64,000 bases of DNA from Rhizoclosmatium globosum (taxonomy: Eukaryota; Chytridiomycota; Chytridiomycetes; Chytridiales; Chytriomycetaceae). Below the pieces are notes generated by a model. That model did not search any database, was not told the origin of the DNA, and worked only from the letters and a program-made list of their open reading frames with translations. The position numbers and the translations under genes were made by a program. Shown here one piece after another: positions 1 to 64,000 of the stretch; position 1 is the first letter of the stretch, and each line of letters begins with the position of its first letter. The stretch is from the NCBI GenBank assembly GCA_002104985.1, contig MCGO01000097.1, forward strand, positions 1-64,000. Direction: 5' to 3'.

Positions 1-3000
1 CGATAGAATGGCAGCAAATCCAACCGCAGTAACGTTTTCGACTGCGTCTGGCGGTGGGATGTACATGACTTCAACCACATCTTGTGCTCCTGGTCGCAAG
101 GTCTTTTGACGGGGCTCAATATTAAACTGAGTAGAGCCGATCCAAAGTGTTGGTACTGATTGAAGCCCTTTGTTGCGAGAAATAACAGTTTGAACTTGTG
201 CACGTCTTTGCGCCATTGGATCCTCGCCTTTTAACTTTTGTCTGAAAACAATTTCCTCCTTCTGAAACGTCAAATCCAAGTCATCTGCAGGCTTTCGTGG
301 CGTATAACGTCCACTGAAACTTATAAGTTCAAAACGCTTTCCTCGTTCCGCATCTTGCTGGGCATATTCATCCAATACTCGCTTTGGATGTGACATCCAG
401 AGTCTGAGCTGCTCCAGTCCATTCTTGTCCGGTGTGGAGCCGGGAAGATGAGCATACGGCTCAATACATATTCCTACCAAAGTCAGCCGATTGCCTGATG
501 GACAAGTAGGAAGAACCATATTGTTGAAAGCTTTGTTAAGTTTGAATGCGATGTGTTTCATCCATGGCCCTCGTTGTCTAGCAGTAAAACTAAAAGTAAC
601 TGGAAACGCGCTGAATCCAAGAACTCGGCTGAATTTGGTATCATCGTCTGAAAACATGCAACTAAATAACTCAAGTCATCCGTCATTCTATCTTTCGTTG
701 AGTCAAGGCCTTCCAAGATGAATTCAATATCATAATGAGACTCATTGATGACACTCAATGTAAGCTGGTCTGAGACTCCGGCAGGGCATGGTTTGAAGTA
801 TACAATATCCCATGTATTAAAATACAAAGGCTGTCCCACGTAAGCCTTCACATAGAGAGGTATGTTTTGGAATTCAGGACAAATTACTTCGATGGCGGTT
901 TTGATGTTTCCTTTAGCACATTCTGAGAGTTTGAGATGAATTTCCACCGTCGTGGCGCTACGTGCAGGAATTTTTACCAGATATTTACACTTTAAGGCTG
1001 GAATATGAGGGTATAAACCAATAGACACAATGTTATCCGAAAGATTCATAATAGTGACGCATCGAAGGACATCTTCGGTATTGGAGGGATCACAAATCCC
1101 AAAATCAACAGTATGTGCTTCACGTTCATTCCAGATCAGCTGTGGCTGACATATATTTTGCAGGATTGAAATATCGATATCAGTCAGGGCGTATGACTTT
1201 GTCCTTTGGAAGCTGTCTTTCTAAACTTTTTTCATGAATTCCAGTTCTCTCTGGAGTCAGCGCAAGTCCTCCGGCCTGTGGAGTCTTCAGCCGTTCTCCG
1301 GGTTAAGGCGATAGGAATTCCTGCGACACCTTCAAGGTTGACTCGCACCAAGTCCCACCTGGAGCTGTGACTTCAATTCCATCAGAGAATCGACCAAGGT
1401 GGTAAGGCTCAAAGATGACAGGTACCATTTTACTCTCCGAAGGTCCCAGCTTCAAGGCTCGTTGCGGAATACTAAATCCCCGCTTTTTCATTTCCTCAAC
1501 AGTTCTTTCATTCACAACAGCAGTATTCGTTCCTTGAGAACCCAATACCGCCGAAGCCTGTGCAACAGCAGCTCTCGCATTCGCTTCGGACGTCAACTCA
1601 AGAGTTAGGACCACTTGTCCGGAAGACAAGTTTTCAATTTTCAAGCTCACTTCCTTCTTCTTTTCAGGTAACATCCATCCAGCATCAATTGAACTTGGTG
1701 TTATTTTGATGAAACTCTGACGAAGTCCGATCAATTCACATGACACAAGTCGCTTCCCTGTAACGTCAATCAAGCTCAAGGAGCCTTCAACTCTCTCCGA
1801 GCGAACAAGGATTGGATTGAACGTGACGGCAATCTGAGACATGCCCTCACCTTGAAGTTTCAAATGGAATGACGGGATGGTGAATACATCAGCTGGTTCT
1901 ACTGACATGAAGAAGTCACGTTCTTCACGGTCTCCACGGTTCGCCCGGTATCGCAGAACAACATTTTTGGTTTCAGGGGAGTGAACTGTTTGGAACTGAA
2001 CGCTCTGTGGATCCATATGCACACGGATAGGAGCTGGTTTCAAGTGGGCAAATTCATCACTGTCTTTCAAATATTGAATGATGTCCTCAGGATCAAGGAC
2101 GGCTGGATCGTCTGAATCAGGTGACAATATAGTGGACAAGTCGGTGTTGAAATCTTTGAGTCTCCGGATCGCACCAGTAGTTAGAGTCCTCTCCGCCACG
2201 AGCGTCTTTCCCAATTTCAGCTTGAGTGACTTTGAGTTGAGTTAGCAAGTCCTCAAGAAGCATGGCTCCTGTCACTTTCTTTGGTTGAGGTTTTCCATCA
2301 GGTCCGATTTCAAGTTGAATGATGGAGTCATCCTCTTCTTCAAATGTTGGCCATTGCATCCGATCCTTTTTGGGTACGGGGAGAAGCATAATTCCCTTTG
2401 ATTTAGAATCGATGGAACATCAAAGTAAGCAATTCCGTCTGGAGTAAATCCAATGGGAACAGGTAGTTGACAGCCCTTTGGAATGAAAAATGGCTGACCG
2501 AGGTTGTCATATCCTCCAACTTGATTCCTTTGCCCTTCAGATAAAGAGCCATCGGAATTGTAGAATTTGATTCCGTCAGTGGTGATTCCAAGTGGCTGCG
2601 GTTTCACACTTGGTGTTTTGCCGTAATACGGTAACATATCTGGAGTATACCCAGCGGGCATGGGTGGCATATTAACGGGAGGAGGAAAGTAAGGATCTCC
2701 CGTTGAGGTAAATCCAGACGGAAGAGGACTTCCAGGCAATGGTCCTTTCTCGGCAGCATTCGCAAGTGACGTTAACGAGTTTTGACCGCTTGGAAGCGAA
2801 GCAACACTTCGTTGCCGATGTCCAAAAGATTGTGCTAAACGTAGGTGAGCCAGTTGTAACAATAAATCAATAACCAACCATCACGATAGTCATCATCGAT
2901 TACTTGAAGATTGATGCAGCTCCACTTTGTTGGGGTGTTGCGGTTTCGAATGAAAAGGTTAAATGTTGCTCCAGCAGAGAGTAAATTTCTGGATTAATTG

Positions 3001-6000
3001 ATTAGCAGGACAATCAGTGACATCAAATCATTTACGCATTGGAGTCTCGTTGAACGGATACTGCAGAAACATCCCTATCAATGCCGACGACCTGACAAAG
3101 AATCTGCTGCAAAGATGACTGCCCCGGCTGAATAATATCAAACAGAACTGGAGCATACAACGGAAAATCAGTTGTACACTGAACAGGTTTCAACGACCTT
3201 GGTAACGTAAAAATCAGAATTGCTATCAAATCCTCCTTCGTTCAAAAACTACACTTACAAATTCTTGTTAGGCCACAAGACTGGATTCTTATCAAACGTG
3301 TATCCAGTAGGCGCCGGTTTCTCCCACTCCACATCCTCTTCATAATCTTTATATATTGCTGATGCAACTGGTGCGGAACTGTCAACTGCATCTGGGTCAA
3401 ACCCAGCAAACGGCGAAACATTCAAGAACCCAGGTGGAATCTTTTTCGCCACAAGAGCACGACTCTGGTCTGTGGATTTACTCTCCCGCACCATCTGATC
3501 CCCTCGCTGCATCCCTTCAAACCGAACCCCTGCTTCTTGTGGCATCTGCCGCGTAGTTCCAGTTGGGATGGGGAGATCTGATGCGTCGTTTCCTCGTTCA
3601 ACGTCGACTCTTCGTAAGGTTCCGCGACGCTTTACGAACCCGAAGCCAGCACCTGGTGCCGTCATTTCTTCAGGTAATGTATCTTCTGCGACAGATTCTT
3701 GTGGCTTAGAAGCCTTTGACACACGGCCTGTAGCGCTAGGTCTTCCAAGAACACTGATACGTTTGGACGGCTGTTGCTGTTCTTGAATGGGCTTGATTTG
3801 GGCAGGGAGTTCCGGCTCTTTCTTGGCCTTCTCGATACCACGGATTGCATACACGTCAACGAGTTTTGTCGGTGCGTACGTGTATCCGACTGGAAGTCCT
3901 GGATCCCTCCGATACGTTCAGAAGCTTCATAGTAGCAGGAAGGGATGGGGATTTTTTCAAACCACGTTGGCTCCATAAAGACGGGAGGGATAGTTGTGAC
4001 GCCAGATGGAACGCCAGGAATGTTTGGAATTGGACGAGAGATTAAAACGTTCGACTTTGGATGGATAGGAAGGCCGACAGCGATAGCCTTCGTGTTGAAC
4101 ATAGAAGAGTTGTTATCAGCAAAGAAACCGGGGTGGTCAGAAACTGGGAGGAGTCTTGAGTACGTTCCAGGAGTAAGGAGGAGCTGTTTGAGAAGCTTCG
4201 CACGGAGAGCCATTCTAGATTCTTCAGCAATCATTTTCTGGTTAAATGATGTAAGTCGATGTTAGATCAGGTGATAAGCAGCTCACTTTCTTATACGCAG
4301 CCATTTCTCTGTCATAAGCGCTCTTGTCAAAACTCTCAACTTCCAAATCTTTCACCAGTTTAAGCCCAGTTTGTAAAGCGTCCAGGGCCAACAATCCGTT
4401 ATCTTCGTTTGTAACAGGGAGCCATGTACTGATAATGATATACCGCTGTCAATTTAATCTAATTTAAGTAGAATGAATGAACATACCTGACAAACTGAAC
4501 CGCAACCATTTGCACGCCTTCGGTAGCAACTTTCAGCAATGGACTGACAAACGACTTAAAGATTGCACCAACGTATTTTTCATTTTGCTCCGTATGTTTA
4601 ATCTGAACTAAGGATTAGTCGGATCTGAGATACCTGAAACACTTACATCATGAACCAAAGTACTCATGACAGACTTGACAACATGAAGTGGGCCCTTTGG
4701 AAAACCTTTCTTCAGAGTTCCGTCTGATTTCATCTAATTTTTGTTGGGTAACTTGCCAATAACCCTCCAAACTGGATTTAGTCACCTGCAGTCGTGTATC
4801 TCCGTGTTCAAACTCGTTCGAGAGAGCATAAATCGTCAAATCTTCCATGTATCGTGAATGTTGACTCAAATTGGTGGTAAACTTTCCAAGTGCATAAATC
4901 AGATAGATTTTCATGGATCGGTTGTCTGCCTGGTATTTCAACAAGGCGTCCTTTGAATAGTCATCTATCTTTAGCTTTGATGTGGAAGAAATAGAATCAA
5001 GTCTCACCCCGCTGAGCTTACGCTCTTTGAACTGGATATCAATAAGTTTCTTGATAAGCTCTTTGAACACCTGTCAGTCAAGTTAGATATGGTTCTTTCG
5101 TGGACTTCAGAGTCATTACCCGCAAAAGCATATTGTCATGTTCGCGAATGAAACCGAGCTGATGAGCTAGAATTCCGAGTAAATAAACAGCTTTCAAACG
5201 GTTTTCGAGTCTGCAGTCTGAAATCATGAGATTGACGAGGGAATTCAGGATATTCTGTGTGGGGAATGTAGGTGAATGACACTCAGTTAAGAACTAAGCG
5301 CGTACCTGTCGTGTGCTTGAGTCCAAGAGAGTGTCGTTAATAACCGGGACGGCAATTTTGAGCGCGCACATTGCCATATAACGGCCAATACATTCTGCTT
5401 GTGTGAGTCCAATGAGGAGAAGCTTCCAACCCCGATTAAAGTTGACTTGGACAGTGAAATAATCTGCTTCGACTGGAAGGACCGTGTCAAAAGACAAAAA
5501 TCAATCAAAAACTCACTGATTGGCTGAGAAAACAAGCCTTCCGCAATAATCCTCAATTCTGACGTTACATTCACGTTTGGAACAGTATCAAAGGATAGAC
5601 CCTCAATACCAAATCCTGATCTCTGACTCGCCTGGTTTTCTATTGGAGCTTCCTTTGATGCAGTTTTCCTTCCCCGACCAGTAGCAACCTTTGACTTTCT
5701 CCCCACAGGAATGTCTTCGCCCAGGTTCTCGTCATCCAGGTCTTCGTCCATACTCTGTTTGTTTTGCGCTTCGTTATCAGCATCAGCATCGGCATCAGCG
5801 GAGTGAGGCCGGGAATCAGAGTCCACGTTCCCGTTCGCGTTGACGTTGACGTTGACGTTGTCGTCCGAGTCGGTTTTGTTTGCGCGGGTCTTTCGTTCTG
5901 CGGCAAACTTTGCTTCCTTCAGTTTTGCGGCGCCGGCGGCAACAAACTGGGTCGTTGAGTCGACGAGGCCGCCGCCGCCGATGCTGCGGCGGACCGAGGC

Positions 6001-6366
6001 CTCGGACGAGTGTTTGTGCACGAGAAGCCACAGCGATTCAATGTTGTCGATGAACGAGGCCGGCGTCGTCTCGCTCTCGTTGAGCAGCGATGCAAAGAAC
6101 CCGACTTTCTGTTGGACCACATTATTGTTTGTTGGTGAATAACGAGTGAATAAAACACGAAGAAAGTAAATAAATACCACGTGGTCGCGTAGCTTGGCCC
6201 ACAGTCGACTTGCGCGTGTCGTTGGTGCATTCTGTCGTTTGACGAGTGATTTGACTAGATCACTCAGCGTCTTGATTTGGGCGGTGTTGCTCTTGGCGCC
6301 TGCTGCCGCCGCTCGCGCTTTTCGCGCTCCTCCGATTCCTCCGCGACCACGTGAATTCGTATTCAT
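1..6366 (-). CDS. Large axonemal-type protein: N-terminal HEAT/ARM-like helices plus ASH/HYDIN-type Ig domains (partial, 3' end off window)
   Basis: The start is the ATG at 6366 (MNTNSRGRGG). Readable exons run 6366-6178, 6108-5517, 5472-5306, 5254-5120, 5070-4786, 4733-4647, 4602-4487, 4428-4287 and 4237 onward, and coding sequence is still open at base 1. The N-terminal half has helical repeats and an acidic low-complexity stretch near 5700-5850. The middle carries recurrent motifs of the type P-x-G-[YF]-T-x-x-x-x-[PA]-[YF]-[YF] (about 2400-3900). The C-terminal part has several ASH/MSP-like beta domains, for example VDFGICDPSNTEDV near 1100. ASH/HYDIN-type Ig domains are typical of central-apparatus and other ciliary proteins, so I infer an axonemal role, but I cannot name the orthologue. 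The reading frame shifts at about 650, 2210, 2395 and 3905, each at a 3-4 base homopolymer, so either the assembly has indels or the gene is decaying. Exon borders below 3300 are uncertain. Confidence 0.7.
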
Positions 6367-6561
6367 AGCTGTGGTGTGGTGGTGGATTCAGAAGGAGATG
6401 ATGGAAGTTTTGTTTGGCAGTTGAAAATTGTTTGACATCTCTGGACTAACTTCATTCATCTTCAAGTGCAGATGCTCTTGATTTTCTTACTAAACTTTTG
6501 AAGCAGTAGCCAAAACATTGTCATCATTTTTGGACTATTGTTCCGGAACCCTTCTTCAACA

Positions 6562-7491
6562 ATGGACGCTGTTGCTTTCAACTCAACAACTAATATTGAC
6601 TGGGTCACTGCAACTGTAGCTTTTGAGTTCACGCTTGCTGCTACCGATGCCGGGAAATTCTTGTTCCTCTTGTGGCTTATTATTAGTATCGAACTTCCAT
6701 TGCGCGGGTTACCTTGCACCTTTCGACACGTGTTTACCGTTACGAACAGTCTTCTGCTTTGTTTGTACTTTTCAATGATGTCGTTTTTCATTGCATCAGC
6801 CATCAGTCACTCCCACCACGACGACATACTGTTCCAACATCGGGCAATGAAGGCAGTATCCATTACATTCGGCCTCACAGAGCTCAGCTACCTCTGGTTC
6901 AATTTTATCCGTTCCTCCGAAGTCCTCAAACTTTATTCCACTCCCAAAGTCTACAAAGTTTTCCAAAGAATCTTATACCTCACACCAATCTGTTCAACAA
7001 CCTCCTTCTTTCTCGAATTCATTCCCGTCGATCCAATAGATAGCTACAAGATCTATGTGTTCGCAGCCATCATCCCAGCAATGCTTACCCTCGCCCTCGA
7101 CTCATTCTTCACTTACTCTTACCTCTTCCACCTCTTCTTCTCAACATCCATGAACATCACAGCACAACCAGAATGCAAAATAATTGCAAGATACGGACTT
7201 ATATCCACGAGCCTCTGTTTCTTTGGCTTCTGTTTCTTTGTCCTCCAGAGCATCACGTTTTTTCAACCGGTTTCGGATGACGGCATTATTCGTTTGTTTT
7301 ATGTATCAAATGCTCTCTTTGACTTGGGTATGTGGGGTGCTGAGACAACTGTCTTTTTTATGAAGATTGCGCTTGTCCGGCCTGGGATGTTGCAAGTGAA
7401 CGGTGGGAAACAGAGCGTTAAAAACCTTGCAAAAGGGTTTTTGGATGGGAGTGACAATTTGAATACGATTGCCAGGGAGGTTGAGAAGTAA
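6562..7491 (+). CDS. Seven-transmembrane protein of unknown function
   Basis: This is a single-exon frame of 309 residues from the ATG at 6562 (MDAVAFNSTT). An upstream in-frame TTG at 6538 is not a likely eukaryotic start. Seven hydrophobic segments are visible, at roughly residues 15-45, 55-80, 95-115, 130-150, 165-195, 210-240 and 250-275, with a short N terminus containing two NxT/S sites and a hydrophilic C-terminal tail. That layout resembles a GPCR-like or other 7-TM membrane protein, but I see no diagnostic rhodopsin-type motif and no retinal lysine context I can defend. It is transcribed divergently from the axonemal-type gene across a 195-bp gap, so the two could share a promoter region. 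No ligand or pathway is assigned. Confidence 0.75.
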   Translation: MDAVAFNSTTNIDWVTATVAFEFTLAATDAGKFLFLLWLIISIELPLRGLPCTFRHVFTVTNSLLLCLYFSMMSFFIASAISHSHHDDILFQHRAMKAVSITFGLTELSYLWFNFIRSSEVLKLYSTPKVYKVFQRILYLTPICSTTSFFLEFIPVDPIDSYKIYVFAAIIPAMLTLALDSFFTYSYLFHLFFSTSMNITAQPECKIIARYGLISTSLCFFGFCFFVLQSITFFQPVSDDGIIRLFYVSNALFDLGMWGAETTVFFMKIALVRPGMLQVNGGKQSVKNLAKGFLDGSDNLNTIAREVEK

Positions 7492-7953
7492 CGGAATTTG
7501 TTATTCGTTCAAGACTCTCAAACGACTGGGACTTTTCATGGGATTAGTGAGCTATCGCGTAAATTTAATGGGTGGGCGAAGAATGAAGAGGGTTGCCATG
7601 CAATAAGTTTGAAGTATTGCCAACAAACGGTTTCGGTTTTTTTGTAAGTTCCCTGGAAATAGCAAATAGATAAATGCTTATTGCACCGTAAATAGAGCAA
7701 ATATATCAGAATCAAAAGCCATTCACTGGACGATATACAACTATTCTTGGCCAATAAATACTCGAAGTGCGCTTATTTATTGGTACATTGCTCCCAAATT
7801 AACCCGCTGTCTCCCTCCACTGATTACCCAATTCCTGGACCACAGTTGGAGAGAGAAGATTGGCTGTGGTTTAAGAATGTGCAATGAAGCATAGTTCGAA
7901 AAGTTCTATACCGTTGAAGTACATTCTCAATCAATGTCCAAGTCAAATTTGTT
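7492..7953. other. Intergenic, no gene seen
   Basis: AT-rich spacer downstream of the 7-TM gene. I see no long frame with protein-like composition, no tRNA and no repeat shared with other parts of the window. Confidence 0.5.
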
Positions 7954-8401
7954 GTGATTAACTTCAAAGGCTTTACCTTGTGGCTTAACAAGAGGATGCA
8001 CTCCCGAAAGAAACTGACAAGAGTATTTCGCCGAGAATACCGATACTTCAACATTAATGATACTGTTATGGAGGAAGGGGATTCCCGTCTTCTTCAAAGG
8101 AGCATTCAAGGTGGAGAGGGAGAGAAAGAAGTGAAGTTGGTGAACTTGGGGGTGCGCTGGACTCTTAAACGAAACATGTGCTTTATGCTCGTTGTGCGAT
8201 GTCATTGTGTCTATGGAGGACAAGCGGACTTGCAGTGAATAATAAAAGCGCATTGGATTTCCCAGCAAAGCATCACGTTATAAAAGCAATAAAATAATGA
8301 TTCAAAGCCTATTTCGGTAATTCACATCGAAGAAGGTAGAACCAAATGCATCATAACACTTTTCATCAACCCAGCCATGACGAACATACCAGACGAACCT
8401 C
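7954..8401 (+). pseudogene. Left half of a partial PNUTS-like gene duplicate, interrupted by the copia element
   Basis: From about 7995 to 8100 the plus strand encodes a degraded version of the PP1-docking region of the PNUTS-like gene at 20585-24046. The copy reads HSRKKLTRVF followed by YRYFNINDTVMEEGD; the intact gene reads HPRKKRKAVTF followed by TRYFNIDDDVMAAGD. Similarity fades after about 8120 and the frame stops at 8236-8238. The matching right half resumes at about 15480, beyond the retrotransposon, in the same orientation. Only the central and C-terminal parts of the parent are represented, so this is a partial duplication. The order parent-like block, copia, parent-like block indicates that the element inserted into the duplicate. 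Confidence 0.6.
8397..8401. repeat. Target-site duplication, left copy (ACCTC)
   Basis: Five bases abutting the LTR end, repeated exactly at 15383-15387. Five bp is the usual duplication size for Ty1/copia integrases. Confidence 0.9.
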
Positions 8402-8700
8402 TGTTAGGACGGGCGACTTGTGTGGCAGGCACTGGAAGTGTTTGTTGTGAAAAAGCGAAGAACCGGGATCACGTGTGCAATCCACGGACGGACGGGAGTG
8501 GTCGGAAGCGGAGTTCCGTTCAGTCCCGGTCCGGAATCTCCACGCAACCCCGTCACGCTCACCTTGACGTCGCTTATCACACTTCCAACTACGTACCTCC
8601 TGCTTGGGTAAGTTAGTCGGTTCTGTAGTGGAATGGTGAGGGAGTGGGTGCGGACTAACCTGTCGACAGATCACTCGGAGAAGACTTCTCCGTCGTAACA
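8402..8700 (-). repeat. 3' LTR of the copia element
   Basis: 299-bp direct repeat with 15084-15382, bounded by TG and CA dinucleotides. No differences from the other LTR were found on reading both through. Confidence 0.95.
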
Positions 8701-8716
8701 CCCCCCTGTGACGACA
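8701..8716 (-). promoter_or_regulatory. Polypurine tract of the copia element
   Basis: On the minus strand TCGTCACAGGGGGG ends exactly at the LTR border, the expected place for the plus-strand DNA primer. The same 14-mer recurs at about 8813-8826, roughly 100 nt further inside the element, so a second priming site is possible. Confidence 0.7.
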
Positions 8717-8929
8717 GGGTAGGTTGCAGTCACGTGTGAAGTGATAAGAGTGTCGGACTAGATTGAGTGCGTATAATAAGCCCAGAGGTGCCGGCACGCG
8801 CGTGACACGCGTCCCCCCTGTGACGAGACTATACTGGAGACACAGAAGCTTTTTACAAGCATAAGGCTAAACATTTAATTCACCAGAATAGAGTGCGAGC
8901 TTGAAGAATTGAACTTCATAAATGTTTAT

Positions 8930-11900
8930 TTAATCACTAAACCTTGTGTATCTGACTCTAAGTGCTTTAAACTTATAATCAGGGTCAACATCAGATAACT
9001 TACACATTCCCATCATACCACATAACCTGTAGTGTTGGGGAGCAGGCAGAGCCTTAGTAAGTACATCAGCAACCATCAACTCAGTGGGGCAGTAAACCAG
9101 AGAAACATTGCTGTTTTCAATATGTTCACGTACAAAATGAGCCTTGACCTCCATGTGTTTAACACGGGCATGGTTGATGGGGTTGGATGCAATAGCAATT
9201 GTAGACTGATTGTCTTGATCAATTACTGTGGAACCAGGCAACTTGAAACCAAGTTCTTGCAAGAATAGACGCATCCAAAGAGCTTCTTTAACTGCTTCAA
9301 CGAGGGCATAGAGCTCGGATTCAGTAGAAGACAAAGCAGTAGTTGACTGCTTCTTGGAGTACCAGGCAACTGGACCTCCAAAAGCCATCATCACATACGC
9401 AGAGCGAGACTTACGATCAGTCTCTTGTGCAAAACTTGAATCAGCAGCAGCATGTGGAGCCAATCCTTCTGGCAGTTCCATATCAAGTGGTCGGTCAGTC
9501 CTTACTCGAGACTCTTCAGAAGAGTAGACAGTGAGGTCACCAGAAGCACTTGCCTTGAAAAGAATTCCCCAATCATAAGTTCTACGAAGATAGCGTAAAA
9601 CTCGAATCAGCGCATCATAATCATGCTGAGTGGTGGAGGAACGTTGAAACTGAGCCAGAGTGTTCACAGCGCATATGAGGTCTGGTCTGGTCATACAACT
9701 CAAATAAATCAACTTGGCAATAATTGAACAGTATTTGCGTTGTCCTTCTGCAGAAACGGGAGGGCTACTTGGGTCATGATTCCAAGTGGTGGCCATTGGA
9801 GTATCGGCCCAATTGTTGGAGTCCAGATCCCAAATATCGTATTCTTTCAGCAGAGCATGAGCATATTGAGGTTGTCCTATCCATATTCCCGCTTTGGTGC
9901 GTTCAACTTGGATCTTGAGAATCCATTTGGCTTGGCCAAGGTCAGAAATCTCAAACTCAGACTTAATAAGCTCCTTGATTTGGTCAATCACAGCTTGGTC
10001 CTTACAAGCAATGAGGATATCATCAACATAGAATAGAATGATGACAAGTTGACCAGTAGTTGGATCAATCTTCATGAAGACACAGGAATCAGTTTTCAAC
10101 TGTTGGAAACCAATTTTCACAAAGAAATCGCGTAGTCTCTTATACCATTGGCGTCCAGCTTGGCGAAGACCATAGAGTGCTTTCTTGAGCTCGGCAAAGA
10201 GAGGTCTACCTTCAGAGTCTTTTTCAGTGAACCCTGGGGGAAGATGCATGTAGTTTGGATGGTCCAAGTCACCATACAAAAATGCAGTCTTGATATCAAG
10301 TTGCGAAATGTTGAGGTTAAATGCGGCGCTTAACGCGATGAGAACACGGATTGCCTTGATCTTGACTGTTGGCGAATGAGTTTCGTCAAAGTCATCATAA
10401 GGGGTTTGACCACAGCCGACTGCAACAAGACGAGCTTTGAAGCGAGTGATGAATCCTTCAGGATCAGTCTTGTATGCGTAAACCCACTTTGATTTGATGG
10501 GTTTGCGACCTTCAGGCAAAAGAGAAGTGGTGTAAACTTCGCGGTTCATTAGACTCTCAATTTCACAAAGCATTGCACGTTGAAAGTAGGCAGCAAAGCG
10601 TCCTTCCATAGCTTCACGAACTGACTTAGGAACAGGTGGAGCATTGGAAACATGAATACGTTCAGTTGGTATATCAGAGGGAGCAGCCTTGGACCAATCA
10701 AAGTGAAGTTCTGGTCGGCGGGCAGCGTTGATGCGAGATCTTTCTTTCTCCAACTCTTCCATCTGGGAACTCATAAAGCTATCCATTTCGACACGAGCAT
10801 GTTCGGCGCGGCGGCGGAGTTTACTGAATTTCTTGCCAGTTGATTTGGCAGCACGTTCAACTCGGTGTTGAAGCCTAATGTATGTAGTACTTGCACGAAC
10901 CACAGTAGTTATAGCTTCAAGTGCGCGGCGGCTCAATGCAGCTTCAAAGTCTGGATCAGATAGGGTTGCTGGCTCTGCTTCATCGTTGGACTTAGCAGGT
11001 TTGGTGCCAGGGCTTGAGGCTTCAGAGTCAGATTCTGAATCTGAGTCTGACATAAGGACTTGACCTTCCTTGAAAAGGTGTTGCATATAAGATATGAATT
11101 CATCTAAATCACTGGTACCAAGGGAAATAGACGACTTGGAAACCTTTGCTCGGAGACGACGTGGCTTTTGTGGAGGTTCACTCGAAGACTCGCGGCTACG
11201 TGGTCGCTTTCGCAGGCTTCGACCAGGCTCTTGGAGGAGACGAGAAATATCCTCACGTTCTCTGGCAAGGCGAGGGCCATCGATTAAAGGTCCCGAAAAT
11301 AATGGGCTGGAACTGTCAGCAGAATCTATAGGAAAACATAAAGAATGTTACATTTTGCTTGGCGTATTGAGGAATACTAACCATGGGCCATAGATTCACC
11401 AACAGGCTGGACTTTAGAGAATAGCTTCTCAAGACTTGCCTCATCGTCAGTCATGATAGTATCATCTAAAGATTTGTATGATTGTTACATAAGAATTTGA
11501 AGGAATTATGATAGTGTACGGCTATTCACCTTCATCTTCCAAAGAAACTGCCTCAACGTCCCCTTTATACGTCATCTCAGACTTGGAAAGTGTAGTAGCA
11601 TCGGTGTCCCAACCAGACTCTGGAGTGTCAGATTCGGAGTCAACAAGTGCTTCAGGTACCTTGAAACCATCATCTGGTATGTCAATGAAGTAGTCGAAAA
11701 CTTCATCTTCAACCGGAGTCACTGGCATTGATGTCTTCATGGCATCAGCATGGGCCTTGACAAACGGGTTTACCACTGTTGGATCAAAGGTCTTTCCAAG
11801 AAAGATGGTGGGGCACCAGCGAACGTGAAATACTTCAACTGGCTTTTGAAGGCGATAGTTCCAAACAATCATGATAGTACGCGACTTGTATGCAAGAAAG

Positions 11901-14900
11901 GCGACGGGCTCTGCTTTGATCATTCTACCAACGCGTTTGGTCCGTAGTTTCTTTTCAACTGGCGTATATCCCAACGTACCCATGGAAATGAAGTAACTGT
12001 AAATCGTTGTTACTCTCCAGAATTGAGTATAAAGAATGTTTGAAAGACTCACTTGTAGTATGGTTGTACCTTGGTGATACGTTCATACGGTGACTTCGCG
12101 CGTACTCCATTTTTGGGAGCGGCGGTTACGAGTGAATTAATGACAAATACTGCAAGTTGAATTGCAAAGCAGTAGAAATCCTTTGGGAACAAGGATGTCA
12201 GCAATTCCAATTCAGCTCTGTCGCGGTAGATTCCAAGAGGGCGTTCGACCAAACTAAATTCTTGAGTGTAAGCTGGTGCAAGTCGGAGCTCCACTTCAAC
12301 ATCAGAATGGGAGAGGCACCAAGTTTCCATCCACTTGGTATCAAGTTCACCTCTGTCGCCTCCAATTACAAGAATCTGATACCCATACTTGAGCTCTAAA
12401 GTGTTCAGAAAACGAGTGAATCGGATGGTAAACTCTGCTTTTGACTTGAGCGGTAGAATCCACATATATTTGGTGTATCGGCATTGGATGAATGCTATAT
12501 ACCTGTAACCACGAATAGTGCGAAAACCAATAGGATAAAGGTCTTCGTATATGTGGCTTAACATGTGAATTGGCCTGTCTGATGGGCCATCAAGCTTACG
12601 GGTGGTTCGTTTCCTGTGTGCTACGGCAGGACAAGCAGGACAGATTTTCTTGTCTCGCTCAAAGTTGTAGGTGATACCTGCAGAGTCCAACGTTTGACGC
12701 ATAGTACGGTCGTTGCAGTGGGCAAGGACTTGGTGCCATTCTAACCAAGTTTTGCGATCTAGAGCAGGAATAGACTTTGCAGGTGCAGCAAATTTGGATT
12801 CGTCATAACCAAGGTCAATGTAGTAAAGATCGCCGACTCGTGCTCCAATTTCCAAGACTTGACGCGTTTGATTTAGCTTCAAGCGGACCTTGTTCTGAGT
12901 GAACTCAATGGTATCTTTTGAGTCACGTAACAAGTGGGAAATTGACACAAGCATGTCTGTAAGCTGAGGGACATGAAGAGCGCCTTCAATCAGTCTCTCA
13001 GGGTTACTGAACATTCGGATGGTACCAGTACCGACTATTGGGATCTTGTTTTCGTTGGCCATATATACGAATTCATCTTCAACTGGCTGGTAGGTCCCAG
13101 GAACAAAGTGCTCTAAACAGGGAGTCATAATCAAGGAAGCACCAGAATCAATCAAAGAACGGATACGTTTATTGAAAACATTCAATCCACGTGTAACAAA
13201 AATCCGCTTTGACAACTCATTAAAATCGTGCCACTTGTCAACTTCATCGACTTGAAGAAGCGTTGAGCCTCTCTGGATTCTACTTGCCCGCGAGCTTACG
13301 GACTTGCTTCTCAACGTCCTTGTTAGATTTTGAAGTCTGGGCAATGAAGTGTAAGAACCATCGTCGGAATCATATTCGTCCATGGACTCAGAGTCACTGG
13401 ATGATTCAGCAAGAGCAGGCATATCAAAATCAGAATCGGAGGGGGAGGAATCGACCAAATCGGCATTTTCACTCACCTTCAGAATCGATCTGAGAGCCTT
13501 CTTGTCAATCTTGACGTCTTTCTCGTCATCACTGGCACTGTCGGAGTAGTAGTCTGTTTCATACTCAGTGTCAGCAGCATTTGCACGCTTCTTGCGACGG
13601 TTGTTTCGGTCAGAGTCAGAAGCGTCGCGAGCAGAACGGTGGCGCTTGTCAGTTTTTCTTCTGTCACGGTCTTGGGAACTTGAAGAAGGACCAGAGTTTG
13701 AGGTAGGGGAAGACTGGGTGGTCTTAGATTTCTCTAAGCGTTGGGTCAGATCAACAGCCTCTCCTTTCTCAATCAGACTGGCAGCAAAACGACAATGGCG
13801 AAGGAGATGTGTTGGACCTCTGGTTGATTGATGGAGGCGACACGTATTGTTGAGATTGGCTTTGTATCCGTTGTTAGAAAGCCAAGTCTCAAGCTCCTTG
13901 AACTTTGACACCGTTGGTGAAGATTCAGTTCTCCCCTATGGCTTGATGTTAGTTATTTATCAAAACCAATAGTTGGAGATAATGATGATGACTTACAGCA
14001 TTTGCTCTGATATTCTTGTCAGATTTGTCAGATGGGTCAGAAAGGTTGCGAGCATTGGTCAAAGTGCTTGTCAACTTGGTGATAAGAGCTTCCATATTTG
14101 GAAACAACTTGTAACCGTCTTTCTCGATATCAAGTCGGATTCCAATGAAGCGGCTTCCAAGGACCGAACTTGGATCTGGCATGTTCTTGTGGACAAGGGC
14201 CAGAGTGAGGACAAGAGAGAAGATATCGGCAGCCTTTTCCGCATCAGTGTCATTGAACTGGAAATGCTGGAAAACAGCCTTGATTTGCTGCAGACCTTGG
14301 GAAGACTTCTTGAGCTTTTCGACGAAAGCTTCCCACTTCTCCAAACTGTTCCGATGCTCTTTCGACAGTCCAGACTGCATGAGGTTGTTCAAGAACGTGG
14401 TGAAGTTCATCTGTGTGATGAAAAGTCGATTAGTCATCATTACAAAGTCGAATTTGAAATGGATAAGGCAAAAGGGGAAGACGTAAAATAGTCACTCACC
14501 CCAACCCGGTCGTCTTGTTGGAAAACAGATCGCGCAGCAGCGAATGCATTCAAAAGAGTTGGGTTGGCCTTGAACGTTGGGTCCTCCTGAATCTCTTTCC
14601 ACTTGATGGAAGAGAACTGCTGGGAGTAGTCACGGAGGGCAGCGGCTTGACCATCAATAAACTTGCGATGTTGTTCCTTTCGCTTGTTGTTGATGTCATC
14701 GACTTCCTTTTGGTGTTTCAGAGCGGCATCAACTAATGCGTTGTGATTGAGTTGATTCGTCTGGAAAACAGCCAGATCCGACGGCTTGTCGCTCTCCATG
14801 GTTACTTCGTAAGGCTGCCCACCATTCTCGGAGTTGACCGTCTTTTTCACCATAATAGGTTTGGGAGCGGTTGTGGGAGCGAAGATCTCGTAGGAGGCGA

Positions 14901-15069
14901 GCACAAGCGTGGATTGGAGGTCGGGATTGACGAGAGACGGGTAGAGTTGCCTGATGTAGGCCTCGTTCTCGTCAAGCGACGTGGACACCATGTGTGGAGC
15001 GAAGGCATCCACAGGCTTGGGGCGGTGGACGTCGGTAGTGTTTACAGTAGACTTGCTTGACCCAGTCAT
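8930..15069 (-). CDS. Copia Gag-Pol polyprotein, encoded in six exons
   Basis: The exons are 15069-14500, 14410-13997, 13935-12053, 11996-11530, 11465-11382 and 11325-8930, totalling 5814 nt (1937 residues plus stop). The start ATG (MTGSSKST) is 14 nt inside the 5' LTR. Gag fills about residues 1-400. The usual CCHC knuckle is replaced by a C/H cluster, CRLH...HLLRHC, near residue 360. The protease active site DSGAS is near 591. Integrase follows with an HHCC zinc region (WHQVLAH...CPAC) and acidic residues in YEDLYP, GGDRGE and SLVERPLG. RT has YVDDILIAC near 1565. RNase H has STESELYALVEA. All core motifs are present, so the element may be active. Odd points are the five introns, each bringing an in-frame stop if retained, and the Ser/Asp/Glu-rich linkers. 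Confidence 0.92.
11326..11381 (-). other. Putative spliceosomal intron 5, before RT (56 nt)
   Basis: GTTAGTATTC donor and TTCCTATAG acceptor, phase 1. Retention produces a TAG at once. Splicing continues into the frame that carries RT and RNase H. Confidence 0.78.
11466..11529 (-). other. Putative spliceosomal intron 4 (64 nt)
   Basis: GTGAATAGCC donor and AAATCTTTAG acceptor, phase 1. Retention brings a TAG two codons in. The following exon is only 84 nt. Confidence 0.78.
11997..12052 (-). other. Putative spliceosomal intron 3, after integrase (56 nt)
   Basis: GTGAGTCTTT donor and GATTTACAG acceptor, phase 2. Retention produces a TGA across the donor site, ending the protein after integrase and before RT. 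Confidence 0.82.
13936..13996 (-). other. Putative spliceosomal intron 2 of the copia gag (61 nt)
   Basis: GTAAGTCATC at the 5' end, a CTAAC branch-like box about 15 nt from the CCATAG acceptor, phase 0. Read-through gives 15 codons and then a stop. Confidence 0.85.
14411..14499 (-). other. Putative spliceosomal intron 1 of the copia gag (89 nt)
   Basis: GTGAGTGACT at the 5' end and TCATCACACAG at the 3' end, phase 0. Read through, it adds 19 codons and then a stop. Its removal joins two Gag-like frames. Confidence 0.8.
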
Positions 15070-15083
15070 TAACGGCGTAGTTG

Positions 15084-15382
15084 TGTTAGGACGGGCGACT
15101 TGTGTGGCAGGCACTGGAAGTGTTTGTTGTGAAAAAGCGAAGAACCGGGATCACGTGTGCAATCCACGGACGGACGGGAGTGGTCGGAAGCGGAGTTCCG
15201 TTCAGTCCCGGTCCGGAATCTCCACGCAACCCCGTCACGCTCACCTTGACGTCGCTTATCACACTTCCAACTACGTACCTCCTGCTTGGGTAAGTTAGTC
15301 GGTTCTGTAGTGGAATGGTGAGGGAGTGGGTGCGGACTAACCTGTCGACAGATCACTCGGAGAAGACTTCTCCGTCGTAACA
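15084..15382 (-). repeat. 5' LTR of the copia element
   Basis: 299-bp direct repeat with 8402-8700. As the upstream LTR for the minus-strand element it should contain the promoter. The gag ATG at 15069 lies only 14 nt inside it. Confidence 0.95.
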
Positions 15383-15387
15383 ACCTC
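15383..15387. repeat. Target-site duplication, right copy (ACCTC)
   Basis: Matches 8397-8401 exactly and directly abuts the end of the 5' LTR. Confidence 0.9.
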
Positions 15388-15469
15388 TCCTATCAAGCTA
15401 AATTATTGCACATGACAAACATGCTTCAAAAGTCGTGCATATTTGGGTGAGAAATAAAACTGACGGTTT

Positions 15470-15810
15470 GGTCATAAATAATTCGTATTTTCAAGAATAA
15501 GAGCGCGAGAGATAGTGGCACGGACGTAACGAAAAATCAAGAATATCGAGCGAGGAACGTTGTGCGTTTCAAGTATTACGAGGACCCGGAAATTTCAACC
15601 AATCCTACTGAGTTAACTGTAGTGGAATCTGTTGCAGAACATACCGCTGTCCAGATCCCATTGGAAGACGTGCTTCTATTTTCTGATGATGTCAAGATAA
15701 TACCGCCAGCAGCTGATTTTCATGGAAAAGACAAAGCTTTGTGTGCTTTAGACGACAATTGTTCGCGACCATTTTGCAAGTTTAGGCACAGTGACAAAGT
15801 GGATTGAGGT
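15470..15810 (+). pseudogene. Right half of the partial PNUTS-like duplicate (C-terminal CCCH part)
   Basis: An open frame from about 15482 to 15807 reads FKNKSARDSGT, then TKNQEYRARNV and KYYEDPEISTNPTEL, closely paralleling FKNKSARDSERG, TKNQEDRERNV and TYYEDSEIPANPTDL in the intact gene at 20585-24046. It ends with CALDDNCSRPFCKFRH, a C-x5-C-x4-C-x3-H variant of the parent's C-x7-C-x5-C-x3-H zinc finger. The long Gln/Pro-rich middle of the parent is missing. Roughly 108 residues remain free of stops, so the frame either decayed recently or is still under constraint. There is no good start codon near its 5' end. I read it as a broken copy, though expression as a short protein is not excluded. 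Confidence 0.6.
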
Positions 15811-17085
15811 GTTTTGACCACAGTTTATTGGAAAATGAAATAAGAAAATATCGAGACTTCATTGAAAGAAAGTAAGAACGTGACAGCCAGAATGGTGAGC
15901 TTAATTATACAACGTAAGCAGGTTTAAGTGTGCCATTCACTTCCCCAGCAACTAGCCATAAGAAACCAGTTCTGACGAACAACAGAAGTTATAGAAGAAC
16001 CTCACTCTATCATGTTAAATGATTGCACATGACAAAGATGTTTCACAGTTGTGTGTAGGTGGTTGGATATTATGGGACGGAACGAGATGGCGGAGTTACA
16101 CAACTGAGAAGTGAGGTCTACCATCGTATGAGAAAGCTCAAGTAAGCTGTCAACAAATGGCGAAACAAGACAAAGAAGGTCCACTCCACTCTTTCGAGAT
16201 GAAGAAGCCAAAGACGTCGAAACATCATTGGTAGGACTCGCGCCAATGTAGTCACAGTTCAAATGAACCATTGCAAATAGCGGAACAGGTTAAGTCAGAA
16301 AGAAAAGAAAGTGACCCGTAAAGTAATGGGTGACAGAGTACAAGAGAGAAGAAGAATCCCAACAAGGCCAAGGAAAATCCCAGAGACAGAAGTGGGAAAA
16401 AGGAGGATGCCAAGTTTTCAGGCCAAGGGACCATCGATAAAAGCAAAACAGGGAGGAAGAGAAGGAATATGGAGAGAACAGAACCAAAACAGAATATTGA
16501 GAACGTCAAAGATTCAACGAGCTGACTAGAACTTGCGAAGACATATTAGGCATTTGAAAGACCGGATATTATATCTATTCTGTATTGTAAGGTTTCGATG
16601 ATAGAACGTGGAACAGCATACCAAGATTGTGGAAGAGACTGGTGAATAGGTCGACTGAGCTCACAATTTTGAATTGTCAGACCTGTGAAGAGAAGGATAC
16701 GTCAGCTCCGCTTCGTCAGTCTACCCGCTAATAAGAACTTAAACAACCAAAAACGGATTGCCGCTAAACTGGTGCGGGAGTTTGATTGTACGACCTGATG
16801 GTGGAATCTGGGCAATTCAACTGTGTGTCAGTAGACGTTGGACGCGTCAAAACACTAGTGACCTCACCTCTTGAGTACTTAAATTCTCGCATAGGTTGAG
16901 TCAGCGGAGAGATGGCGCGTTTGGTTGGTTTGTGGCATCATTTCTTTTGCGTTCCTCAATTCGTCTTTTATTAAAGAGGAGAAATTCTGAAAGGAGGGGA
17001 AACGAGACCTTATTTTGAGAGATGGAATAGAGACGTTTTTATATATAATTGGATGCAAGTTAAGGCAGAGAAAAAGAAAGAGGAA
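15811..17085. other. Intergenic, no convincing gene
   Basis: The stretch at about 16004-16064 is an imperfect direct repeat (about 55 nt, including ATTGCACATGACAAA-like sequence) of 15388-15450, next to the copia insertion. Frames near 16311-16529 are purine-rich and low in complexity, so I do not call a gene. A TATA-like run (TTTATATATAAT, about 17039-17050) lies 35-47 nt upstream of the chosen mcm6 start. Confidence 0.5.
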
Positions 17086-20412
<3,327 letters not shown>

Positions 20413-20584
20413 TGCTGAAAAATGGCTTAGCTCGTTATTGTATTTATGGTGTGATTGTAGTGGTGAAATTGAATATATTTGTCGTCCCTTCTTCACTTTT
20501 TTTAAGAAACTATAAACCCACAAAATCGGCAATAAAAATAAGAACAATTCCAATCATGCAAAGACCACAATCACGCATACATCT

Positions 20585-23500
20585 CTAAAAGTTCCTCGTC
20601 GACCCTCCTTCTCCTTCATGAATATTAAAGCACTTGTCGCCATACTGACAGTTTCCTCGACTCCAATAATGACATTTCCCTTTTGGCTTGATATCTTCCC
20701 GATTTTTTGTGAAACCGCCTCGTCCTCGACCACTGAAACTACCACCGCGACCGAATTGCTGTTGTTGCGACGGGAGTGGTTGTCCTTGTCGAGAAGAATC
20801 CGATGCAACACGTTTGTTACGGTTCCATTCGTCCGTATCGTCATCTTGACGGGGATGTTTGTTGGCAGAGTTGTACATGTTCGCCTGTTGTTGAAAGGCA
20901 GCGAGGCCAGCAAGTAACGCCGGAGCAGGTTGTTGCTGCTGTTGGGCTTGTTGGAAGGGGTATTGCTGTGGTTGGGGTGCTTGCGACTGTTGCTGCTGCG
21001 CTTGTTGCAGGTTTTGCAAGAATGCAGCGATTCCGGGAGCGACGGGAGCTGAGTTGTTGAAGTTTTGGGCGACAGCTGGTGGAGGTGGAGGTGGCATGGC
21101 CGGCGGAAACCCAAAGTTTGTTGGTTGTTGGTGTTGTTGCGGAGCTTGAGGTGCGAATTTGCTCAACAGGTTCGCAAGTTGAGGAGGGACTCCACCAACA
21201 ACAGCAGGGGATTGATTCGGTTGTTGTAAAAATGAAGGTAAAGAAGATGGTGCAGTCGTGACAGGTTGAGGTTGTTGCAGAAACGAAGGAAACTGAGTAG
21301 GAGGAGTTGGTGCTGTTGGAGGAGCAACTCCCAACGACCTCAACAAGTTTGAAACATCAGCTTTCGGTGGTTGCTGCTGTTGTTGTTGTAGCGATGATAA
21401 TAGTCCAAGCACAGAAACAGGTGTTGTTGGAGTTGTCTGAGGTTGCTGATTTCCGGAAAACAATGCGCTAAGGCCACCCAGTCCACTCAATAGCGGTGCA
21501 ACAGTTACAGCTTGTGCAGGTACATCTGCCGGATCATCCAAAGGAATCATAATAACTTCCCGCGGCTCCACGCGCATATCGTCATCTTCTCCATAGTCCT
21601 CATCTAAATCAGTAGGATTGGCTGGAATTTCCGAGTCCTCGTAATACGTGACACTCATCACATTCCTCTCTCGATCTTCTTGATTTTTCGTCTCTGGTGT
21701 TTCAGTGACAGGCAAGTGAATGCTCATTGCCATTACTACAAACAAATTAACTCTACTACCACAATCCCAACAATCAAATACTTACATCTCAGCTGCTTCC
21801 ACTCTCCATTTGCTTTGACTTCCCTAGCACCTCCACTTCCCCCAACCCCACTCCCAAACGCTATCCGGCCTTCTCCACGCTCACTATCTCTCGCGCTCTT
21901 ATTCTTGAAATGCCTATCCCCAGCCGCCATAACATCATCATCGATATTGAAATACCGTGTCTTGACTAGCTCTGCGGCAAACGTGACCGCCTTCCGTTTC
22001 TTACGCGGGTGCAAAGGGTCGACGTCAGGTGTTACAGTAGATGATAAAATTGATTTGACGCCGTGTTCATTGAGTATGACGGGGGCGGGGGTTCCTGTGT
22101 AGCTTCCTTTTCGGGTGGAGTTGGTTCAGGGGCTGCTTTCTTGCGATAACTGAAGGATGCAAATTTGGGTTCCGTGACTAAAGTTGCAGAGGTGGAAGTT
22201 GGCGACGGTTCGGCAGGGATTGTAGTGGATGGAGCAGACGTTTTGATTTTGGCAAGAAGGGCGTCGGCTTTTGCTTTTTGCTCCGCGGCGATTGCGTCTT
22301 CTTTTTCTTTTTGGGCTCTCCTCCTTTCTTCAAGGGTAATGGTTTTCGGTGCGGCAGGTGCGGGTACTGGTGCGGGCGCGGGCTCTGGTTCTGGTGTGGA
22401 TTTGGGAGCATTTTGTTTTGCAACAACGTCGGTCCATATTTTCGTCACTTTCGCCGAGAGCTCCTTTACGCTACCTTCGTTCAAGGTAATAATTAGTTAT
22501 TTTGTTTCGTCATTTGAATAAAACAAACCATCTGCGTTTTCAACTTTTCCTAATCCAGCAACGACTCGTCCAAGTTTGGTAACCGCAAGACCTTCAACGC
22601 TGACCGGCAGTTTCTCCAGCAAATTCAACACATCTTTCACCAACTCCCACTCAGCTGCATCTTTAGCCTCCAACAACCACTTTTTCAGTAGAATCAGTCC
22701 ACGGAACTCTTTCGTCTGTGCAAATCTTGATAAAAGGGAAAGTTTGTTAGCACGTTGTCAGAACACTTGAGTGGAATACTTACGCCTCATAAAATTCAGG
22801 CGACACTTCCTCCTCGCTTAAGTCAAGACGAAGTCGTTTCTCAACGACAGTCTGTGCCGTGGACAGGAACCTTAAATACTTGATGACATATGCGGGGTCT
22901 TCAAAGTCAATATCATCGAAAGTGATTTGGGCAGGAGCAGCGGATGTAACAGTCTCTGAGAGTGCAGGAGTCGTTGGTGTTGTGTTTAACGGTGGTGGTG
23001 CTCCTGCTGATGTTGTGGAATTTGCATCGGCTGCAGATTCATCAGAGGCAATAGAGCTTGCTCTTTGGAAGGTTGAGGTGTTGTTATTGGATTGGACGGC
23101 GACACCAGATTCCTTAAGTTTAGAACGTTCCCTCGACATCCATTTGCGAACCTAATGTTGTTAGGTTATTTGTCATGTGTTGTTGGCAAAACTGGAGTCA
23201 AGGTTTTCATGTGACAATTCCGGTCATATTCTGTAATTATTTACTCCACGGACTTGCACACATTTCTTCACACTGTGAACGAAAATCTTCTAAAAGCTTG
23301 GAACAAGACATACCTGCTCATAAGTCAAACCAATATTCCTTGCCAAAAACTCCATCGCTTCGCGATCGGGATTATGATTCCGGTCAAACATTGTTCTCAT
23401 TTCAGCCGTCTGTTCATTTGAAAACCGGGAAACAGATCGCGCACCAGTTGGTCCGGACGTGGGGAGTGCGGCAATAGTTTGTTGAGGGAATGATTGCTGG

Positions 23501-24046
23501 GGTGCAGAATTTGCAAGTGAATTGTGTTGTTGCTGCTGTTGATTTTGGTGCGGCTGGTTGTACATAAATGACTGTGGGACTGTGTATGGATTGAAGGGGA
23601 AATCGTGTCAGCAAAAAGAGCAAATACTTGGAGAATATAAGGTGTGCTGGTTTATAGTTGATGCAGTTTGTTCTTGCCCAAAAAGTACGCGTACTGTCTG
23701 TGATGAGGCGTTCCATTCGTATCAATAGTGATATGCGCAGTCTTCTACATCATCTCTCTTCTCTCTCTCTATCTCTCTTTTTCTCTCTCTCTGTGCAAAC
23801 GAGAGCTTTATTAGCATTATTATTACCTGAGCTAACACCATAAAGCACTGGCGGCTGTACGTTCCGATGAGGCCTCTGAGTTGCCAGTGATTGAGGCTGC
23901 ACGTGACCCGCCGGGACTTGGTTCGATTGATCCCACTGCGCTTCGAGCGGCGGGGCCAGGTCTTGTAACGGCTGTGACTGGACAAGCATCGATTGGGTCT
24001 GTTGGTTGCGCTGGAGCTCCGCAAGAAAGCGGTTCATATCATCCAT
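20585..24046 (-). CDS. PNUTS/Ppn1-like PP1 regulatory subunit with homeodomain, TFIIS-N and CCCH finger
   Basis: Seven exons: 24046-23827, 23579-23314, 23151-22784, 22725-22529, 22474-22151, 22094-21786, 21735-20585; 2835 nt, 944 residues. Domains in order: a Gln-rich N terminus; a homeodomain-like helix-turn-helix at about 120-180 ending in VRKWMSRERSKLK; a TFIIS N-terminal (LW) domain at about 245-350; an Ala/Pro/Lys linker; an RVxF-type PP1-docking motif, KKRKAVTF, near 490; a long Gln/Pro-rich region; and a C-terminal CCCH finger, CHYWSRGNCQYGDKCFNIH. PNUTS proteins combine TFIIS-N, RVxF and CCCH and target PP1 to the polyadenylation and termination machinery. The added homeodomain recalls plant LUMINIDEPENDENS. 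The role in transcription termination is inferred. It is divergent from the SAP gene across 184 bp. The 56-nt intron at 22150-22095 has a weak donor (GTTATC) but is needed to keep the frame. Confidence 0.85.
23750..23798 (-). repeat. CT microsatellite in intron 1 of the PNUTS-like gene
   Basis: A run of TCTCTCT blocks lies in the 247-nt first intron, which is much longer than the gene's other introns. Confidence 0.7.
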
Positions 24047-24230
24047 CTTTTCTTGTTTTGGAGTGTGTGAGAGAGAGAGGATGTCTTTGCGGGGCTCTTT
24101 TCTCTATCTTTCTTTCTCTTCTTTTTGCAGCCGAGTCGAAGAAGCAACGAAGGCTGTTTGTTAGTCGTTGTTGATGGTCAAGTCTCGTTTCGCAAAAAGA
24201 AGTTGAGTTTCAAAAAAGGAACCACGTCCA

Positions 24231-25235
24231 ATGTTCCACACAAGAGACGCTCTTACAAAGAAGCGCGTCGTGGATTTGAAACAAGGTTGGTTGGCTGAGT
24301 CTCTTTTTCAATTCTGGCGTTGACTAATTGGCCAACCAGAGCTCACCACTTTGGGACTACCCTCAACAGGAAACAAGAATGCTCTCATTGATCGCTTGAT
24401 TGAACATTATTCTGATTCCGTTGATTCGGACCATCCACCACAATCTAATCCTGCTGTTGCCCCAGTGACTGCTCAACCTGCTGCGGATACTTCAACACCA
24501 ACCCAAACCCAGCCAAAACCTCGAACGCTCCCACCAAACTCGATCAATCAATCTCAAAACGACCATCAAATTATGCTTCAGCGACGGGCGGCCCGTTTTG
24601 GTTTAGCTGCTCTCTCAGACGACATTCTCGAAGCACGCGCACGTCGCTTTGGACTCAAATCCGCCGTCGATGAAGAAACTCTGAAACTAAAACGAGCGAA
24701 AAGATTTGGTTTGAATCTAGAAGAGGAGGAAGTTGAAAAGACTCGGAAACGAATGGAACGTTTTGGTTTGGTGTCGTCAACAACATCATATCCTGCACAT
24801 GCATTTCTGTCTCATTCACACTCAAATGGAGTCGCTGCGGCTGCTGTTTTGGATCCTGATATTCTGCAAAGAAGGGCTCAAAGATTTGGTCTATCCCTCT
24901 ACACTCCCATCCCTCCATCCCTTCATTCTACTACTTCCATCTCAAACTCTCAGTCTCATCGTGGATCGAATCGACTAAAGCCATATCATGTCCCACCATC
25001 CAACACGAATTCTGGTGCCATCATTTCAGCCATCATCGATCCAAACACATTGAAAAAGAGAGCAGAGAGGTTTGGAGCTGTCTCGATTTCGTATGGTACG
25101 TACTTGTGCTTATAATTTGTATTGTTGGCTGGAGTGACGTGATAATCGTCAGTGTACTGACGTTTGTTGTCAGATTTTGACCAGCGTTTGAAGCAACGCG
25201 CTGAACGTTTCGGCATTGCTGCGGCGTCGTTATGA
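24231..25235 (+). CDS. SAP-domain protein of the Tho1/SARNP family with seven RFG repeats
   Basis: Three exons, 24231-24285, 24340-25095 and 25174-25235, give 873 nt (290 residues). The first exon plus the start of the second form a SAP domain: VVDLKQELTTLGLPST, followed by GNKNALIDRLIEHY. The rest is disordered Pro/Thr/Ser-rich sequence punctuated by seven copies of an R-x-x-RFG motif (ARFGL, RRFGL, KRFGL, ERFGL, QRFGL, ERFGA, ERFGI). In Tho1/SARNP proteins such short helical repeats bind the DEAD-box helicase Sub2/UAP56 in mRNP packaging and nuclear export; that role is transferred by family, not shown here. An upstream ATG at 24175 hits a stop after ten codons and is not the start. It is divergent from the PNUTS-like gene, and a shared promoter is plausible. 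Confidence 0.85.
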
Positions 25236-25379
25236 TTTCCTGCCATAATTTTTGAACATGTCAATATAAGTGATTCAATATTCAGCTCGTTCGGAAACCA
25301 CCAACCAAATCAATAAATTGTCGTCTTTTAAACTCATCCGTTTTCATTTATTCGTTCACGATTTTGAACTCGCCAGTAT

Positions 25380-26192
25380 CTAATGCGTCCAAGCCTCAAC
25401 ACGCAAACGCCAATAATCCAGAGTCCAAACACCTTGTGAATCACACAAAACAGGTCTCAACTGCTCCACAATCTCATTCTTCAACTCCTCTCGTTCTTCG
25501 TCACTTCCTAACACGTCCATAAACGCCATTCCAAACGTATCCAACCATCCCTTCAATCCAGCTTCCAACAAAACAGTCGGTCTACCCACAAGCGTCGCGG
25601 TCACATCAGTAAACCCATTCTTCTCCAATAAAAGCTTGTATTCTGCCGGACTGGGGAAATACCAAGGCGACACAGCCCATCCATCAAACCCACGCTTATT
25701 GAGTCCATTAATCAACGCTGCATGAACACTCGCAATGTTTAAGAACCCTCCAAATTCAGCAACAAAACGACCTTGATGGTTTGACTTCAAGACGGCTCGG
25801 ATTCCTCGGACGACTTGAGCGGGAGACTTCTTCATCCAGTGGAGAGCGGCGTTTGAAAAGACGGCATCAAACTTGTCGGTTGCAGTTCCCCATTCCGAAG
25901 TGTGTAGATCGTGGCTGTCCAAAACACTGTAAGTATCCGCAGAATTGGGGAAGTTCTCCTTCGCTTGACGAATCATATCGGGACTGGCGTCGTTTGCAAC
26001 CACAATGGCACCAGATAGCCGGATGCGTTCAGTCAAGATTCCATCACCACACCCAATGTCCATGATTCTTTCGCCAGGTTTTGGAGCGAGGACTTCAAGG
26101 ATTGGAGTTCCGAGTTGTGGCACAAACGAGGCATGTTGCGAGTAGGCCTTGGGAGACCAAGTGTAAGTTGTTGAAGTTGTGGTTGTAGTCAT
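25380..26192 (-). CDS. Class I SAM-dependent methyltransferase (trans-aconitate methyltransferase-like)
   Basis: A single-exon frame of 270 residues from ATG 26192, beginning with a Thr-rich stretch. The SAM-binding motif I is IMDIGCGDG (about residues 42-50), followed by an acidic end of beta-2 (VVANDASPDM) and motif IV-like FDAVFSNAALHWM, where the HWM ending resembles the Tam/Methyltransf_11 group. The length fits small-molecule methyltransferases of that group. The substrate cannot be read from sequence, and trans-aconitate is only the nearest family label. It lacks a signal peptide and membrane segments, so it is probably cytosolic. It converges with the SAP gene, with stop codons 144 bp apart. 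The absence of introns sets it apart from its neighbours. Confidence 0.85.
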   Translation of the reverse strand: MTTTTTSTTYTWSPKAYSQHASFVPQLGTPILEVLAPKPGERIMDIGCGDGILTERIRLSGAIVVANDASPDMIRQAKENFPNSADTYSVLDSHDLHTSEWGTATDKFDAVFSNAALHWMKKSPAQVVRGIRAVLKSNHQGRFVAEFGGFLNIASVHAALINGLNKRGFDGWAVSPWYFPSPAEYKLLLEKNGFTDVTATLVGRPTVLLEAGLKGWLDTFGMAFMDVLGSDEEREELKNEIVEQLRPVLCDSQGVWTLDYWRLRVEAWTH

Positions 26193-26983
26193 TTTTTGGT
26201 TATTATGTTTTGTGAATGCTTGATTTTTGGTTTGATTTTTAAGTGTTCAGATTATAAATAACAGGTTCCAAATTATTAACACTTGAAAAATACAGCTCTA
26301 GCCATTATTAATAAGAAAAAACCAAGGCTGGAGCCTGGCTCCCCACTCATTGTGAGTCATAATAGTAAGCAGAAGTGGGCTTCAACTTGTAAGATGGCAA
26401 AAAAGTGTTTTTAGTGGCAGAGGTATATCTCATTCCTGACTTCTATTTGTTTCATAGCATACAGAGTAGAAATGCCAGCTCCAAAGCTCCCTCTGCAGCG
26501 CCTATCCCACATAACGTTTTGATCAGGAAGATTAAGACATATGTTAGGAGAGACAAGGGCTGTGATATACTGCAATGAATGCATACATTGTTTTCCGTAT
26601 ATACGTTTTCCCAAATTTCAAACACATTGTGATCAATCAATGCAAGATCAATTGTTTTCAATTGCAAATCAATCTCTTGGTTTTCTGTACAGCTTTAGTT
26701 CTGTGGTATCATGCTTAAGATTGGTTGATTTTTGAATTGGTAGCAAGCTTTTAACCTTCCATAAGTTAAAATGAGATCATCTTGTTTTAGTAAAAGCCAA
26801 AAACAGGGGAATTTGAAAGATTGAGGCAAGACGTGGGAAACGGTTCCACGTGTTTCAAAAAATTTCTTTAAATGTGAGCACACCCAAGATCCAATGGCTT
26901 GCAGTTCAGAATACAGCCACTGGCACCTGTTGACCCAATGCTGGATCATCTCCAATTTGCAGCAAGGTATTGCGGATTCTAAT
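26193..26983. other. Intergenic, no gene seen
   Basis: AT-rich sequence upstream of the methyltransferase and left of the foldback element. Short frames here lack domain motifs. Confidence 0.5.
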
Positions 26984-27033
26984 AAATACCCAGCTAAAGC
27001 TGGGGCGTGATCCTGGCTGGGTTCCTTCAGAAA
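26984..27033 (+). repeat. 50-bp direct repeat, left copy, flanking the foldback element
   Basis: Starts AAATACCCAGCTAAAGCTGG and is identical over 50 nt to 27975-28024, which sits in the centre of the foldback. It contains a small palindrome, CCAGCTAAAGCTGG. Confidence 0.85.
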
Positions 27034-27063
27034 TGAACAAATGTTTTTATTTAATGTTTATTA

Positions 27064-28767
27064 CCTGGCTGGGTATACCAGCCAGGGGTTTCTTCTGCGA
27101 TGTGTGTGCAGGCGAGTCGAACCTTTCGGCAGAACCTCAACCGTGGGAAGCTCCAGTATGTTTTTTTGGGTGTCTTTTTCCTCAAGTCCTGCTTTTTCTG
27201 AGGGCAAAACCGGATCCCCAACCACACAATATCCACTCCAAACAAATCGTAAATAAAGTAAAAGTATTATTAAAGTGTTGAATAAGAGGCGGTGGTCGTG
27301 AGGCAGGCAGAAACCAAAACCTTCAAAACCTATCTCCTCCCTCAATTTTCTCGTGATTCCCCTCCAACTTTATTAAATGATGAAAGACTAAAATCCAAAG
27401 GCAACCTAGAGCCGTTTTTTTCGATAACGGCTCAGGGTCCCGAGTTGCGCGTGTTGGGTTCGAGGTGTGTGCCCCGCCGGAGCTCCTTTATTCTTTGTTC
27501 GATCGTTTCGATATTTTAACCAGTAATATAAATTAATTTTATTAATTGTTTGCTTAAGTTTCAGCCAAATCGCGTTAGCCGTTCCCGAGTCGCAGCCAAG
27601 TGGTGTTCAAACCCAAACTCAAACCACAATTCTGGTCTAAATACAAGACCATAGAACGTCATACTTTCTCTTAAGAATAAATCAATATTAATTCATCGAT
27701 TTATTAAGACCTCGTCGCGATCTGGGTAAACTCCAAAAATACTTGTTCTTTTTCAGACTGAAGTTGGGTTCTCGTCCACAACCTTCCAGCACATTCTACA
27801 CTCTGCCCAAATATTCCCACCATTAAAAAGTATTAATACACGTTTATTTTCCATTGTTTAGCAAAAACGAGACCCCTGTCTAAAATATCCAGTTTCATTT
27901 GAGATGCCCTCGTGCAGAACTACTGCAACGTCTCCAAAGTAATTGGAATAACTCAGCTCCTTTGTCGACTTTTTAAATACCCAGCTAAAGCTGGGGCGTG
28001 ATCCTGGCTGGGTTCCTTCAGAAAGTAAGAAAACGTATTTATTTAATCTTTATTTAAAAAGACAAAGGATTTAAGTTATTCCAATTACTTTGGAGACGAT
28101 GCGGTAGTTCTGGACGATAGCATCTCAAATGAAACGACAAGGGTCTCGTTTTTGCTAAACAAAAGAAAATAAACGTGTATTAATGCGTTTTAATGGTAGG
28201 AATATTTGGGGAGGGTGTAGAATGTGCTGGAAGGTTGTGGAAGACAACCCAAGTTCAGTCCAAAAAAGTGAAGTATTTTTTGAGTTAATTCAGATCCCGA
28301 CGAGGACTTAATAAACCGACAAATTAATATTGTTTTATTACTAAGAGAAAGTATGATGTTCTATAGTCTTGTATTTAGACCAGGGTTGTGGTTTGAATTT
28401 GGGTTTGAACACCACTTGGCTGCGACTCGGGAACGGCTGAAGCGATATGGCTGAAACTTTAGAGAACAAATAATAAAGTTGATATTAATATCTGGTTAAA
28501 ATATCGAAACGATCGAAGAAAGAATAAAGGAGCTGCGCCGAGGCCCACACCTCAACCGCCGTCACTCCCCTCTTATTCAACACTTTAATGTAAGCTTTAT
28601 TTTATGAATGATACGTTTTCTTCACATATGTTTTGGTTGGGGATCCGGTTTTGTCCTCGGCAAAAAAACACCAGAGCTTCCCACGGTTGAGGTTCTGCCA
28701 AAAGGTTCGACCCTCGCCCACACACACACACGCAGAAGAAACCCCTGACTGGGTAAACCCAGCCAGG
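27064..28767. mobile_element. Foldback (large inverted-repeat) element
   Basis: The left arm (about 27064-27965) and right arm (about 28060-28767) are diverged reverse complements. Matching blocks include CCAGCCAGGGGTTTCTTCTG-like ends, AACCTCAACCGTGGGAAGCT with its inverse near 28676, GGATCCCCAACC with its inverse, and AATTGGAATAACT with its inverse near 28080. Both ends are CCTGGCTGGGT-like. The centre (about 27970-28058) holds the second copy of the 50-bp repeat found just left of the element. I found no protein-coding frame, so the element is non-autonomous or a rearranged duplicate. A transcript across it would fold into a hairpin with arms of about 700 bp. Confidence 0.75.
27975..28024 (+). 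repeat. 50-bp direct repeat, right copy, at the foldback centre
   Basis: Identical to 26984-27033, 991 bp away. Confidence 0.85.
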
Positions 28768-29985
28768 AAATCAACAAGGATTTCTATGGTTTGCAAGACC
28801 CTCTTAGAGGTGGTTGCACTGTATAGAAGACCACTTTGTGACAAACATGGATTTTCTGATCCAGCATCTCTCAACCATATTGGACAAGAACATTGAACCA
28901 ATTTAGACTCAAATCCATTTTCCATATCATCTCTCTAAAGAGTGCAAGGTCATAAGAAGAAGGTATCAACTACTGTGTACGTGTGGAATTGGAGTTAGTT
29001 GTGAAAAGAGGAGTCTTATCGTGTGTTGAAGAGTTTGTTCAATCTTAGTCAATAAATAAAACAACTTTTGTTGATTTCCCACATCCTCTATGCCATAGCT
29101 GACACCATCATAAACATACACACCCTAGTCCCAATTTCCAGCACTATCCAGGCTATAGCAGACACCTTCCTTGTGCAATCTATGAATGCTATCACCTTTT
29201 TTTGTGATGCCTTAATTGGCACCAGGGCACACCTGACACCCATCTACAAAAAGCCGCCTCTGGAATCACATTCAGTCAAATTGGGCAACAATCTTGGCAG
29301 CAGTTCAAGTATTTATTGGAATTCTTTCAATTCTTATCAGTGTGATATTGCAACAACTGTACTGATGGTACTTCCCATCCATTGACCATAATTTTTCTTG
29401 TATCTCCCACTTGCAAGGAGGCAACTATAATGGAGACTTTGAGAGGACATTGATGTCATTAGAGATGTGCTGTATTTCTGACAGTCAAGACCACTGAGCA
29501 ACGAACTGATACATAAAGAAAAACCTAACAAAAATATATACCAAAATGATACTCATCAACCCAAAATCTTTTACCGGTGGCCTCAACTGAATTTCTTTGT
29601 CCTCTTCAACATCATTATCAGAGGAGTCATTAACTTCCTTTCTATCTCCCTCATCCTGTTCCTCATCCTCATCCTTATCATCATCATCCTCTACCGCATC
29701 CTCTGTCTGCACTGTACTCACTAGACTAAACACTCATACACACATCAACCAAGTACACAATGGGTAATCAGTAACGGAGGTCTTGGTTTATTAAAAGACT
29801 ATCGACACTTTACTTACCATTAGAGTCTAGATTGATCTTGATTTGAATTGTCAATATATTTAGTTCAGTGGGTGTAAACGGATGCAGTCGCCTTCGCTGC
29901 CGTAGTTTGATTCCCGCATAGAGCATTTTTCACACTTTAGACCATGAATCAATATTGCACGATACGGAACAGTAAGTGATAAAGA
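28768..29985. other. Intergenic, no gene called
   Basis: Includes an acidic low-complexity frame on the minus strand (29485-29733) and AT-rich sequence. No domain is recognised. Probably transposon-derived. Confidence 0.4.
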
Positions 29986-29989
29986 ACAA

Positions 29990-30450
29990 TAAATGACGAT
30001 GCGAGGGACTTTAGCGGTAATTTCATCCCGGATAAATCCAGCACATCTTTATTGATTGTTTTTGGAAGCCCAAAAAATCATGCCATATCCAGAAATCATA
30101 TGACACAACAGCTTTCAGAATCACAGTTGCTCTCGTCTTTCCCTTTGTACTGTCCTTTCATCGCTTGAGGGCAATTCTTGCAAACCCAGTGCGTACAATC
30201 CAACAATCCTAACATGCCAGTGAAGCCTTGCTTAGCATTTTTGGTTAACAATCTTATCACTCCTATTCTGTTGGAGATTGTAGGTATTCTATCCAACAAA
30301 GAGTCAAAATGGATGCACAGAACCCATAACAGAGAACCTGCCATGCTGCACAGACCTTTTGCCATCCTGCTGGAAGTAAGAATTATTTGCAATGACAGTG
30401 TTGGCAATGTGATTGAGTAAAACCCTGAGCATTCAAAAGCGTCCACTGAA
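29990..30450 (-). pseudogene. Decayed PIF/Harbinger transposase fragment
   Basis: The minus strand carries the segment GFTGMLGLLDCTHWVCKNCP followed by QAMKGQYKGKD. This matches the first-Asp block typical of PIF/Harbinger DDE transposases (G-F-x-G-M-L-G-x-x-D-C-x-H-W). Downstream the signal continues only in other frames, as SYDFWIWHDFLG and then GLPKTINKDVLDLSG, so at least two frameshifts are present. Upstream, RLLTKNAKQ fits the region just before the block. No terminal inverted repeats or target duplication were found for this copy, so its borders are unknown. It is clearly inactive. It is more diverged from the second Harbinger copy at 33797 than simple duplication of one element would suggest. 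Confidence 0.6.
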
Positions 30451-31438
30451 AATGATTCATTGTATCATGGCCATTTGAAGTAGTCGTCAAATAGAATTTG
30501 ATAATCTTTTCAAACTCTCTGTAATATTTGGTGCTTGTCCCGGTATTGAGCCGCCATGCGAGTGTTGCTGTGTGGTTGAGTGATGAACAAAAGAGAGTAG
30601 CATTTCAAATGAGTCATTTTGGCCACCTATTTGAAGCATTTGACCCCATTAAGAAGAAGCTGGCTGATGGAGGTATGTGCCAGTGCGTGGAGGGAGTCAG
30701 GGGAGCAACTTTGCATTTGGTCTGTGATTTGGTAGATGGAGTGATGTGGAAAAATATAAATCAACCCTTTTTTTCTCAAGAGAACCTTTGCTTGGATATA
30801 ACTGACAATTTTATCTTTTCACTAATGTAACTGTAAATGTCCACGTGCTTTTTGCCTCAATGTCTGCAGCAATATATTGCTCTCTTGAAAGAGAGTTTGT
30901 TTATGGACTCAAAATAGTTGAACGCAATGAAGTAGCCCAACAATCTCAAATATGCTACAAATTAATGCAACAGTAGTTTCAACAAATTTATGACTCTAGA
31001 ACTATCCACGGAGGAGCCGAAGGCAGCTAGCTGTATATTGGAACTTGACCCAGTTGAAAAGGATCCCAAGAGATGAAAGCATGACTGTCCTAACATAATA
31101 AAAAATCAAGGGATAGGATTATTATGAGAAAGCTCTTAAGGACTGTCCCATCTCTGATTGATTGAATCTTATGTATCAATCTATCATCTGGTAAAGGCTC
31201 TGAGAACCTGGTTTATTTTGGTGAGGATTTGGTGTACATCTATTGTAAAGAACTTGCATGGAGAGAAAAGCTTCTGTCAGCATAGAAAAAGGCAAAAAAT
31301 AAGTTTTGACTTCTCTAAGGAATTTAGTGAAACTGTAGTGAAAATAAACAGGTCAGCAATCAACACTTTTGTGTCAGATATATTTAAACAGGTAAGTCCT
31401 CCAATCAAAACACAAAACTCACTTACTAGCATATACAT
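30451..31438. other. Intergenic, no gene seen
   Basis: AT-rich, short frames only; probably transposon debris beside the Harbinger fragment. Confidence 0.4.
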
Positions 31439-31440
31439 TA

Positions 31441-31971
31441 GGGGTGGCCCAAGTCAAGAAATTTGGCAAGATGAAAAGTTGAAGTTTGGGGGTGTTTTTA
31501 AAGCAATGTTTGAGGATTCAAACTACGTCGTCGTATTGAGGTGCTGCTTCGTAGCAGTAGGGGTGGTCAAAGTTGGGTGTTTTGGACAATTTTCACCCTC
31601 GCTTTTCAATTCCGCGTTTCGGAGCCGCTTTTGAGTTTTACAATTTTATTTTGCGTTCACCAGCAAACTGCTATGAAGAAACACCCCAAGAGGCCATGGT
31701 TCAAAACAGCAACTCTGACCCTCCCTTTCCACAGGTTTTGAACTGCCGCTTTTCACTTCGATTTTCAAATACCCCAATCTTTCCTTTTCATTTTGCCAAA
31801 TTTCTCAACACCCCTACTGTTGGGGATGAATTGCAAAATTGAGTTGCAAAACTGTCCAAACGTGGAATCAAAAAGAGAGGGGGGCATGGATTCAAAAAGC
31901 AAACAAATCAAAACTCCACTCTTTGCCCTTTTGAAAAAAAATTGTCCAAAACACCTACCTCTGTCAACCCT
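31441..31971 (+). mobile_element. MITE (outer copy) with TA-flanked GGGGTGG ends, split by a second MITE
   Basis: The left end TA-GGGGTGGCCCAAGTCAA and following sequence (ATGAAAAG, GGGTGTTTTTAAAGC) parallel the start of the MITE at 33240. The right part (GAAAAAAAATTGTCCAAAACA) parallels its end. The right terminus is degraded. The interruption at 31560-31814 is another member of the same family in opposite orientation. Confidence 0.55.
31560..31814 (-). mobile_element. MITE (inner copy), inverted, nested in the outer copy
   Basis: The left end GGGGTGGTCAAAGTTGGGTG and the interior (ACAGGTTTTGAACTGCCGC, TTTTGCCAAATTTCTCAAC) are the reverse complement of 33240-33580. It ends ...CACCCC and is flanked by TA at 31558-31559 and 31815-31816. 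The right terminal repeat has lost several bases. Confidence 0.65.
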
Positions 31972-31973
31972 TA

Positions 31974-32753
31974 TTCTCAATTGCAGTTTCTTAACTTCAA
32001 TAGACTTGAGGTCCAAGGACATTTGGGTTTAGTTGCCTTGGCTGGAAAAAGTTTCCTTCTTCCCAAGTGTAAGTAAACCCATTTGAGAAGGAATAAATCA
32101 CGTATCTTTTTCTTTACAACACAGTTGGTTCCCTCCCTTATTCCTTCTTCCATCCTCCTTAGCAGTTGCTATAACCAGATTGCTAGTGACTGACTCCAGT
32201 TCTCAGTCTCATCCTCTGACTGTGCCCCAACCAACCCGTGAAAACAAGTTAAAAGGTAATATTCCTAATCCAAGGTGGTGGCTCTCCACCTTTTTTTTTT
32301 GCAGAGGCGGATACAAACCTTTTAGTGAGTCCTCTGGATCTCAGATGCATCTTTGTCCAAGCTACACACACTATCAACATCAACAAGATCTGGCATAACC
32401 CAGTTGCTGTCCTGGCCTTGCAGGACTAGATTAATAGCTATTGGACTATAGGATGCACTGTCTAACCCAATCTAACATCCTTGGTCATTCAACAATCATC
32501 TGGCTCTTAAAGAAAAATGATTTTGATATACTCTACCTATTCCTCACATTCTGAATTTGTTCCAATCACACACAGTACATCAGAAAACTCAACCCAATAT
32601 TTTGCAGCATGATGAAGCATATGCAACATTACCTATACATTCCTTAGGATTTTTCAGATTTGAAATGTTAAAATGCCTTACAAATGCATGAAATGCAAAA
32701 TTATGGCTCTCTCATGGAAACATAAAGCAGCTTTTATAACTTTCAAGAGAGAC
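31974..32753. other. Intergenic, no gene seen
   Basis: AT-rich, with a poly-T tract near 32291-32301. No tRNA or domain-bearing frame. Confidence 0.4.
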
Positions 32754-33227
32754 TCAGTCAGACAAAATTGATTCAGTGTCAGATCCAACAGGAAAATTGT
32801 AACTCTTGCGGATGATAGACCAAAGGTTACGTTCTGCATACATATTCAAATAAACCTTTCCTGACTTTCTGTTTTGTCCATCCTGAAAATAAGGAATAAT
32901 GTGAGCTCTTCTTTTGATTGAATTGAGAGGAGCCACAACAATTGAATTCTTGTCTCCAACATGGGCAGGCTCAAGAATGAACAAGCCACTCTTGTTTTGT
33001 TGGTTTTGCGGCAGGGCCTGGTAATGTTGCAATACCACAAAATGTGATATGTTATTGCTATCTTGATGTTTAATAGCCATGAAGTGTTTTGCTCTTCCAA
33101 CAAGGAATTGACTTGCACCCAGGTTAGACTCCATGACAGAAGGCTTTAACTTATTCAACGTGTAGACACAAAAGTCTGGCAATCCCTTGTTAAGAAACTC
33201 AACATGTTGACTGCTGACTTTGACCAC
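32754..33227 (-). pseudogene. Remnant frame, possibly the C-terminal end of a transposon protein
   Basis: An open stretch of about 155 codons contains HFVVLQHYQALPQNQQ, APLNSIKRRAHIIPYF and VYLNMYAERNLW. The arrangement ('xxxIKRxAHxIPxF' followed by 'YxNxYA...') resembles the C-terminal ends of large fungal transposon-encoded proteins, but I recognise no catalytic motif and make no firm assignment. There is no credible ATG. The first codons run into sequence resembling a MITE end (CTTTGACCACCTCTAG, about 33217-33232), so the 5' part has been cut off by insertion. Confidence 0.3.
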
Positions 33228-33239
33228 CTCTAGTGACTA

Positions 33240-33580
33240 GGGGTGGTCAAAGTTGAGAAGTTTGAGAAAATGAAAAGCGAACATTGGGGCATTTGAAAAG
33301 CGCAGTTGCATCATTTTGAAAAGCGGCGGTTCAAAACCAGTGGAAAGGGATGGTCAGAGTTGCAGTTTTGAACCACGGCCTCTTGAAGAGTTTTGTCATA
33401 GAAGATTAGGTGGTGAAAAGCAAAATCGAATCGCGAAACTCAAAAGAGGCTCTCAAGAGCTAAATTGAAAAGCAATGTAGGGGGTTTGCTTTTGGATTCG
33501 AAAAGCGGATTTTGGACTTTTCGAAACTTCACGTTTTGCACTTTTGAAAATTGTCCAAAACACCCAACTTTGACCACCCC
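33240..33580 (+). mobile_element. MITE with intact terminal inverted repeats and TA duplication
   Basis: 341 bp bounded by GGGGTGGTCAAAGTTG at the left and CAACTTTGACCACCCC at the right, exact inverses, flanked by TA on both sides (33238-33239, 33581-33582). A TA duplication points to Tc1/mariner-type mobilisation. There is no coding capacity. It is the best-preserved of three family members here. Confidence 0.8.
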
Positions 33581-33796
33581 TAGTGGCACTACCCCATTGC
33601 CCCACCATTGCTTGTTGACAAAAGAAAGTACAGCCTAAAGCTTTTCTAATAAAACAAATTCAATAATTTAGGTTATCTATTACAAGCATAAGAGCAACTC
33701 CACCGTGCAGCTCTACTTTTTTCTTCATTTCGAAAATTTGAAACAAAAATAGAGCAGAGCAACCATCAACTCCACATCGGTAGCAACACCAACCCA

Positions 33797-34475
33797 ATGG
33801 ACAGCGATAGCGACAATGATGTCATGGACTTAATATTCGATGACAATGATATTACAGTGGTGGAACAGCTTCTAGAAGACGATTCAGACTTGGATCATGA
33901 AAAGAACAGAACACATGGCAGTTCCAAGCCAGGAAGGGCTCCTAACAAAACCAGAGACTATGAAGCAGCTTATCAACGACTATTTGACCACTACCTTGCT
34001 GGAGAGCCCCTCTATTCAGAAGAAATATTCCGCCGCCGCTTTAGAATGTCCCGTTTGCTATTTCAGCGCATTGCACAAGAACTTTAAAGTTATGACAGTT
34101 ACTTTACACGCAAGAAAGATGCGTAAGGAAAGCTTGGATTGTTTGGACTACAGAAGTGTGTCGCAGCAATTTGAATTCTTGCGTATGGCATTGCTGCGGA
34201 TGCAATGGATGAGTATTTGCAAATCGGAGAGAGTACTGCTCTAGAATCACTGGATCGTTTCTGCAAGGGAGTCATTGCGTTATTTGGGGCCGAGTTTCTT
34301 CGTGCCCCAACTGCTGAAGAACTGCAACGCATCTGTAACGAAAATGTTGCTCGTGGATTTCCTGGGCTATTGGGTACGCTGTTTTGTGGTTATTCTGATA
34401 TATGCTGAAGCTAAACAGGGTCTATTGACTGGATGAAGAATTGCCCTGTGGCCTGGCATGGTTAGTACGTTGGAA
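33797..34475 (+). pseudogene. PIF/Harbinger DDE transposase, 5' part, broken
   Basis: The frame starts MDSDSDNDVMDLIFDD (33797) and reads FRRRFRMSRLLFQRIAQEL. It meets a stop at 34085, then continues as SYDSYFTRKKDA, GLFGLQKCVAAI, LAYGIAADAMDEYLQIGEST and RGFPGLLG, the signature order of these transposases. A 47-nt GT-AG intron (about 34373-34419) joins LLG to GSIDWMKNCPVAWHG. Relative to the family pattern G-S-I-D-C-M-H-W-x-W-K-N-C-P, the C-x-H-W part is missing. At least three stops or frameshifts occur, and the remainder of the catalytic domain is absent after about 34475. It is inactive. Confidence 0.75.
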
Positions 34476-34714
34476 AAGAAAAAGAACCAACAATTGTTCT
34501 GGAATGACGAGGATGATGCTGGTGTTGAAACAGAGGACGCTGGCATGAACAGATACCAAAAAGGAACTCATTCTTGGCTCATAGACGAGAGGGGAAAGAT
34601 CAAAGATAATCAAAAATGGAAGGATTTGCAGGCAGATGTGATTGATCTTTGGCAGTGGAAAGGAAACTAGAATTAAACTATCCATCTCTTTATTACGTCA
34701 ACATATTTATCCAT

Positions 34715-35685
34715 TTAACCTTGATAAGATTCAATCAGCTTACGGCGCTTCAAGCGTACAATCTCGCGCGCATCATCGTCCAAGTCAGCAAGTCTGATTT
34801 TCAGAAGCTTGGTTTCGTTAAACTTGGCCAACAATCTATTCTTCTCCTCCTGAGCTTTGATAGTCTGTTCCAAGGCTTGTTGTTTGGCATTTGCCTGCTT
34901 TGACCGTTCCAATTCGCCCACTACCATCGTCTTTGCTGATTTGCACCCTTTAGGACGGCCGGTAGATTCCATTTGGTAATCGGTGGACTTGTAAACACTG
35001 TTCTCATTGTCTTTGTCTTCTGCGGAAGCAGCGGATTTTGAAACTCCCACATCAACCCCGCAATAGTTCCTCCACTTTGGCACGTCTTTTAACAATTCCC
35101 AGCAATCTCGAAATTTGAAGCTCATCTTAGTTGGCATGGTCCAGATCAGCTTGAACAGCGACGCAGAGGGTGAACACAAGATTGAGGCAATCGGGATCGA
35201 CGAGAGGTACCAAGGCAAGGGATACGGAAGAGCCTGTATGAACTTGGTATTTCAAGCTGAATTCGACCTCATAGACTCTGCATGCACGGTCATAGCTGAA
35301 AAGTGTTCAAAATTCGGACACTCTCAATAAGACACTCACTACTCGCTTTCAGCAATGCCGCTCTCTTCAAGGGCTGCCACAGCCGCGTACGAGTCACAGA
35401 ACTTGCTAAATCCAGCGCTGATCACAGAAAAGCGTTGCCGACATGAGTTACTGACACGATCCTGACCAATTCCTTTCTCTTCCTTCCCATGCTTGCAAAT
35501 ACGTTCCCAGAAATCTTCCCCTGTTGGATCCTGCAAAATCTGAAGCCACAATTTGACGAGTTTTTGTCTTCTCTGGCAGTGAAGGAGGCGCCACGCTTTT
35601 CATCTGCTGAGGCATTACTTTCATCCAACGTTGCTTGCAAAGCTTTTCTAGCAGCAGCGGGACTAATTTTGAACGAGTTGGCCAT
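34715..35685 (-). pseudogene. Harbinger accessory protein (Myb/SANT N-terminal, NAM-like C-terminal), split
   Basis: The N-terminal half (35685-35339, from MANSFKISPAAARKALQAT) holds a Myb/SANT-like segment: FTAREDK, then a one-base frame slip near 35560, then LVKLWLQILQDPTGEDFW and ERICKHG...RFSVISAGFSKFCDSYAA. The C-terminal half (about 35126-34715) reads MSFKFRDCWELLKDVPKW, GRPKGCKSAK and a Lys/Glu/Gln coiled stretch, as in NAM-associated C-terminal domains of PIF/Harbinger second proteins. These partners help the transposase enter the nucleus and bind DNA. The halves are separated by about 210 bp that encodes an acetyltransferase-like peptide on the other strand. The gene is non-functional. 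Confidence 0.65.
35115..35331 (+). pseudogene. GNAT-type N-acetyltransferase fragment inside the Harbinger element
   Basis: Plus-strand frame of about 70 codons: LVGMVQISLNSDAEGEHKIE followed by AIGIDERYQGKGYG and RACMNLVFQAEFD. This fits GNAT motif A, the acetyl-CoA binding signature [RQ]-x-x-G-x-[GA], here QGKGYG, preceded by the two expected beta strands. Only this part of the fold is present; motifs C, D and B are incomplete, so it is not an enzyme. It lies exactly between the two halves of the minus-strand accessory gene, which suggests a captured host gene fragment. The match is by pattern only and could be chance on the strand opposite a coding region. Confidence 0.45.
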
Positions 35686-35968
35686 AGCTAGGCAACATAG
35701 TTAGAACTTATCCCAGAGTCACCAAACCAAGCCACAAGTACTGCCAAAGGAATAAACACTACCTATTCAAAGAGTGGGGTCTGCAGGTGGTGCCGTTGGT
35801 CTTGCGCAAAAGTAGAGCAGGGGATGGAACTACTTCAAATGTGGACTTAAATGGAGCAATTTTCGGCTGTTCTATCAAAAATTGCCCCAAAACCTGTGCT
35901 GTGGCCACCATTTGCTTCAAATCTGATGGCAGAATGGAGAAAAGTGCTCTGCGTTGGAGTTGCTCTAA

Positions 35969-37867
35969 GTCCAAATCTTTGCAATAGACCTCCAACTCTT
36001 TCCCAATTAAAGCCAAAAAGTTTATGCCCTGCAAAAAGCAACAAATAACAACCAATCCAAAACTGGGTGTATATTGCAAATATGCCTCAATCTGGTAGCA
36101 CTGAGCCACTCCCCCAACATGCCTCAAACATGAGAATTTAGCTTGGGCAGGAGCTGTCCAAAAGGCAACATATGTGAATTGAGGAATGTGTCCAAGGAAA
36201 AGTCCAAGATCTAATCAACAAAAGAGACGGAGTTGAGTGGTTTCAAATGAAACATAAGTCTGCATGCTGCATCCTTCATGTAAAATGTTGTTTTCTCATT
36301 TGTATTTTTTTTTTGGCATTTTGATGGGCAAACTCAAAAGAAACAAGACTAATTTATGTTAAGAGAAAGAGCTTTTGTTAAAACGTGTACATCCTTACAA
36401 CCAAAGAAACAAAAAAGAAACAAGACTAATTTATGTTAAGAGAAAGAGCTTTTGTTAAAAGGTGTACATCCTTACAACCAAAGAAACAAAAATAAAAAAC
36501 TCGCAATTTACAGAAGACTCGCTTTTCACTTCTCCCAAGCGTCACTTAAACTGTCACGTCAACTCTCACTTGCTGCACATCTTTGCATCTCCTCCTATTA
36601 GTTCAGTTGGAAGTCACAGGCAACCACAGTGTCTGCTAATGTTATTGCTGTTATGGAATGCTTTGTTAAGACCTATCTCTAATTATTGTAAGCATTGTTG
36701 GCAAAAGTGGACTCTAGGAGGGTTTGAGAAACTGGAATGTGGGATAGAATGTTGAAGATCACATTGAACAACAGTGAAAGTGAAGCTTTGAAGAGTTTTG
36801 TATATCTTGTTTAATGAAGGACAAATTAATGTCAGCATATAACAACAACTTTGTTCTTACTAACTGATTCTGTCAACTTTTCAACTTTGGGTTCCCCAAC
36901 TTTCTTCTCCACATCCTTCACAATATTGATGACGTCAGTCTTGCTACTGACATCAGACAATTAGAGGTTGTTGGCAACCATATACGTCTTTGTCAACAAC
37001 AGCGTAGACTGGAAAAAGAGCTTCCACCACATAAACAACATAAACAACACACTCCTAAATGTCTTTTGTGAGTCTGGAAATGACGATGTCATTGAGTTCA
37101 GCCTGACACAAGAAGACATTTAAGCGCTCAAATCAGACTTTACTCATTTTTTGATGATTTGGACAGAGTTGCTGGCAGCAAAGAGTGAATGAGTTTGTTA
37201 CAAATTTCAAGGGCCTGATTGCAATGGCAATCAGAGAGATTGGAAAATTAGAAAATTAGGAAGGGGTTTACTGTAGACGCCACATAGATACAATGAGGTT
37301 TGGGGGTTGGCCTGTTGATTTTGATCAAACACTGTTTCAATTTGGCTCTGGTTGAAGGCGCTGCCAAAGATCCACATATGTCATTTTGCTTCATTTGATC
37401 GACTTGTGTCATGCTTGATAGTGATGTTTCCTTTTCCATTCCAAATTTGGGTTGTCCCAATATTACCTGATTTACACCCTTTCCAATGAGTCATATGGGA
37501 AAATCCAAGGATATAACACTGTGACACAGTGTCCAGGGCTGTGATACAACACACAAGGAGCTTCCAGTTAGCTTTGCCTATCATTGCAATTTGCTAAACA
37601 GTTGCTAGGTTACACCCAATTTCTACTACACATTGTTGTATGGTACTTTTTCCATTAGTTGTTGGCAGCCGATTCTGTTTGAGATCAAATCCTGCAAGGG
37701 TTGAAAAATTCCGAGCCACAACTAACCACAGTTTATTTCTAATCCCTTCCTCTCACACCATCCAAATTTTGAATGAAGATAGTTCATCAGTATATTTATG
37801 GATTAGAAAAAGGAATAATTAAAAAACTGCGTATTGATTACGAGAAATTGAGTTTCTAGATAGGCTC
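35969..37867. other. Gene-poor stretch left of the tRNA array
   Basis: AT-rich, no gene called. Contains a 77-bp tandem duplication at 36340-36491. Sequence matching the tRNA repeat unit begins at about 37868. Confidence 0.5.
36340..36491. repeat. Tandem duplication, 2 x 77 bp
   Basis: Two adjacent copies of GAAACAAGACTAATTTATGT and following sequence, differing at about one position (AAACGTGTAC versus AAAGGTGTAC). Confidence 0.85.
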
Positions 37868-38423
37868 AACTTATCTGTCAACAGTGGCAGTAGCCTTGAG
37901 TTATATTGTCATTCCAAAAAGAAGCATAATGCACTCATATATGCAGTACAGCATCAAGAAATTGACAATTTCAAAAACTAAGGAAAGGATGTAATAATTT
38001 TGATTGACAAATAACTTCCTTTACCAGAGTTTTGCACAAGCAACAAACATACGCAATAAGCGTGATAATACAAGTACAAAATAGCAAAATTCTGCAGGAA
38101 TGCCATAATTCTAGAAAGGTTAGTACAACTACGGCAAATCATAATACATACCTGCGTTCATGCATTGGAAACACAAACAAACAAAACTCTTCTTTCTTTC
38201 TCCTTTTTTCTCCGTCTTTCTCTTTCTCTTCTCTCTCTCGCTTTCTCCTCTTCCTTTCTACCCTCTCGTCTTATTCACACATTACAAGTCATTTGCAATT
38301 TCTTACATTTGCTTTTACTCGTTGAATTTAAATACTAACCTTGTCCATTGGCAGAATAAGCAGCTTTCACAAAGCAGGTAAAGAAAAAGGTTCGGAAATG
38401 GTATATCGGAGGGCGACCAATCA

Positions 38424-38496
38424 GGGGATCTAGCTCAAATGGTAGAGCGCTCGCTTAGCATGCGAGAGGCACTGGGATCAATGCCCAGGTTCTCCA
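38424..38496 (+). tRNA. tRNA-Ala(AGC), unit 1
   Basis: 73 nt. The anticodon stem-loop CTCGC-TTAGCAT-GCGAG gives AGC. The T-loop is ATCAATG (A at position 54), and the acceptor has one T-T mismatch (position 6 with 67). Leu follows after 3 nt (ATT) with no T-run. Confidence 0.93.
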
Positions 38497-38499
38497 ATT

Positions 38500-38581
38500 G
38501 GACAGATGGCCGAGCGGTCTAAGGCGCTGCACTCAAGTTGCAGTCAAGCAATTGGCGTGGGTTCGAATCCCACTCTGTTCA
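38500..38581 (+). tRNA. tRNA-Leu(CAA), unit 1
   Basis: 82 nt, no intron. Acceptor GGACAGA/TCTGTTC, D arm GCCGAGCGGTCTAAGGC, anticodon loop CTCAAGT, long variable arm, T arm GTGGGTTCGAATCCCAC. Followed by TTTT. Confidence 0.96.
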
Positions 38582-38774
38582 TTTTATTGGTGCATAATCT
38601 CAGTTATGCACTCTTAAGGGAGGCAAGAAAGGCAGAGAGAAGGTTTTGTTGAGTTTTCTCTGTAGTAAGAAAGTAAGAGTAATCAGAAGCCATCTATGAT
38701 GACAACAGATTCCGCCTTAGAAATGCAAATGTAGAACAATATTCCTGGAGACTTATCTGAGAGCATTGTCACCT

Positions 38775-38847
38775 GCCTAGCTAGCTCAATCGGTAGAGCG
38801 TGAGACTCTTAATCTCAAGGTTGTGGGTTCGACCCCCACGTTGGGCT
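38775..38847 (+). tRNA. tRNA-Lys(CTT), unit 1
   Basis: 73 nt. Acceptor GCCTAGC/GTTGGGC (two G-T pairs), anticodon stem-loop TGAGA-CTCTTAA-TCTCA, T arm GTGGGTTCGACCCCCAC. Val starts 4 nt later without a T-run between. Confidence 0.95.
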
Positions 38848-38851
38848 TGCC

Positions 38852-38925
38852 GTTCTCGTGGTGTAGTAGGTTATCACACCAGTCTAACACACTGGTGGTC
38901 CCCAGTTCGAACCTGGGCGAGAACA
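38852..38925 (+). tRNA. tRNA-Val(AAC), unit 1
   Basis: 74 nt. Acceptor GTTCTCG/CGAGAAC, anticodon stem-loop CCAGT-CTAACAC-ACTGG, T arm CCCAGTTCGAACCTGGG. TTTT follows. Confidence 0.96.
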
Positions 38926-39004
38926 TTTTCTTATTCCTTCCATATTGTTTTACTCACTCAACCTACACAATAAAGGAGAAGAGAAAAGCAGATATTCAAA
39001 AGGC

Positions 39005-39075
39005 TGCAATGACCGGGAATCGAACCCGGGACTACCGCGTGGCAGGCGATAATTATACCACTAAACCATCATTGC
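39005..39075 (-). tRNA. tRNA-Gly(GCC), unit 1
   Basis: 71 nt on minus. Acceptor GCAATGA/TCATTGC, anticodon loop with GCC (CTGCCAC), T arm CCGGGTTCGATTCCCGG. A TTTT terminator lies just downstream on minus. Confidence 0.96.
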
Positions 39076-40022
39076 AGATGCAGGCTGGAATGAATAAGGT
39101 ATCCTCGTTGTCAACATTGCCCTCAAGAAACATTATTTCATAGACAACTCCTTTAGAAAGTTGTAATGGGCACTAATGTTTCTCACACTGATTTCAATGT
39201 ACCAATAAAACAAATCCAATTTCTTTTCTTTTAATGAATAACAACTGTTATTGCTACACATCTATGCCAAACCATGTTACTGTCAAATGAGCCCTGTTGC
39301 AATTGCCTTACAATAATTTCATTCCACGTCAAATGCATCCACCCATTTAATGCAAGAAATATAATTGCAATAACAACACAGAGTACACAATCTTCTTGAG
39401 AAATAAAGTAAATAACATTTGTGCAGGTTTGGTTCTCTTTGCACAGCTTGACATTGGGTTTACAAACTTATATCTGTCAACAGTGGCAGTAACCTTGAGT
39501 TATATTGTCATTCCAAAAAGAAGCATAATGCACTCATATATGCAGTACAGCATCAAGAAATTGACAATTTCAAAAACTAAGGAAAGGATGTAATAATTTT
39601 GATTAACAAATAACTTCCTTTACCAGAGTTTTGCACAAGCAACAAACATACGCAATAAGCGTGATTGTACAAGTACAATATAGCAAAATTCTGCAGGAAT
39701 GCCATAATTCTAGAAACATTAGTACAACTACGGCAAATCATAATACATTCCTGCGTTCATGCATTGGAAACACAAACAAACAAAACTCTTCTTTCTTTCT
39801 CCTTTTTTCTCCGTCTTTCTCTTCTCTTTCTCTCTCTCGCTTTCTCCTCTTCCTTTCTACCCTCTCGTCTTATTCACACATTACAAGTCATTTGCAATTT
39901 CTTACATTTGCTTTTACTCGTTGAATTTAAATACTAACCTTGTCCATTGGCAGAATAAGCAGCTTTCACAAAGCAGGTAAAGAAAAAGGTTCGGAAATGG
40001 TATATCGGAGGGCGACCAATCA

Positions 40023-40095
40023 GGGGATCTAGCTCAAATGGTAGAGCGCTCGCTTAGCATGCGAGAGGCACTGGGATCAATGCCCAGGTTCTCCA
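40023..40095 (+). tRNA. tRNA-Ala(AGC), unit 2
   Basis: Same sequence as the unit 1 gene by eye. Confidence 0.93.
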
Positions 40096-40098
40096 ATT

Positions 40099-40180
40099 GG
40101 ACAGATGGCCGAGCGGTCTAAGGCGCTGCACTCAAGTTGCAGTCAAGCAATTGGCGTGGGTTCGAATCCCACTCTGTTCA
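40099..40180 (+). tRNA. tRNA-Leu(CAA), unit 2
   Basis: Same sequence as unit 1; 3 nt after Ala. Confidence 0.96.
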
Positions 40181-40373
40181 TTTTATTGGTGCATAATCTC
40201 AGTTATGCACTCTTAAGGGAGGCAAGAAAGGCAGAGAGAAGGTTTTGTTGAGTTTTCTCTGTAGTAAGAAAGTAAGAGTAATCAGAAGCCATCTATGATG
40301 ACAACAGATTCCGCCTTAGAAATGCAAATGTAGAACAATATTCCTGGAGACTTATCTGAGAGCATTGTCACCT

Positions 40374-40446
40374 GCCTAGCTAGCTCAATCGGTAGAGCGT
40401 GAGACTCTTAATCTCAAGGTTGTGGGTTCGACCCCCACGTTGGGCT
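40374..40446 (+). tRNA. tRNA-Lys(CTT), unit 2
   Basis: Same sequence as unit 1. Confidence 0.95.
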
Positions 40447-40450
40447 TGCC

Positions 40451-40524
40451 GTTCTCGTGGTGTAGTAGGTTATCACACCAGTCTAACACACTGGTGGTCC
40501 CCAGTTCGAACCTGGGCGAGAACA
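40451..40524 (+). tRNA. tRNA-Val(AAC), unit 2
   Basis: Same sequence as unit 1; 4 nt after Lys. Confidence 0.96.
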
Positions 40525-40603
40525 TTTTCTTATTCCTTCCATATTGTTTTACTCACTCAACCTACACAATAAAGGAGAAGAGAAAAGCAGATATTCAAAA
40601 GGC

Positions 40604-40674
40604 TGCAATGACCGGGAATCGAACCCGGGACTACCGCGTGGCAGGCGATAATTATACCACTAAACCATCATTGC
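40604..40674 (-). tRNA. tRNA-Gly(GCC), unit 2
   Basis: Same sequence as unit 1. Confidence 0.96.
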
Positions 40675-41622
40675 AGATGCAGGCTGGAATGAATAAGGTA
40701 TCCTCGTTGTCAACATTGCCCTCAAGAAACATTATTTCATAGACAACTCCTTTAGAAAGTTGTAATGGGCACTAATGTTTCTCACACTGATTTCAATGTA
40801 CCAATAAAACAAATCCAATTTCTTTTCTTTTAATGAATAACAACTGTTATTGCTACACATCTATGCCAAACCATGTTACTGTCAAATGAGCCCTGTTGCA
40901 ATTGCCTTACAATAATTTCATTCCACGTCAAATGCATCCACCCATTTAATGCAAGAAATATAATTGCAATAACAACACAGAGTACACAATCTTCTTGAGA
41001 AATAAAGTAAATAACATTTGTGCAGGTTTGGTTCTCTTTGCACAGCTTGACATTGGGTTTACAAACTTATATCTGTCAACAGTGGCAGTAACCTTGAGTT
41101 ATATTGTCATTCCAAAAAGAAGCATAATGCACTCATATATGCAGTACAGCATCAAGAAATTGACAATTTCAAAAACTAAGGAAAGGATGTAATAATTTTG
41201 ATTAACAAATAACTTCCTTTACCAGAGTTTTGCACAAGCAACAAACATACGCAATAAGCGTGATTGTACAAGTACAATATAGCAAAATTCTGCAGGAATG
41301 CCATAATTCTAGAAACATTAGTACAACTACGGCAAATCATAATACATTCCTGCGTTCATGCATTGGAAACACAAACAAACAAAACTCTTCTTTCTTTCTC
41401 CTTTTTTCTCCGTCTTTCTCTTTCTCTTTCTCTCTCTCGCTTTCTCCTCTTCCTTTCTACCCTCTCGTCTTATTCACACATTACAAGTCATTTGCAATTT
41501 CTTACATTTGCTTTTACTCGTTGAATTTAAATACTAACCTTGTCCATTGGCAGAATAAGCAGCTTTCACAAAGCAGGTAAAGAAAAAGGTTCGGAAATGG
41601 TATATCGGAGGGCGACCAATCA

Positions 41623-41695
41623 GGGGATCTAGCTCAAATGGTAGAGCGCTCGCTTAGCATGCGAGAGGCACTGGGATCAATGCCCAGGTTCTCCA
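41623..41695 (+). tRNA. tRNA-Ala(AGC), unit 3
   Basis: Same sequence as unit 1. Confidence 0.93.
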
Positions 41696-41698
41696 ATT

Positions 41699-41780
41699 GG
41701 ACAGATGGCCGAGCGGTCTAAGGCGCTGCACTCAAGTTGCAGTCAAGCAATTGGCGTGGGTTCGAATCCCACTCTGTTCA
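41699..41780 (+). tRNA. tRNA-Leu(CAA), unit 3
   Basis: Same sequence as unit 1; 3 nt after Ala. Confidence 0.96.
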
Positions 41781-41973
41781 TTTTATTGGTGCATAATCTC
41801 AGTTATGCACTCTTAAGGGAGGCAAGAAAGGCAGAGAGAAGGTTTTGTTGAGTTTTCTCTGTAGTAAGAAAGTAAGAGTAATCAGAAGCCATCTATGATG
41901 ACAACAGATTCCGCCTTAGAAATGCAAATGTAGAACAATATTCCTGGAGACTTATCTGAGAGCATTGTCACCT

Positions 41974-42046
41974 GCCTAGCTAGCTCAATCGGTAGAGCGT
42001 GAGACTCTTAATCTCAAGGTTGTGGGTTCGACCCCCACGTTGGGCT
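41974..42046 (+). tRNA. tRNA-Lys(CTT), unit 3
   Basis: Same sequence as unit 1. Confidence 0.95.
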
Positions 42047-42050
42047 TGCC

Positions 42051-42124
42051 GTTCTCGTGGTGTAGTAGGTTATCACACCAGTCTAACACACTGGTGGTCC
42101 CCAGTTCGAACCTGGGCGAGAACA
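42051..42124 (+). tRNA. tRNA-Val(AAC), unit 3
   Basis: Same sequence as unit 1; 4 nt after Lys. Confidence 0.96.
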
Positions 42125-42203
42125 TTTTCTTATTCCTTCCATATTGTTTTACTCACTCAACCTACACAATAAAGGAGAAGAGAAAAGCAGATATTCAAAA
42201 GGC

Positions 42204-42274
42204 TGCAATGACCGGGAATCGAACCCGGGACTACCGCGTGGCAGGCGATAATTATACCACTAAACCATCATTGC
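42204..42274 (-). tRNA. tRNA-Gly(GCC), unit 3
   Basis: Same sequence as unit 1. Confidence 0.96.
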
Positions 42275-43222
42275 AGATGCAGGCTGGAATGAATAAGGTA
42301 TCCTCGTTGTCAACATTGCCCTCAAGAAACATTATTTCATAGACAACTCCTTTAGAAAGTTGTAATGGGCACTAATGTTTCTCACACTGATTTCAATGTA
42401 CCAATAAAACAAATCCAATTTCTTTTCTTTTAATGAATAACAACTGTTATTGCTACACATCTATGCCAAACCATGTTACTGTCAAATGAGCCCTGTTGCA
42501 ATTGCCTTACAATAATTTCATTCCACGTCAAATGCATCCACCCATTTAATGCAAGAAATATAATTGCAATAACAACACAGAGTACACAATCTTCTTGAGA
42601 AATAAAGTAAATAACATTTGTGCAGGTTTGGTTCTCTTTGCACAGCTTGACATTGGGTTTACAAACTTATATCTGTCAACAGTGGCAGTAACCTTGAGTT
42701 ATATTGTCATTCCAAAAAGAAGCATAATGCACTCATATATGCAGTACAGCATCAAGAAATTGACAATTTCAAAAACTAAGGAAAGGATGTAATAATTTTG
42801 ATTAACAAATAACTTCCTTTACCAGAGTTTTGCACAAGCAACAAACATACGCAATAAGCGTGATTGTACAAGTACAATATAGCAAAATTCTGCAGGAATG
42901 CCATAATTCTAGAAACATTAGTACAACTACGGCAAATCATAATACATTCCTGCGTTCATGCATTGGAAACACAAACAAACAAAACTCTTCTTTCTTTCTC
43001 CTTTTTTCTCCGTCTTTCTCTTTCTCTTTCTCTCTCTCGCTTTCTCCTCTTCCTTTCTACCCTCTCGTCTTATTCACACATTACAAGTCATTTGCAATTT
43101 CTTACATTTGCTTTTACTCGTTGAATTTAAATACTAACCTTGTCCATTGGCAGAATAAGCAGCTTTCACAAAGCAGGTAAAGAAAAAGGTTCGGAAATGG
43201 TATATCGGAGGGCGACCAATCA

Positions 43223-43295
43223 GGGGATCTAGCTCAAATGGTAGAGCGCTCGCTTAGCATGCGAGAGGCACTGGGATCAATGCCCAGGTTCTCCA
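43223..43295 (+). tRNA. tRNA-Ala(AGC), unit 4
   Basis: Same sequence as unit 1. Confidence 0.93.
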
Positions 43296-43298
43296 ATT

Positions 43299-43380
43299 GG
43301 ACAGATGGCCGAGCGGTCTAAGGCGCTGCACTCAAGTTGCAGTCAAGCAATTGGCGTGGGTTCGAATCCCACTCTGTTCA
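43299..43380 (+). tRNA. tRNA-Leu(CAA), unit 4
   Basis: Same sequence as unit 1; 3 nt after Ala. Confidence 0.96.
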
Positions 43381-43573
43381 TTTTATTGGTGCATAATCTC
43401 AGTTATGCACTCTTAAGGGAGGCAAGAAAGGCAGAGAGAAGGTTTTGTTGAGTTTTCTCTGTAGTAAGAAAGTAAGAGTAATCAGAAGCCATCTATGATG
43501 ACAACAGATTCCGCCTTAGAAATGCAAATGTAGAACAATATTCCTGGAGACTTATCTGAGAGCATTGTCACCT

Positions 43574-43646
43574 GCCTAGCTAGCTCAATCGGTAGAGCGT
43601 GAGACTCTTAATCTCAAGGTTGTGGGTTCGACCCCCACGTTGGGCT
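43574..43646 (+). tRNA. tRNA-Lys(CTT), unit 4
   Basis: Same sequence as unit 1. Confidence 0.95.
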
Positions 43647-43650
43647 TGCC

Positions 43651-43724
43651 GTTCTCGTGGTGTAGTAGGTTATCACACCAGTCTAACACACTGGTGGTCC
43701 CCAGTTCGAACCTGGGCGAGAACA
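43651..43724 (+). tRNA. tRNA-Val(AAC), unit 4
   Basis: Same sequence as unit 1; 4 nt after Lys. Confidence 0.96.
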
Positions 43725-43803
43725 TTTTCTTATTCCTTCCATATTGTTTTACTCACTCAACCTACACAATAAAGGAGAAGAGAAAAGCAGATATTCAAAA
43801 GGC

Positions 43804-43874
43804 TGCAATGACCGGGAATCGAACCCGGGACTACCGCGTGGCAGGCGATAATTATACCACTAAACCATCATTGC
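43804..43874 (-). tRNA. tRNA-Gly(GCC), unit 4
   Basis: Same sequence as unit 1. Confidence 0.96.
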
Positions 43875-44822
43875 AGATGCAGGCTGGAATGAATAAGGTA
43901 TCCTCGTTGTCAACATTGCCCTCAAGAAACATTATTTCATAGACAACTCCTTTAGAAAGTTGTAATGGGCACTAATGTTTCTCACACTGATTTCAATGTA
44001 CCAATAAAACAAATCCAATTTCTTTTCTTTTAATGAATAACAACTGTTATTGCTACACATCTATGCCAAACCATGTTACTGTCAAATGAGCCCTGTTGCA
44101 ATTGCCTTACAATAATTTCATTCCACGTCAAATGCATCCACCCATTTAATGCAAGAAATATAATTGCAATAACAACACAGAGTACACAATCTTCTTGAGA
44201 AATAAAGTAAATAACATTTGTGCAGGTTTGGTTCTCTTTGCACAGCTTGACATTGGGTTTACAAACTTATATCTGTCAACAGTGGCAGTAACCTTGAGTT
44301 ATATTGTCATTCCAAAAAGAAGCATAATGCACTCATATATGCAGTACAGCATCAAGAAATTGACAATTTCAAAAACTAAGGAAAGGATGTAATAATTTTG
44401 ATTAACAAATAACTTCCTTTACCAGAGTTTTGCACAAGCAACAAACATACGCAATAAGCGTGATTGTACAAGTACAATATAGCAAAATTCTGCAGGAATG
44501 CCATAATTCTAGAAACATTAGTACAACTACGGCAAATCATAATACATTCCTGCGTTCATGCATTGGAAACACAAACAAACAAAACTCTTCTTTCTTTCTC
44601 CTTTTTTCTCCGTCTTTCTCTTTCTCTTTCTCTCTCTCGCTTTCTCCTCTTCCTTTCTACCCTCTCGTCTTATTCACACATTACAAGTCATTTGCAATTT
44701 CTTACATTTGCTTTTACTCGTTGAATTTAAATACTAACCTTGTCCATTGGCAGAATAAGCAGCTTTCACAAAGCAGGTAAAGAAAAAGGTTCGGAAATGG
44801 TATATCGGAGGGCGACCAATCA

Positions 44823-44895
44823 GGGGATCTAGCTCAAATGGTAGAGCGCTCGCTTAGCATGCGAGAGGCACTGGGATCAATGCCCAGGTTCTCCA
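44823..44895 (+). tRNA. tRNA-Ala(AGC), unit 5
   Basis: Same sequence as unit 1. Confidence 0.93.
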
Positions 44896-44898
44896 ATT

Positions 44899-44980
44899 GG
44901 ACAGATGGCCGAGCGGTCTAAGGCGCTGCACTCAAGTTGCAGTCAAGCAATTGGCGTGGGTTCGAATCCCACTCTGTTCA
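44899..44980 (+). tRNA. tRNA-Leu(CAA), unit 5
   Basis: Same sequence as unit 1; 3 nt after Ala. Confidence 0.96.
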
Positions 44981-45173
44981 TTTTATTGGTGCATAATCTC
45001 AGTTATGCACTCTTAAGGGAGGCAAGAAAGGCAGAGAGAAGGTTTTGTTGAGTTTTCTCTGTAGTAAGAAAGTAAGAGTAATCAGAAGCCATCTATGATG
45101 ACAACAGATTCCGCCTTAGAAATGCAAATGTAGAACAATATTCCTGGAGACTTATCTGAGAGCATTGTCACCT

Positions 45174-45246
45174 GCCTAGCTAGCTCAATCGGTAGAGCGT
45201 GAGACTCTTAATCTCAAGGTTGTGGGTTCGACCCCCACGTTGGGCT
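45174..45246 (+). tRNA. tRNA-Lys(CTT), unit 5
   Basis: Same sequence as unit 1. Confidence 0.95.
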
Positions 45247-45250
45247 TGCC

Positions 45251-45324
45251 GTTCTCGTGGTGTAGTAGGTTATCACACCAGTCTAACACACTGGTGGTCC
45301 CCAGTTCGAACCTGGGCGAGAACA
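45251..45324 (+). tRNA. tRNA-Val(AAC), unit 5
   Basis: Same sequence as unit 1; 4 nt after Lys. Confidence 0.96.
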
Positions 45325-45403
45325 TTTTCTTATTCCTTCCATATTGTTTTACTCACTCAACCTACACAATAAAGGAGAAGAGAAAAGCAGATATTCAAAA
45401 GGC

Positions 45404-45474
45404 TGCAATGACCGGGAATCGAACCCGGGACTACCGCGTGGCAGGCGATAATTATACCACTAAACCATCATTGC
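45404..45474 (-). tRNA. tRNA-Gly(GCC), unit 5
   Basis: Same sequence as unit 1. Confidence 0.96.
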
Positions 45475-46418
45475 AGATGCAGGCTGGAATGAATAAGGTA
45501 TCCTCGTTGTCAACATTGCCCTCAAGAAACATTATTTCATAGACAACTCCTTTAGAAAGTTGTAATGGGCACTAATGTTTCTCACACTGATTTCAATGTA
45601 CCAATAAAACAAATCCAATTTCTTTTCTTTTAATGAATAAAACTGTTATTGCTACACATCTATGCCAAACCATGTTACTGTCAAATGAGCCCTGTTGCAA
45701 TTGCCTTACAATAATTTCATTCCACGTCAAATGCATCCACCCATTTAATGCAAGAAATATAATTGCAATAACAACACAGAGTACACAATCTTCTTGAGAA
45801 ATAAAGTAAATAACATTTGTGCAGGTTTGGTTCTCTTTGCACAGCTTGACATTGGGTTTACAAACTTATATCTGTCAACAGTGGCAGTAACCTTGAGTTA
45901 TATTGTCATTCCAAAAAGAAGCATAATGCACTCATATATGCAGTACAGCATCAAGAAATTGACAATTTCAAAAACTAAGGAAAGGATGTAATAATTTTGA
46001 TTGACAAATAACTTCCTTTACCAGAGTTTTGCACAAGCAACAAACATACGCAATAAGCGTGATTGTACAAGTACAAAATAGCAAAATTCTGCAGGAATGC
46101 CATAATTCTAGAAAGGTTAGTACAACTACGGCAAATCATAATACATTCCTGCGTTCATGCATTGGAAACACAAACAAACAAAACTCTTCTTTCTTTCTCC
46201 TTTTTTCTCCGTCTTTCTTTCTCTTCTCTCTCTCGCTTTCTCCTCTTCCTTTCTACCCTCTCGTCTTATTCACACATTACAAGTCATTTGCAATTTCTTA
46301 CATTTGCTTTTACTCGTTGAATTTAAATACTAACCTTGTCCATTGGCAGAATAAGCAGCTTTCACAAAGCAGGTAAAGAAAAAGGTTCGGAAATGGTATA
46401 TCGGAGGGCGACCAATCA

Positions 46419-46491
46419 GGGGATCTAGCTCAAATGGTAGAGCGCTCGCTTAGCATGCGAGAGGCACTGGGATCAATGCCCAGGTTCTCCA
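46419..46491 (+). tRNA. tRNA-Ala(AGC), unit 6
   Basis: Same sequence as unit 1. Confidence 0.93.
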
Positions 46492-46494
46492 ATT

Positions 46495-46576
46495 GGACAG
46501 ATGGCCGAGCGGTCTAAGGCGCTGCACTCAAGTTGCAGTCAAGCAATTGGCGTGGGTTCGAATCCCACTCTGTTCA
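46495..46576 (+). tRNA. tRNA-Leu(CAA), unit 6
   Basis: Same sequence as unit 1. The spacer after it is about 7 bp shorter than in units 1-5. Confidence 0.96.
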
Positions 46577-46762
46577 TTTTATTGTTCTCAGTTATGCACT
46601 CTTAAGGGAGGCAAGAAAGGCAGAGAGAAGGTTTTGTTGAGTTTTCTCTGTAGTAAGGAAGTAAGAGCAATCAGAAGCCATCTATGATGACAACAGATTC
46701 CGCCTTAGAAATGCAAATGTAGAACAATATTCCTGGAGACTTATCTGAGAGCATTGTCACCT

Positions 46763-46835
46763 GCCTAGCTAGCTCAATCGGTAGAGCGTGAGACTCTTAA
46801 TCTCAAGGTTGTGGGTTCGACCCCCACGTTGGGCT
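46763..46835 (+). tRNA. tRNA-Lys(CTT), unit 6
   Basis: Same sequence as unit 1. Confidence 0.95.
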
Positions 46836-46839
46836 TGCC

Positions 46840-46913
46840 GTTCTCGTGGTGTAGTAGGTTATCACACCAGTCTAACACACTGGTGGTCCCCAGTTCGAAC
46901 CTGGGCGAGAACA
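46840..46913 (+). tRNA. tRNA-Val(AAC), unit 6
   Basis: Same sequence as unit 1; 4 nt after Lys. Confidence 0.96.
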
Positions 46914-46992
46914 TTTTCTTATTCCTTCCATATTGTTTTACTCACTCAACCTACACAATAAAGGAGAAGAGAAAAGCAGATATTCAAAAGGC

Positions 46993-47063
46993 TGCAATGA
47001 CCGGGAATCGAACCCGGGACTACCGCGTGGCAGGCGATAATTATACCACTAAACCATCATTGC
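46993..47063 (-). tRNA. tRNA-Gly(GCC), unit 6
   Basis: Same sequence as unit 1. Confidence 0.96.
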
Positions 47064-47996
47064 AGATGCAGGCTGGAATGAATAAGGTATCCTCGTTGTC
47101 AACATTGCCCTCAAGAAACATTATTTCATAGACAACTCCTTTAGAAAGTTGTAATGGGCACCAATGCTTCTCACACTGATTTCAATGTACCAATAAAACA
47201 AATCCAATTTCTTTTCTTTTAATGAATAAGAACTGTTATTGCTACACATCTATGCCAAACCATGTTACTGTCAAATGAGCCCTGTTGCAATTGCCTTACA
47301 ATAATTTCATTCCACGTCAAATGCATCCACCCATTTAATGCAAGAAATATAATTGCAATAACAACACAGAGTACACAATCTTCTTGAGAAAAAAGTAAAT
47401 AACATTTGTGCAGGTTTGGTTCTCTTTGCACAGCTTGACATTGGGTTTACAAACTTATATCTGTCAACAGTGGCAGTAACCTTGAGTTATATTGTCATTC
47501 CAAAAAGAAGCATAATGCACTCATATATGCAGTACAGCATCAAGAAATTGACAATTTCAAAAACTAAGGAAGGATGTAATAATTTGATTGACAAATAATT
47601 CCTTTACCAGAGTTTTGCACAAGCAACAAACATACGCAATAAGCGTGATTGTACAAGTACAAAATAGCAAAATTCTGCAGGAATGCCATAATTCTAGAAA
47701 GGTTAGTACAACTACGGCAAATCATAATACATTCCTGCGTTCATGCATTGGAAACACAAACAAACAAAACTCTTCTTCTTTCTCCTTTTTTCTCCGTCTT
47801 TCTTTCTCTCTCTCCCTTTCTCCTCTTCCTTTCTACCCTCTCGTCTTATTCATACATTACAAGTCATTTGCAATTTCTTACATTTGCTTTTACTCGTTGA
47901 ATTTAAATACTAACCTTGTCATTGGCAAATAAGCAGCTTTCACAAAGCAGGTAAAGAAAAAGGTTCGGAAATGGTATATCGGAGGGCGACCAATCA

Positions 47997-48069
47997 GGGG
48001 ATCTAGCTCAAATGGTAGAGCGCTCGCTTAGCATGCGAGAGGCACTGGGATCAATGCCCAGGTTCTCCA
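47997..48069 (+). tRNA. tRNA-Ala(AGC), unit 7
   Basis: Same sequence as unit 1. Confidence 0.93.
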
Positions 48070-48072
48070 ATT

Positions 48073-48154
48073 GGACAGATGGCCGAGCGGTCTAAGGCGC
48101 TGCACTCAAGTTGCAGTCAAGCAATTGGCGTGGGTTCGAATCCCACTCTGTTCA
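48073..48154 (+). tRNA. tRNA-Leu(CAA), unit 7
   Basis: Same sequence as unit 1. The spacer after it differs (TTGTTAGGTTATG). Confidence 0.96.
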
Positions 48155-48337
48155 TTTTATTGTTAGGTTATGCACTCTTAAGGGAGGCAAGAAAGGCAGA
48201 GAGAAGGTTTTGTTGAGTTTTCTCTGTAGTAAGGAAGTGAGAGCAATCAGAAGCCATCTATGATGACAACAGATTCCCCTTAGAAATGCAAATGTAGAAC
48301 AATATTCCTGGAGACTTATCTGAGAGCATTGTCACCT

Positions 48338-48410
48338 GCCTAGCTAGCTCAATCGGTAGAGCGTGAGACTCTTAATCTCAAGGTTGTGGGTTCGACCCCC
48401 ACGTTGGGCT
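48338..48410 (+). tRNA. tRNA-Lys(CTT), unit 7
   Basis: Same sequence as unit 1. Confidence 0.95.
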
Positions 48411-48414
48411 TGCC

Positions 48415-48488
48415 GTTCTCGTGGTGTAGTAGGTTATCACACCAGTCTAACACACTGGTGGTCCCCAGTTCGAACCTGGGCGAGAACA
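48415..48488 (+). tRNA. tRNA-Val(AAC), unit 7
   Basis: Same sequence as unit 1; 4 nt after Lys. Confidence 0.96.
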
Positions 48489-48567
48489 TTTTCTTATTCC
48501 TTCCATATTGTTTTACTCACTCAACCTACACAATAAAGGAGAAGAGAAAAGCAGATATTCAAAAGGC

Positions 48568-48638
48568 TGCAATGACCGGGAATCGAACCCGGGACTACCG
48601 CGTGGCAGGCGATAATTATACCACTAAACCATCATTGC
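48568..48638 (-). tRNA. tRNA-Gly(GCC), unit 7
   Basis: Same sequence as unit 1. Confidence 0.96.
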
Positions 48639-49572
48639 AGATGCAGGATGGAATGAATAAGGTATCCTCGTTGTCAACATTGCCCTCAAGAAACATTATT
48701 TCATTGACAACTCCTTTAGAAAGTTGTAATGGGCACCAATGCTTCTCACACTGATTTCAATGTACCAATAAAACAAATCCAATTTCTTTTCTTTTAATGA
48801 ATAAGAACTGTTATTGCTACACATCTATGCCAAACCATGTTACTGTCAAATGAGCCCTGTTGCAATTGCCTTACAATAATTTCATTCCACGTCAAATGCA
48901 TCCACCCATTTAATGCAAGAAATATAATTGCAATAACAACACAGAGTACACAATCTTCTTGAGAAACAAAGTAAATAACATTTGTGCAGGTTTGGTTCTC
49001 TTTGCACAGCTTGACATTGGGTTTACAAACTCATATCTGTCAACAGTGGCAGTAACCTTGAGTTATATTGTCATTCCAAAAAGAAGCATAATGCACTCAT
49101 ATATGCAGTACAGCATCAAGAAATTGACAATTTCAAAAACTAAGGAATGGATGTAATAATTTGATTGACAAATAAATTCCTTTACCAGAGTTTTGCACAA
49201 GCAACAAACATACGCAATAAGCGTGATTGTACAAGTACAAAATAGCAAAATTCTGCAGGAATGCCATAATTCTAGAAAGGTTAGTACAACTACGGCAAAT
49301 CATAATACATTCCTGCGTTCATGCATTGGAAACACAAACAAACAAAACTCTTCTCTCTTTCTCCTTTTTTCTCCGTCTTTCTCTCTCTCCCTTTCTCCTC
49401 TTCCTTTCTACCCTCTCGTCTTATTCAACATTACAAGTCATTTGCAATTTCTTACATTTGCTTTTACTCGTTGAATTTAAATACTAACCTTGTCGATTGG
49501 CAAAATAAGCAGCTTTCACAAAGCAGGTAAAGAAAAAGGTTCGGAAATGGTATATCGGAGGGCGACCAATCA

Positions 49573-49645
49573 GGGGATCTAGCTCAAATGGTAGAGCGCT
49601 CGCTTAGCATGCGAGAGGCACTGGGATCAATGCCCAGGTTCTCCA
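49573..49645 (+). tRNA. tRNA-Ala(AGC), unit 8
   Basis: Same sequence as unit 1. Confidence 0.93.
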
Positions 49646-49648
49646 ATT

Positions 49649-49730
49649 GGACAGATGGCCGAGCGGTCTAAGGCGCTGCACTCAAGTTGCAGTCAAGCAA
49701 TTGGCGTGGGTTCGAATCCCACTCTGTTCA
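49649..49730 (+). tRNA. tRNA-Leu(CAA), unit 8
   Basis: Same sequence as unit 1; the following spacer matches unit 7. Confidence 0.96.
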
Positions 49731-49913
49731 TTTTATTGTTAGGTTATGCACTCTTAAGGGAGGCAAGAAAGGCAGAGAGAAGGTTTTGTTGAGTTTTCTC
49801 TGTAGTAAGGAAGTGAGAGCAATCAGAAGCCATCTATGATGACAACAGATTCCCCTTAGAAATGCAAATGTAGAACAATATTCCTGGAGACTTATCTGAG
49901 AGCATTGTCACCT

Positions 49914-49986
49914 GCCTAGCTAGCTCAATCGGTAGAGCGTGAGACTCTTAATCTCAAGGTTGTGGGTTCGACCCCCACGTTGGGCT
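49914..49986 (+). tRNA. tRNA-Lys(CTT), unit 8
   Basis: Same sequence as unit 1. Confidence 0.95.
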
Positions 49987-49990
49987 TGCC

Positions 49991-50064
49991 GTTCTCGTGG
50001 TGTAGTAGGTTATCACACCAGTCTAACACACTGGTGGTCCCCAGTTCGAACCTGGGCGAGAACA
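49991..50064 (+). tRNA. tRNA-Val(AAC), unit 8
   Basis: Same sequence as unit 1; 4 nt after Lys. Confidence 0.96.
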
Positions 50065-50143
50065 TTTTCTTATTCCTTCCATATTGTTTTACTCACTCAA
50101 CCTACACAATAAAGGAGAAGAGAAAAGCAGATATTCAAAAGGC

Positions 50144-50214
50144 TGCAATGACCGGGAATCGAACCCGGGACTACCGCGTGGCAGGCGATAATTATACCAC
50201 TAAACCATCATTGC
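50144..50214 (-). tRNA. tRNA-Gly(GCC), unit 8
   Basis: Same sequence as unit 1. Last tRNA of the array; the ninth unit is cut before its tRNA cluster. Confidence 0.96.
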
Positions 50215-51004
50215 AGATGCAGGCTGGAATGAATAAGGTATCCTCGTTGTCAACATTGCCCTCAAGAAACATTATTTCATAGACAACTCCTTTAGAAAGT
50301 TGTAATGGGCACTAATGTTTCTCACACTGATTTCAATGTACCAATAAAACAAATCCAATTTCTTTTCTTTTAATGAATAACAACTGTTATTGCTACACAT
50401 CTATGCCAAACCATGTTACTGTCAAATGAGCCCTGTTGCAATTGCCTTACAATAATTTCATTCCACGTCAAATGCATCCACCCATTTAATGCAAGAAATA
50501 TAATTGCAATAACAACACAGAGTACACAATCTTCTTGAGAAATAAAGTAAATAACATTTGTGCAGGTTTGGTTCTCTTTGCACAGCTTGACATTGGGTTT
50601 ACAAACTATATCTGTCAACAGTGGCAGTAACCTTGAGTTATATTGTCATTCCAAAAAGAAGCATAATGCACTCATATATGCAGTACAGCATCAAGAAATT
50701 GACAATTTCAAAAACTAAGGAAAGGATGTAATAATTTGATTAACAAATAACTTCCTTTACCAGAGTTTTGCACAAGCAACAAACATACGCAATAAGCGTG
50801 ATTGTACAAGTACAATATAGCAAAATTCTGCAGGAATGCCATAATTCTAGAAACATTAGTACAACTACGGCAAATCATAATACATTCCTGCGTTCATGCA
50901 TTGGAAACACAAACAAACAAAACTCTTCTTTCTTTCTCCTTTTTTCTCCGTCTTTCTCTTTCTCTTTCTCTCTCTCGCTTTCTCCTCTTCCTTTCTACCC
51001 TCTC

Positions 51005-51375
51005 TTTCCTCTCTCTCCCTTTCATTCTTCTACTTTTTCCTCTCCCTCTCTATGTTTTGAACCGGAGCTTCCCGACTTAGAGGCCAACGACATTCCGATT
51101 TGGTTACCAGTCATTTTGTTGTTGGAAAGATTTTACAGCTCATAGCGGCTGTATGTATGTCATGTTACTTCTCAGCACAAAGGAGTTTAGCCCTTTCCGA
51201 AACTGGTCAAAATTCCCACTCAAATACTGAGACTATGTCATTTTTTTAGACATGAGGAAAGCTAATTCTGTAAATGTATAATTGGGCTGGCTGGCGATAG
51301 CCGTCGGGTAATTGTGTTGGAGTTGGTGGTTGGTTCTTTTTGTCGAAGTGAAAAAGGTCGTTCCGCTTGCAACTA
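51005..51375. other. Spacer between array end and bre1
   Basis: Begins with further CT-rich sequence unlike the repeat unit, then unique sequence. It presumably holds the bre1 promoter; no clear TATA box seen. Confidence 0.5.
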
Positions 51376-54300
51376 ATGAAGCGCCTCTTTCGTCCTGCAC
51401 CAGCGGTGGATAAGGACAAAGACAAAGAGAGCGAACCGCCGACGAAATATGTCAAGACGGAGTTGGCGGATGGATTGGACTCGGTGGACACCCAACTCTA
51501 TCCCAAACCAGAACTCTTGGGCGACCAGGTACTGATGCTGCTCTTCCACGGCTTAGTTTAATTGTGTTGATACGATAGGACGCTACTGTGGCGTTTCAGA
51601 AGAACGCAATCTATCGTCGGATGCTTGAGTATCGCCGTTTATATCAAGACTCACTGGAGAAGTCGCAGTCGTTGGAAACCAAGCAACGAGACTTTGAAGC
51701 CTGTCTGACATCGTTCGTGCAATGTCTCTCGCAGGTGTGTGGTTACTCCCTTCGTTTTGTCTCTCCTAAACCACCCCTACAGACCATAAATACGTTATCC
51801 TAACAGCAACAAATTATACCCACAGATCTCCGAAGATTTATCGATGTTACCTGGAATAGAAGATGCCGACACAGACGTTTCAAACCGTAGTGGTATGTGT
51901 CAAAGCTGTCCCAGTCCCATGGGCTCACTCCTTCCAGACACGTCTTTCATACGCACGATTATGCAAGATGGATCTGTTTCTACGGCTAACGAATCAATTA
52001 ATTCGAGTCGGTCGGAAATCAACAAACATATATCCAAAGTCGTTGCCATCCTTCAGTCTCCCGACCGTGTCAATTCCTCAAATGACCAGCTGAATCGACT
52101 TCAATCTCGTTGCCATACTTTGGCGGTTGAAGTATGTCGTCTCGCTTCCCAGCTTCTCAGTCCTATGAACTCACACAACCCCTCCAACATAGAACTCTGA
52201 ACTTAAATCCGCATCTATCATTCTGTCGCAAAGGCTGCAAGATCTTTTGTCGGAATTTGATGTGGTGAAAAGTGCGAAGCTGTCGATCGAACGGAAGTAT
52301 GATCGACTCAAGCTTGACTCCACGCCACATCCCTTGCCTCAACCCGCAGATGCGCTGATTGGGCCTCCTCAATCTCAAGTGCTGAGCTCCGCTGGATCCA
52401 GCAGCACTTCCCTGGATATGAATGGCGCCACTCCACCTGTCGTGCTGAATGATCCGTTTCCTGTCAACTCCGAGTGGGAAACCTTGGCTCAGTCGCGTCT
52501 GAAAGAAATCGAACAGCTTGTAGCGGAGAAAACGGAACTCGCACAAGCATTTGAGGCGTTCAAAGTTAACCATGTAAGTCCCATAAAGGGCCGTTAAACT
52601 GCATTCGTTTTCTTACTCCACTCACAGGGGTTCCAGCCAGGTGAAACTCTGGTGCGACAGTCGGTGCTGGCTTCGTTGGAAGAGCGGATGGAGTGGACTC
52701 ATGCACAATACTTGACGCATAAAAAGCGGGCGGATGAGCTTCAAGTTGAAGTGGCGGAAATGAGGTCCGAGCAAAAGAAGCTATTTGATACTATTGAAGT
52801 ACGTTTGGCCGGCTGACTATAATTTTAACCGTGCATATCGACCTAATCATTCGTTTCTTCACAGACTGAAGAACGTGACCGACGAAAGGTGCTTGAAGGG
52901 GAGCTCAAAAAGCTGGAAACTGACCTGGCTCGAGTTCGAACGCATCGGGACAGCCTTCAAGAAGCAGCGCAGATTCAAAAAGAGAAGGAGTCGTTGGAAG
53001 TCCATCATCACAAAGAAATCATGTTTTTAGCAGGGTCGCAGAAGGTTTGGGATCATTTACCGATAGGGTATGAACTGACGAGCTGAGTAGAGCAAGATTC
53101 AAGAACTTGAAAGCAAAATAGAACGACTGAAACTTGAATTAGTGCGAAACAATGTGGATGGATTCTTGAGGGAATATTTCGCTTCTGATGCTATGACGGA
53201 CGGGGATTCAAACGTCTTCTCGGAACTTAAACGGCGATTAGAGTACGTTACTACTTTTGATGTTGTTCGTGGGGTTAAATTGAAGTGTCGCAGTATTTCC
53301 GAAGGAAAGGTGTCAGATTTGGAACAGCTCCTACGCTCATTCGAAAATACCACTCGCGATCTTCGTGAAAAGCAAGAAGTGAGTTCTGGATTGTGATTTA
53401 TGAATCTGACTTGGAAATCTGCCAGATTCTTTTCTCTGAAAGCGAACTTCGATCTGAACTGGAGAAGGTCAAGTCAGAATTAGCTTCAGTGAACCCTGAG
53501 GCGACGAAAGCCGTTGCTGAATTAGAGATCAAAATCGACTTTTATCAAAAGGTGACTTTTTTCCGTTTCATTCGACCTTGACTCACATCATACCTTATCA
53601 GAGTGAGGTTCGTCTTGTCCAAGAAATTGAAAGTCTCTCGGCGGCCTGGACGGATTTGGAGACACAGAACCAGAGCAAAGTGTTCAACTTAGCCGAGAAG
53701 GAAGAACAGATTTTGAAGCTTATCACAGAGGTTGGTCGTTTCTTCCTCCTCAGTTGTATCTGATTCTCTTTCAGCGAACGAAGTTCGACCAGAAGTGCGA
53801 GAAGCTTACGAGAGAGCGCAACATGATCAATAACCAAGTAATCGCCCTTAAGCGCCAGTCGGAGAGACAGTTGGAGCAGATTCGCAGATTAGAAGAGCGC
53901 GAGCGTTTGTTGACGGGGCAGCTGGTTTGTTTTTCGTTTGCTTTCCACGACGACTTACTTTGCTTCACAGAACTCACTCGAAAAAGACCTCGCGACAAAA
54001 ACCGTTGCAGCAGATATGCATCGCAAAAAGGTCACAGAGCTGAATCAGAAGCAGCTGGAGCTGATGGATAAGCTGGAGAAAATGCACGCAAAGTTCACAG
54101 AGGTATGTAATGTACTTCGAATCAAGCTCTGTCTTACCCTTTCGTTGTGTAGGCGGAAAGAATTCTCGCAGAAAAAATGAAACTGCTCGCGGATGATGCA
54201 AATGCTCAGCGGCGTTTACAGGAAAAGATTGATGTGTTGAAGAAGAAACTCGACAGTCAGCCAAAGACGAGTGAAATGGCCGACTCGTATCTTCAGCAAG

Positions 54301-54542
54301 AGAATGAGAATCTCAAGGTATAGTTTTCTCGATGAATTCTGCGATAGCTGATGTTTCAATCACCACAGCTTCTCGTCAAATGTTCCAGCTGCAGTAACAA
54401 CTTCAAATCCCACATTCTTACAAAGTGTATGCACACGTTTTGCAAGTCTTGTTTGGACGATTTGGTTAATTCTCGGCAAAGAAAGTGCCCCAAATGTGGT
54501 AATGGATTCAGCCACACTGAGATTCGGCCGTTTTATTTGTGA
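51376..54542 (+). CDS. bre1: E3 ubiquitin ligase Bre1 (histone H2B ubiquitination)
   Basis: Fourteen exons: 51376-51528, 51579-51734, 51826-52131, 52193-52573, 52628-52798, 52865-53044, 53091-53242, 53294-53378, 53426-53551, 53602-53730, 53775-53924, 53971-54102, 54153-54317, 54369-54542; 2460 nt, 819 residues. Almost the whole protein is predicted coiled coil, ending in a C3HC4 RING in the last 58 residues: CSSC, then CMHTFCKSC, then CPKCGNGFS. The N terminus is Lys/Asp/Glu-rich with a basic start. Bre1 works with the E2 Rad6 in the nucleus to monoubiquitinate H2B during transcription elongation. A C-terminal RING after long coils, the ...FSHTEIRPFYL end and the length all fit Bre1/RNF20. 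Introns are 44-91 nt. Start ATG 51376 begins MKRLFRPAP; an upstream in-frame TTG is not used. Confidence 0.93.
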
Positions 54543-54673
54543 TTCTGTTGCATTGGATGAGAAGAGTGCGAAGTCGTGTGGTGTTTGCAAGTTTACTTTT
54601 TTTGAATTTCATTTTGTTCTGATGAGGGATTAATTTATAAGTTTGTTATACATTGATTCTTTTTTAAAAAACG

Positions 54674-55534
54674 ATGAGTGACATGGAACGAAGTGACAAT
54701 GAGGATGGCGTCGAAGGCTTTGAGTGCAGAAGTAAGAACCTTATCTTAAAGGGTCTTCATGTCTGACATCGGACCAGCCCAGTTTAAGGAGCTGCTCGGT
54801 CAAGTCAACAACCACTCACAACAGACCATCCAACGAATCACCCAATACGCCCTTAAGCAAGCACATCGACCACACTATCGAATCATGTATGCCTGTATCC
54901 GAGAGCGAATGATTGAGACACCAACCCTCAACCGACTGTGAGTGTTATAGCCTACTCACTCACTGTTCTCACCAAAACACAACACAGACCTCTTCTATAC
55001 ATCCTCGACTCAATCTGTCAACAATGCAACAGAGCGCGCCGCCAAAAAGACTGGATCTACCTCGTCTCCCGCGACCTCGACGACATTCTCCAAGAAATAA
55101 TCCCAGACACCGAGCCCATCAACGCCTCAGCCGCGAAAAAGTGCATAAAAGCATGGCGCGCAAAGTCCGTGTTTACAGCGGAAGTGCTGGATCCAGTGGA
55201 ATCAAGGGTGGACGTGTTGGTTGCAAAGGCGCCGGCGATTACGGAGCGGCCTGCGTTCTCGACAAAGGAGATTATGCGGAAGATTGAGGAGGAGAGGGAT
55301 CGGCATAAGCGGCAGCGGGAGGAAGGGTGGTATCGGCCTGATCCCAGTATGGAAGACTTGGGTGCAAGGAAACGGGGATTCTCTGCAACACCCGGAGGGA
55401 ATAAGAGCGTTGGCGTGAAGGGTGACGAGTTTAGTGAAATGTGGGAAAAGATTCCGATACCGGAGAATAGGGAGTGGGAGATTCTGAGTGAGGATTTGAG
55501 GCGGTTTGATGCTGAACATGGAGTACATCTGTGA
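54674..55534 (+). CDS. ctk3: CTD kinase subunit gamma-like (Ctk3), CID-domain protein
   Basis: Three exons, 54674-54731, 54778-54937 and 54988-55534, sum to 765 nt (254 residues). After a short acidic start (MSDMERSDNEDG) comes FECRTQFKELLGQVNNHSQQ, then a helical CID-like domain with LNRLPLLYILDSICQQC and ending KKCIKAWRAKSVFT, the last helix of the fold. The C-terminal 100 residues are basic and charged (EEERDRHKRQREEGW). Ctk3 is the CID-bearing gamma subunit of the kinase that phosphorylates Ser2 of the RNA polymerase II CTD. The start FEAR-like block and a single CID without RRM favour Ctk3 over Nrd1, Pcf11 or Rtt103, but the exact orthology is inferred. It follows bre1 at 131 bp on the same strand and converges with the AGC gene. 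Confidence 0.75.
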
Positions 55535-55686
55535 CACAAGTATGTCCAAGTGGAGAATCTATTAAAGAAGACAATGAAGCTGTTTGAAAATGTCCGTTCG
55601 TTTATTTGGAGAGAACAGAATACTTGTAAAGGAAAAGAACCCAAAAAGAAAAAAAGGAAGCAACGGTATGGTAAGATGAGCGGGAA

Positions 55687-57379
55687 TTAGACCGTGATGT
55701 ACTTGGACATGAACTGTTGGATGAGCTGGTAACAAGAGGATGAGTACGTTGTTTTTAGACTCACGCCACAAATAAGTAAACAAGGAATACTCACTTCGTA
55801 ACTGGCCAAAGTAACACCAAATTGCGGTGAGGATCTCAAGACACGCGCAACACCTCCCTTAAAGAAGGCTTTTGGACCTTCCTCAGCCATAATCTTTCGC
55901 GCCGCATCGAAAAGTCCGTTGTAAGTAGTCTCTCCTGATCGCGCCGCCACTTGCAGTCTAGTCTTGATAACATCGGCAGGAGTGACGAGGTAAGCGGCAG
56001 GGATACCCGCAATGGCACCCGATACCAACAACTCTCCAATCGCAAGCTTCTTTCCATCTTTTCCTTCATGGAACACATCCTTCTTCAAGTGCGCATAGAC
56101 AGGGAAATAGATACCAGAGAATGGAACGTCACGCAAAAGACAGGCAGCAACACCCTTGTACAATCCAAACAATCCAAGTCCACGAATGATTTGAACAGCA
56201 CCCTTTTTCGGGGCCCCTGTTTTCCGCGCGACTTCTCCTTGTACTTGGAGACGGATTTTAACAATTTCGAGAGGGTTTGTGAAAATGACTTGGGAACCAC
56301 CGGCCATACAACCGGCGAGGATTTCAGGGCCGAGGTTGATGGAGCCGTCCTTGTTTGCGAGAGATCGACGAACAAAATCGTTTACTGTCAATTTGATGGC
56401 TTTTTCGGGGGCGACTAGAAGAAGGGAGAATGTTAGAATCAAAAAGAGGGACGTTTAACTAATAAGTCTGATGCACTTTCACACTTCAGTATCGCTCGAT
56501 ACAGTTCAAATTCCATCACTTTTCGTTCTTAAATTGGAATCCCCAGTATCTAAGCACGAATTGACACTCACCACCAACAAGTTGAGGCAAGAGACCAGAA
56601 TAGAGACCGACGAAACCTTCATTCTTCAAGACTTGCTTAAAACAATCCCACGAGTTTTTGTACACTGTCTCTCCAACGACTTTGGCACGCTGATTCTGCA
56701 TACGTGTTTTGACCAAATCTGTTGGGCATTGTTAGTTCAACCAACAAGGGACACTCATCAAGAACAACCAGCGTACCAATAGGATAGACAAAGGTAGCAC
56801 CGATAGCACCGGCAACCGAGGCAAGAGCAAAGTTGAAGGAAGACTTGAAGAACTCTTTGAAGGCGGGGAAGCATGTCCACCAATCAGATCGTCGATGGTA
56901 CGTGGCTTATAGACGACAGCAATCGCCGGAGTTGAAGCAAGCGAAGTGGCAGCCTTGTACGCGGCCCCGGGTTTCGCAAAGTTGTTGGCCACATTTGCAA
57001 TTGCTTCGACTGAGACGGTTTGGGCCGGAGCCCCTTTCGCGGCAATCGCAAACAGAGTTCGAATGTCGCGCGCGTCGAGGCGAAGATTTGTTGGGACGCT
57101 GCTCGTTTCTTGGATTGCTGCGAACTCGGCCAAAGTGACGTTGCCTTTGTTGTTTGAACTCGAAGCAACAACGGCGGCGACTGCGGCAACTCCGGGCGCT
57201 GCCTCCATCACTCGAACAACTGAGGCGAGTACTTCGGCTTCGGTGGCCGCGCTCGACTCTGCTTCAACTGTTACTTCTTTGAAACCTAAGTGAACAAGTA
57301 CGTACTCGATGAGGTCAGTGCTATCACAGACGCGCCCAGTCCCGCTCCAAGCGCTAGTTCTGTGATCATGGCTATGCAT
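55687..57379 (-). CDS. Mitochondrial aspartate/glutamate carrier (SLC25A12/13 type), short N-terminal domain
   Basis: Coding blocks: 57379-56777 (with one frame change near 56865), 56718-56572, 56414-55795, 55725-55687. Three mitochondrial-carrier repeats are visible with P-x-[DE]-x-x-[KR] signatures [18 protein letters not shown] and [29 protein letters not shown] is the segment typical of AGC carriers, which exchange aspartate for glutamate across the inner membrane in the malate-aspartate shuttle. Animal AGCs have about 300 N-terminal residues with EF hands. Here only about 170 residues precede the carrier, with one weak EF-like loop ([11 protein letters not shown]), so calcium control is doubtful. 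The frame slips at a GGGG run (56865-56868); adding one base gives a continuous protein. An alternative start at 57369 is possible. It converges with ctk3. Confidence 0.85.
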
Positions 57380-58464
57380 AGATTGGGTTTGTTACTTTTA
57401 AGGCGAACAGAGGAGGGTGAGCCACACTCACTTGACAGGTGAAAAACGAAAGAGGCCCTTTTGTGTCTGCGAAAATTGCTTCCAAAAAAAGAGCAATAGG
57501 GTTCTTCACGTGGGCATTGCACGGAACGCTCCGGAGACGCTCCGAATCCTTTGTTTTTTGTATTTTTAAAGTTTCCTGGTGTGCCCCCTGTTCGGCAAAA
57601 ACTGCAAAATGGAAGTATGAGAGGAAGGGATACACAATGTTAGACAAAACCCAAAGACACTATCAGTTGAATAAAAATCAGTCAACTAAAATGTCATCAG
57701 AGTTTTTCAGTTGAATCATGAACCCTGATTGCATACTTTTTCTGTCATTTTCTTTTCACACTGGAACAGCGCATTACTAATGTTAAGATAGTTAGGCAGA
57801 GCTTTGAAAGCTCGCTTTTTTGTAAGTTTAATTACAACCTACCTTGTAATAGTTAAAATAGCCCAATTGCACAGCAGCTCCCTGGGAGTCGAAGAATCAT
57901 GCGTCATAAGATAGAGAAGCAGAGCTTTAATAGCTCGCCCATACATGTATTCCAACTGTTAGTTCAAATAGTTCTTTTCAGGAAAGCACAAAGCAAAACA
58001 TAACGCCTTTACTCTCCTTCTTCCCCCACTCTCAAACGACAAAAATCGAAAATGTACTCCAGTCTCTTCGTCCTTGCATTGAGTTTCCACCTGTGATACC
58101 AAACGATGGAGTCAACAGAACACAAATCAAACACGTCTGGACCTGGTTGCTACGTCCATTTATTGCGAATTGAAACGCCAAACAGTCATCAATTGTGTGT
58201 GTTTTCAATGGACTCTCTTTTGTATCTGAACAGCTTTTACGCAAAATGGACATACTCAACACACTTACCAAGAACCTTGTTCAAAAGATTTAACTGATGC
58301 GCATTGTGGGATTTAAAGCACTGTCTTGTTTATCTTGCAGATGCGAGATGCCGGCATTGATGTTTGGGTGGCATTTTAATGAGAAATGGATTTATTTCGG
58401 ATGAAAACGAATAGAAGTCAGGAATGAGATACACCTCCGCCACCAAAACCGCTTTTTTGCCATC
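57380..58464. other. Intergenic between the AGC carrier and the satellite
   Basis: No gene called. Two related stretches (AAGATAGTTAGGCAGAGC at about 57783 and AAGATAGAGAAGCAGAGC at about 57908, each followed by an AGCTCGC box) form an imperfect direct repeat. Confidence 0.5.
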
Positions 58465-58524
58465 GCAAAATACGCCGCTTCAACTTAATAGAACGCGCTA
58501 TTAAGTTGAAGCGACGTATTTTGC
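58465..58524. repeat. 60-nt near-perfect inverted repeat
   Basis: Arms of 27 nt (GCAAAATACGCCGCTTCAAC... and its complement) differ at one position, around a 6-nt loop AACGCG. It ends where the 146-bp satellite begins. Confidence 0.9.
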
Positions 58525-59690
58525 GCTGCACCAGATTGGTAAGCAGCAAGAATTCAGGTTCCAGAGTTCATCTGGGCTGATATCCATCCTGTCGCATTTT
58601 ACGACAGGATTGGTAATCACTCCCAAACAGCGTGCAAACTCATTGCAAATCATGAAAGGAATTCAAATCACTGCACCAGATTCGTAAGCAGCTTCAATTC
58701 AGGTTCCAGAGGTTCAACTGGGCTGATATCCATCCTGTCGCATTTCACGACAGGATTGGTAATCACTCCCAAACAGTCTCCAAACTCATTGCACATCATG
58801 AAAGGAATTCAAAGCACTGCACCAGATTCGTAAGCAGCTTCAATTCAGGTTCCAGAGTCTCAACTGGGCTGATATCCATCCTGTCGCATTTCACGACAGG
58901 ATTGGTAATCACTCCCAAACAGTCTCCAAACTCATTGCACATCATGAAAGGAATTCAAAGCACTGCACCAGATTCGTAAGCAGCTTCAATTCAGGTTCCA
59001 GAGTCTCAACTGGGCTGATATCCATCCTGTCGCATTTTATGACAGGATTGGTAATCAATCCCAAACAGCGTGCAAACTCATTGCAAATCATGAAAGGAAT
59101 TCAAATCACTGCACCAGATTAGTAAGCAGCCACAATTCAGCTTCCAGAGGTTCAACTGGGCTGATATCCATCCTGTCGCATTTTACGACAGGATTGGTAA
59201 TCACTCCCAAACAGCTTGCAAACTCATTGCAATTCCTGAAAGTAACTCAGATCACTACGCCAGAGAGGAAAGCAGCCAGAATTCAGGTTCCAGAGTCTCA
59301 ACTGGGCTGATATCCATCCTGTCGCATTTTACGACAGGATTGGTAATCACTCCCAAACAGCCTCCAAACTCATTGCAAATCATGAAAGGAATTCAAAGCA
59401 CTGCACCAGATTGGTAAGCAGCCACAATTCAGCTTCCAGAGTCTCAACTGGGCTGATATCCATCCTGTCGCATTTTACGACAGGATTGGTAATCACTCCC
59501 AAACAGCCTCCAACCTCATTGCACATCATGAAAGGAATTCAAATCACTGCACCAGATTAGTAAGCAGCCACAATTCAGCTTCCAGAGGTTCAACTGGGCT
59601 GATATCCATCCTGTCGCATTTTACGACAGGATTGGTAATCACTCCCAAACAGCCTCCAAACTCATTGCAAGTCCTGAAAGGATAAGGCAT
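58525..59690. repeat. 146-bp tandem satellite, eight units
   Basis: The landmark GGGCTGATATCCATCCTGTC starts at 58574, 58720, 58866, 59012, 59158, 59304, 59450 and 59596, exactly 146 bp apart each time. Every unit has an inverted repeat ATCCTGTCG-(7 nt)-CGACAGGAT; one unit (about 59030-59048) has TGACAGGAT, which still allows a G-T pair. Units differ by scattered substitutions but not by length. Confidence 0.95.
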
Positions 59691-60720
59691 CGGTCCAGAG
59701 TTGAGTAAAAAAATGAAGCCACAAAATTTTCATTTTTGGTTGCCTCTCTCTCAAACACGATTTGTGAGATCCCAATAAAAGGAAGAAGTAAAGGAACAAA
59801 CACTAGTAACCTCCAAATATATATGTACAAGGGGTATCTGGCTAGTATGTGTCGTTCTGTTGGAGAACAGTGTTGAAATCAGGTAATGTTGAAACAGAAT
59901 AGATCTCGATGACAGATATTTGCGACACGTTCTATAGTGGCTCAAAATGTTGGTAACACATAGTTCTTTAATTTGTATAGAGCGAAAGTGTTGATTTTGT
60001 TTCTAGCAGTAAGAATTTATGAGTAAAATAGAGTTTGATGCATTTTTCATGCAAACAAATAGAACGGCAGCCACACACATTGTATCAACATATCCATGGT
60101 CCCAAATCAAAGTTTTATAGTGCATCTACAACTTCTATAGAACCCTTTTTCGGATTTCGTTTCTGTAGTTTTGTTTTTCACACCAAAGAAGGCAAAGGAA
60201 GCGAAGAAAGCTAATGCTGCCAATGTCTGCTTGTCATCTTGCATGTCAAATTGATCAGAATTGCGAACCTAGAGGCTGACCAGCTTGGTGTAGGTGATTG
60301 CATTGGGCCAGCTTGTCTTGACCGATCAAAACAATGATATTGCAATGACAGGTCGGGCTATTTGTCACTTGATAAATACTGAGTTTGATGTGGATGAGAT
60401 TGGAATGGCAGTTGTCTCGCTTTGATTGCAGGAAACAAATAATAAATACAATTGTTGTACTCAATCTATCACCCAGACTACATACCTACACTGCATTAGA
60501 TGACGTTCTCCAAAGCTCAAGGCGCTGCTGCACATACAAGTGGTGGGGGAGTTTAGAGGGTTGGCAATCTCGACCTTTTCTGGCATCAAAAATTGTGCGT
60601 TTTTTCTTAATGGCTGGACCGAGGCCTTAAACACGCTATCATGTTTGCAACAAAAAGAATAGCTGTTCTCGTACTAAACGGACCCAAATTGACAAGAGTA
60701 TCTCGAAGTGGAGGTAAAAG
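59691..60720. other. Intergenic, no gene seen
   Basis: AT-rich; only short frames without domain motifs. Confidence 0.5.
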
Positions 60721-60793
60721 AGGCTATTGCGGGGCTCGAACCCGCGACCTTCTCCGTGTAAAGGAGACGTCATGACCACTAGACTAAACGGCC
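60721..60793 (-). tRNA. tRNA-Val(TAC)
   Basis: 73 nt on minus. Acceptor GGCCGTT/AATAGCC with one C-A mismatch, D arm GTCTAGTGGTCATGAC, anticodon stem-loop TCTCC-TTTACAC-GGAGA, T arm GCGGGTTCGAGCCCCGC, followed by TTTTACC. A singleton outside the array that reads a valine codon class not covered by its AAC copies. Confidence 0.92.
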
Positions 60794-60952
60794 TCTACTC
60801 GTGTTATGGAGAAGTGGACTATATTGAAGTTAGGCAAGAAACTTTCACAAAAATAATCCTTCAATAGTATTGAGTCATTCAATTAAAAGAATAGCTAGTT
60901 TCGCCTCGAGTTTGATTTCTGCAATACAAACCATGGCTTTGCAGAATCAAGA

Positions 60953-61309
60953 ATGAAGTCTGATAAAAACAAACAAATGGAAAGAGAAGATAGAGAAAAA
61001 TGTGCTTCTTTCAGGTTGTCTGAATGTCATCATCGATTGCACCATCCAAAACCTCCAACGACAAAAAAACAAAATCAACGAACAGACAAAAGCAATCCAG
61101 TCGAAATGCCCGGCGTCCGCATCACATCAACATGCTACTCGTACATTTGCAGTCAAACGAACCACGCTGGTTGCTACTCCTACACTCACCACAACAAGCA
61201 ACCTCTAGTTGTTTCATCACCCAGCACCATCAAAATGGCAAGAATGCTCGAGTTAGATGAGGCAATATCGAATGAGCCAGTCACTAAGCGAAGGAGATGC
61301 GTTCTTTGA
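60953..61309 (+). CDS. Small hypothetical frame, uncertain
   Basis: 118-codon open frame from an ATG-like start near 60953. It is rich in Lys, Thr, His and Ser, has no domain I recognise, and ends in a basic VTKRRRCVL. A possible acceptor (TTTCAG at about 61009-61014) lies inside, so it could equally be the last exon of a gene whose 5' part I cannot see. Composition does not separate it from chance. Confidence 0.2.
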   Translation: MKSDKNKQMEREDREKCASFRLSECHHRLHHPKPPTTKKQNQRTDKSNPVEMPGVRITSTCYSYICSQTNHAGCYSYTHHNKQPLVVSSPSTIKMARMLELDEAISNEPVTKRRRCVL

Positions 61310-61478
61310 AAAAATCGGTATCTCAAATGTCATCATTATTGTAAATAAAACTCTTGTACGGAATTCAAAGCGTAACAATGGAAAGCTCAGAATCAATTTC
61401 GTTTGAAGAAGGATATACGAAACTATATTTCCTACTACTTTGTCATTCGAGGACACTACAATTTGAAAGGTCTTCAAG

Positions 61479-61551
61479 GGGCCTTATGGTCTAGTAGTAT
61501 GATTCTCGCTTTGGGCGCGAGAGGTCCTGGGTTCAATTCCCAGTGAGGCCC
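61479..61551 (+). tRNA. tRNA-Pro(TGG)
   Basis: 73 nt. Acceptor GGGCCTT/GAGGCCC, anticodon stem-loop CTCGC-TTTGGGC-GCGAG, T arm CTGGGTTCAATTCCCAG, followed by TTTT. A singleton outside the array. Confidence 0.94.
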
Positions 61552-61916
61552 TTTTGCACTTTTTTCTCATAATTATGACAATGATTCTGTTGGTGTGAGA
61601 GGTGTGTTCTTCCTGATTTCCCCTTTATTGACCCACCTTTTTTTCGCTTATGCCACTTACTGCAAATGAGTGGCGGCCAATTTGTTGTTCTTGTCCATCC
61701 AAGAGCTTGATTCTGTTCATTTATACAACTTTCTTTTATTAGCCGTGTAGCGAATATTGATGCATGAATTGAAAGCCACGCAGCGAAGGAATCTTCCAGA
61801 AGGTGGAAAGTGTGTTTCAAGTTTGTCAGGTTTCCCCACCACGTGGTTTTGAAATGAGAAGTGTGCGAGAAGGGTTTCCAACAAAGCAAAACGAAAACAT
61901 CAACGAAAACAACACC

Positions 61917-62408
61917 ATGGCCCGTCAAACGCGTTCGACCTCCACCGCCACCCGCAAGCCAGCATCAACGACGACATCAAGCCGCCCAGCATCAACAACG
62001 GCTGCAGCACCAGCACACGCGCCACCACCACCACAGCCACCAGTTGCGCACGCAGCACCACCAACATCGATGGCGGCCCCAACATCGATGGCACCCGCGC
62101 CACAGCAGCCATCGCTCTTTGCCAACATGGCCTCGACTGCCGCGGGAGTCGCCGTTGGATCCGCCGTTGGACACACACTCGGCGCGGGTCTGACTTCGAT
62201 GTTTGGTGGTGGTGGTTCCTCTGCCCCGGCTCCACAGGCGGCGGCTGCACCACAGTCGGTTGCTGCTCCGTCCCAGTTTGCGAACCCGTGCGAGGCCGAT
62301 TCGCGTGCCTTCACTGCCTGTCTGGAGAAGAGCAGCAACGACATTGGTGCCTGCCAGTTCTACCTGGACATGCTCAAGCAGTGCCAGGCAAACAGCAAGT
62401 CTTTCTAA
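61917..62408 (+). CDS. Twin CX9C (CHCH) protein of the CHCHD2/CHCHD10/Mix17 family
   Basis: Single-exon frame of 163 residues from ATG 61917 (MARQTRSTSTATRK). The basic, Ser/Thr-rich N terminus could serve as a mitochondrial targeting signal. It is followed by a Pro/Ala-rich stretch, a small glycine-alanine hydrophobic segment (AAGVAVGSAVGHTLGAGL) typical of the family, and a C-terminal CHCH fold with two C-x9-C pairs (C-EADSRAFTA-C and C-QFYLDMLKQ-C), the substrate pattern of the Mia40 import pathway. Family members reside in the intermembrane space and affect respiratory complexes and cristae; the precise role here is inferred. An in-frame upstream extension without ATG (from about 61803) is not convincing. 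Same strand as the PPIL4-like gene, 217 bp upstream of it. Confidence 0.88.
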   Translation: MARQTRSTSTATRKPASTTTSSRPASTTAAAPAHAPPPPQPPVAHAAPPTSMAAPTSMAPAPQQPSLFANMASTAAGVAVGSAVGHTLGAGLTSMFGGGGSSAPAPQAAAAPQSVAAPSQFANPCEADSRAFTACLEKSSNDIGACQFYLDMLKQCQANSKSF

Positions 62409-62625
62409 GGTGGTAGGGGAAGTAGGGTGGGAGTAAGGAGTTGGGTTGATCCCGTGTTGGTCCGATGTTTGCCCCGTTCCACTCCCTTCTACCACATTCC
62501 AAATCATCCAATCGACTTTGTTATCTTTATTAAAAACATTGAAAAGCTTAAATAAAACATTACTGACACTGAAGAGAAATCCTTTGCTTTCAGAACAGAA
62601 GAAAGAAACGAAAAGGAACAAAGAA

Positions 62626-64000
62626 ATGTCTGTTTTACTTGAGGTAGTCCATCCGCAGTCTCTCCCTCTTTCCCAGCATCTGATTCACTCACATGCCCAA
62701 TTAGACATCCCTCGGCGATATTGTCATTGACCTCGACACAAAACGAGCTCCAAAGGCATCGCTCAACTTTCTCAAACTGTGCAAACGCAAGGCTTACAAC
62801 TATTCCCTCTTTCACACTCTCATCAAAAACTTTACTGCCACTGTCGGTGGTGACTGCACTGGTGACCGTGACTCTGGCTCCTCCGTTTGGGGTCTTTTGG
62901 ATTCCTCGGATTCATCGGATCCTACTGTAAAGACAAACAAGTTTTTTGAACCAGAGCGTTCTACGAAACTGAAACATGACTCTAAAGGCGTTGTTTCCTT
63001 TGTTTGTGCTCAAGGACGTGTTGGAGAGGAGGTATGGTGGTGGAGAGAGAGAGACAACAAGTGTCAAGCGAGATTGAAGAGTAGTGCGAGGAACGAGCTA
63101 GAAATAGGTTGCGAGGGACGAGCAAGGATAGGATAGCGAGGAACGAGCAAGGACAGGATAGCGAGGAACGAGCGAGAATCGCATAGCCTGGAACGAGATT
63201 CATCTAGTGCTGCAAAGACAAACAAGTTCTTTGAGCAATGAGCCGGAACGTTAGAAATGCAATTGCGAGGAACTCGCATCAACATCATAGACGAACATGT
63301 AGTAGCGCACTCCAAGCTTTTCTAACACAACGATAAACAGGAAAAGCTCCTTGCAACTTCCCAATTCTTTTTTACGCTTTCGGAAAGCGGCGCCGAGTAT
63401 TTAAACACGCAACACGCTCCATTTGGACGAGTAGTCGAAGGTCTTGAAGTCCTTGACGCTTTGAATGCCCAACTTGTGGACGATGACAACCGCCCTTTCC
63501 GTGATATTCGAATCAAACACACTATAATCCTCGACGACCCGTTCCCTGATCCACCCGGTCTACGCTGTCCATCTCGTTCCCCGTCTCCACCGCCACAATT
63601 ACTTGCGAGCGCACGAATTGCAGAAGACGAAAACTTGTTCCCAGACGTGGACCCTGAAGTCCTGGAAAAAGAGGCGAGGGATCGGGAAGCAGCTGCCCGC
63701 GCATTGACACTTGAAATGATTGGAGACTTGCCATTCGCGGAAATCCGACCTCCTGAAAATATCCTATTTGTGTGTAAACTGAATCCAATCACGCGAGATG
63801 AAGATTTGGAGCTTATTTTCTCCCGGTTTGGTGAGATTCGCAGGTATACAACCTCTCTCGCTCGTCTCCATCATTCTCGCCTCTGTTTTAAGTTCTAACA
63901 AAACCAAATTAGCTGCGAAATCATTCGTGATAAAAAGACGCAAGACTCGCTGTGCTATGCGTTCATTGACTTTGAAAAGAAGGAATCAGCCGAAGAAGCG
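62626..64000 (+). CDS. PPIL4-like cyclophilin with RRM (partial, 3' end off window)
   Basis: Exons 62626-62643, 62705-63031, 63341-63843 and 63913 onward. MSVLLE joins [12 protein letters not shown], the start of a cyclophilin fold; [14 protein letters not shown] and later [14 protein letters not shown] complete it. A linker with [12 protein letters not shown] and [20 protein letters not shown] leads to an RRM ([20 protein letters not shown], then [18 protein letters not shown]) that is cut by the window end. This order is characteristic of PPIL4/Cyp6-type nuclear cyclophilins, linked to splicing and transcription. The catalytic core looks altered: the usual GSQF block reads [13 protein letters not shown] and the FHRVI-like segment reads FHTLIKNF, so isomerase activity is uncertain. 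The 309-nt intron at 63032-63340 is about six times longer than its neighbours and contains repeats. Confidence 0.85.
63083..63195 (+). repeat. Minisatellite in the PPIL4-like gene intron
   Basis: About four imperfect copies of a 24-30 nt motif (GCGAGGAACGAGCAAGGACA, then GGATA). Confidence 0.75.

What the first reader, a model, noticed from the sequence alone, without database searches (positions are those of the whole stretch)
8402..15382. Apparently intact Ty1/copia retrotransposon with five spliceosomal introns in gag-pol
Five short GT-AG segments (89, 61, 56, 64, 56 nt) interrupt the polyprotein frame in three different phases. Removing exactly these joins every domain into one 1937-residue frame; the summed exons are a multiple of three. 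Their lengths and signals match introns of host genes in the same window. LTR retroelements normally lose introns because they copy mature RNA, so multiple introns in a recent copy would be very unusual.
Basis: partly seen in the sequence, partly recalled or inferred. Interest (0 to 1): 0.92.

Follow-up and report, generated by a model that had tools for sequence, protein, structure and literature searches.

The report
Jumping gene that keeps its introns
A recently active copy-and-paste jumping gene (Ty1/copia type) in a chytrid fungus carries five introns that its RNA-copying lifestyle should erase, and one sister copy has lost exactly one of them, which indicates that they are real introns and that the element normally copies itself from unspliced RNA.

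Summary
Confirmed and extended. The window holds a 6,981-bp Ty1/copia element (minus strand; 299-bp identical LTRs; TSD GAGGT). Five GT-AG segments (89, 61, 56, 64, 56 nt) split gag-pol. The eight full copies found, each with its own 5-bp TSD and no substitution between its LTRs, keep all five (40 of 40). Over 11 loci, 53 of 54 examined introns remain. The exception decides: insertion C34/C394 lacks exactly intron 3, base for base, and outgroup copies that have the intron make it a loss. So the RNA can be spliced and then reverse-transcribed. The predicted exons are under strong purifying selection (dN/dS 0.04-0.06). Three other families of the genome have introns 4 and 5 at matching phase-1 places around an 84-99-nt exon; a related family lacks an intron at the intron-4 site. 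The host is a chytrid near Rhizoclosmatium. Best mechanism: unspliced RNA is the replication template and spliced RNA the messenger. The template step is inferred; no RNA data were available. Retroelement introns, and splicing in copia elements, are known; five apparently obligate introns kept through repeated retrotransposition are a new variant.

The parts
15383..15387 (-). target-site duplication, 5' side (GAGGT on the element strand)
15084..15382 (-). 5' LTR, 299 bp, TG...CA
   Evidence: identical to the 3' LTR
14500..15069 (-). exon 1 (gag, from ATG), 570 nt
   Evidence: no Pfam hit
14411..14499 (-). intron 1, 89 nt, GTGAGT..CAG, phase 0
   Evidence: joined at the same place in a Rhizoclosmatium hyalinum gene model
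13997..14410 (-). exon 2 (gag), 414 nt
   Evidence: no Pfam hit
13936..13996 (-). intron 2, 61 nt (58 in the seven full siblings), GTAAGT..TAG, branch-like AACTAAC, phase 0
   Evidence: joined at the same place in the R. hyalinum model
12053..13935 (-). exon 3, 1883 nt: Cys/His motif of gag, protease DSGA, Pol_BBD, zinc-binding HHCC and core of integrase
   Evidence: chain 7z0h_W 'Integrase', E 1.1e-5; the short motifs were read by eye
11997..12052 (-). intron 3, 56 nt, GTGAGT..CAG, phase 2; exactly absent from copy C34/C394
11530..11996 (-). exon 4 (integrase C-terminal part and linker), 467 nt
11466..11529 (-). intron 4, 64 nt, GTGAAT..TAG, phase 1; counterpart at the same place and phase in three other families
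11382..11465 (-). exon 5, 84 nt, symmetric (phase 1-1) small exon; 99, 87 and 87 nt in the other families
11326..11381 (-). intron 5, 56 nt, GTTAGT..TAG, phase 1; counterpart in three other families
8930..11325 (-). exon 6, 2396 nt: reverse transcriptase (RVT_2, YVDD) and RNase H region, stop at 8930-8932
   Evidence: RNase H named by position and similarity of hits, not by a Pfam match
8701..8707 (-). polypurine tract AGGGGGG next to the 3' LTR
   Evidence: sequence
8402..8700 (-). 3' LTR, 299 bp
8397..8401 (-). target-site duplication, 3' side

Best explanation
It is a member of a multi-copy, recently active Ty1/copia LTR-retrotransposon family whose gag-pol gene is interrupted by five true spliceosomal introns. 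The spliceosome removes them to make the gag-pol messenger (removal of intron 3 has left a genomic trace; removal of the others is inferred from frame, selection and shared position). New copies are usually reverse-transcribed from full-length unspliced RNA, so the introns are inherited (inferred from their presence in each of eight young, independent insertions). Proteins made from spliced RNA must then act on unspliced RNA of the same element or its siblings, so translation and replication use different RNA pools. Now and then a partly spliced RNA is copied, or template switching occurs between a spliced and an unspliced RNA, and an intron is lost exactly. Introns 4 and 5 are old within the group; intron 3 was seen only in this family, of the four families read.
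For: Eight full copies with eight different 5-bp TSDs and 0 substitutions in 299 bp between the LTRs of each (C124 and C376a show short LTR indels) keep all 40 introns. C34/C394 joins exon 3 to exon 4 at exactly the predicted bases; the joined 34-mer occurs at 2 places in the genome, these two, with 0 control hits. A deletion between the ACA repeats at the two ends would leave TACTACAGTTAC, not the observed TACTACAATTAC (my reading). The most distant copies C109/C372 (3.1-3.5% from the rest) and C377 have intron 3, so its absence in C34/C394 is a loss. Against seven siblings: 30-41 synonymous and 6-7 nonsynonymous changes, 3-6 changes in 326 intron nt (sites of the whole gene 1,310 and 4,504). 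Counterparts of introns 4 and 5 with the same phase and a small exon between them in three more families. Retention of any intron brings a stop after 19, 15, 1, 2 and 1 codons.
Against: No RNA was seen, so splicing of introns 1, 2, 4 and 5 rests on sequence. Searches for exact loss of introns 1, 2, 4 and 5 found 0 hits each. Only one insertion shows the loss: C34 and C394 are one insertion on two contigs (99.989% over 9,371 nt); its match ends at element position 5664 and its 3' TSD was not seen, and it has a stop. Forks inside the ingroup of the copy tree are weak (52-82% bootstrap, apart from close pairs and triplets). The R. hyalinum gene model reproduces only introns 1 and 2 exactly and the donor of intron 5. 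Intron 4 has a weak donor and fails my consensus test. That unspliced RNA is the template is an inference; how it would be exported and packaged is unknown.
Confidence: 0.87

Rival explanations
1. The segments are introns, but their persistence is passive: splicing is merely inefficient, unspliced RNA is plentiful, and losses are purged or too rare to see. The introns have no role in replication. (This is compatible with the best explanation; it denies only a function.)
For: Intron content turns over between families: L020 has an open gag and an open protease-integrase frame, so no introns 1-3; an extra intron 6 occurs in L020 and L055; C52/C301 has an open frame of 1,958 aa and no intron at the intron-4 site.
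Against: Introns 4 and 5 with their small exon kept in four families would be surprising if losses were neutral and frequent; the eight young copies keep all five.
Confidence: 0.45
2. The segments are random insertions or indels in a decaying element, or sites of frameshifting or stop read-through, and the GT-AG ends are chance.
For: Between 3 and 9 GT-AG segments could restore the frame at each break.
Against: The same segments stand in all seven full siblings; exact loss of one elsewhere; dN/dS 0.04-0.06; in the seven full siblings the only internal indels are the shared 3 nt in intron 2 and one base in exon 6 of C376a; counterparts in other families. Damaged copies C377, C109 and C372 do have further indels.
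Confidence: 0.02
3. C34/C394 keeps the state before intron 3 was gained, so its lack of intron 3 is not a loss.
For: Three other families lack an intron at the intron-3 site, so intron 3 was probably gained in this family. C34/C394 groups with C124/C238 at only 82/90.
Against: C109/C372, the most distant copies (3.1-3.5%), and C377 have intron 3; all other copies together with C34 form one side of a 100/100 branch against C109/C372.
Confidence: 0.06
4. The copies spread as DNA (segmental duplication), which would explain intron retention without an unspliced template.
For: C34/C394 and C109/C372 look like duplicated or allelic loci.
Against: Eight different TSDs, each matching at both element ends, with no substitution between the LTRs of any of the eight.
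Confidence: 0.02

Closest known systems
Ogre (Ty3/gypsy, legumes)
   Same: An LTR element with an intron that is spliced (PMC3735527 and PMC12786077, passages; Steinbauerova et al. 2008 seen only as a citation).
   Different: Other superfamily and kingdom; PMC3735527 says it splices between ORFs. That it has a single intron is recalled.
copia, BARE1 and EVADE (Ty1/copia)
   Same: Copia superfamily; splicing makes a Gag-only RNA beside the full-length RNA (BARE1: PMC3735527; EVADE: PMC8892269; passages; copia itself recalled).
   Different: There the unspliced RNA encodes Gag-Pol and splicing is facultative. Here unspliced RNA would meet a stop within gag, so splicing looks obligatory for all products (inference).
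Tyran and Varan of sunflower (LTR retrotransposons)
   Same: RNA isoforms with two spliced introns beside an unspliced genomic RNA (PMC7730604, passage).
   Different: There the spliced isoform is a short one for a truncated Gag; superfamily not noted in the passage.
Penelope-like elements
   Same: Retroelements whose mechanism apparently allows intron retention (PMC3846280, passages; Arkhipova et al. 2003 seen only as a citation).
   Different: Another RT lineage and endonuclease. [quoted passage not shown]
Retroviruses and Cer1 (C. elegans)
   Same: Must export unspliced genomic RNA that holds working splice sites (PMC10309623, passages).
   Different: There the unspliced RNA is also the messenger of Gag and Pol.
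Cryptococcus transposons with poorly spliced introns
   Same: Fungal transposons with introns (PMC7175516, PMC6232588, passages).
   Different: PMC7175516 speaks of intron-containing DNA transposons; no copia case seen in the passages.

Membership tests
Ty1/copia LTR retrotransposon | LTRs TG..CA with 5-bp TSD | tested here: met
   8 of 8 full copies
Ty1/copia LTR retrotransposon | integrase upstream of reverse transcriptase | tested here: met
   integrase match in exon 3 (about 12.1-12.7 kb), RT in exon 6 (9.8-10.5 kb), minus strand
Ty1/copia LTR retrotransposon | RVT_2-type RT | tested here: met
   PF07727 E 1.7e-57
Ty1/copia LTR retrotransposon | Ty1-like integrase | tested here: met
   7z0h_W 'Integrase', E 1.1e-5, the only hit at E up to 1; that this chain is Ty1's is recalled
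Ty1/copia LTR retrotransposon | tRNA primer-binding site | tested here: inconclusive
   the 20 nt after the LTR match none of the 7 tRNA types of the window beyond 6 nt; the genome's other tRNAs were not tested
spliceosomal intron | GT-AG ends, host-like length | tested here: met
   5 of 5; 56-89 nt against 33-57 nt for five host introns
spliceosomal intron | exact removal from RNA | tested here: inconclusive
   genomic trace for intron 3; none for the other four
spliceosomal intron | spliced reads | not testable with these tools
   no RNA data held
Penelope-like element | own RT lineage, no LTR-type integrase | tested here: not met
   copia RT and integrase

The most novel reading that the evidence does not exclude
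In this clade the introns are maintained by selection as a replication switch: protein is made only from spliced RNA, particles take only unspliced RNA, and the old cassette intron 4 - small exon - intron 5 (whose retention brings a stop within 24 codons, except intron 4 of L055) sets how much reverse transcriptase is made relative to Gag and integrase, replacing frameshifting or stop suppression.
Probability: 0.33. Interest if true: 0.9.

Novelty: new variant of a known kind. Interest (0 to 1): 0.8.

Why it matters
Reverse transcription of mature RNA is the textbook reason why retroelements lack introns and why retrocopies are intronless. A young family that integrated at least eight times with five apparently obligate introns, with one exact loss recorded in the same genome, gives a natural intron-loss assay and makes testable how an LTR element keeps messenger and genome apart. 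The group as a whole shows intron turnover beside long retention inside a retrotransposon.

Tried and rejected
Rejected: random indels, frameshift or read-through sites, DNA-level duplication, primitive absence of intron 3 in C34 (see rivals). Tried without result: exact-loss junctions in the genome for introns 1, 4, 2 and 5, 0 hits each with up to 3 mismatches; relatives in viral contigs, 114 pattern matches, none a relative; primer tRNA; Pfam on the two gag exons, no hit. Exon 3 gave 3 proteins at E up to 1e-3 among 7,999 scored candidates. Ten paper searches listed no paper that I recognised as reporting a multi-intron Ty1/copia family; they cover only CC-licensed PMC papers, the lists were capped, and of the 11 papers opened I saw passages only.

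Considered and left open: a strong donor AAG|GTGAGT at window 13476, in an open part of exon 3, stands about where L020 and L055 have a gag/protease intron (all phase 0). The R. hyalinum gene model uses it as a donor. No acceptor within 200 nt looked clear; it may be a relic or a facultative intron.

Full report
WHAT IS THERE. On the minus strand, 15382 to 8402, lies an LTR retrotransposon: 299-bp LTRs without a difference, a 5-bp target duplication GAGGT, a gag part without Pfam hit, Pol_BBD and an integrase in exon 3, RVT_2 reverse transcriptase in exon 6. Integrase before RT and the RVT_2 family place it in Ty1/copia. Five segments of 89, 61, 56, 64 and 56 nt with GT..AG ends interrupt the frame; exons are 570, 414, 1883, 467, 84 and 2396 nt to the stop, in sum 5,814 = 3 x 1,938. 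The segments are richer in A+T (GC 0.30-0.37) than the exons (0.44-0.52).

HOST. One intact host protein of the window (25383-26189, methyltransferase) is 97% identical to one of Rhizoclosmatium sp. JEL0117 and 68% to one of Obelidium mucronatum, so the host is a chytrid of or near that genus. A gene model of Rhizoclosmatium hyalinum (P0242, 526 aa, on a 3,743-nt contig) is a fragment of the same or a very close element: its exon 1 part is 97% identical, and it joins exon 1 to 2 and exon 2 to 3 exactly where introns 1 and 2 were predicted. Elsewhere it differs: it lacks pieces of exons 2 and 3, passes from the donor at window 13476 into exon 4, treats intron 4 differently, and uses the donor of intron 5 with another acceptor. 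It looks like an automatic model of a broken copy, hence modest support.

SIBLING COPIES. A DNA search with 1.5 kb (most of it exon 3, plus intron 3) gave 17 matches: the window, seven further full copies, C377, C34, C394 and three pieces each at C109 and C372. The tool calls such counts lower bounds, and copies without that stretch would be missed. The eight full copies (window, C1, C124, C238, C363, C376 twice, C380) have TSDs GAGGT, AGAAT, ACGCA, ACCTT, GAAAG, CTCCC, GTGCA and GTGAA: eight separate integrations, each with 0 substitutions between its LTRs (C124 and C376a show short LTR indels). C124 has tandem partial repeats of its 3' part. The window copy differs from the other seven by 0.62-0.83% in exon columns, and several sub-lineages are visible. 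All eight have all five introns with GT and AG ends. C377 has introns 1, 3, 4 and 5; intron 2 lies in a deletion, and intron 4 has a 7-nt deletion. C109/C372 are rearranged; they have introns 2-5 whole and intron 1 with a 37-nt deletion that takes its donor. Counting C109/C372 and C34/C394 as one locus each, 53 of 54 examined introns in 11 loci are present, the damaged intron 1 included.

THE EXACT LOSS. C34 and C394, one insertion on two contigs (99.989% over 9,371 nt), read TACTACAA|TTACTTC: exon 3 joined to exon 4 with the 56 nt of intron 3 gone and no base more or less. A deletion between the ACA repeats at the two ends would leave a different sequence. A 34-nt junction pattern hits only these two places, with none in the reversed control; the same search for the other four junctions gave none. 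On a tree of exon columns, C109/C372 (3.1-3.5% from all others) and C377 have the intron, and C34/C394 groups with C124/C238 at 82/90 on the other side of a 100/100 branch from C109/C372; other forks within that side are weak (52-58% bootstrap) apart from close groups. So intron 3 was lost there. The simplest reading is reverse transcription of a partly spliced RNA, or template switching between spliced and unspliced RNA. The match of this copy to the element ends at position 5664, and it has 25 nonsynonymous changes, one of them a stop, against the window copy.

SELECTION. Against seven siblings the window copy differs by 30-41 synonymous and 6-7 nonsynonymous changes. With 1,310 and 4,504 sites for the whole gene this is a ratio of 0.04-0.06, uncorrected; the fetched siblings lack the first 130-195 coding bases. 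Introns show 3-6 changes in 326 bases plus a 3-nt indel in intron 2 that all seven share. Exons carry one indel, a single base in C376a. The predicted frame, the 84-nt exon 5 included (1-2 synonymous, 0 nonsynonymous per copy), has therefore been working while the family moved.

OTHER FAMILIES. Three more families in the genome carry introns. L020 (C4; exon 6 50% identical): a gag/protease intron (78 nt), intron 4 (56), intron 5 (64) and an extra intron 6 (57); its gag and protease-integrase frames are otherwise open. L055 (C26; 51%): two gag introns (58, 99), gag/protease (66), introns 4 (66), 5 (64) and 6 (54). L056 (C129; 1.65 kb read, RT not fetched; protease-integrase match 34-35%): introns 4 (54) and 5 (58). 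None of the three has an intron at the intron-3 site. In all four families intron 4 is phase 1, 10-11 residues after the glycine of a [YF]xGx[VIL] motif, and the exon between introns 4 and 5 is 84, 99, 87 or 87 nt. I set the boundaries in the relatives by eye, so single donors or acceptors may be off. C52/C301 has an open frame of 1,958 aa and reads straight through the intron-4 site in the 251 nt read; in the RT tree it lies inside the same supported group (98/98), next to metagenome protein P0004 (97/93). Without it the group of window, L020, L021/L055 and P0001-P0004 has 100/99. Order within the group is unresolved, so C52 may have lost its introns or never had them; the metagenome members were seen as proteins only. 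Other copia families of the genome include long single frames (1,749, 1,642, 1,579 aa). Four that I viewed (L018, L022, L023, L026) have stops over about 230-305 nt between two pol frames, which I did not resolve.

MECHANISM. Shown: intron 3 has been removed exactly in one insertion; copies that integrated separately carry all introns. Inferred: the usual template is unspliced RNA. Reading into introns 1-5 meets a stop after 19, 15, 1, 2 and 1 codons, so unspliced RNA could make only a truncated Gag, and spliced RNA must supply the proteins. This differs from BARE1 and EVADE, where unspliced RNA encodes Gag-Pol (PMC3735527, PMC8892269, passages). Whether the introns are kept by selection (packaging, export or dosage) or only tolerated is open; old introns 4 and 5 favour the first, the turnover of the others favours the second.

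AGAINST KNOWN WORK. A review says that plant LTR elements generally lack introns, naming Ogre and EVADE as notable exceptions (PMC12786077, passage). The BARE paper of 2013 calls its case the only one demonstrated in Copia besides copia itself (PMC3735527, passage). Two sunflower LTR elements have isoforms with two spliced introns (PMC7730604, passage). Penelope elements can keep introns, and their authors contrast them with all other retrotransposon types (PMC3846280, abstract passage). In ten searches of this library I saw no multi-intron Ty1/copia clade; papers outside the library were not searched, and element databases such as Repbase were not available, so earlier notes of such elements may exist.

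Noticed in passing
window 38424-50215: Eight head-to-tail repeats of about 1.6 kb (starts 1,576-1,600 apart), each with the same five tRNA genes (Ala-AGC, Leu-CAA, Lys-CTT, Val-AAC, and Gly-GCC on the other strand): 40 of the window's 42 tRNA genes.
   Followed up: no
window 13476 (minus strand): Strong donor AAG|GTGAGT inside an open part of exon 3, about where two related families have a gag/protease intron; used as donor in a R. hyalinum gene model.
   Followed up: partly
L022, L023, L026 (about 3720-3770 on the element strand): Other copia families end their first pol frame at a shared AAGGTCTGATCAAC and start the RT frame some 230-305 nt later; how RT is expressed there is unclear.
   Followed up: no
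G000 C52/C301 (L057, L058): A family inside the supported RT group has a 1,958-aa open frame with no intron at the intron-4 site.
   Followed up: partly
G000 C124:182300-185520 (L010): The 3' part of this copy is repeated in tandem with part of the LTR.
   Followed up: no
window 15390-15428 and 16007-16045: 39-nt direct repeat, 87% alike, beside the 5' LTR and outside the element.
   Followed up: no
window 15066-15083: The sequence after the 5' LTR matches none of the window's seven tRNA types beyond 6 nt; primer unknown.
   Followed up: partly
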